Assembly: GCA_029260075.1 (NCBI GenBank) | Contig: JAJDDY010000067.1 | Location: 1 to 64,000 of the forward strand | Length of the DNA stretch: 64,000 bases | From: Phycisphaerae bacterium | GTDB taxonomy: Bacteria; Planctomycetota; Phycisphaerae; UBA1845 | Direction: 5' to 3' | Shown: positions 1 through 64,000 of the stretch, piece by piece | Position numbering within the stretch: position 1 is the first letter of the stretch | How the letters are laid out: the number at the start of each line of letters is the position of its first letter | Translations under genes and position numbers: made by a program | Notes under the pieces: generated by a model | The model's input: the letters and a program-made list of their open reading frames with translations, nothing else | What the model was told of the DNA's origin: nothing | Database searches by the model: none

Positions 1-459
1 TACGACAGTCGATGAAAAGATGTGTAGAACAACGAGGGCAACGCCCTGGGCTGGAATAGGACGCCCCGTTAGGGCTGTAAGATCAGTTCGCAAGAGAAAC
101 TGCGACGCATTACGTTGGCACGCCCAAACTGTCTTGCACCCGAGCGTGAATCCTTTCTCGCTCCATTGTAGACCACCGGAACAAATTCAAACGCAGCAAA
201 CTGTTGAAGAAGACCAGTTCCATGGTGTGGTGTGTCTTTCCGTCGAAGGAAGAAGACGCCAATGGGATCACCGGCTGGAAGCCGGTGCCACACGAGTGGG
301 TCAGTCGCGCCCAGCAGTTTCAAAGAAGATCGACGTAGAGCAGCCTTCGAGCTGAGTTCGTACGCGGACGAGCATGACTGCGCTGCGCTTAGGTATGGAA
401 CCCGCGCTCTGGCATGGCACGCGGATGCCAGTCCGAAAATCGCGTCAGAGTTAGGTGTT
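1..459. other. Intergenic stretch with one family B hairpin
   Basis: No convincing gene. A family B hairpin (ATCACCGGCTGGAAGCCGGT) lies at about 263-293. A TGTTGAAGAAGACCAG motif at about 195-210 may be the left end of a longer B unit, but its right end is not clear. The rest shows no recognisable RNA or regulatory signal. Short open frames here have no family signature and appear to come from the repeat. Confidence 0.6.
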
Positions 460-1314
460 CTACAGACCGCACGCCTGAAGCGTGGACCGGTACGCTGGCA
501 TGGGGTCGGGGTAGGTGCCCGGTTCGGGAAGTGACCACTTGGCGAAAAGCTTTTCGTTGTCGGCTTGGCCGGTGGAGAGGTCGCCGATCTTTCGGTCGTC
601 GTGGTGCTCGTCGTGGTGAATCAGCGCCTCGCGACAGCCGATCACCTTCAACCCTTCGTTGATCTGGATTTTCAAGGAGAGATCCGGGTCGAACCCGAAG
701 AAATAGAACCGCTCGTCTGCATAGTCGACGCATTCGAGCAACGAGCGCCGGAGCAGGCCGAAGTTCGCGTAGGGGTACCCACGTACGTGGCACATCGCGA
801 ACGTTTGGCCATCATGCTCGACGCGGTCGAGCACGTTGCGTGGGCTTTTCCAGTTGTGGTAGAACGCGATCATGCCGACCTCAGCCGGGTCGCACCGCTC
901 GATCAGGGTTGTGGCGTGGGACACGGCTCCGGGAAGCGGATAGGCGTCGTCGTTAAGCCACATGACGTAATGCCCTGTCGCGGCACGGAAGCCCTTGTTG
1001 AACGCCCGGACTGCCCCTTCCCGCTCGCGTTCCAGAATGACGTGCAGATCGTGCTGACCGGCAAGCCAATCGCGCGTGCCGTCGGTCGAACCACCATCGA
1101 CCACGATGATCTCGCGGGGACCGGCGACGTGGCGTCGAATCTTGTCGACACACCGCGATAATTGCGCACACCGATTGAAGGTAGGCACGACGATACTGAC
1201 GATACGTGTTGTATTCACGCGATTTCCCGTACTCTTGGTGTCAAGGAATGTATCGGTAAATCGGCGTGTCGTGCTTCGGTCGTTTGCAACGGGCGCTTGT
1301 CTTTCGCTCGGCAT
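460..1314 (-). CDS. Family 2 glycosyltransferase
   Basis: Probable cytoplasmic or membrane-associated GT-A fold glycosyltransferase of 284 residues. The GT2 nucleotide-sugar core is visible: SIVVPTFNR at residues 40-48, VVDGGSTDGT at 71-80 and the metal-binding acidic motif NDD at 121-123 in MWLNDDAYPLPGA. There is no signal peptide or membrane segment. The donor and acceptor sugars cannot be told from sequence. The start is uncertain: the ATG gives about 32 residues before the domain, while a GTG at 1218 would start at VNTTRIVSIVVP, closer to the usual GT2 start. No partner sugar genes are adjacent, so a role in surface glycan or protein glycosylation is only an inference. Confidence 0.85.
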   Translation of the reverse strand: MPSERQAPVANDRSTTRRFTDTFLDTKSTGNRVNTTRIVSIVVPTFNRCAQLSRCVDKIRRHVAGPREIIVVDGGSTDGTRDWLAGQHDLHVILEREREGAVRAFNKGFRAATGHYVMWLNDDAYPLPGAVSHATTLIERCDPAEVGMIAFYHNWKSPRNVLDRVEHDGQTFAMCHVRGYPYANFGLLRRSLLECVDYADERFYFFGFDPDLSLKIQINEGLKVIGCREALIHHDEHHDDRKIGDLSTGQADNEKLFAKWSLPEPGTYPDPMPAYRSTLQACGL

Positions 1315-1443
1315 CCGGCTAGAAACCTATGGTGCTGATTTTCCGGCCGGACCACGCGCCGCCGGTGGCTGACAAGTAACGCACGGGGTGGTCGGTCGCG
1401 CAAAACGACCCCGTTGATCAACCGACTTATTGGAGACCAATCG

Positions 1444-2505
1444 ATGTGGCCCATTGTGACCATGCTCGTGCTCGTCGCACCGGCGATTCAGACGGCGCCG
1501 GAAGAAGTATCACCCGTCGCCAAGGTGGCGACACAGGCGAACAACACGCTCGGCATCTGGCCGTCGCCCAAGCTGACGCGATTGATGGTGCGTCGCTGGG
1601 CCTCTCGGATGGGCGACCGCTACGATATGGACGACACGCAGCGCGAAAAACTGCAAGGCGCGGTCGTCGAACGCTGGGTTCCCTTCCTTGCTAAGTATCG
1701 CGACCGAATCGAACCGCTGGTCGACGAATTCGTCGAGATGCGTCTCGAGCTGTCGCCTCCGTCGCGCGAAAAAGCCCAAGCGTGGGCGCACCGTGCCCTG
1801 CCCATGCTCGACACGCTCAAGACGGAACTGGCCGGCGGTGCCGACGATATGCGCGAGTTTCTCACGCCCATGCAGCGGTTGAAGTTCGAAGCCCAACGGT
1901 TACAGCTTGGCCTCGGAATGAAACTCGCTGAACAGCGCTTGAAGACATTCGAATCGGGCGACTTTGACAACAGTGAGCTTGACGATCTGTGGAAACCCAG
2001 CGCCGCGAGTCGTCGTGCGCGGCGAAAGGAACGCGCCGCGGAGCGAGCCCGAATGCGCGCCGAGGCGAAAGCAGCATCGGAACCCACCGATCAGATCGAA
2101 ATCGAGCTGCTTGCGTGGGAGAAGTATATTAAGGATTTCATCGAGCGATACGACCTGGACGACGGACAGGTGACGGCCGTCCGGTCTTGCTTCGATGAAT
2201 TGAAACTGCGGGCGAGGGTGCATCGAGACCGGCGGCGTGTCGACATCGATGATCTCGAGCGCCGCATTAAAGCCCACGACGGCAACGAAGAGGAAACCAA
2301 GGAACTCGAAACGCGACTGACGGAACTGTACGGACCCATAGACGACATGTTCGGCGAGCTCAAGCGCCGCATTGAGTTGATCCCAACGATGGCCCAGCGT
2401 ACTGCAGTTCGCACGCGAGAAGAGCAACCCGACGTCCCTGACGCACGCCCCGACGCCACCGCGAAGGTCCGCACGGTGAACAAGCTGGTGAATGACAGGC
2501 CGTAG
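1444..2505 (+). CDS. Secreted helical protein of unknown function
   Basis: 353 residues. I chose the ATG at 1444 because GGAG lies 8 bases upstream and it gives a short signal-peptide-like start (MWPIVTMLVLVAPAIQTAPE). After that the protein is highly charged and predicted helical, rich in Glu, Arg, Lys and Ala, with a basic stretch SRRARRKERAAERARMRAEA around residues 188-207 and probable coiled coils. No catalytic motif is recognisable. The tail is rich in Pro, Asp and Arg and looks disordered. It is probably periplasmic. No operon partner is evident, since the genes on both sides are on the other strand. Confidence 0.75.
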   Translation: MWPIVTMLVLVAPAIQTAPEEVSPVAKVATQANNTLGIWPSPKLTRLMVRRWASRMGDRYDMDDTQREKLQGAVVERWVPFLAKYRDRIEPLVDEFVEMRLELSPPSREKAQAWAHRALPMLDTLKTELAGGADDMREFLTPMQRLKFEAQRLQLGLGMKLAEQRLKTFESGDFDNSELDDLWKPSAASRRARRKERAAERARMRAEAKAASEPTDQIEIELLAWEKYIKDFIERYDLDDGQVTAVRSCFDELKLRARVHRDRRRVDIDDLERRIKAHDGNEEETKELETRLTELYGPIDDMFGELKRRIELIPTMAQRTAVRTREEQPDVPDARPDATAKVRTVNKLVNDRP

Positions 2506-2792
2506 CCGTTCGTTGGCAATTAGTGACGGCCGGTGCGCAGTAGGGGAGTCTCGCGCCGGTGGTCTCTTCGAGTGCGGACAAGAGGTAATGGATCACCGGC
2601 TGGAAGCCCGTGCCACACAAGTGTGCTACGCAAGAACCGTACGCATGAGTGCCGCGCACATCCATCATGCTAGCTCATCAAGTCCACAACGCCATCAAGC
2701 TGCGTATGCCATTCCGTCTATCACGACCAGATTACCAACATGCTCTTTGGCATTTCCCGTTCCCAGATTCAAAGTGTACTTGACACGCGCAC
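2506..2792. repeat. Family B hairpin between convergent genes
   Basis: The gap between the convergent secreted-protein gene and the HAD gene carries a degenerate family B hairpin at about 2587-2615 (GGATCACCGGCTGGAAGCCC). It could act in transcription termination for both flanking genes, but this is inference from position only. Confidence 0.6.
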
Positions 2793-3386
2793 CTACTCTC
2801 CTTCGGCGTCGCAACTGACGCCAATGATCGGAATGAGCTCCGCAAGCGATTGGATGACGAAGTTCGCCTGGCCCGCAAAGTCTGGCCGGGGGCGCTCGCC
2901 GAGCATGAGCACGGTCCGCGTTCCTGCTGCTGCACCTGATTGAAGGTCAAACAGATAGTCACCCACCATCCAACTCACCCTCGGGTCGGCACCGAGTTCG
3001 CGACAGATGGACAGGATTGGCTCGGCGGAGGGTTTGATCGCACCGTCGTCGCGCGTCCGCACCGTATCCACCGCTAGGCCGAACTTGGCCATCACGGTAT
3101 CGAGCGCGCGGCGCGAGTTGCGTGTGAGAACCGCCAGCGCCAAACCGCCATTGCGACATGCATCGAGCACATCATGCGCGCCGTCGTAGAGCTCCGCATG
3201 TTCAGCCGCCTTTCGTTCGTGCCGCGCAAGAATGACTTCGGCGCGCTGCTGCTCCGCGTCATCCATGTGTTGCATGGCCTCCAAAATGGGGCCGGACACA
3301 CCGATTTCCTCGCGAATGTCGTCGAACAGCAGGCACGGCTTGGTCAAGGTGCCATCGAGGTCAAAGATCACTACCGTCTTGCTCAT
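2793..3386 (-). CDS. HAD-superfamily phosphatase, phosphoglycolate-phosphatase-like
   Basis: Cytoplasmic HAD hydrolase of 197 residues, full length for subfamily I. Motif I is IFDLDGTLT (Asp9 nucleophile, Asp11 acid/base), motif II LTRNS, motif III lysine in AIKPSAEPI and motif IV acidic pair in MVGDYLFD. The helical cap between motifs I and II fits the subfamily IA type seen in phosphoglycolate phosphatases and related small-phosphate phosphatases. The substrate cannot be assigned. The start is well supported: AGGAG lies 6 bases upstream of the ATG. It lies downstream of the three-gene FAD/radical SAM/ligase operon on the same strand, but a family A palindrome separates them and cotranscription is uncertain. 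Confidence 0.88.
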   Translation of the reverse strand: MSKTVVIFDLDGTLTKPCLLFDDIREEIGVSGPILEAMQHMDDAEQQRAEVILARHERKAAEHAELYDGAHDVLDACRNGGLALAVLTRNSRRALDTVMAKFGLAVDTVRTRDDGAIKPSAEPILSICRELGADPRVSWMVGDYLFDLQSGAAAGTRTVLMLGERPRPDFAGQANFVIQSLAELIPIIGVSCDAEGE

Positions 3387-3437
3387 TCAAAACTCCTATG
3401 AAGACCAGTGCCGTGTCACACATCGCATTATGGGTTT

Positions 3438-3519
3438 ACCGAGCCGCGCCCGTAAGGAAGCGGACGTTTGCAATCCGCTTATGACGGCTCAATAACGCTC
3501 CCGTACGGTCGCGGCTCGG
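3438..3519. repeat. Family A palindrome
   Basis: Imperfect inverted repeat: ACCGAGCCGCGCCCGTAAGG on the left and CCGTACGGTCGCGGCTCGG on the right, around a loop of about 40 bases. It lies downstream of the FAD oxidoreductase gene and upstream of the HAD gene, so it could end the upstream operon transcript. Confidence 0.85.
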
Positions 3520-3599
3520 ATCGAACGAAGGCGTCAGTTGAGTCGTGACGAAGCGCTAGTCTTGTTGATATTCTACTTCAATGAGCACCGTATGTGTGT

Positions 3600-5081
3600 T
3601 CACGCGAACGGAATCATATTGGGAATCTCTGGATCGAATAGGTTATCCAGGTCATACGGTCTCAAGAGCGCCGCCACGTCGTCATTATATGTCTTACTCA
3701 TCGCAGCGGTCAGTTCACTTGACTCCGCAAGTCGACAAGCAACGCGATACGATTGATCAACAGCCGCTGTGAACGCCGCATCGCTGGCCATCAGGAAGGC
3801 GTCGCCGTGCTCGCCGCGGCGCCGTCGGTGCTCGCACGACGTTGCACCGGCGAAGTACCCCATCGAATACGGAACCATCAGATCGAACCGATGTCGCGTC
3901 ATATAGCACCCGTGAATCAAGCGGTCGATGAGTTCGATTTCCAGTCCCATGAATCGTTCGTATGCGTTCATTCGCGCACGACGTTCGTTGCCCGCTTCAG
4001 TGTCCGCCAAAATGCCGATTAGTCGTTCGACGCCGACCAGCGTGAAGGCATTGCCTGCACTGTGCAATGGGTCAATGAAACCGGCAGTGTAAGGGAGCAT
4101 GGCCCAATTGTGGCCGGCCACGCGGGCGGCGCGGCGTTGCATTCGACCGGTGCGCACGAATGGTCGTATGGGTTTGGCCCGATCGAATTGCTGTAGAATA
4201 GAGGGGTACTTCTCAATGAGCTTGGCCCACTCTTCGCCCGCACTGATGGACATGTCGAGCGGTGCGTCGGATTCATCCAATACGAACCCAGCGCTGGTCA
4301 CACCGTTGTCGAACCGCAAGACCCACATCCACCCTTCGTCAAAAATATGGTGCAGTGCAGCCGCGTCGCAATCGAAGGGGTGATCATGCGTGGACACATC
4401 GAGGTGCGACAAGACATCACCAAAGCGTTCCACGTCAACAAAATGTGTGTAGAGCGTTCGCGATCGTGTCTTGATCCGTGTCAAGTCCTGTTCAATATTC
4501 AGCGCCGACGCCAAGGCACCCGCTTGTCCGGAAGCATCGACCACAAACCCGGCACGAATACGCACGTCCACCCCATCACGCTGCCCGGAGAACTCCCAGT
4601 CATCCGCTTGCTGAATATGTGTGAGGTGTGTTTGATCTAAGTATGTAATTCCTGCCGCGCGCACCTCGTCGACGAAAAACGCGTCGAGGTCCGCGCGAAG
4701 CCAATGCGTGTCACTCTTCTCGTCACTGGCGCTGGCGCCTACCAATAGTTCGTTGGCGTGGTGTTCACCGGCCGAGAATTCCTCGCCCGGAGTATGTCGA
4801 AAGTAGCTGAAGCCGCGCTTCAGGCCGCATACCAGGTTCGGATAAGTGCGTTTCCATTCTCCATAGCTACAAAGCGGCTTGAGACGGGGTAGGTCGTATC
4901 GCTGTGCAAGGTTTTTCAGTACAAGGTCGGCGATCGGTGTGGACGACTCACCGATGGCGAATCGTGGGTGCGCATATCGCTCGATGAGTACAGGGCGAAG
5001 TCCGATCCGCTGGGCCAACAAAGCGGTAAGACTCCCAGCGAAACCGGCGCCGATGATGGCTATGTCTGCTCTGATTTCCAT
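3600..5081 (-). CDS. Halogenase-like FAD-dependent oxidoreductase
   Basis: 493 residues, probably a cytoplasmic flavoenzyme. The N-terminal Rossmann motif GAGFAG (11-16) binds FAD. GESSTP (44-49) matches the GExxxP segment of the flavin-dependent halogenase and monooxygenase group. VVDASGQAG near residue 185 is the second FAD motif. GWMWVLRF near residue 250 sits where true halogenases have GWxWxIP; the Ile-Pro is missing, so halogenation is doubtful and a hydroxylation or oxidation is equally possible. It is the last gene of a three-gene operon; its ATG overlaps the TAA of the radical SAM gene (TAATG). The carrier or small molecule on which it acts is unknown. There is no nearby flavin reductase. 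Confidence 0.82.
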   Translation of the reverse strand: MEIRADIAIIGAGFAGSLTALLAQRIGLRPVLIERYAHPRFAIGESSTPIADLVLKNLAQRYDLPRLKPLCSYGEWKRTYPNLVCGLKRGFSYFRHTPGEEFSAGEHHANELLVGASASDEKSDTHWLRADLDAFFVDEVRAAGITYLDQTHLTHIQQADDWEFSGQRDGVDVRIRAGFVVDASGQAGALASALNIEQDLTRIKTRSRTLYTHFVDVERFGDVLSHLDVSTHDHPFDCDAAALHHIFDEGWMWVLRFDNGVTSAGFVLDESDAPLDMSISAGEEWAKLIEKYPSILQQFDRAKPIRPFVRTGRMQRRAARVAGHNWAMLPYTAGFIDPLHSAGNAFTLVGVERLIGILADTEAGNERRARMNAYERFMGLEIELIDRLIHGCYMTRHRFDLMVPYSMGYFAGATSCEHRRRRGEHGDAFLMASDAAFTAAVDQSYRVACRLAESSELTAAMSKTYNDDVAALLRPYDLDNLFDPEIPNMIPFA

Positions 5082-6031
5082 TAGGATGACTCGCAGCGGT
5101 CACAGGAAACAGAAGGGCTCACGCATTGTGTGAGGTTCATGGTAGAGAGTCGCGCAGTACGTTGGGCACCGCACGCAGTGCAACTGGAGAATTGCTCGAC
5201 ATCCCATAGGTCCATCAAGACGCGGCCGCGACCAAGTCCCAAACCGTACTCCAGCACAGCCTCCATCGAGGCGAGAGTCGGCGGTGAGAAGTGTCCATTG
5301 GCTTGCAGTTGATCCATGGCGCCGTTGCCCGCTCGTGTCGGTATCACGGCGCAACATTCGACGCCGATGGAAAACGCATACTCGACGGAACGCATGGCCC
5401 AGTCGATGCCCTCCGCTTCGCTTTGAAAGGGCGTGCGAAGCAACACGAATGACCGAACCGAGATGTTGCGATTGAGCAAAAACGTCGTCGCCCGCGTAAA
5501 GTCTTCCAGCGTCATGCGTTTGTTCAGGCGGGGTAGGACGTTCGGGTCCACCGTTTCCAATCCCATCGCCACCTGCACAGCCGGGTCGATCGACGTGGCA
5601 AACTCGACGCATCGCCGATCCACAAGCTTGGGGTGACATTCGACGATCACCGATCGAAAGCTCGACACCTGTCCGGCGATGTCGCGGCGGTCGGCCGGCG
5701 GGATGGCTTGATCGTCAAAGAAATTGCCGGAATTGTAGAGCTTCACACTGTCGGCGCCGGGCAGTCGCTCGAGCGCCCAGCGGACCTGACCGGCCACCGC
5801 ACCGACCGGTACGCGCTCGGGCGTTGTGTTCTTCCAGAGATCGCACATCAGACAGCGGAAGGGGCACGACTTATTGGTGATGAAAACCGTCGCGACATCT
5901 TCGACGCATCCCGAAGCGGACCGCTCCGGCTCGATGAGCCACGCATAGGGTCGCGCCCAGTCGACAGTGTGGCGCGGGCCGCGCAACCCGGCGATGTCGC
6001 GATCGCTCGGTAGCCCGACAACGTCAGGCAT
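5081..6031 (-). CDS. Radical SAM enzyme, RaSEA-like
   Basis: 316 residues. The cluster motif CxxxCxxC is at Cys56, Cys60 and Cys63 (CPFRCLMCDLW), binding the [4Fe-4S] that cleaves S-adenosylmethionine. The segment KLYNSGNFFDDQAIPP resembles the family around the archaeosine-synthase radical SAM subunit (RaSEA), which works on a nucleoside in tRNA, but that resemblance is from memory of the family pattern and the substrate may differ. Near the C-terminus there are further cysteines (SSCTACG, then SVSCDRCESS) that could hold a second Fe-S cluster or zinc. It overlaps the ligase gene by 8 bases upstream and the FAD gene by one base downstream, so the three are translationally coupled and probably act on one product. 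Confidence 0.85.
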   Translation of the reverse strand: MPDVVGLPSDRDIAGLRGPRHTVDWARPYAWLIEPERSASGCVEDVATVFITNKSCPFRCLMCDLWKNTTPERVPVGAVAGQVRWALERLPGADSVKLYNSGNFFDDQAIPPADRRDIAGQVSSFRSVIVECHPKLVDRRCVEFATSIDPAVQVAMGLETVDPNVLPRLNKRMTLEDFTRATTFLLNRNISVRSFVLLRTPFQSEAEGIDWAMRSVEYAFSIGVECCAVIPTRAGNGAMDQLQANGHFSPPTLASMEAVLEYGLGLGRGRVLMDLWDVEQFSSCTACGAQRTARLSTMNLTQCVSPSVSCDRCESS

Positions 6032-7355
6032 CGAACTGCGCCTGAAACGTCTGTCGATAGGTATGCGGCGACTCGGGGAATCGCTCGGCGAAACTGTGCT
6101 CTGGCATGGCGCCGTTTTGGAAGCGGCGCTTTTCGAACACCGGCATCGTCACCCCGGTGACAGCCTCCACCCCGCGCGAAACAATTTCACCCTTCAATGA
6201 ATACAATCGATCGTGTTGCCAGTCCGTCAGTGCGATAAAGGGAATACCCTCAGCCACTTCGATCACGTTCGGTAGGGCGAAGGGGCTGAACGCGTCAAAC
6301 CCCCATCGAGCCGCCGGGGCAAACGTTCGCGTACACGCTCGACCCTGACCACCGCCATACACGAGGGAATGTTTGATCGAGTCGACACCCCATCCTTCTT
6401 GATACAACATGCGGTTGTTGAGCACGCTGCGAATGGTCAGCTCGGGGTTTTCCTCGATTGGATAGTCTTTGAGGTTCTCATCGCCGCCGTCGCCATCGAT
6501 CAAGTATCGCCAGCCCGGATAGGCGCGACGAATGCCACGACACAGTGCCAACGCCATGGCAGCCGACTGAATGTCCAACGGCTTGTAGTCTTCGGTCGTA
6601 CGGATCGCTTCGCGAAAGTCGATCCATTCCGCCGGAACGTCCACCGGTTCGTGCAGAAGCGCCAAGTCCAGGGTTTCGAGAAAGCGCCGGGCCTGATCCA
6701 AATCATCACCCGCGCCGGACACGCACAGCGTAAACGCTTTCAGCCGACCCGGGTTCTGCCCCATCGCCAACATCCGGTGATACAACACAAGCAACACCGC
6801 CCCGCTGTCTACCCCACCCGAAAAACAGACGCCGATTGGCGCGTTCTCATCCAACCGCTCCAACCACTTGCCGATCTCTTGATCCAGCGTTGCGACGTAC
6901 GCTCGCCCTATCTTATCGATATCGGTTTCGTGGACTTCGCGCTCGGGCGCGAAGAATCGCGTATAGGTCGGATTCGGATCGGGACAGCCAACCAGGGCGA
7001 TCTCGGTGATGTAGTGCGCCGGGACCATACGCGTATAGGTTGGATGGTATTGGTCGAGGAACCCCGCATCGCGCAGCCATCGTTCGATGTCGTCCATGCG
7101 GTGTGCGACGACCAATGCCGGTCCGGCGGCTTGCTTGACGATGAAGTACCGCATGGGTACCGAAATCGATCGGGCCAGCCGAACGATGTGGCCCTTTCGA
7201 GCGACGACGGCGAAGGGCCCGTCTATGCGCCGCACGCGCGCCGGATCGCCGGAGGCCACGTCTTGCTGGGCCTCTTTCATGGTTCGGTTGAACGCTACGC
7301 AGCGATTCGAATCTGTCAGATCGATCAGATCACGTATGGGATGATTCTCAGCCAT
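6024..7355 (-). CDS. Asparagine-synthetase-like amide ligase without glutaminase cysteine
   Basis: 443 residues. The C-terminal synthetase domain has the ATP pyrophosphatase P-loop SGGVDSG at 179-185 and YLIDGDGGDEN downstream, so it should adenylate a carboxylate and form an amide. The first 110 residues still look like a remnant of the Ntn glutaminase fold (IDGPFAVVARKGHIVRLARS), but there is no Cys at position 2 and the N-terminal strand is gone. It therefore cannot use glutamine in the usual way. Beta-lactam synthetase and some peptide-tailoring ligases share this loss and use an internal or external amine. GGAG 8 bases before the ATG supports the start. First gene of the operon. Confidence 0.85.
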   Translation of the reverse strand: MAENHPIRDLIDLTDSNRCVAFNRTMKEAQQDVASGDPARVRRIDGPFAVVARKGHIVRLARSISVPMRYFIVKQAAGPALVVAHRMDDIERWLRDAGFLDQYHPTYTRMVPAHYITEIALVGCPDPNPTYTRFFAPEREVHETDIDKIGRAYVATLDQEIGKWLERLDENAPIGVCFSGGVDSGAVLLVLYHRMLAMGQNPGRLKAFTLCVSGAGDDLDQARRFLETLDLALLHEPVDVPAEWIDFREAIRTTEDYKPLDIQSAAMALALCRGIRRAYPGWRYLIDGDGGDENLKDYPIEENPELTIRSVLNNRMLYQEGWGVDSIKHSLVYGGGQGRACTRTFAPAARWGFDAFSPFALPNVIEVAEGIPFIALTDWQHDRLYSLKGEIVSRGVEAVTGVTMPVFEKRRFQNGAMPEHSFAERFPESPHTYRQTFQAQFDA

Positions 7356-7711
7356 CGCGAAGACTCCAGTTGATGGTCACACCTTGCATCATTGCATCTT
7401 CGATGCGCCGATTCTGCCCGTTAACCATACCGGGCCGAGGGTACCACGATGGATTATCGAGCGCCACGTAATGCTTGGCAAACCGGTTGACGTGCGTTGC
7501 GGACGACAAGCCGATTGGGGTGGCCCATGGCTTCAGCCGTGGGGGAGTCGAATCGGGCGCGGTTTCGCCTCCAAAGAACGAGGCACCCGTACACATGCAA
7601 GCAACCGCAAAGTTGCCAATCCCACACGCAACCGACAAAACCTCTTAACGGGACGCGCATCGTCTGCATGGACGGACGCATCGCAAATCGGTACGCTCTG
7701 GCCGGAAAGCG
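7356..7711. repeat. Divergent intergenic stretch with family C repeat
   Basis: This gap separates the divergent ligase operon and tsaD, so it should hold both promoters, but I could not identify convincing -35/-10 boxes. A family C copy (GTGGCCCATGGCTTCAGCCG followed by GGGAGTCGAATC) is at about 7519-7555. The open frame across it on the minus strand is encoded mostly by the repeat. Confidence 0.65.
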
Positions 7712-8761
7712 ATGACAACCATTCTTGGCATTGAAACTTCCTGCGATGAAACCTCCGCGTCTGTGGTCGATGATGGCTGCACCGTGCGGAGCAATATCGT
7801 CGCGTCGCAGATTGACCTGCACCGTAAGTATGGCGGCGTGGTTCCGGAGATTGCTGCGCGGGCCCATATCGAGAACCTCGACGCCGTGGTCGACGAAGCC
7901 CTGTCGGCGGCGCGGTGCAAGCCGGACGATATTGACGCCATCGCCGTGACCAACCGGCCCGGGCTCGTCGGCGCTCTGCTCATCGGCGTGACCGCAGCCA
8001 AGACGCTCAGTTGGACGTGGGACAAACCGCTCGTCGGTGTGGACCACATTCTTGCGCACGCCCATAGTGCGGCCATCGACCTGGATTCACCGCCCTGGCC
8101 AGCGGTCGGATTGATCGTGTCGGGTGGTCACACGTCGTTGTTTCGCATCACCGCACCGACCGAAATCGAACTATTGGGCGCCACCACCGACGACGCGGCG
8201 GGCGAGGCATTCGATAAGGTGGCGGCCATCTTGGGACTGCCCTATCCCGGGGGACCGGCCATCGAACGCGTGGGGAAATCCGGCAACGCGCGAGCCGTAA
8301 GTTTTCCGCGCACCATGCTCGGTGCGGAGTCGCTGGATTTTTCCTTTTCCGGCATCAAGACGGCCGTGCTCTATCACGTCCACGGGCACGGTCAGACAAG
8401 TGGCGGATTAGAGAAACAAACCGAGGGAGACGTGGCCGACATTGCAGCCAGCTTTCAGCAGGCGGTCGTCGATGTGCTGGTTCGCAAGACGATGCTGGCC
8501 GTGGCAAAGACGGGCGTTTCGGCGGTCGTGCTGGGCGGCGGAGTGGCGGCCAACAGCGCGCTGCGGGAGCAACTGGAAAGCACCTGCCGCGATCGTCGCT
8601 TAGATTTTCACGCGGCAAGAATGTCCTACTGCACGGACAACGCCGCGATGATCGCCGCACTGGGTTACCACATGTTTGCGGGCGGCACACGCGACCGTCT
8701 TGATTTGGAAGCCTATCCCACCGGAACGTTTCACGCCCGTGCGGGTCGCGTCCGCAAGTAG
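7712..8761 (+). CDS. tsaD: tRNA N6-threonylcarbamoyladenosine transferase TsaD
   Basis: 349 residues, full length for the Kae1/TsaD family. It transfers the threonylcarbamoyl group from TC-AMP to A37 of ANN-decoding tRNAs, working in the cytoplasm with TsaB and TsaE. The start GIETSCDETSASVVDDG is the family signature. The metal-binding HxxxH is at His112 and His116 (HILAHAHSA), with SGGHTSL, GEAFDKVA and VLGGGVAANSALR as the ATPase-fold motifs. The ATG directly precedes the conserved N-terminus, so the start is firm. tsaB and tsaE are not in the window. The downstream gene converges from the opposite strand. Confidence 0.97.
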   Translation: MTTILGIETSCDETSASVVDDGCTVRSNIVASQIDLHRKYGGVVPEIAARAHIENLDAVVDEALSAARCKPDDIDAIAVTNRPGLVGALLIGVTAAKTLSWTWDKPLVGVDHILAHAHSAAIDLDSPPWPAVGLIVSGGHTSLFRITAPTEIELLGATTDDAAGEAFDKVAAILGLPYPGGPAIERVGKSGNARAVSFPRTMLGAESLDFSFSGIKTAVLYHVHGHGQTSGGLEKQTEGDVADIAASFQQAVVDVLVRKTMLAVAKTGVSAVVLGGGVAANSALREQLESTCRDRRLDFHAARMSYCTDNAAMIAALGYHMFAGGTRDRLDLEAYPTGTFHARAGRVRK

Positions 8762-8785
8762 CGTCGACGCCTGCGCCGGACTCAG

Positions 8786-9604
8786 CTATTCGAGGTTCTT
8801 GCTGCATACGCAAGTAGTGCCACCGGTACACTTGCAACCACCGCCCCCACAATCCGAAGAGTCGGCGTCGCTCGAGCACCCACTTGAGGAATTACAGCAG
8901 CACGTAGAGCAATTGGTCGGACAGCATTCGTAGCCCTCCGATACTGGGACACCGGACGCTATCGTTCCCCCGAAGGGCGAACGCATCTTGATGCGAGCTA
9001 TCCGCTGTGCCTTGAGCAAGTGCAGCGACTGCCGGTACAAGAGCTTACCGTTCGTATCAATGTCCGAAGCAACGAACCGGGCGCCCACCAATCCTTCGCC
9101 GTCGAACACCAGCCAGACCACGCGGTCACCGAAGTCAAGCGTCATCACCGCTTCGAACGCGCCGTCGGACAGCTCGTTGGGATCGGTCAGCCGCGCCATG
9201 GAAAGGGTTAGATCGTCGGGATCGGCATCGGGATCGAAGCGCCCGTTGAGCACGCCAGCTACAGCGCCCATTCCTACCGTAGTGCTGCGCAGGTTCATGG
9301 CAACGCCGCCGCGGACCGTCTCAGCTATTGGCATGAGAAAGTTTTGGGCTTCTCCGATTGTAAGCACTTCATCGACGACGTTTGCACCCTCGGACAATTG
9401 AATGATCACATACGATTCGCGATTCTTGGCCGTCTGAAGGGAACGACCAGACAATGCCAAAGTCGTGTCACTTAGAACCATCTTGGCCGATACGATCGCT
9501 TCGGCGCCCTTGGCGAATCGCTCGTGTTCTCGCTGAGCCTGAACTGACGTGGAAAGGATGAGTGCGACGACCGAAGACAGGACAACTGACCGCGTCAGTG
9601 ACAT
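8786..9604 (-). CDS. Secreted protein with cysteine-rich tail, unknown function
   Basis: 272 residues. The N-terminus is a clear signal peptide (MSLTRSVVLSSVVALILS, cleavage probably after VQAQ). The body (residues about 25-225) is a mixed alpha/beta domain of no family I recognise, with TLDFGDRVVWLVFDGEG and repeated Asp/Asn patches. The last 45 residues hold 12 cysteines (from GYECCPTNCSTCCC to GGTTCVCSKNLE) among Ser, Gly and Asp, unlike the rest of the protein. In an exported protein this may be a disulfide knot or a metal-binding tail. It converges with tsaD, 24 bases away, and has no obvious operon partner. Confidence 0.75.
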   Translation of the reverse strand: MSLTRSVVLSSVVALILSTSVQAQREHERFAKGAEAIVSAKMVLSDTTLALSGRSLQTAKNRESYVIIQLSEGANVVDEVLTIGEAQNFLMPIAETVRGGVAMNLRSTTVGMGAVAGVLNGRFDPDADPDDLTLSMARLTDPNELSDGAFEAVMTLDFGDRVVWLVFDGEGLVGARFVASDIDTNGKLLYRQSLHLLKAQRIARIKMRSPFGGTIASGVPVSEGYECCPTNCSTCCCNSSSGCSSDADSSDCGGGGCKCTGGTTCVCSKNLE

Positions 9605-9879
9605 GATTCGACTCCTTTAGTTCGTATTGAAATGTTCGAGTCCCAAACGCTTTCGCAGTGTACAACCTGTTCATCGGGATGTGTACGCCGCCACGAGAAT
9701 AAAGTCAAGGTGAAAGGTGGGAAACTTCTGGCGCTCTTCGGATCAGAATCGTCCATGACGGGCCTGAAATGCGTCACCGCACGATATTGGCGCATTCCCG
9801 TCCTCTCTCGCTCTGTAACCGGGCATGCCCAAATACCCGGCGAAACTCGGGACGGGTGGGTCTGGAAACGACCCGCTAA

Positions 9880-10722
9880 TTACCCCGGAACGCGTCGGGC
9901 GGTAATCTCGAGAGTCGCGTCCACGATCGTCAGCGCGTTCGGTCTTGCACCAGTCGCGTCAAACCGAACCCTTACAGCCGGCGCGCCTTGCGGATGATAC
10001 TCCCACGGTCCCACGCGGACGATCGATCGATGCGTTCGACCTTCGCGCTCGATGGCCAGCCCGCGCTTGGCCACGAAGATTCTCAAACGCTCGTCCGGAG
10101 CGCCGCCGAACTTGTACACACCTTGGATGGCCGTGTGTTCTTCAGTTGGAACAGGTAGTCCCTTTTGGTCAATGTCCGCGTCGCCGAGCGATTCGAGATA
10201 TTCGACCGTGGACTTGGAGCTTCCTCCGCCGGCCTTGGCGTGGGCCAGTAGCGTGATGCCGTGCGGCCCGGCAAGTCGCTGGACGCCCGGATTGGCTTCG
10301 ATCATAGCGCGAACGGCATCGAGGTTGCCGAGCATGGCGAACGTGAAGATAGTGGGTCGGGCTCCGTGGTCCATGAGTACTTCGGCGATATCGCGCCGAC
10401 CAACGTGCGACGCAGCGCCGAGTGCCGACTCCCAGTCACCAAACCCCCAATCCCAACTCGCCTTGGCGAGCGCAGGACGTGCGGACACGATCTTGGTCAC
10501 TTTGTCGATGTTGAAATGCGAGAGACCAACGATGGCCCGAACGGCTAGTGAATCTTGCCTCGGGAATTCGTCGGGGACGCGGGTCGGGGATGAATTCTCA
10601 TCTTCGGCTGTCGCGCCGATTGCCGCCGCTCCACCAAACGAGCCGAACCCCAACATGCCGGCGGCTGTGCAGGCGACGGGCGCAGTACCAAAAAATTCTC
10701 GACGAGACAACGGATGGATCAT
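9880..10722 (-). CDS. Tat-exported ankyrin-repeat protein
   Basis: 280 residues. I place the start at the ATG at 10722 because AGAGGA lies just upstream and the product then begins MIHPLSRREFFGTAPVACTA, a twin-arginine signal (Arg7-Arg8, SRREFF). Longer readings from upstream add about 106 residues without family character. After the signal come three or so ankyrin-like repeats (VGRRDIAEVLMDHGARPTIF, GNLDAVRAMIEANPGVQRLA), which bind proteins rather than catalyse. The C-terminal ~90 residues form a beta-rich domain of unknown function. It probably acts folded in the periplasm. It is divergent from larB across a 412 bp gap. Confidence 0.8.
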   Translation of the reverse strand: MIHPLSRREFFGTAPVACTAAGMLGFGSFGGAAAIGATAEDENSSPTRVPDEFPRQDSLAVRAIVGLSHFNIDKVTKIVSARPALAKASWDWGFGDWESALGAASHVGRRDIAEVLMDHGARPTIFTFAMLGNLDAVRAMIEANPGVQRLAGPHGITLLAHAKAGGGSSKSTVEYLESLGDADIDQKGLPVPTEEHTAIQGVYKFGGAPDERLRIFVAKRGLAIEREGRTHRSIVRVGPWEYHPQGAPAVRVRFDATGARPNALTIVDATLEITARRVPG

Positions 10723-11134
10723 GTTGCTTGTCCTCTCACTTAACAAACGGGCGACTAGCCCGCAGTCCTCCACGACCCTTGTGGCCACGAAACCTGACGA
10801 GCGCATCGCGTTGCACGTTCTGCCCAATCCGGAACCCACGACACGAGTCAGCGCATACCCATGTACGACCATCGACAAGACAATGTTCCGAAAGTTATCT
10901 AAGAACTTGCGAGAGACTTCGCCAGCGACCGGCACATCGAAGCACGGCGCCCTGTTCTCGGTCGACTCTGTTTCGGAACATGTTGTGAACGCACGAGGAG
11001 CCACGATCTGTCCGACAGGGCCCAAGTCGTCTTGGTGCACCTATGCGCCAGCCAGTACCTGACCAGACTGCGGAGGTCGTCGCCGATTCGTCGAGGTTTG
11101 CCCGACCGTTTCGGGCGTTGTAAACTCTGGTGCC
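10723..11134. other. Divergent intergenic stretch, nothing recognised
   Basis: This stretch lies between the ankyrin gene and larB, which diverge, so promoters for both should be here. I see the AGAGGA ribosome site of the ankyrin gene at its left edge and no palindromic repeat of families A-F. No RNA gene or riboswitch was recognised. Confidence 0.5.
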
Positions 11135-11974
11135 ATGAATGAGACAGCCCTTCGAGAATTACTCGACTCGCTACGCACCGGCGCGTGCTCGGTTGACGCC
11201 GCCGTGGCGAGATTGCGATCGCTGCCGTTTGAGGATATCGGATTCGCCAAGGTCGATCACCACCGCGCCATTCGATGCGGATTCCCCGAAGCAATCTACT
11301 GCGAAGGCAAGACGATCGAACAAGTTACGGCCATCTTCTCGCGCTGCGCCGCTATCGGTGGCAACGTGCTCGCCACCCGCGCCTCTGAGGCCATGTTTCA
11401 ATCCGTAGCGGCCGGGTTCGACAACGCCAGGTACAACCGGGCGGCGCGCACCATCGTCTTGCGCCAGCAGGAACCCGTCTTGTCCGAGTCGACCGTCGCC
11501 ATCATCAGCGCCGGAACCAGTGACATGCCCGTGGCAGAGGAAGCCCGCGAGACGTGCGAAATCATGGACCAGCGAACGGCTACGTACTACGACGTGGGTG
11601 TAGCCGGCATCCACCGCCTATTGGCCCACGCTGAGGCGCTGAACGAATCCGGCGTGGCGGTTGTGGTGGCCGGTATGGAAGGCGCCCTGGCGAGCGTGGT
11701 CGGGGGGTTGGTACAGTGTCCGGTGATCGCCGTGCCCACCAGCGTGGGTTACGGCGCGAGCTTTCACGGGCTGGCCGCTCTTCTTGGCATGCTCAACAGT
11801 TGTTCCGCCGGTGTGACCGTCGTCAACATCGACAACGGTTTCGGCGCCGGACACACCGCCGCTTTGATCAATCGTCGTTTGGTGTGTAGTAACAAGAAGT
11901 CCGCCGCGCCGCCTATCCATGGAACAGACCCTGCGCTGAGTGGCCTCGCGCCCCGCGCAGAAGGAGCATCCTAA
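11135..11974 (+). CDS. larB: LarB, nickel pincer cofactor biosynthesis carboxylase
   Basis: 279 residues, similar to the usual ~250 plus an extra C-terminal tail. LarB carboxylates and hydrolyses nicotinic acid adenine dinucleotide to the dicarboxylate precursor of the nickel-pincer cofactor of lactate racemase-type enzymes. The second half carries the PurE/AIR-carboxylase-like fold: SAGTSDMPVAEEA, YDVGVAGIHRLL, VVVAGMEGALASVVGGL, VPTSVGYGASF and NIDNGFGAG. larC and larE are not in the window. It overlaps or abuts nnrD, which is also on the plus strand, and an AAGGAG sequence in its 3' end serves the next gene. Confidence 0.92.
   Translation: MNETALRELLDSLRTGACSVDAAVARLRSLPFEDIGFAKVDHHRAIRCGFPEAIYCEGKTIEQVTAIFSRCAAIGGNVLATRASEAMFQSVAAGFDNARYNRAARTIVLRQQEPVLSESTVAIISAGTSDMPVAEEARETCEIMDQRTATYYDVGVAGIHRLLAHAEALNESGVAVVVAGMEGALASVVGGLVQCPVIAVPTSVGYGASFHGLAALLGMLNSCSAGVTVVNIDNGFGAGHTAALINRRLVCSNKKSAAPPIHGTDPALSGLAPRAEGAS
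11961..11966 (+). promoter_or_regulatory. Ribosome binding site that argues for an ATC start of nnrD
   Basis: AAGGAG inside the 3' end of larB, 7 bases before an in-frame ATC at 11974. The ATC overlaps the larB stop as TAATC, where TAATG would be normal. No ATG, GTG or TTG lies at a suitable distance in the nnrD frame; the next start-like codon, GTG at 12049, has no such site. Confidence 0.55.
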
Positions 11975-12858
11975 TCGCCCTCGATCCAGTCATCACGCGA
12001 GAGATCGGCGAACTGCCTCGGCGCAGTGACGACGCCCACAAGGGCGACGTGGGGCGTGTCGTTGTGGCCGGCGGCTGTGCTGACGAAACGATGATGATCG
12101 GCGCGCCGGCGCTGGCGGGCAATGCGGCGCTGTGCAGCGGCGCGGGTCTTGTTCAACTGCTCGTGCCCGAACCGCTACGCACCGCCGTCGGCGTGCTGGC
12201 GCCTTGCGCGACCATCCGAACGCTTCCGACGTCAACTGGCGAACTGATCGACGCCATCACGGCGTTCAGTGCGAAGGTTCTCGTGGTCGGTCCGGGGCTC
12301 GGGAAATCCATCGCGCCCGACGTGGTGGTCGAGTTGATCGCCCGGTTCCCCGGCGCTGTCGTCGTGGATGCTGACGGTCTCAACGCCGTGTCGCAGGCGT
12401 CGTCGTACGACGTGCCCGACCCCCAGCGGGTTACTATGACGCCGCACGTCGGCGAGTTGAAACGGCTGCTCGATGCGCGCGGCGTGACCTATGATCTCGA
12501 CACCTCTGCCGAATCCCGTCACGCCGCAGCCTGTGCACTGGTTGAAGCCTACGGATGCGTGGCGGTGCTCAAGGGACACGGCACGGTGGTTACCAATGGC
12601 GATCGTCTTTACGTCAACCAAACGGGCAACTCGGGGATGGCGACCGGCGGCATGGGCGATGTGCTTTCCGGCGTTATCGCGGCCCTAAACGGCCAAGACA
12701 TGGCCCCTCTGGAAGCGGCGATCCTCGGCGTATATCTTCACGGTCTCGCGGGCGATTTTGCGGCTGAAGAGTTGGGCCGCTGGTCCATGACCGCGACCGA
12801 CCTGCTGGAGTATCTCCCCGAGGCGTTCTGCGAATACGACATTTCAGAATCGTCGTAG
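11974..12858 (+). CDS. nnrD: ADP-dependent NAD(P)H-hydrate dehydratase
   Basis: About 294 residues from an ATC codon, or 269 from the GTG at 12049. It repairs hydrated NAD(P)H in the cytoplasm, using ADP. Family motifs: KGDVGRVVVAGG at the N-terminus, VVVDADGLNAVS, TPHVGELKRLL, VLKGHGTVVTNG and GNSGMATGGMGDVLSGVIAAL. The conserved DAHKGDVGR segment lies before the GTG, so translation must begin further upstream; the only well-placed candidate is ATC with a good AAGGAG. The usual fused epimerase domain (NnrE) is absent, so this is the stand-alone dehydratase form. Translation is likely coupled to larB. Confidence 0.92.
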   Translation: MALDPVITREIGELPRRSDDAHKGDVGRVVVAGGCADETMMIGAPALAGNAALCSGAGLVQLLVPEPLRTAVGVLAPCATIRTLPTSTGELIDAITAFSAKVLVVGPGLGKSIAPDVVVELIARFPGAVVVDADGLNAVSQASSYDVPDPQRVTMTPHVGELKRLLDARGVTYDLDTSAESRHAAACALVEAYGCVAVLKGHGTVVTNGDRLYVNQTGNSGMATGGMGDVLSGVIAALNGQDMAPLEAAILGVYLHGLAGDFAAEELGRWSMTATDLLEYLPEAFCEYDISESS

Positions 12859-12905
12859 CGCTCCACCGTTGGACCCTGGTGCGACCGTGCGTGCGCATCG
12901 CGCCC

Positions 12906-13048
12906 CTAGAACGTGTGTGAGAAGATGCGTTAGACGGTTTGCGACGAACCGAGCCGCGCCCGTTAGGAAGCAGTTTTCGCCAGCGAGCCAGGATCGCTTC
13001 CTAACGGGTGCGGCTCGGAAAGGGGGCTTCTCACACACACGCTCTAAG
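12906..13048. mobile_element. Family A element with outer inverted repeats (MITE-like)
   Basis: About 143 bp. Outer ends are TAGAACGTGTGTGAGAAG on the left (12907-12924) and CTTCTCACACACACGCTCTA on the right (13027-13046), inverted repeats with few mismatches. Inside is the family A palindrome, CCGAGCCGCGCCCGTTAGG to CCTAACGGGTGCGGCTCGG (12949-13018). There is no coding capacity. The build fits a small non-autonomous element, and the inner hairpin could also end transcription of nnrD. Confidence 0.7.
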
Positions 13049-13568
13049 CCATGAGTCCGCCAACCACCCGATGCGTCCACGGTGTGCGACGCCGAGGTCT
13101 GGTTAAGTCACCGCGCGGACAGCGTAACCGGACTTGCCCCAACGGTTTTTCTGAGCTTGCGTATCGGCCGATAATATTATCCCCCTTCTCGCTCGCCGCT
13201 CGAAAGCTATTGAGACGACTGCGCCTCGCAGGCGATCACACTATTGTGCGGACCATTACGATGGTCGAGAACGGACACCACGTCCAATACCGGTGGTGAG
13301 GTTGAATTCACTGCACCGGCCAGACATAATGGTTGTGACCTATTGGGGGATGTTGCTCAGACCATCTGATGCGACGCACTGGCAGGGGTCTTCGTGTACT
13401 TGGTCCGCCGGCATGACACGGGGTCCGCGCCAAGAGGGGACCGGGGAAAACATGATCACGCATTGAAGGCCGTGGCCACTTTGTAGACGAACTGCGATTC
13501 GTGCCTGCGCGGAGTGTGCAAACGCGGCAAGAAATCAGTCAGACGCGGCTTAGGAAGGGTTGCGACGA

Positions 13569-13640
13569 ACCGAGCCGCGCCCGTAAGGAAGCGGTCTTTG
13601 GCACTTGAAACCGGACCGCGTCCTGACGGGTGCGGCTCTG
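13569..13640. repeat. Family A palindrome
   Basis: Inverted repeat ACCGAGCCGCGCCCGTAAGG and CCTGACGGGTGCGGCTCTG with a loop of about 34 bases, about 100 bp upstream of the metalloprotease gene. Outer ends like those of the 12906 element are only partly preserved. Confidence 0.8.
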
Positions 13641-13745
13641 AAAGAGACCTGCTTAACACGTTCTCAGACGCTGCGCGGCCGGTTGATCGTCGATGGGGGT
13701 TGTTGACGTAGCATGCGTTGACGCGTGGGGATTTAGGTAACGACA

Positions 13746-15854
13746 ATGAAGCGAAGTGTAAGAAATCATTATCGACGTGCAGCCTTTGCGGCGGCGCTGG
13801 CCGTTGCTATTGGCGGCGTGTTGTCGAGCGCAGCCCTCGCCGCGCGCCCGCCAAGGTCGACCACGCGTCGAGGCGTATCGCCAACGGCCCTGCGCCCATC
13901 GGCTGCACAACTTGCCGAAGAGATAGCCACTACACTGAACGTGGCGTCCGCATCACTGACGATGCTGCCGATTCGTCAAACGCCGGCCGGCGTCGTGACG
14001 ACCGACGTCATGCTCGACGGACAAGTTCGATCGCTTTCCCTGCATCGTCACTCGGTGCGGGCGGCCGGCTTTCAGCTATTGGTACAAGGTGACGACGGTT
14101 CGCTTGTCGCGGTCGCTCCCGGTCCCGTCAGCACACTACGCGGCGAAATCGACGGTTTGCCAGGAAGTGTCGTCGCGGCGTCACTCACGAACGAAGGCCT
14201 CCGCGCCAAAATCGTACTGCCGGACGACACAACTTATTGGGTAGAACCGTCGGCCGGCCGGATCGCATCCGCTCGCGCCGGCGAACACCTCGTCTACCGA
14301 GGCGACAACGTCATGCCCAGCGGCGGAACGTGCGCCATGGCCACCGCCGCCGTGGACAACGGCGCGATCGCCACCACCTCCGGAACGTCCGGAACCGTGT
14401 CGGCTGCCGGCGGATTGTTTCTGGCGGAACTTCTGATCGACACCGATTACGAATTCTTCCTCAGCTCATCCAGTGATGCACAAACCGTGGTTGATCGCAT
14501 CGAATCCATCATCAACGGCGTCAACGTGCAGTTCGAGCGAGACGTGGCCATCAGGCACGTTATTACGAGAATCGTCGTGCGCTCTTCACCCAACGATCCG
14601 TACGCGGACATCCCGAGTGATGCGGATGCGTTGCTATCCAAGTTTCAAGACGTATGGCGATTCAGCTCAGAACGACGTGACCTTGCTCAGCTATTCACTG
14701 GACGACAGTTGGCCGGTTCCACGATCGGTATCGCGTTCGTCGGTTTTGTCTGCTCGTCGGGTTTCGGTTATAGCCTGGTCGAGGGCAACTGTAGTTCGTG
14801 CTCCACTGTGGCCTGCCGGACCGACCTGTCGGCGCATGAACTCGGGCACAACTGGGATGCGATACATTGTGGCGACGCAGGGCCGGGCGATCCCAGCCCG
14901 TGCAGTCCATCGTGCCCCGGGTTTACGATGAATTGTTCCCTCCAATGCGCGAACCAGTTTCACTCATTGCTCACGGTCCCGGATATCATCACCGAACGCG
15001 ACTTGAAGGCGCCTATTTGTCTCGATCAAGGCGACGAATTGATCCGATTGATTCTGGCCGTCGACCCGCCGGGCACCACATCCATCAACGAGGGTGACTC
15101 AGTACAGTTTGCCGCTACGGCGAACTTTCGATTCGGCGCCGATCAAGATGTAACCACACTCGCCACTTGGTCAGTAGACCGCCCGCAGGCCGGTTCGATT
15201 GACACAGTCGGTCTGTTCACTGCGTTCGACGTCGTCGGCGACACGTGCATCACCATCTCCGCCACGTACACTTCGGAAGGCATCCAGCGGACCAATACGA
15301 GAACGATTATCATCGTCGACCTGGACCAAGCCCGTGCGTTCGTTCAGTCCGACCCAACCGACGGCGCCATCGACGCCCGGCAACCGAGTGATCCGAACGG
15401 TCGGAACACGGCCGGTTGGCGATTCCTCGACCTAATGTACAACGGCGACGTGTGCATGTTGACAGCCGCCGATTTCGTTTCGACGGAGTTGGGCGATGAC
15501 GGAATCGCCCCGTTGGTCGTGAATCTTCAGAACGTGGGCGATCGCGCCATACGTCTCGTGCTGTTGAGCACGGCTGACGCTTGTGCGTGGACCACGGTAA
15601 CCGACACGACGATCGGAGCGTCGATTGCGTTTGCTGTTTTGGCTGGTGATGTAGACGGTGACGGCATCGCGGACACGGCGGATGTGGTCCGACTGATCGA
15701 CTCGTTGATCGGTTCGGGCGCCGCACTGCCAGTTTGGTCGACGGACATTGATCGCTCTGACCTGACCGCACCGCCCGACATTCTTCGACTTATCGACCTG
15801 CACAACGGCGCCGGCGTGTATGAAGTCTGCCCCGGTCGCCAACTGCCGCCGTAG
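13746..15854 (+). CDS. Secreted metzincin-like metalloprotease with dockerin-like tail
   Basis: 702 residues. A signal peptide covers about residues 1-36. A propeptide-like region follows to about 210. The catalytic domain carries HELGHNWDAIH (His364, Glu365, His368, His374), the metzincin HExxHxxGxxH zinc motif with Asp in the Gly position, and a likely Met-turn in CPGFTMNC. Next is an immunoglobulin-like or Big-type beta domain (ILAVDPPGTTSINEGDSVQF, about 438-530). The C-terminus, from VLAGDVDGDGIADTADVVRL, has dockerin-type calcium loops, a common tail on planctomycete secreted proteins that may anchor or sort them. It likely digests external protein. Many cysteines near the active site suggest disulfides. 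Confidence 0.85.
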   Translation: MKRSVRNHYRRAAFAAALAVAIGGVLSSAALAARPPRSTTRRGVSPTALRPSAAQLAEEIATTLNVASASLTMLPIRQTPAGVVTTDVMLDGQVRSLSLHRHSVRAAGFQLLVQGDDGSLVAVAPGPVSTLRGEIDGLPGSVVAASLTNEGLRAKIVLPDDTTYWVEPSAGRIASARAGEHLVYRGDNVMPSGGTCAMATAAVDNGAIATTSGTSGTVSAAGGLFLAELLIDTDYEFFLSSSSDAQTVVDRIESIINGVNVQFERDVAIRHVITRIVVRSSPNDPYADIPSDADALLSKFQDVWRFSSERRDLAQLFTGRQLAGSTIGIAFVGFVCSSGFGYSLVEGNCSSCSTVACRTDLSAHELGHNWDAIHCGDAGPGDPSPCSPSCPGFTMNCSLQCANQFHSLLTVPDIITERDLKAPICLDQGDELIRLILAVDPPGTTSINEGDSVQFAATANFRFGADQDVTTLATWSVDRPQAGSIDTVGLFTAFDVVGDTCITISATYTSEGIQRTNTRTIIIVDLDQARAFVQSDPTDGAIDARQPSDPNGRNTAGWRFLDLMYNGDVCMLTAADFVSTELGDDGIAPLVVNLQNVGDRAIRLVLLSTADACAWTTVTDTTIGASIAFAVLAGDVDGDGIADTADVVRLIDSLIGSGAALPVWSTDIDRSDLTAPPDILRLIDLHNGAGVYEVCPGRQLPP

Positions 15855-15871
15855 CGGATATGCATCGACAC

Positions 15872-15910
15872 CGGATTCGACTCCCCCCGCCTCTGAAGAG
15901 ATGGGCCACC
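15872..15910. repeat. Family C repeat
   Basis: GGATTCGACTCCCCCCGCCT followed by CTGAAGAGATGGGCCACC, between the convergent metalloprotease and TauE genes. Confidence 0.75.
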
Positions 15911-15949
15911 TTGTACGCGGGCCGGGTGCCATGTTTACTGGTCGCGGAA

Positions 15950-16735
15950 CTAACCGACGGCCGCGCCTGTCCAGAACGGCATGTTCATCAGTCCGTCGAC
16001 CACAAGCACCTTGAGCCCCGCAAGAATCAACGCGACGCGAAAGGCGATGCGAAACTGCGACTCACTCACGCGTTGTTGCAGTCGCTTGCCGATGAGTGTG
16101 CCGGGAATGACCACGACGATCATAATCGCAGCCAGCAGCCCGAGCTTGGAAAGATCGAGCTGTCGCATCAGAATGAACGCCGGGATTTTGAAGACGTGAA
16201 TCGATAGTTGGCAGACAGCCTTCGTCGCGATGAGTCGCTCTTTCGTAAAATCTCGACGGGCGAAGAGCGGCGCGATCAACGGCCCCACCGCCCCCACCGT
16301 AAGCGCCGCGACGCCGGCGACCAATCCCATCAGCGGAAAGTCCCACCACGTGCCGGTCTTGTGGCCGTTCGCTCCACCCCTCGGTATGAACGTCGAAGAT
16401 ACGATATAGCAACCAATGAGCGTCTTAAGGTAGGGCTCGCTGCCGCCCATCTGTCCCAACGACCACAAGAGCAAGAGGCCGATGGTCGCGCCGGGTACCA
16501 CGCCGAAGAGAAAGCGAACGAACGCACTGCGGTCGATGTGCCGCGCGAACGCCATCACACGTGTGCCGTTGCTTGCGATCTGCACCGCAGCGTGCGTCGG
16601 TATGGACTCGGCGTGCGTGAGAAAACACATCATCACGGCAAGCAGCATCACACCGCCGGCCATGCCCAAAATCGCGGATATGATGGACGTAATGAGCGCA
16701 ACAATCGCGAGTGTGCCGAGCACCCATGCGCTCAT
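15950..16735 (-). CDS. TauE/SafE-family membrane permease
   Basis: 261 residues with about eight hydrophobic segments, the usual build of the TauE/SafE (DUF81) family of inner-membrane anion or sulfur-compound exporters. The repeated half-motif is visible at the start (ISAILGMAGGVMLLAVMM) and in the second half (VAGVAALTVGAVGPLIAPLF). The start at 16735 was chosen because its ATG overlaps the TGA of the phosphopantetheinyl transferase gene (ATGA), which implies translational coupling with the lipid operon. Its substrate is unknown; a link to export of an operon product or to sulfur supply for carrier proteins would be inference. Last gene of the operon. Confidence 0.85.
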   Translation of the reverse strand: MSAWVLGTLAIVALITSIISAILGMAGGVMLLAVMMCFLTHAESIPTHAAVQIASNGTRVMAFARHIDRSAFVRFLFGVVPGATIGLLLLWSLGQMGGSEPYLKTLIGCYIVSSTFIPRGGANGHKTGTWWDFPLMGLVAGVAALTVGAVGPLIAPLFARRDFTKERLIATKAVCQLSIHVFKIPAFILMRQLDLSKLGLLAAIMIVVVIPGTLIGKRLQQRVSESQFRIAFRVALILAGLKVLVVDGLMNMPFWTGAAVG

Positions 16736-17391
16736 CGGGCGTTGCCCCCACAACTGGAATGCGAATCTAAAGGGCCATCAAGATGGCACCAGTCGATATC
16801 GAGCGGCTGAATCGTTTCGTCGGGTTCGTCGACACAGGTTGCACATGCCCCGGTCTCCGCCTGAATGGCCAGCGCGGTGACGTGGTCTTCGTGGTGATGG
16901 TGTTCAACCATCCATCGTGCGCCCTCATAAATAAGTGCCATTCGAGCGGCACTTATTATCTCGACAAGTCGGCATGAAGAAAACCCGGCAATACCCACGC
17001 CGTTCGCTTTCAATGTGGCTTCCTTGGCCGTCCAAAGTCGATAGAACGCGGGCCACGACTGACTGCCCACGAGGTTCCATTCCTCAACACCCGCCAGCTT
17101 GTCGTGGAGTCGATGCGGTCGCGGTTCGATCTTTTCAATGTCGATACCGACAGGTTTGCAGGCGATGACTGCGGCTGCGAAATCACGCTTGTGTGAAAGT
17201 GACCAGTGGAATCCGCAATTGGGCATAGGTACTTCGGTCTCAGACTTGCACCACCCCTCGGCGGGTGCGCCGCAGAGACTGGCGCAGTGTCGAAGCGCAG
17301 TACGCGCGGCGATTCGTTGATGTTGCACTTGGGCCGGTGTGCGTGGCGGCGCTTCGCTCGGAACGGCCACGATAACCGGACGCAGGATCAT
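16732..17391 (-). CDS. Sfp-type 4'-phosphopantetheinyl transferase
   Basis: 219 residues. It should attach phosphopantetheine from CoA to the serine of carrier proteins. Motifs: HWSLSHKRD near residue 65, VGIDIEKIEP (magnesium-binding Asp and Glu) and FYRLWTAKEATLKANGVG, the conserved WxxKEAxxK helix. The size fits the Sfp group rather than the short AcpS type, suggesting it serves a dedicated carrier, presumably the ACP encoded five genes upstream. The ATG at 17391 overlaps the FabI TGA (ATGA); a longer reading from 17463 would run back into the FabI gene. The C-terminal 40 residues hold cysteines and acidic residues of no known role. Confidence 0.88.
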   Translation of the reverse strand: MILRPVIVAVPSEAPPRTPAQVQHQRIAARTALRHCASLCGAPAEGWCKSETEVPMPNCGFHWSLSHKRDFAAAVIACKPVGIDIEKIEPRPHRLHDKLAGVEEWNLVGSQSWPAFYRLWTAKEATLKANGVGIAGFSSCRLVEIISAARMALIYEGARWMVEHHHHEDHVTALAIQAETGACATCVDEPDETIQPLDIDWCHLDGPLDSHSSCGGNAR

Positions 17392-18257
17392 GACGGATCG
17401 GTGGTCGACCGGCCTTCTGTCGGCGAAGCACCTGCTGTGGGCGAATTTTCCACAGTGGGCCAAGCACCGGCCAGCGTATGCTTCACGACGTCCTGATCGA
17501 AATAGTTCGTGCTCATACCGGCGTCGACGACGATCCGCTGGGCGTTGATACCGCTCGACCGCTCGCTCAGCAGAAACACCGCCGTGGCTGCGACCTCGTC
17601 CGTGGCGAGTCCCTTCTTGCGAAGCGTAACCTGCTCGGCGTACATGTAGTGATCAACGTAACCTGGAATACCGGCGGACGCGCTGGTCTTAAGCAAGCCC
17701 GCGCCGACCGAGTTGAATCGTATCTCGGAGAACCGGCTGAACGACTTCGCGAGGAACGCGGTCGTCGAGTCGAGCGCCGCCTTGGCTGGGGCCATGTATC
17801 CGTAACTTTCGACAGCCATGCGCGTGGTCGAAATGGAAATGGTCACCACGCTCGCCCGTTTATGCATCAGATGGCTGAACGCCTTGGCGATCGACACGAG
17901 CGAGAAACAGCTTACCGAGACGCACTGAAGAAAATCTTCCCGCCGAACTTCGTGGAACGTGCCCGAGAACGATTCGTAGTTGGCGTAGGCGATGGAGTGT
18001 ACGATTCCGTGGATCGGACCGCTGCCGACGGCCTTCGCCAACTCGGCAATCTGATCGTCGTCCCCCACATCGCACACGTGAACCTCGCGCCCAGCCAACA
18101 GTCGGTCGAGGCGTTCGCGACGCTCTTGCGACCGCACGCTGTAGATGACCGTCGCCCCTTCTTCCTCCAGAAGATGGGCGATGCGGTAGGCCACACTCCG
18201 TTTGTTGGCCACACCGAAGACGAGAAAACGCTTGCCGGTCAGGTCGAGAAAGCTCAC
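17388..18257 (-). CDS. fabI: Enoyl-ACP reductase, FabI type
   Basis: 289 residues. NADH/NADPH-dependent short-chain reductase that reduces the trans-2-enoyl-ACP double bond. FLDLTGKRFLVFGVANKRS is the FabI N-terminus, HSIAYAN the mid motif, and Tyr152 and Lys159 (SYGYMAPAKAAL) the catalytic YxxxxxxK pair. I take the GTG at 18257 as the start because it matches the conserved N-terminus and AGGCGGCGGG lies upstream; an ATG at 18290 would add 11 residues and overlap fabZ. The last ~25 residues (AWPTVENSPTAGASPTEG) are an odd tail of three imperfect six-residue repeats. It may be dedicated to the lipid cluster, given that housekeeping FAS genes are not nearby. Confidence 0.93.
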   Translation of the reverse strand: MSFLDLTGKRFLVFGVANKRSVAYRIAHLLEEEGATVIYSVRSQERRERLDRLLAGREVHVCDVGDDDQIAELAKAVGSGPIHGIVHSIAYANYESFSGTFHEVRREDFLQCVSVSCFSLVSIAKAFSHLMHKRASVVTISISTTRMAVESYGYMAPAKAALDSTTAFLAKSFSRFSEIRFNSVGAGLLKTSASAGIPGYVDHYMYAEQVTLRKKGLATDEVAATAVFLLSERSSGINAQRIVVDAGMSTNYFDQDVVKHTLAGAWPTVENSPTAGASPTEGRSTTDPS

Positions 18258-18262
18258 GATGG

Positions 18263-18700
18263 TTACCCGCCGCCTGGGGTTTGCATGCACACGAATTGAA
18301 CGCGAAGGACAGGCTTGCCCTCAACAGACGCCCGCCCCGTCAGGTAATACGCATTGTCGAGTTCATCATCGAGCGTCACGTCCATGCGAAGCGTCGAACC
18401 GGGTTTGACAATCCGGCGAAACTTCGCGTCGGTAATGCGTGTCAACACCGGCACGCCCCGGGACGCGTCGTAGCCGCCCATTCGATGGGCGATCAGCAGG
18501 GCACCCGCTTGAAAGCAGCACTCACTGATGAGCACGCCGGGCATGACCGGTTCGTGGGGGTAATGGCCTCGAAAGAAATCGGCCGACGGATCGACGTATT
18601 TCGTGGTAACGATGCGCCCGTCGTCCACTTCAACAATCTCGTCGACAAACAGAAAGGGCGGTCGATGCGGAATCGACTCTATGCTTAGGGTCTTTGTCAT
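18263..18700 (-). CDS. FabZ-like 3-hydroxyacyl-ACP dehydratase
   Basis: 145 residues, normal hotdog dehydratase length. [13 protein letters not shown] at residues 10-22 is the family start and [16 protein letters not shown] carries the catalytic His46 and Glu60. It dehydrates 3-hydroxyacyl-ACP in the elongation cycle. The ATG at 18700 overlaps the TGA of the upstream CrtI-like gene (ATGA). A longer reading upstream is unsupported. FabZ and FabI in tandem with a dedicated ACP and ketosynthase make a nearly complete elongation module; only a FabG-type ketoreductase is missing. Confidence 0.92.
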
Positions 18701-20163
18701 GAGCGCATGGGCTCCGTCGTGGAGATCGTGTCGTCGTGCCCGCCGGTTCTTGCCTGTTCGAACATGTAGGTCTCCAACTCGTTGGCGACGATCACACCGT
18801 AGTTGATCGCACCAAGCCAACCGGACATGATGATACCCACAGACCCGGCGTGGAACAGACCTGGGATATGATTGGGTAAGTCCATACTGACCTTCAACCC
18901 CTCGAACTTCGTGCCGAAGGTCGAGCCGTGCATCTGCTGCGTATAGTGGTGAAACGTCACCGGCGTCGACGCTTCGACGTGGTCGAGTTTGCTTCGTATG
19001 TCGGGCACATATTTCTCAAGAGCAGCCAACGTCGTTTCGATCAGGTGCGCCTTGTCGCGTTGATAGTCCTCTGGGCTGAGGTTGGCCCAATCATTCCAGT
19101 TCGCGTTGGTCGACGAGACGATGGCGTAGCGATCGCTACCCGGTCGCGTGTCGGGGTAGTACATGGAAAACGTTCGACTCGTGACGTCCCTGGCGCACAT
19201 GGCCTTCGTATCGAACACGTCGCTGACGGACGTGAAAAGCAGGTCGCCGATGTAGTCGATCCGCTCACCCTTCTTGATTCCCATATAGACCTGGCAACTG
19301 CTGTTGTTGAGTCGGACCGCCCGCGTTTCTTCGAGCAACTCATCCGGGCAATGCTCCGGACCCACCAGCTTTTCCACGGTTGTCTTGAGGTTGGCGTTGG
19401 AAAGCACGGCGCCGGCGCTGATCCGCCGACCGTTGGCGATCACACCGCACGCCCGTCCGTCTTCAACAACGATGCGCTCGACCTGAACCTGTTTGCGCAG
19501 GTCGACGCCGGTGCGCACCATCTCCTGACGCATCATCTGAATGAGCTTGTCGGTGCCACCCTGAAAAATGTAGACGCCCCTGCTCATGAAGTTGGAAAAA
19601 ACGATGCCGTACGTGATGGCCGGGTCGTCCAGTGTGGAGCCGTTAGCGTAGGTGATCGGTTCCATCAGCAGACGGACGACGTCGGATCGGCCGGGAAAGA
19701 ACTTCTCGAACAACTCGCGCGTGGTCATGGACTGGTCATCGTAGAAGTCCATGCGCCGCGCGGTGTCGAAGAATGATTCCACCGTTTCAGGGGCGATGCC
19801 GAACCGCTCGACGAGAATTCGCGTGAAGTCGGCGCGGTCGAACGGTGTCTTCAGTTGAAACTGGGGGTTGTCGAACACGATGCCTTTGAGTTGGACGATG
19901 CAGTCGGCGATCTCGCGGGTCCAATACTTCCGGCAGCTCTTGATCATGCCGATCGGAAACCCGTGCAGCGAAATATCGAAAATGTGCCCGCCCTTGCGCC
20001 GAAACCAGGTGGCCATGCCGCCGAAGTTGTAGTGTTGTTCGAGAAGCAGGACGCTTCGCCCGCACTTGGCGAGGTTGTTCGCAGACGTCATCCCCGCGAG
20101 GCCCGCGCCGATCACGATCACATCGTAGTGATCCCGTACACCATCAAGACGATCCCGCGCCAT
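18697..20163 (-). CDS. CrtI-like FAD oxidoreductase 1
   Basis: 488 residues. Phytoene-desaturase (CrtI) superfamily: the FAD dinucleotide motif [18 protein letters not shown] lies at about 14-31, followed by [16 protein letters not shown]. The C-terminal motif [20 protein letters not shown] matches the CrtI end signature region. Relatives desaturate, isomerise or saturate polyenes. No phytoene synthase or cyclase is nearby; the neighbours are fatty-acid enzymes, so an acyl-ACP or polyene substrate is more likely than a carotenoid. Two such enzymes side by side also occur in the gene sets proposed for anammox ladderane lipids. The gene is translationally coupled to fabZ and 49 bases downstream of the second CrtI-like gene. 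Confidence 0.85.
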
Positions 20164-20212
20164 AATCCGAAACTACCCTCAACTTTCCGTGGCTACGCGG
20201 TACTTCCCGTCG

Positions 20213-21637
20213 CTAGGCTTGGGAAAGCACATGCAGGTTCGCAATGGTGACCCCGCTGAGCATGGCCCCAATGATACCCAGAAACCCCTGATCGGTTCCG
20301 CAGATGAAGAGGTTTTCGACGCGCGTGCGTCCGTCACGTCTCTTGCGCGGCGAACCGTAGACCGCTCCGTTCGCGTGACCCGTAAACCGCTGGATCGTTC
20401 GCGGCGTGAACATGTCAGTATACACAATATGCGGCGAAAATCCCGGTATGACCGATTCGCCGCGCCGACGAAAGTCGGCCAGCAGCGACGCCTTGGCCTC
20501 GCGGTAGGCGACCTCGTCCAGCGAGTTCCACCGCGCGTAGTTGGCGAGCCACGTCACGCGGAACAGACTATCCTTTACCGACTCGTGCCCTTCGTAGTTG
20601 GTCGGACAGCAGATCACACCGCTTCGAAGATCCACGAGTTCGTTCGGGACAGCGTAGTCGAACACATCCGAATCGTTGAAGAACACGATCGCAGCGTCGT
20701 GGCCAAGCTGATGCGGATGTTCGTCGAGCACGGCGATCGTCTCCACGAACGATATCCGACCGACTGGGTCGTCTGGCACATTTTGGCTGTGATCGGAGCA
20801 CATGCCCATGGTTTCGTGGAAACCAGCGGACGAAAACACCACGTCGGCGGTAATCTGCTCGCCGGAGTCGAGCACGATGCTCTCGACCGTGCCGCCCTTC
20901 ACGTTGATTCGGTCGACGCCGCATTGCATGCGGAGCTTGCCACCGCACGATCGATACTTGCGTACGAGCATCTTGATAATCGTGCGGACGCCATCCACCG
21001 GCCTCGCGAAGCCTTCGAGAAGAATACTCTTGAACATGGTCACGAACTGCGTGAAGTCCATGTCGTGCTCTTCCGCACTTCCGTAGTACATGAGCGGGCA
21101 GAGCAGCATTTCCGTCAGGACCGGATCGTCAATATGCGCGCGCAGGACGCGGCGGGCCGATAGGGGCTTGGCGTCGAGGCGGACGTCGTTGTACTCACGC
21201 ACCACGGTCAACAAGCGTTGGAACGCGTCCTTCTGGTGTGGGAATTCTCGTGCGACCTCGTCGGTAAGTTCGGCGATGTCGTTGGAAAAGCGCAATGTTC
21301 GACCCGGGAAACGAATCTCGGAGAACCGCTGCGGATGCATCGCGAAATCGTCACGGGTGAGGCGTAGCTGCCGACAGAGCTTGGCGAGGGGTGCTTGTCG
21401 TACGTTTGGCGGGGCAAAATTCGTCACCGCGTGCAACCCGACGTCGAACGAACGACCGTCGATCGTGTAGTACGAATTCAACCCGCCGTACGCATAGTGC
21501 TTCTCGAGAATGCATACGCGCTTGTCGAAGTAGGCAAGGCGAATCCCCGCTGCGAGCCCGGACATGCCCGCACCAATGATGGCGACGTCGTAGTGCATTG
21601 GGGTAGAACGTGAGGGCGCCTCATGCCGCCGGACCAT
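20213..21637 (-). CDS. CrtI-like FAD oxidoreductase 2
   Basis: 474 residues. Same superfamily as the next gene but clearly diverged: VAIIGAGMSGLAAGIRLAYF is the FAD motif, followed by CILEKHYAYGGLNSYY, and VENLFICGTDQGFLGIIGAM near the C-terminus. The ATG at 21637 has AAGGGAG 5 bases upstream, so I prefer it; another ATG at 21598 starts MHYDVAIIGAG, closer to the domain. It probably acts on the same acyl substrate as its paralogue, perhaps as a consecutive desaturation or isomerisation step; this is inference. It follows the acp gene after a 245 bp gap that holds two repeats. Confidence 0.85.
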   Translation of the reverse strand: MVRRHEAPSRSTPMHYDVAIIGAGMSGLAAGIRLAYFDKRVCILEKHYAYGGLNSYYTIDGRSFDVGLHAVTNFAPPNVRQAPLAKLCRQLRLTRDDFAMHPQRFSEIRFPGRTLRFSNDIAELTDEVAREFPHQKDAFQRLLTVVREYNDVRLDAKPLSARRVLRAHIDDPVLTEMLLCPLMYYGSAEEHDMDFTQFVTMFKSILLEGFARPVDGVRTIIKMLVRKYRSCGGKLRMQCGVDRINVKGGTVESIVLDSGEQITADVVFSSAGFHETMGMCSDHSQNVPDDPVGRISFVETIAVLDEHPHQLGHDAAIVFFNDSDVFDYAVPNELVDLRSGVICCPTNYEGHESVKDSLFRVTWLANYARWNSLDEVAYREAKASLLADFRRRGESVIPGFSPHIVYTDMFTPRTIQRFTGHANGAVYGSPRKRRDGRTRVENLFICGTDQGFLGIIGAMLSGVTIANLHVLSQA

Positions 21638-21882
21638 GCCGACTCCCTTGTCTCGCACCAGCCGGGTGGCCCATGGCTTTAGCCGTGGGGGAGTCGAATC
21701 GACGCCGGACTCCAGGTGCTGTGTCGTGAATCCCTTCTCGACACCCTCGGACAGCCCGCTAAGTGCGTGTCTAAGAAGCCCCTTTCCGAGCCGCGCCCGT
21801 GAGGAAGCGGTCCGGTTTCGTGGGCGAGAACCGCTCCCTTACGGTCGCGGCTCAGTTTGTCATAACCCTTTCTATACACCCT
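21638..21882. repeat. Repeats inside the lipid operon
   Basis: The gap between acp and the second CrtI-like gene holds a family C copy (21665-21702), a short D-like sequence near 21724-21742 and a family A palindrome (21785-21854). The right outer end of the A element (CTCTAAGACG) overlaps the acp stop codon at 21883-21885. If the A hairpin ends transcription, downstream expression would fall relative to acp. Confidence 0.75.
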
Positions 21883-22143
21883 CTAAGACGCGGCGACGGC
21901 CTCAAACTTGGGCGCAAGATAGGCGGCACAACTGTCCAGCGTTTCCAGCTGCATATAGTCTTCCTTTGGGACTTCGACCTTGTATCGCTTGCGTAGCTCC
22001 ATGACGATGTCCAGAAAGTCCATCGAATCCATATCGAGCTGATCCCGCAAGCGGACGTCGCTCTTGACGTCCGACAGATCCGCATCCGGCGCGATCGTCT
22101 CGATGATTTTGAGGATTATCTCCTTGACTTGCTGCTGTCCCAT
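21883..22143 (-). CDS. Acyl carrier protein
   Basis: 86 residues, acidic, predicted four-helix carrier. The phosphopantetheine site is Ser40 in QLDMDSMDFLDIV. The start at 22143 follows AAAAAGG and gives a normal ACP N-terminus (MGQQQVKEIILKIIETIAPD); a TTG at 22197 would add 18 untypical residues. Lying 50 bases after the ketosynthase and in an operon with FabZ, FabI and an Sfp-type transferase, it is presumably a dedicated carrier rather than the housekeeping AcpP. Its TAG stop lies within the end of a family A repeat element. Confidence 0.92.
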   Translation of the reverse strand: MGQQQVKEIILKIIETIAPDADLSDVKSDVRLRDQLDMDSMDFLDIVMELRKRYKVEVPKEDYMQLETLDSCAAYLAPKFEAVAAS

Positions 22144-22193
22144 GCCTTTTTCGAGTCCTTCGCTTACGCCGCCCGTTACCGGGATCGGCCGTA

Positions 22194-23432
22194 TCAACCG
22201 CGATAGCGCCTAACCACAACCGCAGAGTTGGTACCCAACATACCGAACGAGTTGTTCAGAATGCAGTCCACGCGGTCGAGGGTTCGCGGTTCGTTGATCA
22301 CCAGATTCCTTAGCGCACAATCGGGATCGAGTTCGGTGACGTTGATCGTGGGGTGCACGATCCCATCGTCAAACGATCCCAGGTTGCCCGCCAACTCCAA
22401 AGCACCGGCTGCCCCCATGGCGTGGCCGATGAAACTCTTCGTATTGTTTACATACACATCGCTGCAATCGCCAAACACACGGCGAAGCGCGGATACCTCT
22501 TGCTGATCGCCCAGCTCGGTGGCTGTGGCGTGCGTGCTGACGATGTCCACGTCGCACGCTTCAATCTCTGAGCGCCCCAAGGCCAACTGTATGCACTCGG
22601 CGATGCGCTCGGGATTCGGCAGCACCGAGTCGGAAGCGTCCGAGTTCATCGCGTACCCAATGACCTCAGCCACAATCGGCGCCTTGCGCCGCACCGCGTC
22701 GCTCAGGCGTTCAAGCACATACAGGCAACCGCCTTCCGCGACGACAACGCCGTTTCGCGCCTTGTCGAATGGCCTGCATGCTTCGGTTGGATCGTCATGC
22801 GTCGCCAACGCATTCTGGCTTGCGAAACTCGCAAATATGCCAAACGAATGAATCGACTCCGACACACCGCCAGCCAGCGCCACGTCGACCTCGCCCAGGC
22901 GAAGCATCTGCACGCCTTGAATCAATCCGGCGTTGCCAGCAGCACAGGCCGCGCCAATAGTATAGTGCGGACCCTGCAAGCCAAGGCAGATCGTCACCTC
23001 CCCCGCAGGGTTGTTCGCCACCGTTCGGGGGTTGTGGTGGTGCGACCAGTAACGCGTGTCATAGTCGTACTGGCGGATCAGGTCAATCTCGTTCTCGGTT
23101 TCCACCGTGCCATGCTCGGTGATTCCGATGAACACGCCGACCCGCGCGGGGTCCAAACGCTCCCGATCAATCGCCGCCTTCCCCAAGGCCTCTTCGGCGC
23201 AGTAGACCGCGATTGCCCCGGCGCGTGTTCCGCGACGACGGTCCTTACGGCTCTGATGCCGCAATTCGTCGTGACAACACACTCCGGCGGCCACTTGGCC
23301 CATGAACCGGGTTTCCATCGTCGTCACGCCCGACACGCCCGCAAGCAAGGCACGCCGAAATTCTTCCAGCGAACTGCCGTTGGGCGCCGTGAGCCCTACG
23401 CCCGTGATGACGACTCGTTCCGAATGCGACAT
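22194..23432 (-). CDS. Beta-ketoacyl-ACP synthase, KAS II-like
   Basis: 412 residues. It performs the decarboxylating condensation of malonyl-ACP with an acyl chain. The Cys-His-His triad is intact: Cys163 in GAACAAGNAG, His301 in STHATATELGDQQE and His337 in NTKSFIGHAMGAAG. The start at 23432 (MSHSERVVITGVGLTAPNG) has AGGAG 3-8 bases upstream; the longer open frame runs into repeat-derived sequence. HHHNPRTVANNPAGEV near residue 131 is an unusual histidine run. No chain-length-factor partner is next to it, so it probably works as a homodimer. It heads the ACP-CrtI-FabZ-FabI gene series. Confidence 0.92.
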   Translation of the reverse strand: MSHSERVVITGVGLTAPNGSSLEEFRRALLAGVSGVTTMETRFMGQVAAGVCCHDELRHQSRKDRRRGTRAGAIAVYCAEEALGKAAIDRERLDPARVGVFIGITEHGTVETENEIDLIRQYDYDTRYWSHHHNPRTVANNPAGEVTICLGLQGPHYTIGAACAAGNAGLIQGVQMLRLGEVDVALAGGVSESIHSFGIFASFASQNALATHDDPTEACRPFDKARNGVVVAEGGCLYVLERLSDAVRRKAPIVAEVIGYAMNSDASDSVLPNPERIAECIQLALGRSEIEACDVDIVSTHATATELGDQQEVSALRRVFGDCSDVYVNNTKSFIGHAMGAAGALELAGNLGSFDDGIVHPTINVTELDPDCALRNLVINEPRTLDRVDCILNNSFGMLGTNSAVVVRRYRG

Positions 23433-23744
23433 TCGCTCCTCGCGCAGGGCAGAGCACGCGACCCGTGGCGGCAACCCCCGCCTCGAAACGTTTCGCGACC
23501 GCCCACCAGCAGCGCGTTGAAAGAAGACCAGTTGGCGCGGGCTTCCAGCCTGTGAAAACACGAGCGGGAAGCACCTGCCTGGCTTCTTCAACGAACCTTC
23601 AGGCTCGCATTCTACGAGCCGACCCGGTCAAGACGCTCGGCCGGGTCTGTGGAACTGGGGAGTTTAACAGATTACGCGCAGTTGGGAATCCCTCTGGCCG
23701 AGCAATCCCAGCGGGCGTATCGACGACGTCTCCCGTCAGTCGGC
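23433..23744. repeat. Gap between OleD-like gene and ketosynthase with a short inverted-repeat element
   Basis: 312 bases. At about 23514-23600 there is a compact unit bounded by CGTTGAAAGAAGACCAG and CCTGGCTTCTTCAACG, inverted repeats around a degenerate family B core (GGGCTTCCAGCC). Any promoter of the ketosynthase gene would lie here; no boxes were convincing. Confidence 0.6.
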
Positions 23745-24755
23745 TCAACGACACGCATCCGATACCGCGTCGACCGCGGCCGAAGAGAACAATCGGTCGA
23801 GACCGTCGTCAGCCGAAACGGTCGCCTCATATCCGAAGTCTCGTCGCGCCGAAGATATGTCAAAATAGTGACTCTTGGCGAGCTGGGACGCCATGAAGCG
23901 CGTCATCCGTGGCTCACGTCGACTTCCGACGCATCGGTGAAGCGCCTCCAGAATGGCCCCCGCGCGGCGAGCGGCGGCGTAGCTGATGGACTTCGTGATG
24001 GCCGGCGCACCCGCCCGCCGCAGCACCTTGCCAAGCCAAGGCCAGATCGCTACCGGCTCACCTTGACTTATGAAGTACGCCCGCCCCGCGCACGGCGACC
24101 CAACCGAAAGCGCCTCGGCGGCTAGAACATGCGCGGAGGCGGCGTTGTCGATATATGTAATATCCACGAGATTCGTCCCATCGCCCACGCGTCGAAGCCG
24201 GCCTCGACGCGCTTGGTCGATAACCCGAGGAATCAAGTGCGGGTCGCCGGGACCCCATATCAGATGCGGGCGTAGCGCGACTGTCGCCAACTCGGACCCG
24301 TTGGCGCCGAGCACGAGTTGCTCTGCGGCTGCTTTCGTTTCGGGATAGTGAGCAAGGTATCGCGGCGGATATGGCTGTGATTCGTCCACGCCGCAAAGAT
24401 CGTCTTCGCCGAACACGACGCTGGGCGAACTCGTGAAGACGAGCCGGCCGACGCCCTGTTGCCGACAAGCGTCAATGACGTTACGCGTACCCACCACGTT
24501 AATCTCATGAAACACCCGGCGTGGTCCCCAGATGGCGGCGAGCGCGGCGGTATGAAACACGAAGTCGATATTGCGACACGCCTGCTTTAGATCCACGGCA
24601 TTTCTGATATCTGCCTGAATGCAGCGTACACCGACGGCGTCGAGTTCGGGGTACGAGTGGCGACCGAGCGCGACGACCTCGTGGCCACGGTCGCGCAGCA
24701 TGCGCACGATCGCCCCACCGAGAAACCCGCCGCCACCGGTGACGAGCGTCTTCAT
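23745..24755 (-). CDS. OleD-like NAD(P)-dependent 2-alkyl-3-ketoacid reductase
   Basis: 336 residues, extended short-chain dehydrogenase of the 3-beta-HSD/epimerase group. MKTLVTGGGGFLGGAIVRML is the nucleotide motif; Tyr and Lys of HYPETKAAA are the catalytic pair; LRPHLIWGPGDPHLIPR and GRAYFISQGEPV are segments I recognise from OleD, which reduces 2-alkyl-3-ketoalkanoic acids in the bacterial head-to-head hydrocarbon pathway. The ATG overlaps the OleC-like stop (ATGA), the same order and coupling as in ole loci. OleA and OleB are not adjacent, so the true substrate could differ. It could also supply the ketoreductase step missing from the neighbouring fatty-acid module. Confidence 0.85.
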   Translation of the reverse strand: MKTLVTGGGGFLGGAIVRMLRDRGHEVVALGRHSYPELDAVGVRCIQADIRNAVDLKQACRNIDFVFHTAALAAIWGPRRVFHEINVVGTRNVIDACRQQGVGRLVFTSSPSVVFGEDDLCGVDESQPYPPRYLAHYPETKAAAEQLVLGANGSELATVALRPHLIWGPGDPHLIPRVIDQARRGRLRRVGDGTNLVDITYIDNAASAHVLAAEALSVGSPCAGRAYFISQGEPVAIWPWLGKVLRRAGAPAITKSISYAAARRAGAILEALHRCVGSRREPRMTRFMASQLAKSHYFDISSARRDFGYEATVSADDGLDRLFSSAAVDAVSDACR

Positions 24756-26593
24756 CGCAATCGCCCCGTAGCCCATACGGTCAGAGCTTCCCGATTGATC
24801 TTGGCGTTGTGGCGAACGTCTACGGGTAGGTCTCGATGAAACAATACGTGCTTGATCCCACTGGTCATCGGGTCATCGGCGCCTAGTTGCAGGAGTTCTT
24901 TGACGATCCGATCGCGCGCGACAGCCTTCTTAGGAAAGCGCCCCGAACGTGGTTCGACAACGATCGCGGGAACCTTGTGACCCTGTTCACCAACGCCCAC
25001 CAGCGCCGAGCGCTGCACATCGCCGTGCTGGTTGAAGACGGATTCGCAGAGCACGGAATAGAGTGTACTGCTCGTCGTTTCCACACGGTGGGCTTTGCGG
25101 CCACAAAACCAAACACGGCCATCGCCGTCGCGGTATCCGATGTCGCCGATTCGATGACGTATGCTGTCGCCGTCGCGAATCTTGGCTGAAGCGGTCGCGG
25201 CAGGCAGTCCGAAATACTCCTTCGTGACAACCGGACCGGAAACCACGATCTCACCAAACTCGCCGTCCGCCACAAGCAAGTCATCCGACCAAGTGGGGAT
25301 CGGCTCGTCGGTGATACGTATCAGACTTAGGATGATGTTGGCCAACGGTCGACCGACGCACGTACCGCGCGGTTTTCCGGAAGGTGCCGAGAAAGGATTC
25401 ACGGCACAGCTAGCAGGATTCGAGTCTCGCTCGTGGTCAGGTGCCGAGAAGGGATTCACGGCGCAGCTCTTGGTCGCAGACGCCGAAGCGTAATTCACGG
25501 CACAGCGTAGCGCCACAATCTCACGGCCGCTGATGGACGTCGCCGGTAGTGATTCCGTGGCCCCGTAGGGCGTGTGTACGTCGGCGTCGGGATCGATCAC
25601 GGACCGCAACTGTTCGATCACATGGAATGGAACAGGTGCTCCGGCGATGAGGATGCGACGAATCGATGGCAGTTTGATCCCGTGGTGTACACAGTGGGCG
25701 GCTACGCGCCGCCACAGCGCGGGCGATCCGAACGTGTTCGTCACGCCACGATCGATGATTGCGCGAACGATTCTTGCCGGGTCGACGTTGGCCGGGCGCG
25801 AGGGATCCATGTCCGGGATGACGCAAGTCATTCCCATGGCCGGGTCGAACAGGGCGAACAGCGGGAACGTGGGGAGGTCGACCTCGCCGGGTTTGATGTC
25901 GTAGTGCTGCTGGATCGACTGCACCTGAGCTTCGAACATTCCGTGGGTATACACAACACCCTTCGCCGGGCCGGTGCTACCCGACGTGAATAAGATTGCG
26001 GCTGTTTCGTCTGCGGCGGTCTCGCCGATTTCGAAGTGATCGTCAGCATCGCGCGCCAGTTGTGACAGCGTGGACCCGCCCCAGAACCACCGCCGACCGA
26101 CAGTAACGACATGACGCACGGTGCGAAAGGATCGCGGGCGAAGGACGCGAACGACCTGCGCTGCGCCGACGCCGATGACCGCGTGTAACTCGACTTGCCG
26201 AATGCACTCGAGCAGTCGTCGCACACCCATACCCGGATCGATCATCACGGGCACGGTCCGCAACTTGAACAGGGCGAAGATGATCGCGACGAAGTCGAAG
26301 CCCGGCCTGACCATTACCAAGACACGCCGGCCCTGATTGATCCCGATCGACGCCAGACCGTTGGCGTAGCGGTTCGAGAGGGATTCGAACTCGGCAAAAC
26401 TCAATTCGGAATAGCGGACCGGTCGGGTGCCTGATGCGTCGTTCGACACGACCACCGCCGGTCGGTTCGGCGCTTCGGCGGCGCGGAACGAAAGATGTGC
26501 GGCGATATTGTGGCACCGTCCGCCCGGACCCAATCCGGGCATGTCACCTGACACGATTTCACTAGTGGGCGCTTCGATCGGTCGCATGGCCAT
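24752..26593 (-). CDS. OleC-like AMP-forming ligase (beta-lactone synthetase family) with in-frame repeat insert
   Basis: 613 residues, ANL superfamily. FTSGSTGPAKGVVYTH is the ATP/P-loop motif, PYGATESLPATSISGREI the A5 region and GDIGYRDGDGRVWFCGRK the A7/A8 hinge. The pattern ATESLPATSISGRE and the run up to GTCVGRP match OleC, which converts 2-alkyl-3-hydroxy acids to beta-lactones. Between residues about 365 and 410, where the family has a short loop, three copies of a family D/F-type repeat are read in frame and give CAVNPFSAP twice plus a decayed copy. The frame is intact and both domains are present, so the enzyme may still fold. Translationally coupled to the OleD-like gene. Confidence 0.87.
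   Translation of the reverse strand: MAMRPIEAPTSEIVSGDMPGLGPGGRCHNIAAHLSFRAAEAPNRPAVVVSNDASGTRPVRYSELSFAEFESLSNRYANGLASIGINQGRRVLVMVRPGFDFVAIIFALFKLRTVPVMIDPGMGVRRLLECIRQVELHAVIGVGAAQVVRVLRPRSFRTVRHVVTVGRRWFWGGSTLSQLARDADDHFEIGETAADETAAILFTSGSTGPAKGVVYTHGMFEAQVQSIQQHYDIKPGEVDLPTFPLFALFDPAMGMTCVIPDMDPSRPANVDPARIVRAIIDRGVTNTFGSPALWRRVAAHCVHHGIKLPSIRRILIAGAPVPFHVIEQLRSVIDPDADVHTPYGATESLPATSISGREIVALRCAVNYASASATKSCAVNPFSAPDHERDSNPASCAVNPFSAPSGKPRGTCVGRPLANIILSLIRITDEPIPTWSDDLLVADGEFGEIVVSGPVVTKEYFGLPAATASAKIRDGDSIRHRIGDIGYRDGDGRVWFCGRKAHRVETTSSTLYSVLCESVFNQHGDVQRSALVGVGEQGHKVPAIVVEPRSGRFPKKAVARDRIVKELLQLGADDPMTSGIKHVLFHRDLPVDVRHNAKINREALTVWATGRLR
25383..25507. repeat. Three repeat copies inside the OleC-like coding sequence
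   Basis: GGTGCCGAGAAAGGATTCAC at 25383-25402, GGTGCCGAGAAGGGATTCAC at 25440-25459 and a decayed copy with AATTCACGGCACAGC ending near 25506. They belong to the same family as the intergenic GTGAATCCTTTCTCGCACC and GTGCCGTGATTCC repeats and are all in frame. Confidence 0.85.
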
Positions 26594-26842
26594 AGATTAC
26601 ACGATGGCTGCCCGCTCGCGAGTCGTGTACGCATAATGCGGATAGGAATCCGCAGAAGATGGTGCCGCGATAGGAATCACGGCACAGCGGCACAGCGGGA
26701 GGAGAAGAAGAGACTAAGGAACCAAGCGACGGAGGGGCTCCGGGCATGTTCCTGGTGCGTGAATCCTTTCTCGCACCTCTGATCCGGGGAATCCCTTCCC
26801 ACGAACGCCGAATTACGCGACGCTCGCCTCTATGATCCGCTA
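26594..26842. repeat. Families F and D in the gap upstream of the OleC-like gene
   Basis: GCGGATAGGAATCCGCAGAAG and GATAGGAATCACGGCACAGC (family F) at about 26637-26695, then GGTGCGTGAATCCTTTCTCG with CACC (family D) at 26755-26778. The oleC promoter may lie here but was not recognised. Confidence 0.75.
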
Positions 26843-27394
26843 TCATGCCCAGGAATCGTCACTGGATTCGCCGGGGATCGCAACGCCGCATTCCGGGCAA
26901 GTCCCGGAGACGTTTCCTGTCAGGTTGTATTCGCAGTTGGAACAGAAACCCGATCGGTTCGTGCTCTTGAACCACGAGACGACGCACGGTGTCCAGCGAC
27001 AAGCTAGGCCCATGCCAACCACAATTAGACATGAATAGATCGCCACGCTAAGCATACGCAGATCCGTCGCTTGGATAGGCCAGTACCATGTACGCCGGAC
27101 ATACGAAGTAACATACGCGAGCCCCGTGAACAATCCATAGACCATAAACATCCACAAAGGCAAACCGAATCGTATGGTGTGCAGTACGCCGAGAAACATG
27201 ACCGCAATGGATCCAATATCCATCAAGGAAGGATAGGTGCCTCCGTTAAGGCTCTCTCCGCCTATCGCGCCAAAGGACGCAATGATTAACCAAAACATCA
27301 GCCAGAAAATACCCTGAAGCATCTTCCAGGCCGGGCTCTGACGCAAGCCGGTTGACTGAGTCGTTTCAAGGTCCATTTGTTCGCGCATACGCAT
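26843..27394 (-). CDS. Membrane protein with C-terminal zinc ribbon
   Basis: 183 residues. Four hydrophobic segments span about residues 25-45, 58-80, 82-100 and 112-130. The C-terminus ends in a short zinc ribbon, FCSNCEYNLTGN followed by GTCPECGVAIP, two CxxC knuckles. This four-helix plus CxxC-x(n)-CxxC layout is frequent in planctomycete genomes and has no known function. An internal ATG at 27376 is an alternative start. The gene stands alone between repeat-filled gaps. Confidence 0.8.
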   Translation of the reverse strand: MRMREQMDLETTQSTGLRQSPAWKMLQGIFWLMFWLIIASFGAIGGESLNGGTYPSLMDIGSIAVMFLGVLHTIRFGLPLWMFMVYGLFTGLAYVTSYVRRTWYWPIQATDLRMLSVAIYSCLIVVGMGLACRWTPCVVSWFKSTNRSGFCSNCEYNLTGNVSGTCPECGVAIPGESSDDSWA

Positions 27395-27662
27395 CGTTCT
27401 GTCGCCCTAATGAGCCTGTTGCGCGTGAATCTCTATCGCACCTATCCTCCGCTTCGTCAGGCCCGCTGCGTAATGCGGATAGGAATCCGCAGAAGAAGGT
27501 GCCGAGATCGGAATCACGGCACAGCAGCGTGGCATGCGAGACCGCTGGTGCGTGCGTCCCTCATCGCTGGTGCGTGAATCCTTTCTCGCACCTCCGCTGG
27601 TGCGTGAATCCTTTCTCGCACCCAATTCGTCCGCCACCGTGCGGCCTCGGTTTTCCGCCGTG
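27395..27662. repeat. Cluster of family D and F repeats
   Basis: Family F at about 27473-27530 (GCGGATAGGAATCCGCAGAAG, then GAATCACGGCACAGC), then three successive family D copies from about 27543 to 27622, two of them identical (GGTGCGTGAATCCTTTCTCG, then CACC) and one decayed. Spacing is irregular and there are no spacers of constant length, so this is not a CRISPR array. Confidence 0.85.
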
Positions 27663-28520
27663 CTAGTCGAACACTACCGTCTTGTTCTGACTGACAAGGA
27701 TCTTATTCTCGACGTGCAGTCGGACAGCCGTCGCCAAAACGACGCGTTCCAAGTCGCGCCCTTTGCGAATTAAGTCGTCGAGGGTATCACCGTGGTCGAC
27801 GTGCGTGGTGGACTGCGAGATGATGGGTCCGCCGTCGAGATCTTCGGTCACATAGTGACTCGTCGCACCAATGATCTTCACGCCGCGTTCGAAGGCTTGG
27901 TGATAGGGGCGCCGCCCCGCGAAGGCAGGCAGAAAGCTGTGGTGGATGTTGATCATGCGGGCATGATAGGCGTCGACGAACTCCGGCGACAGCACTTGCA
28001 TGTAGCGTGCGAGCACCACGAGATCGACCGAGGCGTCGCGAAGCAGATCGAGCATGTGTTGCTCTTGGGCAACACGTGTTTCCGGCGTAATCGGCACAGT
28101 GTGGTAGGCCACGTGGTGTCCGGCGGTATGCTCTTTCAGCATGTCGTGGTTCCCAATCACCAGTGGGATTTCGACATTCAGCTCACCGGTCTTCCATCGC
28201 CAGAGCAGGTCGCTGAGGCAGTGGCTTTCCTTAGTGACCAGGATGGCCATGCGTTTGATTTCTGTGCTCCAAAAAATACGCCAGCGCATGCCGTATGATT
28301 CCGCGACCTTGGTCCACGCGGGGGCGAAGCTTGTGCGATCGAGGTCGAAACCATCGAGGTCGATGTCGACACGCATGAAGAACTCGGCGTGCCGTGGGTC
28401 GGAGTGTTGGTCGGCGTTGATGATGTTCCCACCATGCTCGCCGATGAATCCGGCGACGGCGGCGATGATGCCGCGTCCGTCCGGGCAGGAGATGAGTAGC
28501 TTGGCCGTGGCTGCGCCCAT
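27663..28520 (-). CDS. purU: Formyltetrahydrofolate deformylase
   Basis: 285 residues, normal length. It hydrolyses 10-formyl-THF to formate and THF, balancing one-carbon pools in the cytoplasm. An N-terminal ACT-like regulatory domain (LLISCPDGRGIIAAVAGFIG, about 8-85) precedes the formyltransferase-fold domain. Catalytic residues are seen in MINIHHSFLPAF (Asn, His), GATSHYVTEDLDGGPI (His) and HVDHGDT (Asp). The C-terminus VRLHVENKILVSQNKTVVFD is typical. The ATG at 28520 starts close to the ACT domain. No operon partner is seen. Confidence 0.95.
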   Translation of the reverse strand: MGAATAKLLISCPDGRGIIAAVAGFIGEHGGNIINADQHSDPRHAEFFMRVDIDLDGFDLDRTSFAPAWTKVAESYGMRWRIFWSTEIKRMAILVTKESHCLSDLLWRWKTGELNVEIPLVIGNHDMLKEHTAGHHVAYHTVPITPETRVAQEQHMLDLLRDASVDLVVLARYMQVLSPEFVDAYHARMINIHHSFLPAFAGRRPYHQAFERGVKIIGATSHYVTEDLDGGPIISQSTTHVDHGDTLDDLIRKGRDLERVVLATAVRLHVENKILVSQNKTVVFD

Positions 28521-28555
28521 TAACGATTAGCCTTCATGACAAGGGTGTTGCGCCG

Positions 28556-28697
28556 CTAGCAGTCTGTTGAACACGTGTGGCACCGGCTTCCAGCCGGTGA
28601 TCCATTCGCGATTTCCGCCTCTTGACGGGGACAAGTCCCGTCGTCACGTGCGGGTTCGCGGCGACGTGATTGAGTACCGGCATCGTTCAACCCCCTG
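28556..28697. mobile_element. Family B unit with terminal inverted repeats
   Basis: About 140 bp. The left end is GCTAGCAGTCTGTTGAACA, the right end is GGCATCGTTCAACCCCC. Inside are the family B hairpin (TGTGGCACCGGCTTCCAGCC, then GGTGATCC) and GACGGGGACAAGTCCCGTC. It matches the units at 38900, 49828 and 53942 in order and spacing. It has no coding capacity. A family C copy follows at about 28709-28745. Confidence 0.75.
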
Positions 28698-28784
28698 CGA
28701 GGTTGCCGGATTCGATTCCCCCACCGCCAAGGCGATGGGCCACAACCGTCGGTAGCAACTCCTCAACGCGACGCTGGCGCAGCA

Positions 28785-29540
28785 CTACAACGGATCGATG
28801 CGCAAGCGGAGTTCGTCTTGCGTGCAACGGATCGACATCAGTCGAAACGGTCGCTGCCCGTTGAACCACACAAAATCGTTCTTGATCGTGAACCCGTCGA
28901 ACAGATCTTCTGCTGATCTTACGTTCGCCATGAGCGGCGCCAAGGCGCCGTCATCACCGGCTTCTTCCCGGTGACGGACCACCGCTTCCAGTATCGAGTT
29001 GACAATGCGGTGCTGCGTCGAGCGCGGTAGGGGTAGCGACCCGGCGCGCACATCGATCAGTCGGATATGAATTCGGTCACGATTCTTCGATACGACAACG
29101 CGAAGTGAAACGTTCACGATTGCCTGCCAACGGGCGTCGACGTAATGGGCACCGATACGCACCACGCCGCCATCGAACGACAGCGCCGGATCATGCAATG
29201 CTTCCGGCACTCGAGCCCAGGCGTCGGGCCACGTCTCCGGCAGCGCCGCCAGCCAGGCGTTCGCTTGGGCTGCGGACAAAGCGAGGTCGAACGGGTTGCC
29301 GCCGACAATGCCATCGCCGACGAAATCTGCAACCGTAACCGCAGTGCGACGGGCTTCGTCAGCCACACCTTCAGCAAGATCGACAGGGCGATACCAATGA
29401 GGGATGTGTTGGAAGCTCAGCCATGCCGCCACAGCCAGAAAAGGCAAGGCGATAACCACGACCGCGGTAAGCCGCGCGAGCATGCGAAAAAGTCGTCGCG
29501 GCGAGAACGGCTGAGCTACAGGTGGATTGGCTTGTTCCAT
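28785..29540 (-). CDS. Membrane-anchored protein of unknown function
   Basis: 251 residues. A basic N-terminus is followed by one hydrophobic segment (LTAVVVIALPFLAVAAWLSF, about 24-43), so it is probably a periplasmic domain on a single anchor. The rest is soluble, with tryptophan-rich LPETWPDAWARVPEALHDPA and a beta-rich region resembling a lipid-binding or chaperone-like sandwich, but I do not recognise a family. The C-terminus (MSIRCTQDELRLRIDPL) is well ordered and the length looks complete. Single gene, with repeats on both sides. Confidence 0.75.
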   Translation of the reverse strand: MEQANPPVAQPFSPRRLFRMLARLTAVVVIALPFLAVAAWLSFQHIPHWYRPVDLAEGVADEARRTAVTVADFVGDGIVGGNPFDLALSAAQANAWLAALPETWPDAWARVPEALHDPALSFDGGVVRIGAHYVDARWQAIVNVSLRVVVSKNRDRIHIRLIDVRAGSLPLPRSTQHRIVNSILEAVVRHREEAGDDGALAPLMANVRSAEDLFDGFTIKNDFVWFNGQRPFRLMSIRCTQDELRLRIDPL

Positions 29541-30297
29541 GGCACCATCTGTTCACGTGTGTGGTAGCCGCTGACCGCATCGCAAACGACGTCAACGGTA
29601 AACGCTGCAGCGAAACAGTGTACGCATGGTGGGGCGAGATGCCTATTACCATGCAACGTGGGGCGAGATGCCTATTGTCATGCAAGCTGGGACGAGATTC
29701 CTATCTCGTCCCTCTTCTCCAGCAGGATTCCTATCCTGCGCAACAGTTACCCACCCATACACTTAGAGCACTCTCGTGAACAGTGGTGCGAGAAGGGATT
29801 CACGCACCAGCGAGTGCGGGCAGACAGCGTTGCGCCCTAACGGGCGGTTTTTGGATCACCGGCTGGAAGCCGGTGCCACACGAGACGATCAGGTTGAAAC
29901 CCAATGCTACACGAAGCGATAGGATTGGGAGCCGTGCGACGCAAGACGGCCAAGTTGGAAGCGGGCACCCTTCGAAAATGTCGGAGCATGTGTGATCACA
30001 CGGAAAGGCCAGGGTTGAGAATCATGACGGTGGCTTGCCTAGAATGAACGGATAGCTTACGTACTCGGGACGGCTCGCACCTGAAGAACTCGGTATCTGT
30101 CTCGGTCCAGTCCGTCGCTACGCTTCGATACGCGGTCACGGACCGGCCGCGCGAAATCCTTATGGGGTGTCCAAAAAAGGTTTCGTCAAACCGAGCCGCG
30201 CCCGTAAGGGAGCGGTCTTGGGTGGGAAAGTCAGACCGCTCCCTTACGGGCGCGGCTTGGAGTATGGGTTCTTAAGAACGCTTTTCGGGGTCTTCTC
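29541..30297. repeat. Long intergenic stretch with families E, D, B and A
   Basis: 757 bases without a gene. Decayed and intact family E copies lie at 29636-29735 (GGGACGAGATTCCTATCTCG, then TCCC), family D at 29785-29808, a GCCCTAACGGGC hairpin near 29833, family B at 29851-29883, and a family A palindrome at 30190-30261 (ACCGAGCCGCGCCCGTAAGG, then CCTTACGGGCGCGGCTTGG). The region 29900-30180 shows nothing recognisable. The ABC operon promoter should lie near its right end. Confidence 0.75.
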
Positions 30298-31137
30298 ATG
30301 TTCACCCGTGCCACGGGGATGTTGATCGTACCGTTCTGGCTCGCAGCCATGGGTTGGCTTGTGGCGCACGACGTCATTCCCGCATGGACTGCGACCGACC
30401 CGCCCCTCGTTCGGCCAAACGATTGGCTGGCGGGTGAAGGCAAGAACGTCCAATTCTCGATCCACGTGGGTGGGCAGCGTACGGGGAGCGCCGGCGACAG
30501 CACAGGCAGTCAAGTCGGAACCCTCTGGACGAAGTATCTATCGGCGGAGAATTCGCTGCAACGCCGTGACGTGATTTGGATCGAACAATTCCCACTGCCC
30601 ATCGCCCCGCTACGGGCGACGACGACGCTCGTGTTCACCGGCGATGGGCTGCTCGACGAGTTTACCGTCCTGCTCGAAAACCGCATGGTCCATAGAATCC
30701 GCCTGCACGGCGAACGGTTTCCGACTGATTTTTCCTTTACGCTTGAGCACGGCGCCCTCGAACGTGCGTTCAAGATTCCGCTGACCGACGGCGGCATTAT
30801 CGGCAGCGCCTTCAACCCGTTCGCACAGCTTACGGACTTGAAAGTCGGCGACGCTTGGCGCATGCAGGTGTTCAACCCCATCGCCGCCGTGACCGGCGTG
30901 GGCGATCGTTTTTTGTCCATCCTCGTCAAAGTCACCGGCCGCGAGACGCTGGATCTTCGGGGCGAGGTGTACCACTGCTTCGTGGTCGAATCGCCCGACA
31001 CCAAGGCATGGGTCGACTCGCGCGGTGTGGTTTGGGTTCAGGAGTTCACCCTGCCGGTCGGGGGCACCATGCGCATCGTTCGAGAAACCGGGTTCGACGG
31101 GCAAACGCTCGCCGACGTGAGAAACGCACGACTATGA
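30298..31137 (+). CDS. Membrane-anchored periplasmic protein of the ABC export operon
   Basis: 279 residues. An N-terminal hydrophobic segment (MLIVPFWLAAMGWLVAHDVI) is a signal anchor or uncleaved signal; the rest is beta-rich and probably periplasmic. No family I can name, although the layout recalls substrate or outer-leaflet accessory proteins of ABC exporters. Its TGA overlaps the ATG of the ATPase gene (ATGA), so it is expressed with it and likely helps the transporter. WVDSRGVVWVQEFTLPVGGT near the C-terminus resembles the end of DUF3108-like domains, a weak match. Confidence 0.75.
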   Translation: MFTRATGMLIVPFWLAAMGWLVAHDVIPAWTATDPPLVRPNDWLAGEGKNVQFSIHVGGQRTGSAGDSTGSQVGTLWTKYLSAENSLQRRDVIWIEQFPLPIAPLRATTTLVFTGDGLLDEFTVLLENRMVHRIRLHGERFPTDFSFTLEHGALERAFKIPLTDGGIIGSAFNPFAQLTDLKVGDAWRMQVFNPIAAVTGVGDRFLSILVKVTGRETLDLRGEVYHCFVVESPDTKAWVDSRGVVWVQEFTLPVGGTMRIVRETGFDGQTLADVRNARL

Positions 31138-32033
31138 ACCCCACCGAAACGGCAACCGACAAGAGCAAGACAAGCGACAACAATTCGTCCACGTCTCGAA
31201 ACAACGATACGCCATCATTGATAGATCACCGACCGGAAGACGACGACACACCAACAACTTCTAGACAATCCGACGACACGCCACCAAGTAGCGCGAACGG
31301 CTGTGCGATCGCATTAGATTGTGTGCAGCGTGCCTACGGCACGACAATTGCCGTGCGCGACCTTACGCTCTCGATTCCTCGGGGCGAACTCTTCGCGTTC
31401 CTCGGACCCAATGGCGCCGGCAAGACGACCACCATCAAGATGATCGTGGGCCTGCTTCGCCCGGGTCGTGGAAGCGTTCATGTTTGTGGGCACGATATGA
31501 ACGCCGACGGTCTGGCGGCCAAGGCTCAACTCGCCTACGTTCCCGACCAACCATTCCTCTACGAAAAACTCACCGGGCGCGAATTCTTGTACTTCGTCGC
31601 AGAGATGTACGGCATTTCGTGCGAAGACCGTGACGCACGGCTGGCGCAGCTCATCCGTCGCTTGGACATCGGATCGTTTCTTGACGAACTCAGCGAAGGC
31701 TATAGCCACGGCATGAAGCAGAAGGTCGTGCTCGCGTCCGCACTGCTTCACAACCCATCCGTGCTCGTGATTGACGAACCCATGGTCGGGCTTGACCCGC
31801 GCGGCATTCGCGCCGTCAAGAATCTTTTCCAGGAACACACCGGCGCCGGCGACACGGTGTTCATGAGCACGCATACGCTCGACATCGCCGAAGCCGTCGC
31901 CGACCGCATCGGCATCATCCACCACGGCGAGTTGATCGCGGTCGGCACGCTCGCGGAACTGCGGGCAAAAGCCCAACGCGAACACTCGCTCGAAGAAATC
32001 TTCCTACAACTTACGGAACCGGACGATGGATGA
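31134..32033 (+). CDS. ABC transporter ATPase with disordered N-terminal tail
   Basis: 299 residues. The ABC domain begins near residue 57: Walker A GPNGAGKTTT at 91-100, a signature of LSEGYSHGMKQK rather than LSGGQ, Walker B VLVIDEP and the H-loop MSTHT. This pattern fits the export ATPases paired with large permeases. The first ~55 residues are a low-complexity stretch rich in Asn, Ser, Thr and Asp (KTSDNNSSTSRNNDTPS), unusual for this family and probably disordered. The start ATG overlaps the preceding gene's stop and is the only well-placed start, so the tail seems real. The permease gene overlaps its 3' end by 8 bases. Confidence 0.93.
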   Translation: MNPTETATDKSKTSDNNSSTSRNNDTPSLIDHRPEDDDTPTTSRQSDDTPPSSANGCAIALDCVQRAYGTTIAVRDLTLSIPRGELFAFLGPNGAGKTTTIKMIVGLLRPGRGSVHVCGHDMNADGLAAKAQLAYVPDQPFLYEKLTGREFLYFVAEMYGISCEDRDARLAQLIRRLDIGSFLDELSEGYSHGMKQKVVLASALLHNPSVLVIDEPMVGLDPRGIRAVKNLFQEHTGAGDTVFMSTHTLDIAEAVADRIGIIHHGELIAVGTLAELRAKAQREHSLEEIFLQLTEPDDG

Positions 32034-33759
32034 TCTGCCCGCCCTGTATACGCGGTCTCGACTGGGTCTACTTCTTCGCGTCAAGGCGCAGTCGTACACG
32101 AACCAAATAGCCCGCGCACTTCGCGATGCCCCCATCCGTCTGATGGCCACCGGGCTTCTTGTGGCGTTGGTGTGGTTCGGTCTGTATATGATGTTTCGTT
32201 TGGTGTTCGATCAATTCCGCCGGACGCCGCTCGAAGCCACCGTCGCGATCCCCCTGGTCTTCAATTTCTTCTTCGTCGCCATGTTGTTCATGCTGGCGTT
32301 TTCGAACGCGATCATCACCTACAGTTCACTCTTTGGAAGAACAGAATCGACGTACTTGCTTACGTCGCCGTTGACGACGCTCGACGTCATTACCCTTAAA
32401 TACCTCGAAGGGCTGGTCATCGCGAGTTGGTCGCTCGTCGTGCTTGGGCTTCCGTTGATGATGGCGCTCGCCCATCGCGCGACCAACTCCAAGCTTGCGG
32501 TTTTGTCCTTGAACCCACCGGGGAACGAGTGGACCTTCTATGTGTTGTTCATGGCGTTCTTTCTCGCGTTCATCCCCATCCCAGCCGCAATCGGTCTGGT
32601 CATGTCGTGGGCGGCCGCGCGGTTCTTCCCGCGCCGAGCGCTCCGTTTCTCCGCAGTCATCGCCGCCGTCGCCGTCGCGGCGTTCATCTTTCGCGGCGTG
32701 CGATTGTTGCGCCTTGACGATACAGCCACCGAGTCGTGGATTCGTTCGTTCCTATCGCGGATCAGCTTTATCGAGTCGTCATTCCTGCCGAACTATTGGG
32801 TCTCCAAAGGTATCGACCACGCCATGCACGGGCAGCTTTCCGAGTCTGTACTGTTTCTCGGCGTCACGATCGCCAACGCACTGTTACTCAGTTGGCTTGC
32901 GGTTCGCTTCGTCGCGAAGCGCTTCGACACCGCGCTCGAGCGGGCGTCCACCGCAGGAAGCCGAGCGCCACGGCGCGCCCAAGACTCCGCCGCCGGACTG
33001 CCGGGCTTGGTGTTCTTCTACCTGCCCGGTCGACTGCGCTTGATTGCCGCCAAAGATCTACGCACGTTTTTTCGTGACCCCATGCAGTGGACGCAGCTGG
33101 TCATCCTGTTCGGATTGATGGTGCTCTACCTCACGAACATGCCGACCCTTACGCTGCAATTCAGCACGCGCGGCTGGGCGCTCGTCATACCCTTCCTCAA
33201 TCTCTGCGCCGTATCGCTTATTCTCGCGACGTTTACCTGCCGGTTCGTTTTTCCGCTCGTATCGCTTGAGGGTCGACAACTCTGGATGATCGGGCTGCTC
33301 CCCGTCAAGCGCGGACACATACTCATCGCCAAGCTCGCGTTTGCCATGACCGTGTGTGTGTTGGTGGGCGTTTCGGCGATGGGGTTGGCCACGTGGATGC
33401 TCGGTCTTCAGCCGATTTGGGCGGCGATACACCTACTGGTCACGGCCGCGATCTGCTTCGGTCTTTGCGGGTTTTCCGTAGGGCTTGGGGCGCGTCTGCC
33501 CATGTTTCAACAAACGAGCATGGCCCGAATCGCCGGCAGCTTGGGCGGTACGACCAACCTTCTGGCCTCCGTCGCGTTGGTCACCGTGATACTCACCGGC
33601 GTCGGCGTCGCCACTTGGCGATCGCGCGAGCTCTCTGTCAACGCTTGGCCCGACGCTACGTCGTTCGCCTACTGCGGCGGCGCGGCGGTTGCGGCGTTGT
33701 TGGCTGGAGCGATCGCAATGTGGATCGGAGCACGGCACTTCGCCAAGGTCGAAGTTTAG
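32026..33759 (+). CDS. ABC export permease, multi-spanning
   Basis: 577 residues with about 12 hydrophobic segments, for example LLVALVWFGLYMMFRLVF, VFNFFFVAMLFMLAFSNAII, YVLFMAFFLAFIPIPAAIGL and AAVAALLAGAIAMWIGARHF. The layout is that of large bacterial ABC export permeases that work with a single ATPase. The substrate is unknown. A soluble linker lies around residues 300-340. The ATG overlaps the ATPase gene by 8 bases. Together the three genes form an operon encoding an anchored periplasmic protein, an ATPase and a permease. Confidence 0.88.
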   Translation: MDDLPALYTRSRLGLLLRVKAQSYTNQIARALRDAPIRLMATGLLVALVWFGLYMMFRLVFDQFRRTPLEATVAIPLVFNFFFVAMLFMLAFSNAIITYSSLFGRTESTYLLTSPLTTLDVITLKYLEGLVIASWSLVVLGLPLMMALAHRATNSKLAVLSLNPPGNEWTFYVLFMAFFLAFIPIPAAIGLVMSWAAARFFPRRALRFSAVIAAVAVAAFIFRGVRLLRLDDTATESWIRSFLSRISFIESSFLPNYWVSKGIDHAMHGQLSESVLFLGVTIANALLLSWLAVRFVAKRFDTALERASTAGSRAPRRAQDSAAGLPGLVFFYLPGRLRLIAAKDLRTFFRDPMQWTQLVILFGLMVLYLTNMPTLTLQFSTRGWALVIPFLNLCAVSLILATFTCRFVFPLVSLEGRQLWMIGLLPVKRGHILIAKLAFAMTVCVLVGVSAMGLATWMLGLQPIWAAIHLLVTAAICFGLCGFSVGLGARLPMFQQTSMARIAGSLGGTTNLLASVALVTVILTGVGVATWRSRELSVNAWPDATSFAYCGGAAVAALLAGAIAMWIGARHFAKVEV

Positions 33760-34333
33760 TAACCTGTCACGCCTCAAGTGACGGGTTCGTCCGATCCGAG
33801 CCGCGATCGTGAGGGAGCGTTTTCGAGCTGTCATGGCCGGATTTCAGACGTCCGCTTTCTTACGGGCGCGGCCCGGTCAGCCCCTCTTTCGAGGCGTGAC
33901 CAAGCAGTAGTGACCTGACGTGCAACGACGTCATGAACAACTCCTCGAACGACACCGACTTTCTCTTCTCGTGTGGTACCGGCTATCGGCTGGGTTACCT
34001 TGCGCGGTACCGGGTTGTCCTTCTTGTGTGACATCCGCTTCCGGCTTGCCTTTCCTGTGTGGCACCGGCTTCCAGCCGGTGATCCAGTACTTCCTAACCG
34101 CACCTACTGGTCCGCAATCTTTCACGCGCACTCGCCGTGCGCCTTCCCTTTCTCGGACGCTGGCCTACCGATATGTAGCGCTGCAGTGAGTCAATTTGTC
34201 ATACCAATCCGATAATGACAGCTCGATCGTACCGTAGCGGGCAACGCGCAGTCCTAACTCCAATCACCCACTTGCAAGACATCATTTCCCCCGACTCGCT
34301 GCCTACAATGCTCCGAACGGAGGGGAAGCGATC
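33760..34333. repeat. Intergenic stretch with families A and B
   Basis: 574 bases without a gene. A family A palindrome lies at 33795-33876, directly after the permease gene, and could end its transcript. Decayed family B copies lie at about 33970-34045 and an intact one at 34053-34084 (TGTGGCACCGGCTTCCAGCC, then GGTGATCC). The rest is unremarkable. Confidence 0.7.
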
Positions 34334-34720
34334 ATGGACAACGACATCTATCGGTTTGGTAGCGCCAACCGCACGTCGGCGGAAAGCGACCTACCGGAAT
34401 ACAGGCCGACAATCGACACACACGACGTGTTCCGCGAATTGATTGCGAGCGAGATACGCGATGGGCGACTCTCGGCGTCACGTCGCCGACGGATCATTCG
34501 ATACGCCGCCCACCTTGGATTGTCCGCTGTAGAGACGGGGCAATTGATCGCGCACTGTCGCGAACAGGCTGTTCCATGCGACAACCCGGACGAAAGGGCG
34601 TACGCGCTCCGACTGGCGCCGGCGGAACCGGCGCGCATCCCGAAACCGATACTCATCGCGCTGGCGGTTATCGTGTTCGCCGCGCTGAACGCGCTCGCGT
34701 TGAATTGGTGGGGGGGATAG
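34334..34720 (+). CDS. Small protein with C-terminal membrane anchor
   Basis: 128 residues. A soluble N-terminal region with a basic cluster (DGRLSASRRRRIIRYAAHLG, about 43-62) is followed by one C-terminal hydrophobic segment, ILIALAVIVFAALNALAL, ending NWWGG. This is a tail-anchored topology, with the basic region facing the cytoplasm. Function unknown. GGAGGGGA upstream of the ATG supports the start. It converges with the receiver gene, and family A sequence lies just after it. Confidence 0.75.
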   Translation: MDNDIYRFGSANRTSAESDLPEYRPTIDTHDVFRELIASEIRDGRLSASRRRRIIRYAAHLGLSAVETGQLIAHCREQAVPCDNPDERAYALRLAPAEPARIPKPILIALAVIVFAALNALALNWWGG

Positions 34721-34732
34721 AAGCTCAAACGT

Positions 34733-34850
34733 CAAAACGTCGAAATGTCGAAACGCTCGCGACTGAACGTGTGTGGGATGACGTATTAGAGGATTTGCGA
34801 TGAACCGAGCCCGTGAGGAAGCGGTTCTTACCCGTTCGACGCGGTTCGCG
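34733..34850. repeat. GTCGAAA array and half of a family A element
   Basis: CAAACGTCAAAACGTCGAAA and TGTCGAAACG form a short degenerate tandem at 34733-34762. It is followed by the left half only of a family A element (GAACGTGTGTGGGATGACG, then CCGAGCCCGTGAGGAAGCGG). The half element runs up to and slightly into the 3' end of the receiver gene, whose last residues it may encode. Confidence 0.65.
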
Positions 34851-35391
34851 GTTGATTGTCTTCGACGGATACGATTCGGTCGACCAGGCGGCGATGGGCG
34901 CCAACCAGGTCGCGGCAAACGAGTTCTACGCGTTTGTTCAATTCGCGTCGCTCGCGAATTACGCGCCGTACCAACCCACGCATCCGATGATTTCGCGACG
35001 CTCGACGGCGCTGGAGTCGATCTTGGGCGACCAAGTCTCTGGCCTGTTCCAACAATCTCGTCATCGCGAAGGGCTTGAGCAGCACGTCGTCGGCGCCGAT
35101 CCGGATCATCTCAAGAACGGCATCGCAATCAGGATTGTCAGCCAGCAGCACCAGCGGGCGATCGGTGAACGTTCGAACCGCGTGAACAATATCGGCGCCC
35201 TCCGCATCAGGTACAGACAGATCCACCAAGATCAAATCATGCGTTTCGCTAAGCACGACATCGATGCACGACTCGGCGTCGGAAACGCACGTGAGGTGCG
35301 CGTCCAGCCCACCCGACAGCGATGAGACGAGCATTTCCAACAAGCCCGCATCCGGTTCGACCAGGAGGATCTTGGGGGCTTCGTCACGCAT
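34828..35391 (-). CDS. Stand-alone response-regulator receiver protein
   Basis: 187 residues. A REC domain fills about residues 8-125: acidic pair in LLVEPDAG, phospho-acceptor Asp in LILVDLSVP and the conserved Lys in VLLKPF. A helical, Arg-rich C-terminal region (LQRRRASRNHRMRGLVRRV, about 140-175) has no DNA-binding motif I recognise and may be a coiled coil. It follows the HDOD-kinase gene on the same strand after 140 bases, so it may be a partner receiver. The last few residues lie in the edge of a family A half element, so the native C-terminus may have been altered. Confidence 0.85.
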   Translation of the reverse strand: MRDEAPKILLVEPDAGLLEMLVSSLSGGLDAHLTCVSDAESCIDVVLSETHDLILVDLSVPDAEGADIVHAVRTFTDRPLVLLADNPDCDAVLEMIRIGADDVLLKPFAMTRLLEQARDLVAQDRLQRRRASRNHRMRGLVRRVIRERRELNKRVELVCRDLVGAHRRLVDRIVSVEDNQPRTASNG

Positions 35392-35451
35392 TCGACGCGC
35401 TCCCTGCTCCTGCCGAACGAGGACGAGGATCGGGCCTGCGAACTTGCTTCG

Positions 35452-35500
35452 AAACGGCGAAACGTCGAAATATCGAGACGTCGAGACGTGGAGGGCTCGA
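35452..35500. repeat. Degenerate GTCGAAA/GTCGAGA tandem
   Basis: CGAAACGGCGAAACGTCGAA followed by ATATCGAGACGTCGAGACG, the same short tandem as at 34733 and in the same orientation, so the receiver gene is flanked on both sides by related tandems. It lies between the kinase stop and the receiver start. Confidence 0.6.
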
Positions 35501-35531
35501 CGCTTTGGGTTTTGGGAGCGACGGTGAAACG

Positions 35532-37829
35532 CTAGGAGCCGGGCGCTCTTGCGGGGAATTCGATGCGAACGGTCGTACCCTTGCCGGGGCGCGAGTCGAG
35601 TCTGAGACGCCCACCGTTGAGCGCGACCAGTCGATGGGCGCGGGAGAGCCCAAGCCCTCGACCTCGACCGGCGGGACGACTGGAATAGAACGGATCAATC
35701 GCATGCTCCAACACCTTGGGTGTCATTCCGACACCGTTATCCTCGATAACGATGCGGACTGTTTCATCGGAAGCGTGCGACGGCGAGTTGATCTTGACGA
35801 TCGCCGTTTCGGGAGATGTGGCGTCCAGCGTGTTGGCCATAACCGCATCAAGCACCTCGCGAAGCTGGATCGGGTCGACGAAGACGGTGGCCGCAGGATC
35901 CACCACCATCAACTTCATCCGGTCCGCGCCGATCGAAGAAACGCCACGCCAATGCTGGCAGAGCGATTCCAGGGCGTCGCCGAGACGGCGGAGAATCGGC
36001 TGAGGCTGCGGTGGCTTGGCAAAATGCATTAACTCCATAACGATCGCGGACGCGCGCTGCGTTTGGTCGAGCATGATCTCCAAGCTGCTCTTGGTTTCGC
36101 CATCGTCGCACGAAGCGACTATCATCTGCGCCCTGGCTGAGATCACCGCGAGCGGATTGTTTAACTCATGCGCGGCGCCGGCGGCCATCTTCGCGACCAT
36201 GGCGATAGATCGCACACGTACGAGTTGTTTCTGCGCCGCCTGCCAGCGACGGTTGTGATCGAGCAATTCCTCGCTCATCCGCCCGGTGGCGATGCGTTGA
36301 TGGGTTGCAGCCAATGTCCCGGCGATTGCCGTCGCGAGCAATTCGCACTCTTCGGTCGAGCCCGACAGCTTGCCGACGGTGGCCGGCGAACCCTCGACGA
36401 TGATGCCCCCCGGTGCCCCGTTGCCAAGTCGAAGCGGGAGAAGCCACAGGCGTTCATCGAAGCCGTCGCTGAAACAGCGCCGCCAGATCGACTCGATAGT
36501 GATGGGCGCCTCGATCAACCCCGAACCCGCGGGGCAACACCAGGACGCGTCAGCCCCGTCCACCGCAGCGTTCTTGGATTCGGCGACGTCCCCGTTCGTC
36601 AGCGCCACAACGAGCGTGTCGATACGCCCATCCGTAAGATCAACCGCACCAAGGTGCATACATTCCGTGGCCGGTTCGGTCCATACACCCATCGCCCGCC
36701 GCGACTTAACGAGCTGCGCCAGGGCTTGGGCAGCGGCGGCGCAGACGTCGGCAATCCCACCCTGCGGCGGTGCCTGTTTGATGAACTGTTCCAGCGCCGA
36801 AAAATAGGATGAGCGAATTTCGAGGTCGCGATTGTCTCGCGCCAAGCGGTCGTTGATGTCCGCCAGTTGGCGGTTCGCCGCGATAAGAGCCTCAGTATCC
36901 ATGACCGAGTCGAACAGTCCGTCGGCGCCCACCATGGCGCAAAACGACTTCACCCGATCGGGCAGGGCTTCGGTGATCGAATCGATGTCGTGGCTGTCCA
37001 GCCCAAGGGCTTTGGCGGATTCGCTAAGGTCAGCCACATATTGATAGCCGGAATACCCGATGCGCTCGCGCCGAACCAAGTTGTCCGCCAGATGAACGAT
37101 ACGGATGAGGTCCACCGACGTGACCGAAGAAGGTAGCGTGTTGGGATCTTGATGGTGCAGCCACGCACACTCGACGATGCATTCAGGAAGTCCCCACCGC
37201 GTGGTCAGGTGCTTGCCGGCTGCGGTATGGTCCAGTCCGAACGTCTCGCGCTCGACGTCACAGATGCACTCATCGCGGCGTTCCGTTTGCTTGACCACGA
37301 GCGCGTAGCTCTTGGGCAAACAGGCGTCGAGAGCGATCTTGCCGATGTCGTGGAGCAGTCCGCAAACGAAGGCTTCGTCAACCCATCGCCCGCCCTGGCC
37401 ACGCTCCGCGATCATCGCCGACGCACACCCGACGGCCAGACTGTGTTTCCAAAGCTCGCACCGGGCGTCAGCGGCTTCCGTGTTGTCCGAGTCGTCGGCA
37501 AACACGCTACAGAACTGCGAAGACAGCAATGCATTTCTAAGCGTGCGGAACCCGACCAACGTGACCGCCTGAGCGACGGTCATGGCCTTGCCGTGCAGTC
37601 CCAAGTCGGCGCGCTGAACAAGACGCAGCACGGCTGCGGTCATGGATGCGTCGGACTTGATGATGTTGACGACGTCGTCGGCCGACGATTCTTCGGACGA
37701 TGTGACCTGAAGCAGACGCCCGACAACGCCGGGAAGCGTCGGAAGTTGATCCAAGTGTCCTAGAACCAGCGCTACACGTTCGCGCCCCGGCGCCGACTGT
37801 TCATGTTGAGATTCGACACATGCAAACAT
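35532..37829 (-). CDS. HDOD-domain sensor histidine kinase
   Basis: 765 residues. Residues about 20-290 form an HDOD domain (LPTLPGVVGRLLQVTSSEES, HDIGKIALDACL, HHQDPNTLPS), an output module related to HD-GYP that lacks a full metal site here. A GAF-like region follows (about 345-500), then HisKA with phospho-acceptor His in AAGAAHELNNPLAV, and an HATPase_c domain with N-box VMANTLDATSP, G1 EDNGVGM and G2 GRGLGLSRAHRLV. There is no transmembrane segment, so it is a cytoplasmic kinase. HDOD at the N-terminus of a kinase is an uncommon order. It lies 45 bases after the HTH-REC gene and before a receiver, suggesting a phosphorelay. Confidence 0.88.
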   Translation of the reverse strand: MFACVESQHEQSAPGRERVALVLGHLDQLPTLPGVVGRLLQVTSSEESSADDVVNIIKSDASMTAAVLRLVQRADLGLHGKAMTVAQAVTLVGFRTLRNALLSSQFCSVFADDSDNTEAADARCELWKHSLAVGCASAMIAERGQGGRWVDEAFVCGLLHDIGKIALDACLPKSYALVVKQTERRDECICDVERETFGLDHTAAGKHLTTRWGLPECIVECAWLHHQDPNTLPSSVTSVDLIRIVHLADNLVRRERIGYSGYQYVADLSESAKALGLDSHDIDSITEALPDRVKSFCAMVGADGLFDSVMDTEALIAANRQLADINDRLARDNRDLEIRSSYFSALEQFIKQAPPQGGIADVCAAAAQALAQLVKSRRAMGVWTEPATECMHLGAVDLTDGRIDTLVVALTNGDVAESKNAAVDGADASWCCPAGSGLIEAPITIESIWRRCFSDGFDERLWLLPLRLGNGAPGGIIVEGSPATVGKLSGSTEECELLATAIAGTLAATHQRIATGRMSEELLDHNRRWQAAQKQLVRVRSIAMVAKMAAGAAHELNNPLAVISARAQMIVASCDDGETKSSLEIMLDQTQRASAIVMELMHFAKPPQPQPILRRLGDALESLCQHWRGVSSIGADRMKLMVVDPAATVFVDPIQLREVLDAVMANTLDATSPETAIVKINSPSHASDETVRIVIEDNGVGMTPKVLEHAIDPFYSSRPAGRGRGLGLSRAHRLVALNGGRLRLDSRPGKGTTVRIEFPARAPGS

Positions 37830-37874
37830 CGCGCGGCCCTATTTCTCGGCGGTGCCCGATCGTTCCCGACCGGA

Positions 37875-38456
37875 TCAATTCATGCTCAGCAGTTCGGTCA
37901 TACGTGCGATGACGATCTTGATATCGAACGGTTTCCGAATGAAGTCGTCGATACCGGAAGACTGAAGTTCCTCGACTTCCTCGGGGTCAGCCACACCGCT
38001 TAGGATAATGATCTTGATGTGCTCGTACGTGGGGTTCGCACGGATTGTTCTGCACACCGCGTTGCCATTGATGTCCGGTAGCTTGAAATCGAGCAAAATA
38101 ATGTCCGGACGGAATTTCTCGGTGATGATGCCGGCTTCGTATCCGGTCTTTGCTGTCGCGATTTCAAAGCGCCCGTCCCGAGCCAACAAGTCCGAAAACA
38201 TATCCACGATGGCTTCGTCGTCGTCGACCACGAGCACACGTTTCTTCCCGCTGTCCAACTGGTCCAACGGAATCTGATTCTCTTTCATGAAGCGCATGAG
38301 TGCATCGCGTGGGATGCGTCGAAACCGCGACCCCGGAACGCGGAAGCCCTGCAGCTTGCCACTGTCGAAACACCGGATCACCGTCTGCTGACTCACCTTG
38401 CAGACCCGCGCGACCTCACCCGTCGTAAACACTTGCTTCGTTTGCTGCTCAACCAT
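37875..38456 (-). CDS. HTH (excisionase/MerR-like) and REC fusion regulator
   Basis: 193 residues. The N-terminal ~60 residues are a winged helix of the MerR/excisionase DNA-binding family (VFTTGEVARVCKVSQQTVIR, then GKLQGFRVPGSRFRRIP). A REC domain follows: VLVVDDDEAIVD, phospho-acceptor Asp in IILLDFKLPD, and conserved Lys in FIRKPFD. Having the DNA-binding domain before the receiver reverses the usual order. The start at 38456 (MVEQQTKQV) has AGAGGGG upstream. Probable transcription factor of the adjacent HDOD kinase; its target genes are unknown. Confidence 0.88.
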   Translation of the reverse strand: MVEQQTKQVFTTGEVARVCKVSQQTVIRCFDSGKLQGFRVPGSRFRRIPRDALMRFMKENQIPLDQLDSGKKRVLVVDDDEAIVDMFSDLLARDGRFEIATAKTGYEAGIITEKFRPDIILLDFKLPDINGNAVCRTIRANPTYEHIKIIILSGVADPEEVEELQSSGIDDFIRKPFDIKIVIARMTELLSMN

Positions 38457-39023
38457 GACAAAGCCCCTCTGACTACGCGATCCATCTCTGCCAGACCCGA
38501 CCAAAGTTTACCATATAGCCCATGTTCCCTATACCGTACATACCTCACATATACCCGTCAATGAAAAAAATGCCGATGCACGAAGATTCTCGAAGGTCTT
38601 ATCAGACTACTGGCAAGGAGCAAGAACAATGCTACAGGGTCACTTGTCGTCGCGCGGTGTTTAGATACATCGGCGGTTGGGGAGATTTGGAGCGGATCGA
38701 GAACTGAAGCGACGGCGAAGCTTATCCGCTGTACCGTGATTCCTACCCCGCTGTACCGTGATTCAAATCCCGCTGTGCCTTGACCGCTGTGCCGTGATTC
38801 CTATCTCGGTACAATCTTCGGCGGATTCCCATCCGCTGTACACGGTGCGGACGCAGGCGTGCGGAAAGGTGCGAGAAGGGATTCACGCGCCAGCACTCCG
38901 GTGTGCCACCGGCTACCAGCAAGTGATCCGTTAGCGATTTCCGCCTCTTGAAGAGGACGAGTCCCGTTGTCACGGGCGGGTTCGCGGCGACGTGTTTGAA
39001 TACCAGCCTTGCTCAACAGACTG
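38457..39023. repeat. Intergenic stretch with families F, D and B
   Basis: 567 bases. Family F copies lie at about 38735-38835 (CCGCTGTACCGTGATTC repeated, GGCGGATTCCCATCCGC), a family D copy at 38868-38890, and the left part of the family B unit from about 38900. The region 38470-38700 lacks repeats and may carry the regulator promoter, which I could not define. Confidence 0.7.
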
Positions 39024-39028
39024 CTAGC
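38900..39028. mobile_element. Family B unit overlapping the mnmG stop
   Basis: The right end, GCTCAACAGACTGCTAGC, is the exact inverse of the left end of the unit at 28556 except one base. Inside are a decayed B hairpin (CCACCGGCTACCAGC) and AGAGGACGAGTCCCG. The CTA at 39024-39026 within its terminus is the TAG stop codon of mnmG on the minus strand. Confidence 0.7.
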
Positions 39029-40901
39029 CGCATCGCGGGAGGGACCGCCGTCCTACGAGGTAGATCCAAAGGACCGTTACGTCCGCCGGGTTGATTCCGC
39101 TTAGGCGAGAGGCTTGGCCAAGCGTTCGCGGCGCCACCCGAGCCAAACACTGGCTGGCTTCTTTGCGGAGTTCAGGAATGGCTTCGTAGTCGACGTCCTG
39201 CGGGAGGACCATGGATTCCAGACGGCGGAAGCGCTCAATCTGCTGCGCTTGCCGCGCCACGTAGCCGCTGTATTTCGCGTCGACCAAGACGTGCCACAGG
39301 GTGGCTGTCGAGTGTATTCGAGGCTCGACTTCGGTGAGGGCGTCGGCGAGCGTTTCAACCGTGGCGTCCGGGCGCCGCATCCAGACTTCAATCGGTAGGC
39401 CGTCGACCCGGCCGCGCCGGCACGCTCCGTTGATCGACGCCATGTCGTCGCGTTTTCTCTCGAACCGCGACCAGCGAACGTCGTCGACCATTCCGATGGA
39501 TCGCCCGATGGGTGTGAGGCGTTGGTCGGCGTTGTCGGCACGTAGGCTCAAGCGATATTCAGCGCGCGACGTGAACATCCGGTAGGGTTCGGTCGGGGGT
39601 TTGGTGATCAAGTCGTCGACCATCACGCCGATGTAGGCCTCATCGCGACCCAAGACGAACGGCTCGTCGCCCCGGATCGTCCGCACGGCGTTCACCCCGG
39701 CGACGAGCCCCTGACCGGCGGCTTCCTCATAGCCGCTGGTGCCGTTGATCTGTCCAGCCATGAACAGTCCATCCACGCGCTTCGACTCCAACGACGACTT
39801 GGTCTGGTGGGTCGGGACGAAGTCGTACTCGACGGCGTAGCCATGTTGGAGAATTCGGGCGCGGCGTAATCCGGGCACCTCGCGAATGAACGCGTTTTGA
39901 ACGTCTTTGGGCAGTGATGTGCTGACACCGTTGCAGTAGACCCGCTCGTTGTCGTAACCCTCGGGTTCCAGAAAAATTTGATGTTTCGGGTTGTCTGCGA
40001 ACCGCACGACTTTGTCTTCGATGCTGGGGCAATAGCGTGGTCCGGTCGATTGGATTCGACCGGAGTACATTGGTGCTCGGTGCAGGTTGCGACGAATGTG
40101 TTCGTGAACACGATCGTTGGTCCAGGTGATCCAGCAGTCGATCTGTGGTTGGGTGATGCAGTCCGTCATGAACGAAAACGGTGTCGGTATGTCGTCACCG
40201 GGCTGGGGTTCGCACTGATCGTAGTCGATGGAATCTCGATGAAGGCGCGGCGGCGTACCCGTTTTGAGTCGACCCAGCTCGAACCCTAGTGCCTCAAGCG
40301 TGACACTCAAACCCGCAGAAGCTCGTTCGCCAACGCGTCCGCCGTGGCTCTGACGGTCGCCGCAGTGCATCAGCCCACGCAAGAACGTTCCTGTGGTAAG
40401 GATCACCGCGCCGGCCCGCAGCACGCGGCCATCGGCTAGCGTGACCGACGTGACCCGTGGCCTCGGAGCGCTCGTCGTAGTTTCCGTCGTGTTGAGTTGC
40501 TCGACCGAACCCTCAACGATTTCCAAGTCAGTCGCGTCAGCAAGCAGCGATTGGACGGCCATGGGGTAGGCGTCGCGGTCGGCTTGGGCACGCGGCGCCC
40601 AGACGGCCGGACCCTTGCTGCGATTGAGCATGCGAAACTGCACACCGGAGCGATCGATGGCCAAACCCATCAACCCGCCGAGCGCGTCGATTTCGCGAAC
40701 GATCTGACCCTTGCCCAGCCCGCCGATGGCGGGATTGCACGACATGCGTCCGATGGCGTTGCGGTCCATCGTGATCAGCGCGGTCTCCGCGCCAAGGCTG
40801 GACGCCGCCCAAGCGGCTTCTACGCCGGCGTGTCCACCGCCTATGATGATGACGTCGAAACTTCGATTCACGGTTCGTATACCTTCGGGTGCGAGCGGCA
40901 T
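39024..40901 (-). CDS. mnmG: tRNA uridine-5-carboxymethylaminomethyl modification enzyme MnmG
   Basis: 625 residues, normal length. With MnmE it installs the cmnm5 group at U34 of several tRNAs, using FAD, NADH, methylene-THF and glycine or ammonium. The FAD motif is DVIIIGGGHAGVEAAWA, followed by SCNPAIGGLGKGQIVREIDALGG, GRLKTGTPPRL and DQKSxR-type tail motifs. I start at the ATG at 40901; a GTG 33 bases further in (VNRSFDV) is also possible. Upstream in-frame sequence (CGTGFQPVI, GIGFQPM) is translation of family B repeats, not protein. The TAG stop lies inside the end of a family B unit. mnmE is not in the window. Confidence 0.95.
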   Translation of the reverse strand: MPLAPEGIRTVNRSFDVIIIGGGHAGVEAAWAASSLGAETALITMDRNAIGRMSCNPAIGGLGKGQIVREIDALGGLMGLAIDRSGVQFRMLNRSKGPAVWAPRAQADRDAYPMAVQSLLADATDLEIVEGSVEQLNTTETTTSAPRPRVTSVTLADGRVLRAGAVILTTGTFLRGLMHCGDRQSHGGRVGERASAGLSVTLEALGFELGRLKTGTPPRLHRDSIDYDQCEPQPGDDIPTPFSFMTDCITQPQIDCWITWTNDRVHEHIRRNLHRAPMYSGRIQSTGPRYCPSIEDKVVRFADNPKHQIFLEPEGYDNERVYCNGVSTSLPKDVQNAFIREVPGLRRARILQHGYAVEYDFVPTHQTKSSLESKRVDGLFMAGQINGTSGYEEAAGQGLVAGVNAVRTIRGDEPFVLGRDEAYIGVMVDDLITKPPTEPYRMFTSRAEYRLSLRADNADQRLTPIGRSIGMVDDVRWSRFERKRDDMASINGACRRGRVDGLPIEVWMRRPDATVETLADALTEVEPRIHSTATLWHVLVDAKYSGYVARQAQQIERFRRLESMVLPQDVDYEAIPELRKEASQCLARVAPRTLGQASRLSGINPADVTVLWIYLVGRRSLPRCG

Positions 40902-41141
40902 GCTGATGCATTCGGCTGCGCCGTGTTGTCGTTGGGACATCGGCTGGAAGCCGATGCCGCGTGTTATCAGAATCACCGGCTGGAAGCCGGTGCCACACTT
41001 GGTCAACCTCGCCGCCTAGAAGCCACGCTGGGACGAGATTCCTATCTCGTACCTCCGCCGCAAGCCGATGCCACACACCACCGACCATGCCCCGCGACAT
41101 GGTACATGTTTTCGACGGTCTCGTATGCAATGACCCCATCA
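40902..41141. repeat. Families B and E upstream of mnmG
   Basis: Two family B copies (CATCGGCTGGAAGCCGATGC at 40940-40959; ATCACCGGCTGGAAGCCGGT at 40974-40993) and a family E copy (GGGACGAGATTCCTATCTCG at 41029-41048). They make a false N-terminal extension to mnmG. Confidence 0.8.
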
Positions 41142-41582
41142 TCAGTCGTTCGACGGAACAATCTGAACCGCAAGTGCTTCCGGATTCAGGACGCCTCCAG
41201 ACATGTCGCTTCGCCAAGCCGTGATGCTCGTGCATTCCACCTGCGTCAACGCGACGATCACATAGACGTGGTCCACCCAAGCCCAGCGTGTATCCGTCGC
41301 AGACGGCATCGACGAACCGTCTGGGTGGGAATGGTAGAAGCCGACGATGCCGAGGTCGTCGGCTCGGGCGGCCTTGGTGGTTCGAAACAGCGTCTCCCAG
41401 TCAATTTGGTATGCCTTGCGTTTGTCACCCTCAGCGATGTTCGTCGCCGGTTCTAGTCGCACTACCGTAATCTCGTCGGAACCTCTTCGCCCCAGCAATA
41501 CCCCGCAACATTCCTCAGGCCAGACCCGCCGTGCGTGCGCGATCAATCCCGCATGAATTGTTTGGTCAACTAGGAATGCCAT
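41142..41582 (-). CDS. JAMM/MPN-domain metallopeptidase
   Basis: 146 residues, single-domain JAB1/MPN+ protein. The zinc motif is complete: Glu in WPEECCGVLLG, then HSHPDGSSMPSATD with the HxHP, Ser and Asp of the JAMM signature. Bacterial members cut ubiquitin-like sulfur carriers or release cysteine from them, and often sit next to ThiF/MoeB-like E1 proteins, as here (the E1-like gene is upstream on the same strand). I start at the ATG at 41582; a longer frame reads repeat-derived sequence. No ubiquitin-like or sulfur-carrier gene is visible in this window. Confidence 0.87.
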   Translation of the reverse strand: MAFLVDQTIHAGLIAHARRVWPEECCGVLLGRRGSDEITVVRLEPATNIAEGDKRKAYQIDWETLFRTTKAARADDLGIVGFYHSHPDGSSMPSATDTRWAWVDHVYVIVALTQVECTSITAWRSDMSGGVLNPEALAVQIVPSND

Positions 41583-42078
41583 AAGAAGAAGCTGTGACCG
41601 TCTCCGTCGGGTGGCCGGGCGGCCCATGGATTTAGCCGTGGGCGAGTCGTATCCCCGCTGGTGCGTGAACCCCCGCCCGCTGGTGCGTGAATCCCTTCTC
41701 GCACTCTTGTTCGCCGGAATCCCTTGTCTTGCGTCGGAGAAGCCACGCTCACGCACGATTGGAATTCTGCTTCAACGGAGCGACGAGACAGGATTCTTGT
41801 CCCAGCATCAATCCCCGCTCAATTCGACTCCCCCACCTCTGAAGAGATGGGCCACCCATCGGAATCTTGCTTGAGCGGAGGGACGAGATAGGAATCACGT
41901 CCCAGCATTAGGAACCACGTCCCAGTATACCCACTATTGTGTGGCACCGGCTTCCAGCCGGTGATCCCATTAGCATTCTTCGCCTCTTGATTGGGCCACC
42001 CGTCGGAATTTTGCTTGAGCGGAGGGACGAGATACGAATCACGTCCCAGCATTGGGAATCACGTCACAGCGTAGCTCG
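41583..42078. repeat. Repeat-dense gap between the ThiF-like and JAMM genes
   Basis: 496 bases: family C at 41618-41652, two family D copies at 41657-41705, family E at about 41757-41800, family C at 41820-41857, family E near 41868-41920, family B at 41938-41968, family E at about 42008-42066. It is the densest mix of families in the window. No gene. Confidence 0.8.
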
Positions 42079-43146
42079 CTACGCGCCGAAATACCTTGCG
42101 TACAAAGCCCGTGCCTTCTTCGGGTCGTCGGTGCCTTTGACAATCGCCCGACCGTCGGCAAAGAGCGTCAGTTCATAGCCATCCACGATCGCCCGCAGCA
42201 TGTACTGATTGTGACTGATTCGGCCTACGCCCGCGCGTTGCAGCGATTGTCCCAATGCTTCCAGATTCGGCGACGCTGTCGGCTCCGCGGTGATTTGAAC
42301 CGCATCGCGTCCGCACAACGTGGTCGCTTGCGCGGCGCGTTGCCCGTCGAGGTATGGAAACTCGCTACGCTTGCAACAGGGACAGTCGCCATCGTCGTAT
42401 GCGGATTGCACGTTCATGTTCACGAATCGGGCGGACCACACGTCCGCATGAACGAGATGGCGATTGATGTCGTCGCGCCGACCGATCAACAGCTTGACGG
42501 CTTCGATCGCTTGAAGACTGGCGACAACGTTCACCGTAGCCGCGAGCACGCCGGCGGTGTCACATGTCGGGTTCATCTCAGCTGGCGGCGCCTCTTCAAA
42601 CACGCATCGCAAACAAGGCGTATCGTGCGGGATGATCGTCATGCACAGTCCCGTCGACCCGATGACAGCCCCATACACCCACGGCGTTTCGGTCTTGACG
42701 CAATAGTCGTTGATCAGGTATCGCGTCTCAAAATTGTCGGTACCGTCGAGGATCAAGTCCGCCCCGTCGCCAAGCCGCTCGATGTTGCGGTGGGTGACGT
42801 CGGTGACTTCCGCTTCGATGGTGACGTCGCTGTTGATTCGCATCAGCTTGCGGGCGGCGGCTTCTGACTTGGGAAGGTTCGCGGCGATGTCGGCTTCGTC
42901 GAAAAGCACTTGGCGCTGCAGGTTGTCTCGCTCGATGAAGTCGCGGTCGCAGATGCGGACGAAACCCACGCCGCCGCGAACCAGTGTGTTCGCCAGCACC
43001 GTGCCGAGTGCGCCGCATCCGATGAGCGTGACGCGTGACGACGCGAGTCGTTGCTGACCGTCTACACCGATCTTATCAAACAGCACTTGGCGCGAATATC
43101 GCCCTAGCGACGGGTCGAGCGGCGCGGATTCGGATTCTTCGTACAT
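42079..43146 (-). CDS. ThiF/MoeB-family E1-like adenylyltransferase
   Basis: 355 residues. It adenylates the C-terminal Gly of a ubiquitin-like carrier. SRQVLFDKIGVDGQ is the family start, TLIGCGALGTVLANTLVRGG the nucleotide loop, DRDFIERDNLQRQ and DGTDNFETRYLIND the E1 motifs, and CLRC with CPCC the zinc-binding pairs. The C-terminal ~65 residues (about 290-355) form an extra domain without rhodanese features. The ATG at 43146 has TAGGA 9 bases upstream; a longer frame adds repeat-derived residues. The pairing with the JAMM peptidase suggests sulfur transfer or cysteine/cofactor biosynthesis. The carrier itself is not encoded nearby. Confidence 0.88.
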   Translation of the reverse strand: MYEESESAPLDPSLGRYSRQVLFDKIGVDGQQRLASSRVTLIGCGALGTVLANTLVRGGVGFVRICDRDFIERDNLQRQVLFDEADIAANLPKSEAAARKLMRINSDVTIEAEVTDVTHRNIERLGDGADLILDGTDNFETRYLINDYCVKTETPWVYGAVIGSTGLCMTIIPHDTPCLRCVFEEAPPAEMNPTCDTAGVLAATVNVVASLQAIEAVKLLIGRRDDINRHLVHADVWSARFVNMNVQSAYDDGDCPCCKRSEFPYLDGQRAAQATTLCGRDAVQITAEPTASPNLEALGQSLQRAGVGRISHNQYMLRAIVDGYELTLFADGRAIVKGTDDPKKARALYARYFGA

Positions 43147-43329
43147 GACGAGCATCCTACCGTGGAATGAGTGCGTCGCCGAGGGTGCTGCGAGACGACA
43201 GGCACGAAGGTGTGACCAGAATCTGTGGCACGGCAAGGGTAGGGCGGGCGCTGGCAACAGGAACCACGGGCCGATTCGAGTCCCCCACCGCTGAAGCGAT
43301 GCGCCACCCGTCACCCATCCAGCCGACGT

Positions 43330-44241
43330 CTACGGCGTGGACGGCGGATCTTGTCGACCGAACGCAGCCAGGAATCCACCATCTTCGTCCGACGAGTCGT
43401 CGGTGGATGCGTCGTTGGAAACCTCGCCGCCGGAGGCGCCGTCAGCGACCTCGTCGACGGTTGCACCGCTAGGCGCGTCTGCGTTGCTTGGAGTCTCTCC
43501 GATACCGGCAAGTTCTGAACTCGTGGTCGGTTCCGGTGTGGGCGGAAGCGGCACGTCCTGTGCGGTCGGCTCGTCAGCCGCGCGAGCGTAGTCGTCGAAG
43601 ACAGGACGGGGCGACTCTTCCACGGCCATCGGACCTTCGAAGTCATTCAAACTTCGCCCAAACGTTTTCGGCGTCGATTCAGAAGTGGTCACCGCCGGCG
43701 GCGGTTCGGTGGATTGCGACGCCCGGTGTTCGCGAAGATGGCCCGCCAACGACGCGGTTGAGGACTCGCCGGTTGGTGGTGAAGTCATCGGCGATTGAAC
43801 CGTTTCGGCTGTGGTATTCTCCAATTGTTGCGATTGCCTCGCCTCGCCTCGAAGCGCGCTGTAGTGACGACCATTGCGCACACCGGCGGACACAAACATG
43901 GCACCGAACACGACTTGGAGCAGGGGGTTCAAACCCGTACCGCCATCAGCCCACATCGCGAGACCCGTGACCGCAAACAGCACACCGATGCCAACGGAAA
44001 CAATCGCGTCAAAAAGAAGTGTGACGCCGACACCTATGATCGACAGCACCGCGATCACGGCCATCATCACTCCGCCGACGCGCAGGGTGTGATAGAACAA
44101 GAGCCCGGCGCGTTCGAACATGCCCGTGCCCGTTGGTTCTGCGAGCACGGTGAACCCGTAGTAGGACAGAAGGAGCGCCGCGATCGCGGATGAGAGTGTA
44201 TTCTCGCGAACGCGCGTGACGAGTGATTCGTTGTGGTCCAT
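43330..44241 (-). CDS. Membrane protein with long Pro/Thr-rich acidic tail
   Basis: 303 residues. About four hydrophobic segments lie in the first ~125 residues (SSAIAALLLSYYGFTVLA, GGVMMAVIAVLSIIGVGVTL, IVSVGIGVLFAVTGLAMWA, LNPLLQVVFGAMFVSAGV). The rest is a disordered tail rich in Pro, Thr, Ser, Asp and Glu ending in DDSSDEDGGFLAAFGRQDP. Function unknown. The start at 44241 (MDHNESLVTRVREN) has TGGTGGA upstream. It lies before the ThiF-like gene with 183 bases between, containing a family C copy. Confidence 0.78.
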   Translation of the reverse strand: MDHNESLVTRVRENTLSSAIAALLLSYYGFTVLAEPTGTGMFERAGLLFYHTLRVGGVMMAVIAVLSIIGVGVTLLFDAIVSVGIGVLFAVTGLAMWADGGTGLNPLLQVVFGAMFVSAGVRNGRHYSALRGEARQSQQLENTTAETVQSPMTSPPTGESSTASLAGHLREHRASQSTEPPPAVTTSESTPKTFGRSLNDFEGPMAVEESPRPVFDDYARAADEPTAQDVPLPPTPEPTTSSELAGIGETPSNADAPSGATVDEVADGASGGEVSNDASTDDSSDEDGGFLAAFGRQDPPSTP

Positions 44242-44985
44242 GGTCCACCATCTTATCGGTGATCGCGGTAGGAACAACATGGCTCGGGTCGGCGCGAGAA
44301 AGGATTCACGGACCCGCGACAGCGTCCCTCAGCCCCACGCCGTTTACGTCTCTTCCACGCCAGCGCATCGCTCACGAAAGGTGTGCGGACCAGTAGGTGC
44401 GGTCAAGAGTAAGGGATCACCGGCTGGAAGCGGTGCCACACAAGACAGGCAAGCCCCATCCGGTGCGCGTCCTACGTCCCTCAGTCGCAACACACCCTTT
44501 GTTCCTTAGAACGTGTGTGAGAAGACGTATTAGAGGGTTTGCGACGAACCGAGCCGCGCCCGTGAGGAAGCGGGTTTAACCCGCGACCCCGGATCGCTTC
44601 CTCCCGGGCGCGGCTCGGTAAGAGGCATTTCACACACGTTCTTAGACTCCCTTATCCCTTGATCCATAGAACTCACGCACCAGCAACACGTTCCTCTACG
44701 TCCCTCCGTCCCTATGTCCTTCCGCCCCCTCCAGACCAGTCCATACGTTTGCCGACTTTTCACGCGTAGACCATTCGTGTATCGTTGATCCACTGGGTTG
44801 TTCCGCACGACGCGGACGCCGCAACCCGTCGGTTGCTCGGGGATCGAAGCAAGTAGTTCAAGTCCCGCCTGCAACGTCCGATAGTATCACTAGGAGAGTC
44901 TTGTATCGTGCCAGCGCGCGTACGCCGGCGCGGAGGGGAACGCGAAGCGATGTGCAATAGGCTTCGCTCGATCGAAAGGATCATC
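44242..44985. other. Divergent intergenic stretch with D, B and A repeats
   Basis: 744 bases. Family D at about 44290-44312, family B at 44413-44440 (ATCACCGGCTGGAAGCGGTG), the complete family A element at 44506-44645. The region 44650-44985 is repeat-free and should hold the promoter of the VPS10-type gene; the ribosome site AAAGGA is at 44975-44980. Confidence 0.65.
44506..44645. mobile_element. Family A element with outer inverted repeats (MITE-like)
   Basis: 140 bp. The left end TTAGAACGTGTGTGAGAAG and right end CATTTCACACACGTTCTTAG are inverted repeats. The inner palindrome runs from ACCGAGCCGCGCCCGTGAGG to CCTCCCGGGCGCGGCTCGG. It is the best-preserved of the outer-end copies, nearly collinear with the one at 12906-13048. 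Confidence 0.75.
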
Positions 44986-47900
44986 ATGGACACGCGTAGA
45001 CGTTGGATATGGTCTCTTGTCTTGGTTTCGCTTTTTTCAACAGGCGTCATGGCCATCGACGAGGGTGGGTCGGATGACGAAGATGACAACGCCAAGCCGA
45101 TGTCAGCGAACACCTTCGCCGGACTGAAGCTTCGCTCGATCGGTCCGGCGCTGATGTCGGGACGAGTTTGCGACTTCGCCGTCGACCCCACCGACGATAG
45201 TCACTACTACGTGGCCGTCTGCTCGGGCGGTGTATGGAAAACCACGAACGCCGGGATCACTTTCAAGCCGGTTTTCGACAGTCAAAGCTCCTATTCCATT
45301 GGCTGTGTGACCATGGACCCCAACAACAGCAACGTGGTTTGGGTCGGCGCCGGAGAGAACAACAGTCAGCGAAGTGTATCCTTCGGTGATGGTGTTTATC
45401 GCTCGCGCGATGGTGGCAAGAGCTGGAAGAACATGGGGCTCAAAGATTCCGAACACATCGGCATGATCGTCGTCGACCCACGCGATTCGGATACGGTATA
45501 TGTAGCTGCTCAGGGACGACTTTGGCGATCGGGTGGCGACCGCGGTCTCTACAAGACGACCAACGGCGGCAAATCGTGGGAGCGTGTCCTTCACATCAGC
45601 GACGACACGGGCGTCAACGAAGTACACATGGACCCGCGCAACCCGGACGTGCTTTATGCGTCGTCCTATCAGCGGCGCCGGCGCGTTTGGACGTTGGTCA
45701 ACGGCGGACCGGAGTCAGCCATCTACAAGTCAACCGACGCGGGCAAGACCTGGCGCAAACTGACGAGTGGCGTACCCGGTGGCGACAAGGGTCGCATCGG
45801 CATGTGTATTTCACCGGCAGATCCGGACGTGGTCTACGCCATTATCGAAGCCGCCAACGGCAACGGTGGATTTTTTCGATCAACCAACCGGGGCGAAACG
45901 TGGGTGAAGCGCGACAGCTACACCGCATCAAGCCCGCAATACTACAACGAAATCGTTTGCGATCCGCAGGACGTCGATCGTGTGTACACGTTGGACACGT
46001 TCATGCACGTCACGCAAAATGGCGGGAAATCCTTCAAGCGCACGCCGAGGAAATACCGCCACGTCGACGACCATGCGCTGTGGATCGACCCGAACAACAC
46101 GAACCACATGCTCGTGGGCTGCGACGGCGGTATCTACGAAAGCTACGAACGCGGCGAGAACTGGAATTTCAAACAGAACCTGCCCATCACCCAGTTCTAT
46201 CGTGTCAGCGTCGACAACTCGTCCCCGTTCTACTACGTCTACGGCGGCACGCAGGACAACAACTCGCAGGGTGGACCGGCGCGAACGACGAACCCAGCCG
46301 GTATCACGAACGAAGACTGGTTCGTGACCGTGGGCGGCGACGGCTATGAGTCGCGCGTCGATCCCGAAGACCCGAACATAGTCTACGCCCAGTGGCAATA
46401 TGGCGGTCTCGTGCGGCACGACCGTCGCAGCGGCGAAATCGTGGACATCAAACCACGCGAAGCCCCGGACCACGCTCCGTATCGCTGGAACTGGGATGCC
46501 CCGTTGATCATCAGCCCGCACAACCACACCCGATTGTACTTTGCTGCGCAGCGACTGTTTCGCTCGGACGATCGCGGCGAAAGCTGGACGGCCATCAGTG
46601 AAGACCTGACGCGACAGTTGGACCGCAATGCACTCAAGATCATGGGCAAAGTGCAAAGTGTCGACGCGGTTTCGAAGAACCGATCGACCTCAATCTTCGG
46701 CAACATCGTCTCGCTGGACGAATCGCCGCTTGCGGAGGGGTTGCTCTACGTTGGCACCGATGACGGCGTGGTAGCCATCACCGAAGACGACGGGCAAACC
46801 TGGCGCCGGGTCGAACTCTTCCCCGGCGTGCCCGACATGACCTATGTGAGTTGCCTCACGGCGTCACTACACGACGCCGACACCGTCTACGCCACCTTCG
46901 ACAACCACAAAGACGGCGACTTCAAGCCGTACGCATTGGTTAGCACCGACCGCGGACATAGCTGGAAGTCCATCACTGGCGATCTGCCCGAGCGCGACAT
47001 CGTGTATACGATCAAACAGGACCACGTCAAAGCCGATTTGCTTTTCGTGGGCACCGAGTTCGGCGTCTACTTCACGATCGACGGCGGCGAGAAATGGATC
47101 AGGCTTAAAGGGGGCATGCCCACCATCGCCGTGCGCGATTTGGACATTCAACGCCGCGAGAACGACCTCGCCTTGGCTACCTTTGGCCGCAGCTTCTACA
47201 TTTTGGATGACTACACGCCACTGCGCGACGTCAACAAAGAATTTTTCAAGCAAGACTCGGCTGTCTTCCCGGTGAAAGATGCGCTGCTCTATATCGAGAA
47301 CAGTCGTCTCGGCGGTTTCAACGGACGCGGCTCGCTCGGTGCCTCATACTATGCGGCGTCCAACCCACCGTTCGGCGCGGTGTTCACCTACTACATGAAG
47401 GAAAAACTCACCACGCGCAAGGAACGCCGTCAGAAGAAGGAGAAGAAGGCGTACAAGTCCGGGCGAACGCCCAAGTATCCCACGATCGAAGAACTTCGGG
47501 CCGAAGATGAGGAACGGAAGCCTTCAATCGTGCTGATCGTTCGTGACCAAGACGGTGAAATTGTACGAAGGATCAAGGGCTCGCGAAGCAAGGGCATCCA
47601 CCGTACGTCGTGGAACCTTCGCTATCCTTCGCCGAACCCCACGCGCCTCGCGCGCGGCGCCGACCTTCCACCGTGGATGCGTTCACCCTCAGGACCACTG
47701 GCGCTTCCCGGAAGCTATACGGTGACGCTCGCGAAACAGGTGGACGATGAAATCACCGAACTCGGCGATCCGGTTCCGTTCGAGGTCACACCGCTCAATC
47801 TGGCTACGTTCACAGCCGAGGATCGCGACGTGGTCATGGCCTTCCACAAGAAGGTCGCGCGACTGCAAGGCGCCGTTCGAGGTGCGGGCCGAGCGATGGG

Positions 47901-48288
47901 AGAGATCGGCACTCGGCTTGACCACATTCGTCAAGCCATTCTCGATACGCCCGCCGCTGACCGTGCCCTACTTACTGAAGCCCGCGAACTGAAGGCTCGC
48001 CTCAACAAGTTGCGCACGACGATGAACGGCGACCGCACGCTGTCCAAACAGCAAGAACCCGTTCCGCCGTCCATCAGCACCCGCGTTTCGGTGGCTGCGG
48101 ATTGGTACGTTACCTCAGCCCCAACCCGAACCCAGAAGGAAGCCTATCGCATCGCCGGCGAAGCGTTCACCACCGCACTGGCTGATCTGCGTTCGCTGGC
48201 TGCGGACCTCAGCAGCTTGGAAGACAAACTCGAAGAAGCCGGCGCCCCCTGGACGCCAGGCCGCCTGCCGACGTGGGAGATCGAGTAA
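44986..48288 (+). CDS. Secreted VPS10/sortilin-type beta-propeller protein
   Basis: 1100 residues. I start at the ATG at 44986: AAAGGA is 5 bases upstream and it gives the signal peptide WIWSLVLVSLFSTGVMAID. An acidic linker (EGGSDDEDDNAKP) precedes a large propeller of BNR/Asp-box repeats (GGVWKTTNAGITF, DGVYRSRDGGKSW, RGLYKTTNGGKSW, SAIYKSTDAGKTW, GGFFRSTNRGETW, LFRSDDRGESW). The C-terminal part (from about residue 770) has a lysine-rich stretch, a beta domain with RRIKGSRSKGIHRTSWNLRY, and helical ends. This architecture is widespread in Bacteroidetes and planctomycetes, annotated as glycosyl hydrolase or sortilin-like, but no sialidase catalytic residues are evident. Likely binds extracellular ligand. 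Confidence 0.9.
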   Translation: MDTRRRWIWSLVLVSLFSTGVMAIDEGGSDDEDDNAKPMSANTFAGLKLRSIGPALMSGRVCDFAVDPTDDSHYYVAVCSGGVWKTTNAGITFKPVFDSQSSYSIGCVTMDPNNSNVVWVGAGENNSQRSVSFGDGVYRSRDGGKSWKNMGLKDSEHIGMIVVDPRDSDTVYVAAQGRLWRSGGDRGLYKTTNGGKSWERVLHISDDTGVNEVHMDPRNPDVLYASSYQRRRRVWTLVNGGPESAIYKSTDAGKTWRKLTSGVPGGDKGRIGMCISPADPDVVYAIIEAANGNGGFFRSTNRGETWVKRDSYTASSPQYYNEIVCDPQDVDRVYTLDTFMHVTQNGGKSFKRTPRKYRHVDDHALWIDPNNTNHMLVGCDGGIYESYERGENWNFKQNLPITQFYRVSVDNSSPFYYVYGGTQDNNSQGGPARTTNPAGITNEDWFVTVGGDGYESRVDPEDPNIVYAQWQYGGLVRHDRRSGEIVDIKPREAPDHAPYRWNWDAPLIISPHNHTRLYFAAQRLFRSDDRGESWTAISEDLTRQLDRNALKIMGKVQSVDAVSKNRSTSIFGNIVSLDESPLAEGLLYVGTDDGVVAITEDDGQTWRRVELFPGVPDMTYVSCLTASLHDADTVYATFDNHKDGDFKPYALVSTDRGHSWKSITGDLPERDIVYTIKQDHVKADLLFVGTEFGVYFTIDGGEKWIRLKGGMPTIAVRDLDIQRRENDLALATFGRSFYILDDYTPLRDVNKEFFKQDSAVFPVKDALLYIENSRLGGFNGRGSLGASYYAASNPPFGAVFTYYMKEKLTTRKERRQKKEKKAYKSGRTPKYPTIEELRAEDEERKPSIVLIVRDQDGEIVRRIKGSRSKGIHRTSWNLRYPSPNPTRLARGADLPPWMRSPSGPLALPGSYTVTLAKQVDDEITELGDPVPFEVTPLNLATFTAEDRDVVMAFHKKVARLQGAVRGAGRAMGEIGTRLDHIRQAILDTPAADRALLTEARELKARLNKLRTTMNGDRTLSKQQEPVPPSISTRVSVAADWYVTSAPTRTQKEAYRIAGEAFTTALADLRSLAADLSSLEDKLEEAGAPWTPGRLPTWEIE

Positions 48289-48700
48289 GCGATTAGGGCA
48301 CACATTGGGCGTCGTCCGCGAACGTGGGCGGCGCCCCTGTGGAGGGACGAGATAGGAATCTCGTCCCAGCAATCCCCCTTCCTACTCGTCCCGGCATTAC
48401 CCCTTCCCGACTGCGTGGCCCATGGCTTTAGCCGTGGGGCAGTCGAATCGGCGGCGGCTTCGAGGCTGACCATACCATATTGATGGCACTATGACCTGCC
48501 TGCGCTCACGTCGTTTCCGGCGCTTGCCCCCAGGGCCAGAGCACATTAAACCCCTTGTATTACAGGGACTTACGGTCAGTAGTGGTTGCTACCACCGAGG
48601 AATCGTGACTCTTCCATTACGCTGCATACTGGTCTCATAGCGTCTTCCCAGCGAAAAACCCAATCTCGCCAGATCGCCCACTTCGCCTATTTTTCCCTAT
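48289..48700. repeat. Convergent gap with families E and C
   Basis: 412 bases between the converging VPS10-type and NAD kinase genes. Family E at about 48340-48372 (GGGACGAGATAGGAATCTCG, then TCCC), family C at 48417-48451. At 48480-48700 I see no repeat and no gene; CCCTTGTATTACAGGG near 48555 is a lone palindrome of unknown role. Confidence 0.7.
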
Positions 48701-49561
48701 CTATGCGCGCTGGGCCTGCGCTTGCCCCCAATGAAGCTTGGTGACCAAATTGTGCCATGGGGCGTGTAGCGGGTGTCGCACGAGCAGAAGATCGGACGGG
48801 AACCTTCGAATCAGTACACGATCGCCGCGTTCCAATGGCGACGAAACCTGTCCGTCTACAATGGCCGTGGTTCCGTCGTTGACATCTTCGAGCTTGATTT
48901 CGATAACGGAATCGCGCTCGATGACCAGCGGACGATGAGTTAGCGAATGGGGGCAGAGCGGCGTGAGCACGATGGCGTCGACACCGGGTTGCATGATCGG
49001 TCCGCCCGCGGAAAGATTGTGACCCGTCGAACCGTTCGGCGTACACACGATCAAGCCATCGCCGCCGATTCTGGTCAGATGACCGTCATTGATGCTGACG
49101 TCGAGGTGGATGACGCGAAAGGGCGGACCGGCTTGGATCACACAGTCGTTGACAGCCAAGTTGGTTTCTTTCGCACCGCGGCCGTGCTCGATCGTCACGT
49201 GCAACAAGCACCGTCGAGAGATGGCGGCGTCTGCGGCGAGGACGCGATCGAAGCATGACTCAAGATCCTCTATCGAGAATTCCGCAAGGAACCCGAGCTT
49301 GCCGGCGTTGACGCCGATGATGGGGAGTTGGTCGGCGCCAAGCGAACGGGCGACGCCGATCAGCGTGCCATCACCGCCCAAGACAACCAGTCGGTGGGCA
49401 CGGGTCTGCTGAGCTACGCAACCGTCGAAGCCCAGGCTGGCTCCAACGACTTCGCAGCGCGACTCGGCGAACGAACGAATTCGCTCCAGTACGTCTGCCG
49501 CTTCCGGCTTGTCGGGATTGCCCAGCAGGTATACGCGGGGCGATTGGACATGCGTAGACAA
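48701..49561 (-). CDS. ppnK: NAD kinase
   Basis: 286 residues, normal for bacterial NAD kinases. It phosphorylates NAD to NADP in the cytoplasm. LVVLGGDGTLIGVARSL is the diphosphate-binding loop, VNAGKLGFLAEFS the second motif, TPNGSTGHNLSAGGPI and DGQVSSPLERGDRVLIRR the C-terminal family motifs. The predicted start is a TTG (MSTHVQSPRVYLLGN), with TGGGAG about 10 bases upstream; no ATG occurs at a better position. No operon partner is evident. Confidence 0.94.
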   Translation of the reverse strand: MSTHVQSPRVYLLGNPDKPEAADVLERIRSFAESRCEVVGASLGFDGCVAQQTRAHRLVVLGGDGTLIGVARSLGADQLPIIGVNAGKLGFLAEFSIEDLESCFDRVLAADAAISRRCLLHVTIEHGRGAKETNLAVNDCVIQAGPPFRVIHLDVSINDGHLTRIGGDGLIVCTPNGSTGHNLSAGGPIMQPGVDAIVLTPLCPHSLTHRPLVIERDSVIEIKLEDVNDGTTAIVDGQVSSPLERGDRVLIRRFPSDLLLVRHPLHAPWHNLVTKLHWGQAQAQRA

Positions 49562-49960
49562 CTCGATCTACTCCCAAGTGATTTCTCGGATCAGGGCGGG
49601 CAGTCGATTGGACGCCGGATTCGACTCCCCCAACTCGAAAGGGTGGGCCACCTAGGTCAGCTTGCCACTCCTCAACGAAACGATGACACAGCACTATCGC
49701 TCCGTCACATATCGAATGACGGGCGTACCGAGCCGCGCCCGTAAGGAAGCGGTCCCTCTTCGAGGCGAAAAACCGCTCCCTTACGGGCTCGGCTCAAAGC
49801 AACCCTTCTTGAACACCCACCACCAACCTGTTGAAGAAAGCCGGCATTCAATCGCGTCGCTGCGAACCCGCCCGCGACAAGGGGCCGCGTTCCCGTCGAG
49901 AGGCAGGAATCGTTAACGGATCACCGGCTGGAAGCCGGTGCCACACTTTTTCAACAGGCA
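49562..49960. repeat. Gap with families C, A and B
   Basis: 399 bases. Family C at 49618-49653 (GATTCGACTCCCCCAACTCG), family A palindrome at 49726-49796, and most of the family B unit at 49828-49965. No gene. Confidence 0.75.
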
Positions 49961-49965
49961 CTAGC
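49828..49965. mobile_element. Family B unit overlapping the dxs stop
   Basis: About 138 bp. The left end is CCTGTTGAAGAAAGCCGGC, the right end TTTTTCAACAGGCACTAGC. The B hairpin (GATCACCGGCTGGAAGCCGG) is near the right end; a GACAAGGGGCCGCG segment replaces the GACAAGTCCCGTC seen elsewhere. CTA at 49961-49963 in the end is the TAG stop of dxs. Confidence 0.75.
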
Positions 49966-51883
49966 GCTGAAGCAGCGACGATGCACCGACGGATTGTACG
50001 GGTCGATCCGCAACAGATTCGACGAGTGATTGCACGGTCGACGCGATACCGGCTGCGTCGATGCAACATTCCGCAAGCTGTCCGGCGCGTGAACCGTGGG
50101 CGACGAACCGATCCGACGGCATACCCAAGCGCGTCGTTTGCGACGCATCGAGGCCAAGCTCCTGCGCAGCTTCGAGCACAGCCGATCCGAATCCGCCGAC
50201 CACGCCATGATCTTCAACCGTGATCACCGGGGCGCGATGGGCATAGGCCTCACGAACCATATCCAAATCGACCGGGCTGGCGAAACGCGCATTCACCACA
50301 GTCGTTTCGATCCCGCTATCGGACAAAATTTCCGCCGCGTCCATAGCGGCTTGCACCGTCACACCGTAGCACAACAACGTCGCATCAGCGCCGTTGCGAA
50401 GTCGGTGGGATTTCCCGAGAACGAATGGGGGCGAGCTTTCCACGCATTCAGGCACGATGTCACGCGGGTATCGCACGGCGCAGGGTCGGTCGAGCGAAAG
50501 CCCCAATCGCATAGCCTCACGAAGTTCTGACGCATCCGCAGGGGCCATAAGCACCATACGCGGGAAGCCTCGAAGATAAGCGATGTCGAGAAATCCGTGG
50601 TGTACTGGCCCGTCGCCACCGACCAGTCCGGCTCGGTCGAGGCAGAACATGACCGGCAAGCCTTGCAGTGCGACCTCTTGGAAAACCTGGTCGAACGCCC
50701 GCTGAAGAAACGTGGAGTAGATGGCGACGACAGGCCTGAGCCCCGCCTTGGCCATACCGGCGGCCATATCCACCGCGCAACTTTCCGCAATGCCAATGTC
50801 GCGGCACCGGTCGGGGAATCGCTCCTGGAATCGATCCAACCCAGTACCGTCGAGCATGCCCGCGGTCATTGCGTAGATGGCTGGGTTGTTCTCAGCCAAA
50901 TCGATCAATGCGTCGACGAACGCACTCGTCCAGCTTGTTCCCGATCCGCGTTTGATGGTCACCTTGCCGCTTTGGATGACGAACGGCTTGGGACTGTGGT
51001 ACTTGCCCGGTTCCGCCACCGCCCAATCGCACCCTTTTCCCTTAGTCGTATGCACATGCAACAACACGGGGTGCTGTGCCCGCTGAAGGACTTCCAGTAT
51101 TTCGACAAGGTGCTTGATGTCGTGTCCGTCGACGGGTCCGACGTATTGCACGCCCATGGCCTCAAACACCTTACCGGGGGAGACCGTAGCTTTGATTCCC
51201 TCTTTCAAATGGGCGATCATTTCGAACGCCGGTCTGCCCACGAGTGGAAGCTTGGGCAGCACGCGTTTGGTGCGTGCCTTCATGTCTTCGTAGAAATCGC
51301 TCACGCGGAACTTGGCTAGGTATTCGGCCAGAGCGCCCTGCGTCGGGGAGATGCCCCACTCGTTATCGTTGAGCACGGCGAGGAACTGCCGCTTGAGCGT
51401 GCCGGCCTGGTTGAGCCCTTCGAACGCCACGCCGTTCACAATGCTGGCGTCGCCGATAAGTGCCACGGTTCGGCAGTCGCGCTTAAGCAACTGATCGGCC
51501 CGTGCCAAGCCGACGGCTGTGGCGATGGACGTGCCGGCGTGACCCACACTGAACAGATCGAACTCGCTCTCGTGAACTTCGGGGAAGCCGGAAAGACCGC
51601 CCGCCTGGCGAATCGTGTGGAACCGTTCTTCGCGACCCGTGAGCAGCTTGTGCGGATAACACTGATGACCCACGTCCCACAGCAAGCGATCAGTTGAAAA
51701 ATCGAAGACGCGGTGGAGCGCCACGGTCAGGTCGGTGACACCGAGGTTGCTCGCGAGGTGGCCGCCTTGTTTCCCGACGACTTTGATAATGCGCTGCCGG
51801 ATTTCTTCGGCCAGCGCGGGCAGGTCGTCCAGCGACATCGCCCTGACGTCCTTAGGGGACTTGATGTTCTCTAGAAAACTCAT
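49961..51883 (-). CDS. dxs: 1-deoxy-D-xylulose-5-phosphate synthase
   Basis: 640 residues, full length. It condenses pyruvate and glyceraldehyde 3-phosphate, with thiamine diphosphate, in the first step of the MEP isoprenoid pathway. GGHLASNLGVTDLTVALH is the N-terminal signature; the TPP/Mg motif is GDASIVNGVAFEGLNQAG; the pyrimidine-domain glutamate region is in IGIAESCAVDMAAG; FCLDRAGLVGGDGPVHHG is typical. The polyprenyl synthase gene lies 100 bases upstream on the same strand, so they probably form an isoprenoid operon. The TAG stop lies inside the end of a family B unit. CrtI-like genes are over 28 kb away. Confidence 0.97.
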   Translation of the reverse strand: MSFLENIKSPKDVRAMSLDDLPALAEEIRQRIIKVVGKQGGHLASNLGVTDLTVALHRVFDFSTDRLLWDVGHQCYPHKLLTGREERFHTIRQAGGLSGFPEVHESEFDLFSVGHAGTSIATAVGLARADQLLKRDCRTVALIGDASIVNGVAFEGLNQAGTLKRQFLAVLNDNEWGISPTQGALAEYLAKFRVSDFYEDMKARTKRVLPKLPLVGRPAFEMIAHLKEGIKATVSPGKVFEAMGVQYVGPVDGHDIKHLVEILEVLQRAQHPVLLHVHTTKGKGCDWAVAEPGKYHSPKPFVIQSGKVTIKRGSGTSWTSAFVDALIDLAENNPAIYAMTAGMLDGTGLDRFQERFPDRCRDIGIAESCAVDMAAGMAKAGLRPVVAIYSTFLQRAFDQVFQEVALQGLPVMFCLDRAGLVGGDGPVHHGFLDIAYLRGFPRMVLMAPADASELREAMRLGLSLDRPCAVRYPRDIVPECVESSPPFVLGKSHRLRNGADATLLCYGVTVQAAMDAAEILSDSGIETTVVNARFASPVDLDMVREAYAHRAPVITVEDHGVVGGFGSAVLEAAQELGLDASQTTRLGMPSDRFVAHGSRAGQLAECCIDAAGIASTVQSLVESVADRPVQSVGASSLLQR

Positions 51884-51985
51884 CGTGGCTCAAATCCGTA
51901 GCGTCAACCTTCGGCCCGCCCGGCACGCGGCCGAACAACGCCACAGTCTATCCCCATCATAGGAAATTCCAAGTTTTCACAGCTT

Positions 51986-52879
51986 TCAATAATCTCGACC
52001 GATCATAAACAAGGCCAAGTCCCGCAAGTCTGCGGCGCGGTCTCCGAACGGTTCAAGCTGCTCAACCGCCACACGCGCCGCAGCCGTCGCTCGCTTGCGG
52101 CCTTCATCAACACCTACGCACCGCGGAACGGTTTGCTTGTTCGCGTCGACATCTTTTCCTGTGCGTTTGCCAATCTGTTGCGATGAGGCCGTCAGGTCCA
52201 ATAAATCATCGGCAATCTGAAACGCCATGCCCACAGTTTGTCCGAACGCACCCACGCGGTCGATCGCGTCATCATCACCGCCGCCCACGATCGCGCCGAT
52301 TCGGCAGGAGGCTGCAAATAGGCGGGCGGTTTTGCGAACTTGGATGTAGTCGGTGATTGCAAGGTCAGGCGATTGAGTTTGGCCGACGATATCAGCCATT
52401 TGACCGCCGATCATCCCGCGCCACCCAACGCCCTCAGCCAGTTCGAGCACGAGTCGTCCGACCGATGTAGGGTCCGGCGCGTGACGGGCGACAAGTTCAA
52501 ACGCCAGCAGTACCAAGGCGTCACCGGCGAGGACGGCGGTCGCTTCATCGAATTGCTTGTGGCAAGATGGTCGCCCGCGTCGCAGGTCGTCGTCATCCAT
52601 GGCTGGCAAGTCATCGTGGATCAAGCTGAAAGCATGAAGGCACTCAATAGCGGCCGCTATCGGCATGGCTGTTTCAGTGTCGCCGCCAACGAGCGCACAG
52701 CAGCGAACGACCAGGTAGGGGCGTAGTCGTTTTCCCGAACCGAGGGCAGAGTAGCGCACGGCTTGCGCCAGTCGATCGGGCACGTCCGCGGCGTTCTGCA
52801 GGAGTTCCTCAAAACGCGGGTCGAACGTTTGGGCGAAGTCGTGCAGCCGGGTTCGGACATCAATGGATGAATGCGTCAC
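51986..52879 (-). CDS. Polyprenyl diphosphate synthase, FPP/GGPP type
   Basis: 297 residues. It adds isopentenyl diphosphate to allylic diphosphates to make C15-C20 chains. The first Asp-rich motif is LIHDDLPAMDDDDLRRGRPS (DDxxxxD), typical of FPP synthases, and the second is FQIADDLLDLTASS. GSGKRLRPYL is the IPP-binding segment. The start codon is GTG. Its place directly upstream of dxs fits isoprenoid supply (undecaprenyl, quinone or hopanoid/carotenoid precursors). The chain length cannot be fixed from sequence alone: ispA or crtE-like is equally possible. Confidence 0.92.
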   Translation of the reverse strand: MTHSSIDVRTRLHDFAQTFDPRFEELLQNAADVPDRLAQAVRYSALGSGKRLRPYLVVRCCALVGGDTETAMPIAAAIECLHAFSLIHDDLPAMDDDDLRRGRPSCHKQFDEATAVLAGDALVLLAFELVARHAPDPTSVGRLVLELAEGVGWRGMIGGQMADIVGQTQSPDLAITDYIQVRKTARLFAASCRIGAIVGGGDDDAIDRVGAFGQTVGMAFQIADDLLDLTASSQQIGKRTGKDVDANKQTVPRCVGVDEGRKRATAAARVAVEQLEPFGDRAADLRDLALFMIGRDY

Positions 52880-53275
52880 TCGTCAGCCTATCGCGTTGGT
52901 GAAGCGTTATTGTGTTTCACAAGTAACCGGGTGGCCCATCTCTTATCTAAGAAGTCTCTTTCCGAGCCGCGCCCGTAAGGAAGCGGTCCGGTCTCAAGTG
53001 CGAAAACCGCTCCCTGACGGTCGCGGCTCGGTTCGAAGCAACCGTCTCTAACCACTCTCTTAGACGTGGGGGAGTCGAATCCCGTTTCGATTCGAGTCCC
53101 CCAAGGCTAAAGCCATGGGCCGCCCGACGATTCGTGTTCCCCAAGGCTGAAGCCATGGGCCACCAAGTCAGTCAACTGACCGATCGCGGAGCACTGAGAC
53201 GCTGGGCATTCGATGGACACGAACATGCGGTTGATTGTCCTCCCACACGGACGGACTCGCATTGCTCAAGGGCAT
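52880..53275. repeat. Gap with families A and C
   Basis: 396 bases. Family A palindrome at 52961-53031, with outer bits TATCTAAGAAGTCTC and CTCTTAGACG like those beside acp, then family C copies at about 53068-53118 and 53125-53165. No gene. Confidence 0.75.
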
Positions 53276-53884
53276 TCAAATCCCTGTTGATACCGACCCG
53301 GCCAAACAGTCGGCTACGTCTCGGAGCACAGCCAACGGCGGTTGGTCCGCGTTGACCCGCGCGACGAGTTTCTTGGGGAACGCATCGACCACCGGTCGGG
53401 TCTCACGTTCGTAGACCTCGATTCGGTGTTCGATCACGGTGCGATCCGCGTCGTCCGGTCGATTGGACTTCGTAGCGCGATTGACAAGCCGAGCGATCAG
53501 GGCGTCACGATCTTCCATGACCAGATGCACAATGCGCAGAACGTTGATGGCCTCAGCCATCAGGTCGACCTGTGCGACGGTGCGCGGAATGCCATCGAGA
53601 AGGAGCGTGTGGTACGTCGGATCCACGGCGCCGGTGTCGCGGAGGTTGTCGAGGTGCTGGCAAAAAACACGAACCGTCAACTCGTCCGGAACAAGTTTGC
53701 CCTGTGTGGAATAGGAGAGAAACTCTTTGCCGATGTCGGACGTTTTGTCCAGACCACGAAAGATGTCCCCCATCGCCAGATGCACAAGGTTGGGTAATTG
53801 TCCGAGCACTGCACCTTGCGTGCCTTTTCCAGTGCCAGGTCCGCCGAACAAAAGGACGCTCGAATATCCCTTGGAATTCGCCAC
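53276..53884 (-). CDS. adk: Adenylate kinase
   Basis: 202 residues. Interconverts ATP+AMP and ADP. P-loop LLFGGPGTGKGTQGAVL at about 11-27, AMP-binding HLAMGDIFRG and LLLDGIPRTVAQ, where the usual GFPR is GIPR. The LID is short, without the zinc cysteines. The start is a GTG with AGGAG 6 bases upstream, a good site. Divergence in the GxPR motif means an adk-like nucleotide monophosphate kinase is possible, but adenylate is most likely. Confidence 0.9.
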   Translation of the reverse strand: MANSKGYSSVLLFGGPGTGKGTQGAVLGQLPNLVHLAMGDIFRGLDKTSDIGKEFLSYSTQGKLVPDELTVRVFCQHLDNLRDTGAVDPTYHTLLLDGIPRTVAQVDLMAEAINVLRIVHLVMEDRDALIARLVNRATKSNRPDDADRTVIEHRIEVYERETRPVVDAFPKKLVARVNADQPPLAVLRDVADCLAGSVSTGI

Positions 53885-53941
53885 GTTGTTCTCCTAACCG
53901 TTGCCCACGTCGTGTCGCAAGCGACCGGGACTTTGTGTCAA

Positions 53942-54090
53942 ACCCGCCCCGCCTCTTGAAAAAGTGCGGCGTCGGCTTCCAGCCGGTGATCCGTTAGCGA
54001 TCTCGTCCTCTTGATGGGAACGAAGTACGTTACCACGTGCGCGTTCGCGGTGACGCGATTGAACACCGGCACTGTTCAACACCCCGCTAG
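53942..54090. mobile_element. Family B unit overlapping the ppiC-type stop
   Basis: The left end includes CCTCTTGAAAAAGTGCG and a B hairpin (GGCTTCCAGCCGGTGATCC); the right end is GAACACCGGCACTGTTCAAC with ACCCCGCTAGC. CTA at 54087-54089 is the TAG stop of the peptidyl-prolyl isomerase gene. The internal GATGGGAACGAAGTACG is a decayed copy of GACGGGGACAAGTCCCG. Confidence 0.7.
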
Positions 54091-55163
54091 CCCCCGGACT
54101 GTCCGCGCCGGCGATCGAACGAATCCCGCAAGAGCGGGTCGTGTATCTCAATCGTAGCCTGTTCGAAGAGTTTCTCAAACAGGGACGGCATCGCCAGGTC
54201 GACTTTGCGATCCCGAAGTTGGGCTTCAACCTCGTCGCGCACCTGTTCGAACTTGACCGAGTCTGCAGGGAGAATCCCGTCCAGCTCGATAAGATGGTAC
54301 CACTCGCCAACCCGCACGGCGTCGGAGAGTTGTCCGGGTTGAAGTGCGAACGACGCCTGAAGAAACGCGGCCGGTACGTCTTCGTCGACGGCTGAAAACG
54401 GTTCAAGCAAGCCCCCGCGTGCGGCGCTGCCCGCGTTGGCGCTATAGCTCGTCGCCAGGGCGGCGAGGTCTTCTCCCCCCCGAATCCGCTCGCGCATCTG
54501 TGCGACTTCATCCAGGGTGGCCAACTGAATGTGACGTACGCGAACACGCCGACCGTGGAGGCGGTCGAATTCGTGTCGCAGATCGCTCTCCGAGCACGTC
54601 CAGTCAGCAAGCGCTAGTTGGCGCAGGTGGGCGTTGCGACGCATGATGAGATCGTACACTTCGCGTGAGATGTTACGTTCGGTCAACACCGTTTCGAGCA
54701 GTCGTTCTGCGGTAGTCCGATCGAACGTGCCCGGTGTGACAGACGCCAAGGGGTCAGACAATCGCTTCAGGGCCCGATCATACTCAGCGTCGATGTGCGC
54801 TTGGGTGACCACGAGCCCCCGCGCCTCAGTGGCTTGTTTCGCTGTTTCCAGTCCGATCATTTGCTCCAACACCTGTCCGCCATACGAGCGGAGCAACAGA
54901 CCCACGACGCGCTCGCGACCGATGGCTCGTCCATTGATCGTCGCTAGCGATACACTCAAGGCGATGGGCGTATTGGCGGAGGGCTGTGTCGTAGGCTGCT
55001 GTCTCGGCGCTGGTAATTGCTGTTCAGACGCGTCGTCGCGATGACGCCAAGCTTCGGACACGGATGCGGTGCTCGACCGGTCGCCGGCCGCGCAACCGGT
55101 GACGCCTGCTCCGATCAGAAGCAGTGACACAAACATTCCGGCCACTGTGCGTGTTTGAATCAT
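54087..55163 (-). CDS. SurA/PpiC-type peptidyl-prolyl isomerase lipoprotein
   Basis: 358 residues. The N-terminus is a lipoprotein signal ending in LIGAGVTGC (Cys24). An N-terminal SurA-like helical chaperone region (about 70-200) precedes a parvulin domain (VRVRHIQLATLDEVAQMRER, then GGLLEPFSAVDEDVPAAF), which catalyses Xaa-Pro isomerisation and helps fold exported proteins in the periplasm. The ATG at 55163 is preferred over an upstream GTG at 55178. The TAG stop lies inside the end of a family B unit. Single gene. Confidence 0.87.
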   Translation of the reverse strand: MIQTRTVAGMFVSLLLIGAGVTGCAAGDRSSTASVSEAWRHRDDASEQQLPAPRQQPTTQPSANTPIALSVSLATINGRAIGRERVVGLLLRSYGGQVLEQMIGLETAKQATEARGLVVTQAHIDAEYDRALKRLSDPLASVTPGTFDRTTAERLLETVLTERNISREVYDLIMRRNAHLRQLALADWTCSESDLRHEFDRLHGRRVRVRHIQLATLDEVAQMRERIRGGEDLAALATSYSANAGSAARGGLLEPFSAVDEDVPAAFLQASFALQPGQLSDAVRVGEWYHLIELDGILPADSVKFEQVRDEVEAQLRDRKVDLAMPSLFEKLFEQATIEIHDPLLRDSFDRRRGQSGG

Positions 55164-55455
55164 CAACGTACGAATCACTCACGGGTTACGCCCGGAACCG
55201 TAGCACGCGACCCTATCGTGGTCAACGCTCTTCCGGCCGCACGGTTAGGCGTGCGGGCGAACAACCGATCGCGGACATTGAGCGGCGTGATCCATAGAGC
55301 GGAAGTTCTATTCCGCCAACCAACGCCTCGCCTTGCGTGATGGTTATCGGAAGACTGTGGCTCAAACGCACCGATAATTAGGACTCGATTGTTCCCGTGA
55401 GGGCTCACCAACGCGCAACGTCAAGGCAACCGTCGGGGTTTCCGATTTACCTCTC

Positions 55456-55821
55456 ATGAGCGGCACACCCAAAGAAACGAATCGGCGAGCGTCCACGAGC
55501 GGCGACGGCAAGACGAGACGCCAAGCGGTTGTGGACCGACGATCGGGCATGGATCGGCGGCGCGGACCGGGACGACGGCGCGGCGAGGTGCGGCGGGCGG
55601 CTGAAGAAGGTGAGATCACCGGCGAGCTGCTCGAATTCATCATGGCCATCGACGAGTACAAACGCATCAACGAACGCCCGTTCCCTAGCTGGTCGGAGGT
55701 GTTCGAAATTATCCAATACCTCGGCTATCGAAAGGTGGAAACGCAGGCGACGCACATCAACACCGCCAGTGGCTCGGAAGTGCTCGAGTCGCAGGCTGGC
55801 AACGCTCCGACACCGTGCTGA
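55456..55821 (+). CDS. Small Arg-rich cytoplasmic protein, unknown function
   Basis: 121 residues. The first half is basic and low complexity with repeated RRG/RRGP (MDRRRGPGRRRGEVRRAAEE), followed by a compact region ELLEFIMAIDEYKRINERPF, then SWSEVFEIIQYLGYRKVE. I recall similar small proteins from other planctomycete genomes but know no function. The basic part could bind nucleic acid. Divergent from the lipoprotein gene. Confidence 0.75.
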   Translation: MSGTPKETNRRASTSGDGKTRRQAVVDRRSGMDRRRGPGRRRGEVRRAAEEGEITGELLEFIMAIDEYKRINERPFPSWSEVFEIIQYLGYRKVETQATHINTASGSEVLESQAGNAPTPC

Positions 55822-55971
55822 ACATCCGCCTCGCGCAAACCATAGCAGCCCTTTGAACAAGTGCGGTGTCGGCTGGTGCGTGATCCGGGCTGCTGCGTGA
55901 ATCCCTTCCCGGGCTGGTGCGTGAATCCCTTCTCGCACCACCCCCTTGAGCGTGCAAGTGGTCACGCCTGA
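55822..55971. repeat. Family D cluster
   Basis: GGCTGGTGCGTGATCCGGG, GCTGCGTGAATCCCTTCCCG and GGTGCGTGAATCCCTTCTCG, three family D copies in a row at 55872-55940, downstream of the converging genes. Confidence 0.8.
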
Positions 55972-57150
55972 CTAATCGGTAACTGCTGTCAACGGACCGC
56001 TCGCTTCCTCGTCGCTCTTGGCCAGTTTCTCTATGATCTCCGCCGTAACACGGCCGATCGAGACCGGAACCGCAACAGTGCCCAGCGCGGTCCGCTCACC
56101 GATCGCAATGTAGCCATCCGATTCGGCCTTGTTGACGATGCGCTGCACCGACGCCACCAATTCTGCGATCCGTTGGAGTGAAAGTACGCCGGCTTCGTAC
56201 AACCGTTCGTCGCGAACGAATCGACCGGCCGACCCTTCACCGTTCTCGATTCGCCGCATGATTCGAGCGAGGCTTGTGGTGGTTTCGTCGAGGTTTTCGA
56301 GCGAGGCGTCGAGCTTGGCAAACGCCAGTTCGGTCTTGGCTTCCACCTTATCGAAACCATCGTTGAGGTTGTCGCCGGACCGCTCGACTTGCGTCTTGAT
56401 CGCAGCGAACGCATCGCGAAAGGCCTCAAGCGATTCGGCGATCTTTTCTACCGAACCCTTCAGGTCCGTTTGAACAGTCGGGTCGCCAAACACCTTGTTG
56501 AGATTCGCCAGCAGATCGTCGAAACGTTCCACCGCAGTCGCCACGTTGGCTGTCACACCGTCGGCTTCGGCGCCGGGTCGGGATACATCAGCGACGCTTC
56601 GCTTGGCCAATAGATCGGCGAAGTTCTCGGCGGCTGGCTCGGCTGCTTCGGCGAACCCGTTGAAATTCTTAATGGCTGACTCAAATGAACTGACGAGGTC
56701 TTTACTGATAAGCTCCCCGATAATGCTTTTCATTCGTCCCGGTATCGACGCCATCTCACGATCAATCGGTGCCGCCTTACTGTCAGCAGCCACATCGATC
56801 TCGATATGTCCGGCACCGAGTCCCAGGGCCGCAGTGTACAAGTTCGCCACTGCGCCCGACGGTACGGAGTAGGTGTTCTTGATTCCGCAAACGATCACCA
56901 CACCCTGCCCCGGTCGATCGGAATTGACAAACTCCAACCCCTGTACACGTCCGATCTCCACACCGTTGAGTTGGATCGGGCTACCCGCACTGATGCCGGT
57001 AAGCTTCTGAACATCGGTGATACGAAGGGTCCATTCGCTTCCGCCCAGCCAGCTCGGCGCCTCCCCGAACAACATCATCAACACGCCCAGCGCGCCGAAC
57101 GCCAACACCAGAAAAACGCCCACCAGCAGATTCCGCGTGCCTTCTCTCAT
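55972..57150 (-). CDS. MlaD-like MCE-domain lipid-binding protein
   Basis: 392 residues. One N-terminal membrane helix (LLVGVFLVLAFGALGVLMML) is followed by an MCE domain (WTLRITDVQKLTGISAGSPI, VEIGRVQGLEFVN, about 40-140). A long helical region follows (about 150-390) with coiled-coil-like LDASLENLDETTTSLARIM. MCE proteins form hexamers in the periplasm that carry phospholipids between inner and outer membranes. The tail is much longer than in E. coli MlaD. GGAAGG is the ribosome site. Last gene of the mlaE-mlaF-mlaD operon. Confidence 0.9.
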   Translation of the reverse strand: MREGTRNLLVGVFLVLAFGALGVLMMLFGEAPSWLGGSEWTLRITDVQKLTGISAGSPIQLNGVEIGRVQGLEFVNSDRPGQGVVIVCGIKNTYSVPSGAVANLYTAALGLGAGHIEIDVAADSKAAPIDREMASIPGRMKSIIGELISKDLVSSFESAIKNFNGFAEAAEPAAENFADLLAKRSVADVSRPGAEADGVTANVATAVERFDDLLANLNKVFGDPTVQTDLKGSVEKIAESLEAFRDAFAAIKTQVERSGDNLNDGFDKVEAKTELAFAKLDASLENLDETTTSLARIMRRIENGEGSAGRFVRDERLYEAGVLSLQRIAELVASVQRIVNKAESDGYIAIGERTALGTVAVPVSIGRVTAEIIEKLAKSDEEASGPLTAVTD

Positions 57151-57154
57151 CCGG

Positions 57155-57952
57155 CTAGCCTTCCAATTTCAAGCTCTGGAGATCTTCGTCGTGGCAACGC
57201 CCCTCGACAAAGCATCGAACGCGCCGATCTTCGACTTGGATGATCTCTTCCGGCGTACCATCAAAAATAAACTTACCTTCAAACAACATCAAGATACGAT
57301 CGGACACTTTGCCCGCGCTGGCCATATCGTGCGTCACAACGACACTCGTCACGCCCAACTCTCGCTGGAGCTTGAGGATCAGTTCGTTGATCACGTCGGC
57401 ACGCGGCGGGTCAAGCCCCGTCGTCGGTTCGTCGTACAGAATGATCTCCGGGTCGAGCGCGATCGCGCGGGCCCGCGCGACGCGCTTTTTCTGTCCCCCG
57501 GACAGCTCGGACGGCCGTTTGTTCTCCAGACCACCGAGACCGACCATCGCCAGCTTTTGCGCCACGATTTCGGCAATCTCGCGGCGATCCTTCCGCGTGT
57601 GTTCACGAACCGGAAACGCGACGTTATCTCCGACCGACATTGAATCGAACAACGCACTGAGCTGGAACAAGAACCCAAACTGCGGACGCAGCCGCGATAG
57701 CTCACGTTCGGACATGGTGTCGATGCGCTCGCGACGGAAGTACACTTCGCCGCTGTCGGGACGCAGCAGACGCACGATGTGCTTCAAAATCACGCTCTTG
57801 CCGGCGCCGGATTCTCCGATGATTACCGTGGTCTCACCGCGCTTCAGTTCGAGATTGATCTCGCTGAGCACGACGTGATCGCCGAACCGCTTGTCGACGT
57901 TGACCAGCCGCACAATCGATTCCGTGTCGGGGGGGTTGGTTCCGGCGATCAT
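57155..57952 (-). CDS. MlaF-like ABC ATPase
   Basis: 265 residues. Powers the MCE lipid transporter. Walker A GESGAGKSVILKHIV, signature ELSGGQKKRVARARAI, Walker B IILYDEPTTGLDP and H-loop VVTHDM are intact. The linker FLFQLSALFDSMSVGDNVAF is the MlaF-type Q-loop region. The short C-terminal tail after FDGTPEEIIQ is present. It begins 9 bases after the permease stop and ends 4 bases before mlaD. Confidence 0.93.
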   Translation of the reverse strand: MIAGTNPPDTESIVRLVNVDKRFGDHVVLSEINLELKRGETTVIIGESGAGKSVILKHIVRLLRPDSGEVYFRRERIDTMSERELSRLRPQFGFLFQLSALFDSMSVGDNVAFPVREHTRKDRREIAEIVAQKLAMVGLGGLENKRPSELSGGQKKRVARARAIALDPEIILYDEPTTGLDPPRADVINELILKLQRELGVTSVVVTHDMASAGKVSDRILMLFEGKFIFDGTPEEIIQVEDRRVRCFVEGRCHDEDLQSLKLEG

Positions 57953-57961
57953 GACGCGACC

Positions 57962-58771
57962 TCAAACCACAGACTTGAAACCGTAGAGCGCCCGGTACAA
58001 TCCGGACAAGAACGTTCCGAGGAAGAAATCGGCTGCAAGTATCGCAATGAAGCTGATCACAAACGACTCGGTGCAGGCGCGCCCCACCCCCTCGGCGCCG
58101 GGTCGACAATTGAATCCCTTATAACAAGAGATTATCCCGATCGCACCGCCGAACACGAGGCTCTTGATCAGACCGACCATGATGTCCCACGTCACAATCG
58201 CGTCGCGCACGTAGTACCAATAGGGCGACGAGGGAATCCCCTTCATCACCACCGCGACAAACCATCCCCCGAGCGAACCGCACACGTCACAGAAGAAAGT
58301 CAACAACGGTGTGAGCAGCAGGCAGGCCAGAAAACGCGGCACAGCCAGGTGACGGATCGGGTCCGCACCCATCACGCGCAACGCCGCCACCTGATCGGTA
58401 ACCCGCATCGTGCCAATTTCCGCAGTCAGCGCCCCGCCTACGCGGCCGGCCACCATGACCCCGGCGAGTACGGGGCCAAGCTCTTGAACCAGGCTCATCG
58501 ACACCAACACGCCCATTCGATCCTCGAAGCCGGCGGCGTGAAGCTGATCGTAACTTTGGACCGCAAGCACAAGCCCGACAAACAGACCGGTGATCATGAT
58601 GACGGGAAGGGTACGGTTGCCGACTTCATAGAAGAGCGGCATCGAACGAGCCCAGGTACGCCAGCGAATCACGCTGGGCACCAACCACCGGCTTAGCTGC
58701 CAGGAGAACACACCGATGTTGCCTAGAGATGAGAGGGAGCCGATCGTTCTTGATCCCAGGACGGAAAGCAT
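57962..58771 (-). CDS. MlaE-like ABC permease
   Basis: 269 residues. About five membrane helices, e.g. LPVIMITGLFVGLVLAVQSY and VSMSLVQELGPVLAGVMVAG (MlaE signature EIGTMRVTDQVAALRVMGAD). It spans the inner membrane and supports phospholipid transport with MlaF and MlaD. The ATG at 58771 has GGAG 6 bases upstream; an ATG four codons earlier (58783) is too close to its ribosome site. mlaC and mlaB are not in the window. First gene of the operon. Confidence 0.92.
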   Translation of the reverse strand: MLSVLGSRTIGSLSSLGNIGVFSWQLSRWLVPSVIRWRTWARSMPLFYEVGNRTLPVIMITGLFVGLVLAVQSYDQLHAAGFEDRMGVLVSMSLVQELGPVLAGVMVAGRVGGALTAEIGTMRVTDQVAALRVMGADPIRHLAVPRFLACLLLTPLLTFFCDVCGSLGGWFVAVVMKGIPSSPYWYYVRDAIVTWDIMVGLIKSLVFGGAIGIISCYKGFNCRPGAEGVGRACTESFVISFIAILAADFFLGTFLSGLYRALYGFKSVV

Positions 58772-58890
58772 CGCCTTCTCCATTCTCCAAAAGCGCGGGA
58801 TTGCGGCATTGGCCGTTGGTAGCTATCTAGCAGTGGCTACGATAGCTGTCAACTACGGACCCGACGATTGCCGTCACGACGACACCGACT

Positions 58891-59706
58891 ATGATCGTAT
58901 CTATGGCATCAAGCCCGCCACCTGCTTCCATCATCGTACCCGTCTTCGAAGAGGCGCCCAACGTCAAGGCACTTGCCGAACGCGTCGCGAACGCCATGAG
59001 CGAGTCAGGACACACGGCAGAACTGATCTTCGTGGATGACGACTCGCAGGATGGAATCGACCGAGTGGTTGACGCCCTCGATGTTGATCTGACGGTTCGC
59101 CTGATCGTTCGGCGCGGTGAGCGCGGATTGTCCGGGGCGGTCCTTCGGGGATTTCGCGAAGCCGCGCACGATCGATTTGTCGTGATGGATGGCGACCTTC
59201 AACACCCGCCCGAGCTGATCTCAAGCTTGCTTGACGCGCTCGATCAAGACGACACCGACTTCGTGTCAGCCACCCGCTACGTCGCCAACGCGACCGTCGC
59301 GGCGCGGTGGCCGTGGTATCGCCGAATCATGAGCCGCGTAGCCACGCGCCTCGCCCAACCGCTCGCGCCCCTTAGCGATCCGATGTCGGGGTTCTTCGCG
59401 CTACACCGCCATACGTGGGAACAGGCCGATACACTCGATCCGATCGGATACAAGATTGCGCTCGAACTGTATGTCAAGGGAAAGTGCCAACGACCCAAGG
59501 AAGTGCCCATCCAATTCGGCACGCGCAGTGAGGGCAAGAGCAAGCTCGGGATGGGCACGCAGGTGAAGTACCTCCGCCACCTCTATCTCCTCTATCGCTA
59601 TCGTTTCCCCACTCGCACGCTGATGGCCGCGTTCGTTGTAACCATACTAAGCGCCGCCGCCCTCCTAGCACTATTCCGGCCGCTCTTTGAACGATCGCCC
59701 CTGTAG
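58891..59706 (+). CDS. Family 2 glycosyltransferase, polyprenol-phosphate mannose synthase-like
   Basis: 271 residues. A GT2 domain with SIIVPVFEEAPNV, ELIFVDDDSQDG, FVVMDGDLQHPPELI (DxD) and SDPMSGFFALHR matches the dolichol/polyprenol-phosphate sugar synthase type. A hydrophobic C-terminus (LMAAFVVTILSAAALLALFR) is a membrane anchor. It likely transfers a sugar from a nucleotide donor to polyprenol phosphate for cell-envelope glycans. Divergent from the mla operon. Confidence 0.88.
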   Translation: MIVSMASSPPPASIIVPVFEEAPNVKALAERVANAMSESGHTAELIFVDDDSQDGIDRVVDALDVDLTVRLIVRRGERGLSGAVLRGFREAAHDRFVVMDGDLQHPPELISSLLDALDQDDTDFVSATRYVANATVAARWPWYRRIMSRVATRLAQPLAPLSDPMSGFFALHRHTWEQADTLDPIGYKIALELYVKGKCQRPKEVPIQFGTRSEGKSKLGMGTQVKYLRHLYLLYRYRFPTRTLMAAFVVTILSAAALLALFRPLFERSPL

Positions 59707-60017
59707 CGTCGAAGGATCCGCCTCATAACTTCGAACGATTCAACTGTCACGAACCGATGAAGAACGACAAATCGCTGTGGGATCCACTTTCCACTCGGTG
59801 ATCAGGGTCCGGTGTGGCACCGGCTTCCAGCCGGTGATCCATTGCCGCTCTTCGCCGCTCACTGGAACATGCACACCCTCTCGCTCCACCACCACGTAGC
59901 ACCACATGACCACGGGCGGTGACAACTCACGCGGATCGACGTAGGCTTAGACCCATCCTAGGAATCCGAACCAACCGGGCGGTCATCGCCCCAATACCAG
60001 GCGGAGTGAAAACGACA
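59707..60017. repeat. Gap with a family B hairpin
   Basis: 311 bases. A family B hairpin lies at 59811-59842 (TGTGGCACCGGCTTCCAGCC, then GGTGATCC). The rest shows nothing recognisable; the thioesterase ribosome site GGAG lies near 60002. Confidence 0.7.
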
Positions 60018-60410
60018 ATGACCAACCAACCGAGACCACCCGGACACGAACCGGCGATCCGAATCGTCATGATGCCCAAGGACACCAACGCCGAGGGTAC
60101 GATTTTCGGTGGCGTGATTCTTTCGCTGATGGATCAAGCCGCCTACATCGAAGCCATGCGCCAAGCCCACCACCGCTACGTCACCGTCTCGTTCAAGGAA
60201 ACCGAATTCCACAAACCCGTCTACGTAGGCGATGTGCTGACGGTGTACGCAGAAACAACACGCATCGGCCGAACCTCGTTGAACATCAAGGTGAGCGTGT
60301 GCGCCCGGCGAAGACTCGACCCCGACGAAAACGTCGAAGTCACCGAGGGCGAAGTGATCATCGTAGCCGTAGACGACAACGGCAAACCGGCGGCGGTTCT
60401 GGGTGGTTGA
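60018..60410 (+). CDS. Acyl-CoA thioesterase, YciA-like hotdog
   Basis: 130 residues. Short hotdog protein: IRIVMMPKDTNAEGTIFGGV with conserved Asn and Gly of YciA/BFIT acyl-CoA thioesterases, then LMDQAAYIEAM (Asp near the active site) and FHKPVYVGDVL. It likely hydrolyses acyl-CoA. The ATG at 60018 gives a start (MTNQPRPPGHEPAIRIV) typical of the family. Converges with the CRTAC1-type gene. Confidence 0.9.
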   Translation: MTNQPRPPGHEPAIRIVMMPKDTNAEGTIFGGVILSLMDQAAYIEAMRQAHHRYVTVSFKETEFHKPVYVGDVLTVYAETTRIGRTSLNIKVSVCARRRLDPDENVEVTEGEVIIVAVDDNGKPAAVLGG

Positions 60411-60540
60411 AGGGCGAGTCGCGGAGTGTTTGCTTGACACAAGCGATCGACGGAGCCCGGTCGACGCGCTTCGCAATGGCACCCTTCCTAATACTCGCTG
60501 ACAGAATTCGTCCGGCGTCGACGCACACTTTCGCACCTTC

Positions 60541-60670
60541 AAATGTGTGTGGGAAGATGTATTAGAGGGCGTCTAAGCAGCGTCGCTTCGAACCGAGCCG
60601 TGCCCGTGTGGAAGCGGTTTTCACGTGCGAGCCCGGATCGCTTCCTTACGGGCGCGGCTCGGCAAGAGGC
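60541..60670. repeat. Family A element between convergent genes
   Basis: The left part, AAATGTGTGTGGGAAGATGT, resembles the outer end of the 12906 element; the palindrome runs from ACCGAGCCGTGCCCGTGTGG to CCTTACGGGCGCGGCTCGG (60592-60662). No clear right outer end. The position between convergent genes would suit a two-way terminator. Confidence 0.75.
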
Positions 60671-60693
60671 TTGTCGCGCAGTTTGTTGGTCCT

Positions 60694-62442
60694 TCAACGC
60701 GTGGGCGTAACCTCGCCTGATCCCCGTCGAAGATCGTACAGTTTCCCCGCCGTCGCCGATCCAAATTTTTCGGTCTGACCGTCTGGCCAGCGCACGGTGA
60801 TTTCGTCGACGCGTGTCAACTTCCCCAGCCCGAAGTGGACTCGTGGATCGTTGCTTGAACAATAGCTATACGCCCGCTGCACCAGGGCGTAGCGGTGGCG
60901 CGTACCGGTGGTAATTTTTACGCGTGCGCCGAGGGCGTAGCGACCGTGAGCATCAAGCACGCGAAACATCACCCAGTTGCCTTGGGCGCCGACGACGTTA
61001 CGCAACACATGAACGCGCGCATCTCGGTTCACCACAACCACGTCAATATCGCCGTCGTTATCCAAATCGCCGAAGGCGGCGCCGCGACTTGTTCGGACAA
61101 GCGGCGGGGTCACGCCGCCACGTGGTAGAACTTCCTTAAACGCACCGCCGGAAACGCCGGCGTATAGCAGGTTTTCCTCGTCGTAGGGACGATCCGGATT
61201 GTCATACGGACGCACCCTCACCACGCGGCCATTGACGACGAACAAATCGACGTTGGAATCGTGATCAAAATCAGCGAATCCCAGGCCGAACCCTGTATAG
61301 GCCGCGCTCGATGCGGCCAAACCCATGGTGGGCGTCACGTCATCAAACCAATCCCCTCGATTGAGGTAGAACGTGTTGGTCTCACCGCGCAGGTGCGACA
61401 TGAAGAGATCGAGCTGACCATCTTCGTTAATATCCACAGCCGCCACACCCATGCCGGCTTCTACCGTGCCGTGGTGATTCAGAGCACAACCCACCGTCGG
61501 GGCGTCGTCCTTGAACTTGTCGTCACCTTGGCTTCGCCATAGCTGATTCGCCATGCCGTCGTTGGCCACGTAGAAATCAATGCGTCCGTCGCCGTTGAAG
61601 TCCCCCGACGCAAGACCCAATCCGTTGCCGAAGGTCCGGTCGAGCCCGACCGATCGGCTGACATCGGCGAATCGACCGTTCCCCAAGTTGCGCAGCAGCA
61701 CGTCACACGCCGGCGCGTTGTAGCCGTTCGGACCGCAATAAATTCGCTCGTCGAGCGCACTCCAGCATTCTCGTTCCAGTGCCGGAGACCACTCCAAATA
61801 GTTGACGACGAACAAGTCCAAGAGACCGTCGCCGTCGTAGTCCACAAACGCCGTGCTGCTTCCCCACCCTGCGTGACCCACGCCGGCGGCCTCCGTCACG
61901 TCCGAAAACGTACCGTCGCCGTTGTTGCGGTACAGCACATTCGCGCCGACATTGGTGACATACAAATCAACATCGCCGTCACCGTCGTAGTCACCGCACG
62001 CAGCGCCCATTCCATACGATGAGTCACCGGTGCCCGTGCGGTCGGTGACGTCTTCAAACGTGCCGTCGCCCAGGTTTCGATACATCCGGTTCGTCGGGTG
62101 CTCGGCCGCAGTCGAAGCTAGTGCGCCACCCTGAACCAGGTAGACGTCGATCCAGCCATCGCGGTCGTAGTCGAGCAACGCCACGCCACCGGACATCATT
62201 TCAGGCAGCCAGAAACGATGCGTTACGGCCGCAACATGCTGAAAGTCGATGTTCATCTCAGCGGCCGACTCTTCGAACCAAACTCGACCACTTGTCTCAC
62301 ACGCTCGATCACCGGCCGGTTTTTCCGCGCATCCTACGACAGCAAGAAGTGAAAGAAGGAGGAAGAGCGCTGACCCGTTCGGCAGCCGGCTGAAGGAATT
62401 GAACACGACCCGCAACCGACTACGCAATGCGCAACCCGACAT
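60694..62442 (-). CDS. CRTAC1-type FG-GAP/ASPIC-UnbV lipoprotein
   Basis: 582 residues. Lipoprotein signal with lipobox LAVVGC (Cys38). About seven FG-GAP propeller repeats with calcium loops such as DYDRDGWIDVYL, DYDGDGDVDLYV, DYDGDGLLDLFV, DFNGDGRIDFYV and DLDNDGDIDVVV. The C-terminus is an ASPIC/UnbV domain (YCSSNDPRVHFGLGKLTRVD, ITVRWPDGQ). Family expanded in planctomycetes, likely binding carbohydrate or protein on the cell surface; no enzyme known. Its ATG directly follows the TAG of the TPR gene, so the two are cotranscribed. Confidence 0.92.
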   Translation of the reverse strand: MSGCALRSRLRVVFNSFSRLPNGSALFLLLSLLAVVGCAEKPAGDRACETSGRVWFEESAAEMNIDFQHVAAVTHRFWLPEMMSGGVALLDYDRDGWIDVYLVQGGALASTAAEHPTNRMYRNLGDGTFEDVTDRTGTGDSSYGMGAACGDYDGDGDVDLYVTNVGANVLYRNNGDGTFSDVTEAAGVGHAGWGSSTAFVDYDGDGLLDLFVVNYLEWSPALERECWSALDERIYCGPNGYNAPACDVLLRNLGNGRFADVSRSVGLDRTFGNGLGLASGDFNGDGRIDFYVANDGMANQLWRSQGDDKFKDDAPTVGCALNHHGTVEAGMGVAAVDINEDGQLDLFMSHLRGETNTFYLNRGDWFDDVTPTMGLAASSAAYTGFGLGFADFDHDSNVDLFVVNGRVVRVRPYDNPDRPYDEENLLYAGVSGGAFKEVLPRGGVTPPLVRTSRGAAFGDLDNDGDIDVVVVNRDARVHVLRNVVGAQGNWVMFRVLDAHGRYALGARVKITTGTRHRYALVQRAYSYCSSNDPRVHFGLGKLTRVDEITVRWPDGQTEKFGSATAGKLYDLRRGSGEVTPTR

Positions 62443-63972
62443 CTATTGGGCCACCCGCGAAGCCATTTGTTCGCCGAGGGCGACAACCCGGGGGTCATTC
62501 GGGGCGGCCCGTCGCGCGGTCGCCAAAGCGTCGAGGGCTCGATTCCACTCTTCCAGTCGAATGCTGATTTTGGCCAGCCCGATGGAAGCCGGAACGAATC
62601 GAGGCCAGTTGCGCACGGCCGTTTCATAATAATCGCGGGCCTCGGCAAGTCGCTCCGTCGCCGCACACGCGTCAGCAAGCTTGGTGTACACCATAGGATA
62701 GTTCGGACGCCTGTCGACTGCGTTGAGAAGAGCGTCTCGCGCCTCGGGGAAACGAGCAAGCTCCATAAGCGCCAACCCTCGCGTGTAATGCGCTTTCCAC
62801 ATCTTCGGGGCAAGCTCGATCGTGTGGTCGATCTCCTTCAACGCCGATTCCGGTTTGTGCCGAAGCAGCCAACACGTGGCGAGATTTAGGGATATGGACT
62901 TGGAACCGTCATGGATCTTCTTAGCGCTCAATAGTGTGTGTAGCGCATCATCGATGCGACCGACCTGCATGTACGCGATACCCAGTTTGTCGAGCACCCG
63001 CGTGTTGTCCGGATGACCGGCACGTAGCAATTCCAGCTCCGTGATGGCCTCTTCCGAACGACCGGCGTCGATCAAGGGCGCGACGTTGCGAATACGAAGC
63101 GAGACGGATCTGACGTATCTCGGAAGCAACGCCTCCCATGCGTCCTTTAGGTACCGTTTCTCGTGGAACGTCGCTGAAGGACGATCTTTGCACTGTTGAG
63201 CGAGTTGCGTTTGTTTCTGGGCTTCGGCATCTCGGCCGAGGGCCTGATACGCCCGCCCAAGCAAGTGCTGCGCCGTGCCGAACGCGTAATCCAACTTGAC
63301 CGCCTTCTCAAGGAGCGTGGCGGCTTCGGCATAGCGCCCCATGCGAAGACGAACGTCGGCTAGATTGGTGAGTGTTTCGGCGGCGTCAGGTTGGAGTTGG
63401 CACGTCCGCTCAAAAGCCTCAGCCGCAGCCTCCAAGTCGCCACGCGCGAGAAGCAAATCCCCAAACCGGTAATGAATCGGTGCGAAATCCGGAAACACTT
63501 CTGCAGCAGCGCGTAGTCGGTCGAGCGCGTCGACGTCGTCGCCAACTTCGTCCGCCGCCTTCGCAGCATGATACGCCCAAATCGGCTGGCTCGGATCAAG
63601 TTGGGTTGCCGTCGCAAAACACCTTCGCGCTTCAGGCCAAAGGAGGTTGGCTTCGTATACCAATCCCAACGTGGCGTGTCGGCGAGCGTCGCGCGGTGAT
63701 TCTTCGACCGCTGCGGCGTGCCGTTCGATAAGTTCGATCAATTCCCGATCAAGTGACGACAGATTCTCCGGCAGGACCACTACGGGCGTAGGAACCTCCG
63801 GTTGCCACATGCGTAGCGCGTAGATAGCCACCATGCCCGCCGCGACAACAACCACAGCCAGGACAGCCACGCGGCGCGAACCGAACCCGTGCCGGCGATA
63901 CCGGTGCAAGCGATGTGCAGGGGGCAGAACACGCCCACCACCCTTTTGTTCTGTTTTCTGCCCGGACGCCAT
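62443..63972 (-). CDS. Membrane-anchored TPR protein
   Basis: 509 residues. A basic N-terminus and one membrane helix (VAVLAVVVVAAGMVAIYALR, about 32-51) precede about 11 tetratricopeptide repeats, e.g. PIHYRFGDLLLARGDLEAAA and ALTNLADVRLRMGRYAEAA-type units. TPRs bind partner proteins, so it may present or process the CRTAC1-type protein encoded downstream. I prefer the ATG at 63972 over the upstream TTG at 63981. The gene ends at the CRTAC1 ATG. Its promoter lies at or beyond the window edge. Confidence 0.88.
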   Translation of the reverse strand: MASGQKTEQKGGGRVLPPAHRLHRYRRHGFGSRRVAVLAVVVVAAGMVAIYALRMWQPEVPTPVVVLPENLSSLDRELIELIERHAAAVEESPRDARRHATLGLVYEANLLWPEARRCFATATQLDPSQPIWAYHAAKAADEVGDDVDALDRLRAAAEVFPDFAPIHYRFGDLLLARGDLEAAAEAFERTCQLQPDAAETLTNLADVRLRMGRYAEAATLLEKAVKLDYAFGTAQHLLGRAYQALGRDAEAQKQTQLAQQCKDRPSATFHEKRYLKDAWEALLPRYVRSVSLRIRNVAPLIDAGRSEEAITELELLRAGHPDNTRVLDKLGIAYMQVGRIDDALHTLLSAKKIHDGSKSISLNLATCWLLRHKPESALKEIDHTIELAPKMWKAHYTRGLALMELARFPEARDALLNAVDRRPNYPMVYTKLADACAATERLAEARDYYETAVRNWPRFVPASIGLAKISIRLEEWNRALDALATARRAAPNDPRVVALGEQMASRVAQ

Positions 63973-64000
63973 GGGACGCAACCTGAACGTACCGTAGAAA

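Follow-up and report, generated by a model that had tools for sequence, protein, structure and literature searches.

Archaeosine synthesis combines an adduct-forming enzyme, ArcS, with the radical SAM enzyme RaSEA. Quinohaemoprotein amine dehydrogenase (QHNDH) contains haem as well as propeller parts. During its maturation, a cytoplasmic radical SAM enzyme (QhpD) and a halogenase-fold flavin enzyme (QhpG) serve a secreted redox complex, and QhpG hydroxylates a tryptophan inside a subunit of the redox enzyme (PMC7876137). Finally, hydrazine-synthase-like gene clusters include a CRTAC1/FG-GAP protein (PMC12758564). A stretch of 64,000 nucleotides from a Phycisphaerae bacterium (the window) carries three genes for a predicted amide ligase, a predicted radical SAM enzyme and a predicted FAD enzyme (the trio). 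A literature search for these three enzymes together found no described pathway, and the members score well below the curated cut-offs of the named families nearest to them, in agreement with the original prediction that this set belongs to no described pathway.

Arrangement and distribution of the three genes

The trio and its downstream neighbour are located in the window as follows:

6024..7355, minus strand: amide ligase gene, first of the trio (443 aa)
5081..6031, minus strand: radical SAM gene, second of the trio (316 aa)
3600..5081, minus strand: FAD enzyme gene, third of the trio (493 aa)
2793..3386, minus strand: HAD-family hydrolase gene, downstream of the trio and accessory at most

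The trio had been predicted to overlap by 1-8 bases, and its open frames indeed share 8 bases between the ligase and radical SAM genes (6024-6031) and 1 base between the radical SAM and FAD genes (5081). More than 500 relatives of the ligase were found in genome contigs; the best 80 of them show about 58-68% identity and come from many phyla. In 57 of these 80 loci, spread over many phyla, the order and strand of the ligase and radical SAM genes are kept, so the arrangement is not a product of chance, and the FAD gene stands third in 37 of the 57. Besides the window, the HAD gene adjoins the ligase and radical SAM genes only in L023 and L024, the two closest such loci, and neither of these has the FAD gene there; the HAD gene was rejected as a fourth core member. 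The flanking genes are otherwise not conserved in the loci compared, and they have no transporter, resistance gene or further biosynthetic set conserved alongside the trio. TonB/SusD-like and binding-protein genes lie near some trio loci. Neither a precursor peptide nor a QhpC-like small subunit was found in the trio loci, where no small ORF is conserved across phyla; the precursor-peptide candidates proved to be shadow ORFs of conserved neighbours.

A genome-wide check revealed that the trio members are co-conserved also where their genes are not neighbours. Of 392 Planctomycetota genomes, 22 encode the ligase, and these 22 and no others encode the radical SAM enzyme; the pairing persists where the genes are unlinked, as in G275 (ligase gene mid-contig on C3, radical SAM gene on C25). 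The radical SAM gene does not adjoin the ligase gene in 23 loci, and 19 of these genomes encode the radical SAM enzyme elsewhere. The FAD enzyme is present in 20 of 21 Planctomycetota trio genomes (window's genome left out), and its gene can lie hundreds of kb away from the others, as single-contig genomes (e.g. G128, G107, G240) reveal. It usually accompanies the pair and is missing in some lineages. An apparent separation of the FAD gene from the pair in G047 was discarded: the radical SAM and FAD genes are both at contig ends there, and a single operon interrupted by a contig break is therefore likelier. Ligase and radical SAM enzyme thus constitute an inseparable pair, usually accompanied by the FAD enzyme as the dispensable member of the trio.

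Predicted activities of the three enzymes

The first gene product is predicted to be an ATP-dependent amide ligase with the asparagine synthetase/beta-lactam synthetase fold and without a working glutaminase domain. It matches PF00733 (3.7e-14), and the SGGVDSG motif noticed originally is kept within the PP-loop FSGGVDSG at residues 178-185. The nucleophile of the glutaminase domain had been reported as lost, and cysteine, the N-terminal catalytic residue of asparagine synthetase, is indeed absent from the first 12 residues in all 30 ligase relatives. Moreover, a structural alignment places residue 4 of the ligase opposite residue 40 of beta-lactam synthetase; therefore, beyond the loss of the nucleophile, the start of the glutaminase domain (about 40 residues) is missing. 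A Foldseek search with the AF2 model (pLDDT 88) retrieved beta-lactam synthetase 1mc1 (8e-15), and comparison with 1mc1 (VIA Z 25.9, rmsd 3.7, 375 residues; asparagine synthetases score about as high, Z about 25) indicates that the predicted model has the beta-lactam synthetase fold. The asparagine synthetase model TIGR01536 gave 42 bits against a cut-off of 267, and a phmmer search of the PDB with the single ligase sequence returned nothing useful. Beta-lactam synthetase, asparagine synthetase B and carbapenam synthetase have fold and PP-loop in common with the ligase, but identity is only 11-19%, the glutaminase start is deleted in the ligase and no genes of their pathways were seen adjoining it. 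Beta-lactam and carbapenam synthetases have likewise lost glutaminase function. Mean column identity of the ligase is 71% across phyla.

The second gene product is a putative RaSEA-like radical SAM enzyme, as had been suggested. The motif CX3CX2C (C56, C60, C63) is present in 27 of 27 sequences, and the best NCBIfam model is RaSEA TIGR01210 (5.5e-31), although its 108 bits remain below the cut-off of 212; the match to the MnmL/YtqA model is far weaker. Of the extra C-terminal cysteines reported earlier, C284 and C287 are kept in 20-21 of 27 sequences and the last ones are variable. The best fold matches of the AF2 model (pLDDT 95) are tied at Z 15-17 and hit the general radical SAM fold, so they name no function, and PDB searches by sequence (phmmer) and by profile gave nothing useful. 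A distant relative is encoded on the Streptomyces plasmid pFRL5, in an apparent biosynthetic cluster. The closeness to RaSEA would fit a tRNA-modification pathway of the archaeosine or MnmL type. We consider this extremely improbable: the score lies under the RaSEA cut-off, the linked partner in trio loci is the asparagine synthetase-type ligase and not ArcS, and the distribution is patchy and tied to secreted proteins and a halogenase-like enzyme.

The third gene product is a predicted flavin-dependent halogenase-like enzyme. By profile, it matches PltM (1.9e-79) and tetracycline 7-halogenase (CTC7, 1e-74) over most of its length, and it has the GES motif and a catalytic-type lysine in common with them. 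PltM and tetracycline 7-halogenase, its nearest relatives of solved structure, act on small phenols, not on proteins, which we counted against a role of the trio in protein modification. The original reading that GESSTP is kept and the Ile-Pro of the halogenase WxWxIP motif is absent holds throughout the family: ESSTP and the catalytic-type Lys88 occur in 26 of 26 sequences, G11, G13 and G16 of GxGxxG are invariant, and proline occurs in none of the 26. The motif reads WMWVLR in the window and W-x-W/Y-x-L/I-R/H in the family, so that, unlike in PltM and CTC7, Leu-Arg or Leu-His generally replaces Ile-Pro; the proline position is taken by Arg (20/26), His (4/26), Asn (1) or Lys (1). The Ile-Pro belongs to a motif that has been proposed to prevent hydroxylation by the halogenase (PMC10696468). 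Among NCBIfam models, QhpG NF049967 is the best, with 69 bits against a cut-off of 240.

Halogenase-like and beta-lactam synthetase-like enzymes are typical of secondary metabolism, and together with the pFRL5 cluster they could point to a remnant or miniature antibiotic gene cluster. This is very unlikely, since the same three genes recur across phyla with the ligase identity given above and without scaffold, export or resistance genes. Hence neither of the outcomes that would speak against the original prediction, a trio not conserved together or a match to a known antibiotic or tRNA pathway, was observed.

Association with secreted proteins

Almost all genomes that carry the pair also encode a secreted TPR/FG-GAP/UnbV lipoprotein, whose C-terminal domain of 440 residues is distinctive. 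The lipoprotein gene adjoins the trio in 16 of 80 loci (about 0.2 expected), in genomes labelled Bacteroidota, Calditrichota, Deferribacteres, Marinimicrobia, Gemmatimonadota and Planctomycetota. Linked or not, the lipoprotein is encoded in 22/22 Planctomycetota trio genomes versus 113/370 others, and in 18/19 relatives with the trio versus 1/14 without it. A membrane multihaem cytochrome occurs in 15/15 relatives from the window's order with the trio versus 0/16 without; the p-values of these co-occurrences ignore phylogeny. In Planctomycetota, genomes with the pair usually also encode the multihaem cytochrome c, which is membrane-anchored, and a further FG-GAP/UnbV protein. The cytochrome is absent in the four Bacteroidota tested and was rejected as a universal partner. 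In G047, which belongs to the window's order, the lipoprotein gene directly follows the FAD gene, and in G392 the trio faces the lipoprotein, UnbV protein and cytochrome genes. The window's own genome encodes this partner set outside the window, and one further member of the broad family within it:

~13100-15178, G000:C21: multihaem cytochrome
~15179-17050, G000:C21: UnbV protein
~17124-20591, G000:C21: C-terminal-domain lipoprotein
60697..62442, minus strand, in the window: FG-GAP/UnbV secreted-type protein, one of nine UnbV matches in the genome

The protein at 60697..62442 belongs to the same broad family as the secreted partners, and no specific link to the trio was seen. A search for a described function of the FG-GAP/UnbV (CRTAC1-like) secreted proteins abundant in trio genomes found none. 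The general UnbV domain was rejected as a specific partner, being present in 13 of 16 relatives without the trio. Many trio-negative genomes likewise encode the lipoprotein domain, mostly as a different clade but with three to five close exceptions, and the trio is therefore not strictly required for it. Glu754 of the lipoprotein (L050 numbering) is present in 29/30 sequences with the trio versus 5/20 without, where Gln is mostly found. Since the majority of trio-negative sequences group in a separate clade and Glu is kept in two of those nested elsewhere, the contrast is largely a clade effect, and Glu754 was retained as a weak lead only. What is new here is the association of the trio with a secreted system.

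UnbV proteins are generally more numerous in relatives with the trio (mean 9.7 per genome versus 2.4 without), so part of the co-occurrence could stem from a shared lifestyle, trio and secreted proteins suiting one habitat with no common pathway. The lack of conservation among other flanking genes agrees with this; adjacency of trio and lipoprotein far above chance in several phyla makes it unlikely as the explanation. Somewhat more credible, yet still doubtful, is that the product of the trio is a free small molecule, unattached to protein: a phenol-like metabolite or redox carrier that has been amidated, oxidised or halogenated. The secreted proteins would bind, use or take it up, or only share a lifestyle with the trio. 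The nearest ligase folds and the nearest relatives of the FAD enzyme act on small molecules, the conservation of the ligase is as for one fixed small substrate, and the TonB/SusD-like and binding-protein genes near some loci were counted in favour as well. However, the trio is not accompanied by any conserved exporter, scaffold-making enzyme or resistance gene, and its tight co-inheritance with one secreted lipoprotein family extends to unlinked cases.

Proposed function and comparison with known systems

Our tentatively preferred reading, held at slightly less than even confidence, is that the system has two halves, of which the trio is the cytoplasmic one, and that the trio makes or installs a modification or cofactor for secreted proteins. 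For the chemistry, substrate and product, we infer from family analogy that the ligase would use ATP to convert a carboxylate into an acyl adenylate and join it to an amine. The radical SAM enzyme would act on this adduct, perhaps by N-C bond cleavage leaving the nitrogen of the amine donor in place, and the two steps may thus work like ArcS/RaSEA. Where O2 is available, the flavin enzyme could hydroxylate or halogenate an aromatic ring of the substrate or product. The modification or cofactor would be made for, or installed before export on, the lipoprotein and cytochrome set, which would use it in extracytoplasmic electron transfer. In favour of such a two-part system we counted the co-inheritance and adjacency described above, QhpG as the best, though low-scoring, NCBIfam model of the FAD enzyme, and the lack of conserved transport, resistance or other biosynthetic genes. 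Against it we counted the lipoprotein domain without the trio, the Bacteroidota without the cytochrome and the lack of a precursor peptide. More specifically, and as a rather speculative possibility, the pair, with its optional O2-dependent flavin step, may equip secreted FG-GAP/UnbV lipoproteins and multihaem cytochromes with a new redox cofactor, either protein-borne or protein-bound, and so constitute a widespread, unrecognised system.

The gene set is present in hundreds of bacterial genomes of many phyla; cultured carriers include Rhodopirellula rubra CECT 8075, Mucilaginibacter segetis and Parafilimonas terrae. If the trio modifies FG-GAP/UnbV proteins or supplies their cofactor, it would provide a first entry point into the biochemistry of that family and add a new instance of ligase plus radical SAM chemistry. 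Even with a free metabolite as product, it would be a short pathway of three enzymes, amenable to reconstitution in E. coli, and the naturally dispensable flavin step lets the reaction order be probed.

Compared with hydrazine-synthase-like clusters, trio neighbourhoods in Marinimicrobia/Calditrichota-type genomes similarly contain FG-GAP/UnbV proteins, binding proteins, cytochromes and propeller-cytochrome fusions; the fusions occur in only part of the trio loci, and radical SAM or asparagine-type enzymes are unmentioned for those clusters (PMC12758564). QHNDH maturation resembles the trio in serving a secreted redox complex with a radical SAM and a halogenase-fold flavin enzyme from the cytoplasm. 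However, the FAD enzyme scores far below the QhpG cut-off, the radical SAM enzyme resembles RaSEA, the trio has a ligase in addition, and the small cross-linked subunit or protease was not found with the trio. Like ArcS/RaSEA, the trio combines a putative adduct-forming enzyme with a radical SAM enzyme, and the two radical SAM enzymes belong to one NCBIfam neighbourhood. The trio differs in that a ligase of the asparagine synthetase/beta-lactam synthetase fold replaces ArcS and the radical SAM enzyme falls below the RaSEA cut-off; moreover, the trio includes an extra flavin enzyme, is bacterial and is tied to secreted lipoproteins.

Sequence features and nearest families of the three enzymes

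The ligase, radical SAM and halogenase-like flavin (FAD) genes are arranged as follows, and the features ascribed to them in the original prediction were all found at these genes of the window:

6024-7355, minus strand: ligase, overlapping the next gene of the trio
5081-6031, minus strand: radical SAM enzyme, overlapping both other genes of the trio
3600-5081, minus strand: FAD enzyme, overlapping the radical SAM gene

The ligase contains the SGGVDSG motif and lacks the glutaminase nucleophile, as predicted; beyond the mere loss of the nucleophile, about the first 40 residues of the glutaminase domain are missing. Structure comparison of its model (pLDDT 88) revealed equally good matches to asparagine synthetases and to beta-lactam synthetase, the latter with Z 25.9 over 375 residues. 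The radical SAM enzyme carries a CX3CX2C motif and its model (pLDDT 95) matches the radical SAM fold in general. Its predicted likeness to RaSEA was borne out, RaSEA being the best-scoring model (108 bits vs a cut-off of 212), and the extra C-terminal cysteines were confirmed in most relatives, though not in all. The FAD enzyme retains GESSTP, as expected, and Lys88, whereas WMWVLR occupies the place of the halogenase WxWxIP motif, the Pro of which is gone across the whole family. A search with the FAD family profile matched PltM (1.9e-79) and tetracycline 7-halogenase (1e-74). The proposed role of WxWxIP is to prevent hydroxylation (PMC10696468); its loss makes a monooxygenase role likely and is still compatible with halogenation. 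On the other strand, a tsaD-like gene (tRNA threonylcarbamoyladenosine synthesis; window 7712-8761) adjoins the trio, a position that is not conserved among trio loci.

Conservation of the trio

The ligase was detected in 19 of 60 relatives (window's genome counted) with 56-69% identity, the rest giving no match at E 1e-10. It adjoins the radical SAM gene in all 19; the FAD gene comes next in 14 loci and, truncated, in one more, two loci stop at a contig edge after the pair, and two (L023 and L024) have a HAD gene where the FAD gene would be. Among 392 Planctomycetota genomes, the ligase and strong radical SAM matches coincide exactly, in the same 22. The trio is conserved together, and not by adjacency alone. 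In one of the 22 (G275) the ligase lies mid-way along a long contig, with the radical SAM gene carried by a different one.

Scanning genome contigs yielded at least 555 ligase relatives, the best 80 of which were used for neighbourhood counts. Their labels include Planctomycetota, Bacteroidota, Calditrichota, Marinimicrobia, Gemmatimonadota, Acidobacteria, Deltaproteobacteria and others; many records are metagenome bins and some phylum labels may be wrong. Cultured carriers among them include Parafilimonas terrae, Agriterribacter humi, Mucilaginibacter segetis, Rhodopirellula rubra and Roseithermus sacchariphilus. Of these 80 loci, 57 have the radical SAM gene next after the ligase, with the FAD gene third in 37. 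Among the 23 loci without an adjacent radical SAM gene, 19 come from genomes that carry it elsewhere.

The FAD enzyme occurs in 20 of 21 Planctomycetota trio genomes (window's genome not counted); in genomes assembled as one contig, G128, G107 and G240 among them, its gene lies hundreds of kilobases from the ligase/radical SAM pair. It is absent from the genomes tested of Calditrichota and Marinimicrobia, and from several others, and so performs an accessory step; the lineages without it presumably live without oxygen.

Secreted lipoprotein and cytochrome as probable partners

Neighbour clustering revealed that FG-GAP/UnbV proteins and multihaem cytochromes recur near the trio. One lipoprotein subtype (~1100-1250 residues) contains TPR and FG-GAP repeats, a partial UnbV domain, an N-terminal lipoprotein-like signal (judged by eye) and a conserved C-terminal domain. 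This domain of ~440 residues (e.g. L050:4853-6205) has invariant Cys, Trp and Pro positions, and no model among the Pfam matches listed for full-length L050:2606-6208 covers it. In two Bacteroidota genomes, the FG-GAP/UnbV gene close to the trio is immediately followed by a gene for an NqrB/RnfD-like membrane protein (L176:1743-2591, L179:2846-3694).

The lipoprotein is present at 16 of 80 trio loci vs ~0.2 expected at roughly one copy per genome. Its domain was found in 22/22 Planctomycetota trio genomes vs 113/370 others; for the relatives, the counts are 18/19 (trio present) vs 1/14 (trio absent) (Fisher p 3e-7 to 2e-11 for these comparisons, relatedness ignored). In G047, a genome of the window's order, the lipoprotein gene directly follows the FAD gene and the ligase and radical SAM genes end a different contig; the four may form one broken operon. 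UnbV proteins of any kind average 9.7 in relatives with the trio vs 2.4 without, so that a shared lifestyle could account for part of the co-occurrence; co-variation with lifestyle as the whole explanation we consider improbable. The adjacency evidence is free of this problem.

In a tree of 50 lipoprotein-domain sequences, 12 trio-negative sequences form a separate clade, another clade holds 24 trio-positive sequences with only three trio-negative ones nested inside, and the copy from the window's genome falls in a second group of five, all trio-positive. Together with the co-occurrence, this indicates that the trio rarely occurs without the lipoprotein, which often occurs without the trio. 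Residues distinguishing trio-positive from trio-negative copies are mostly clade markers.

The cytochrome combines membrane segments with multiple CxxCH motifs and is present in 15/15 relatives with the trio vs 0/16 without (Fisher p 3e-9, relatedness ignored), and in two other planctomycete families in 13/13 vs 3/6; it was not found in four Bacteroidota tested. In the window's genome, the cytochrome, UnbV protein and lipoprotein genes form a single run (contig C21) separate from the trio, and in the genome G392 this run and the trio face each other. In bins labelled Marinimicrobia and Deferribacteres, proteins fusing cytochrome and beta-propeller parts (L171:8210-11104, L170:548-2548) are encoded close to the trio, and score 217 and 251 bits against the hydrazine synthase beta-gamma model, far under its cut-off of 1250.

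Possible function and comparison with known systems

We tentatively propose that the role of the trio is to produce a modification or cofactor for these secreted partners, or to install it on them ahead of export. A free small molecule as its product is the main rival and appears less probable. An antibiotic is very unlikely, although a distant radical SAM relative (28.7% over 54%) heads a likely biosynthetic cluster on Streptomyces sp. F8 plasmid pFRL5 (L021, 19716-33675); this run encodes a P450, serine hydroxymethyltransferase, glycosyltransferase, carbamoyltransferase, heptose enzymes and a phosphotransferase. tRNA modification, the other pathway type considered, we likewise regard as very unlikely.

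In line with the claim that no described pathway has this set, none of the three enzymes reaches the curated cut-off of any specific named NCBIfam family and no paper joining the genes was found in the open-access library searched, an absence that counts only weakly. As far as can be told, the enzyme superfamilies are known, and the trio with its secreted partners is undescribed. For a modification or cofactor of these partners, two known systems offer comparison. In archaeosine synthesis, ArcS makes a lysine adduct which its radical SAM partner RaSEA then processes (PMC11298593); by analogy, the ligase may produce an amide whose N-C bond the radical SAM enzyme may then cut. The FAD enzyme has the same fold as QhpG, which dihydroxylates a Trp within a redox-enzyme subunit (PMC7876137).
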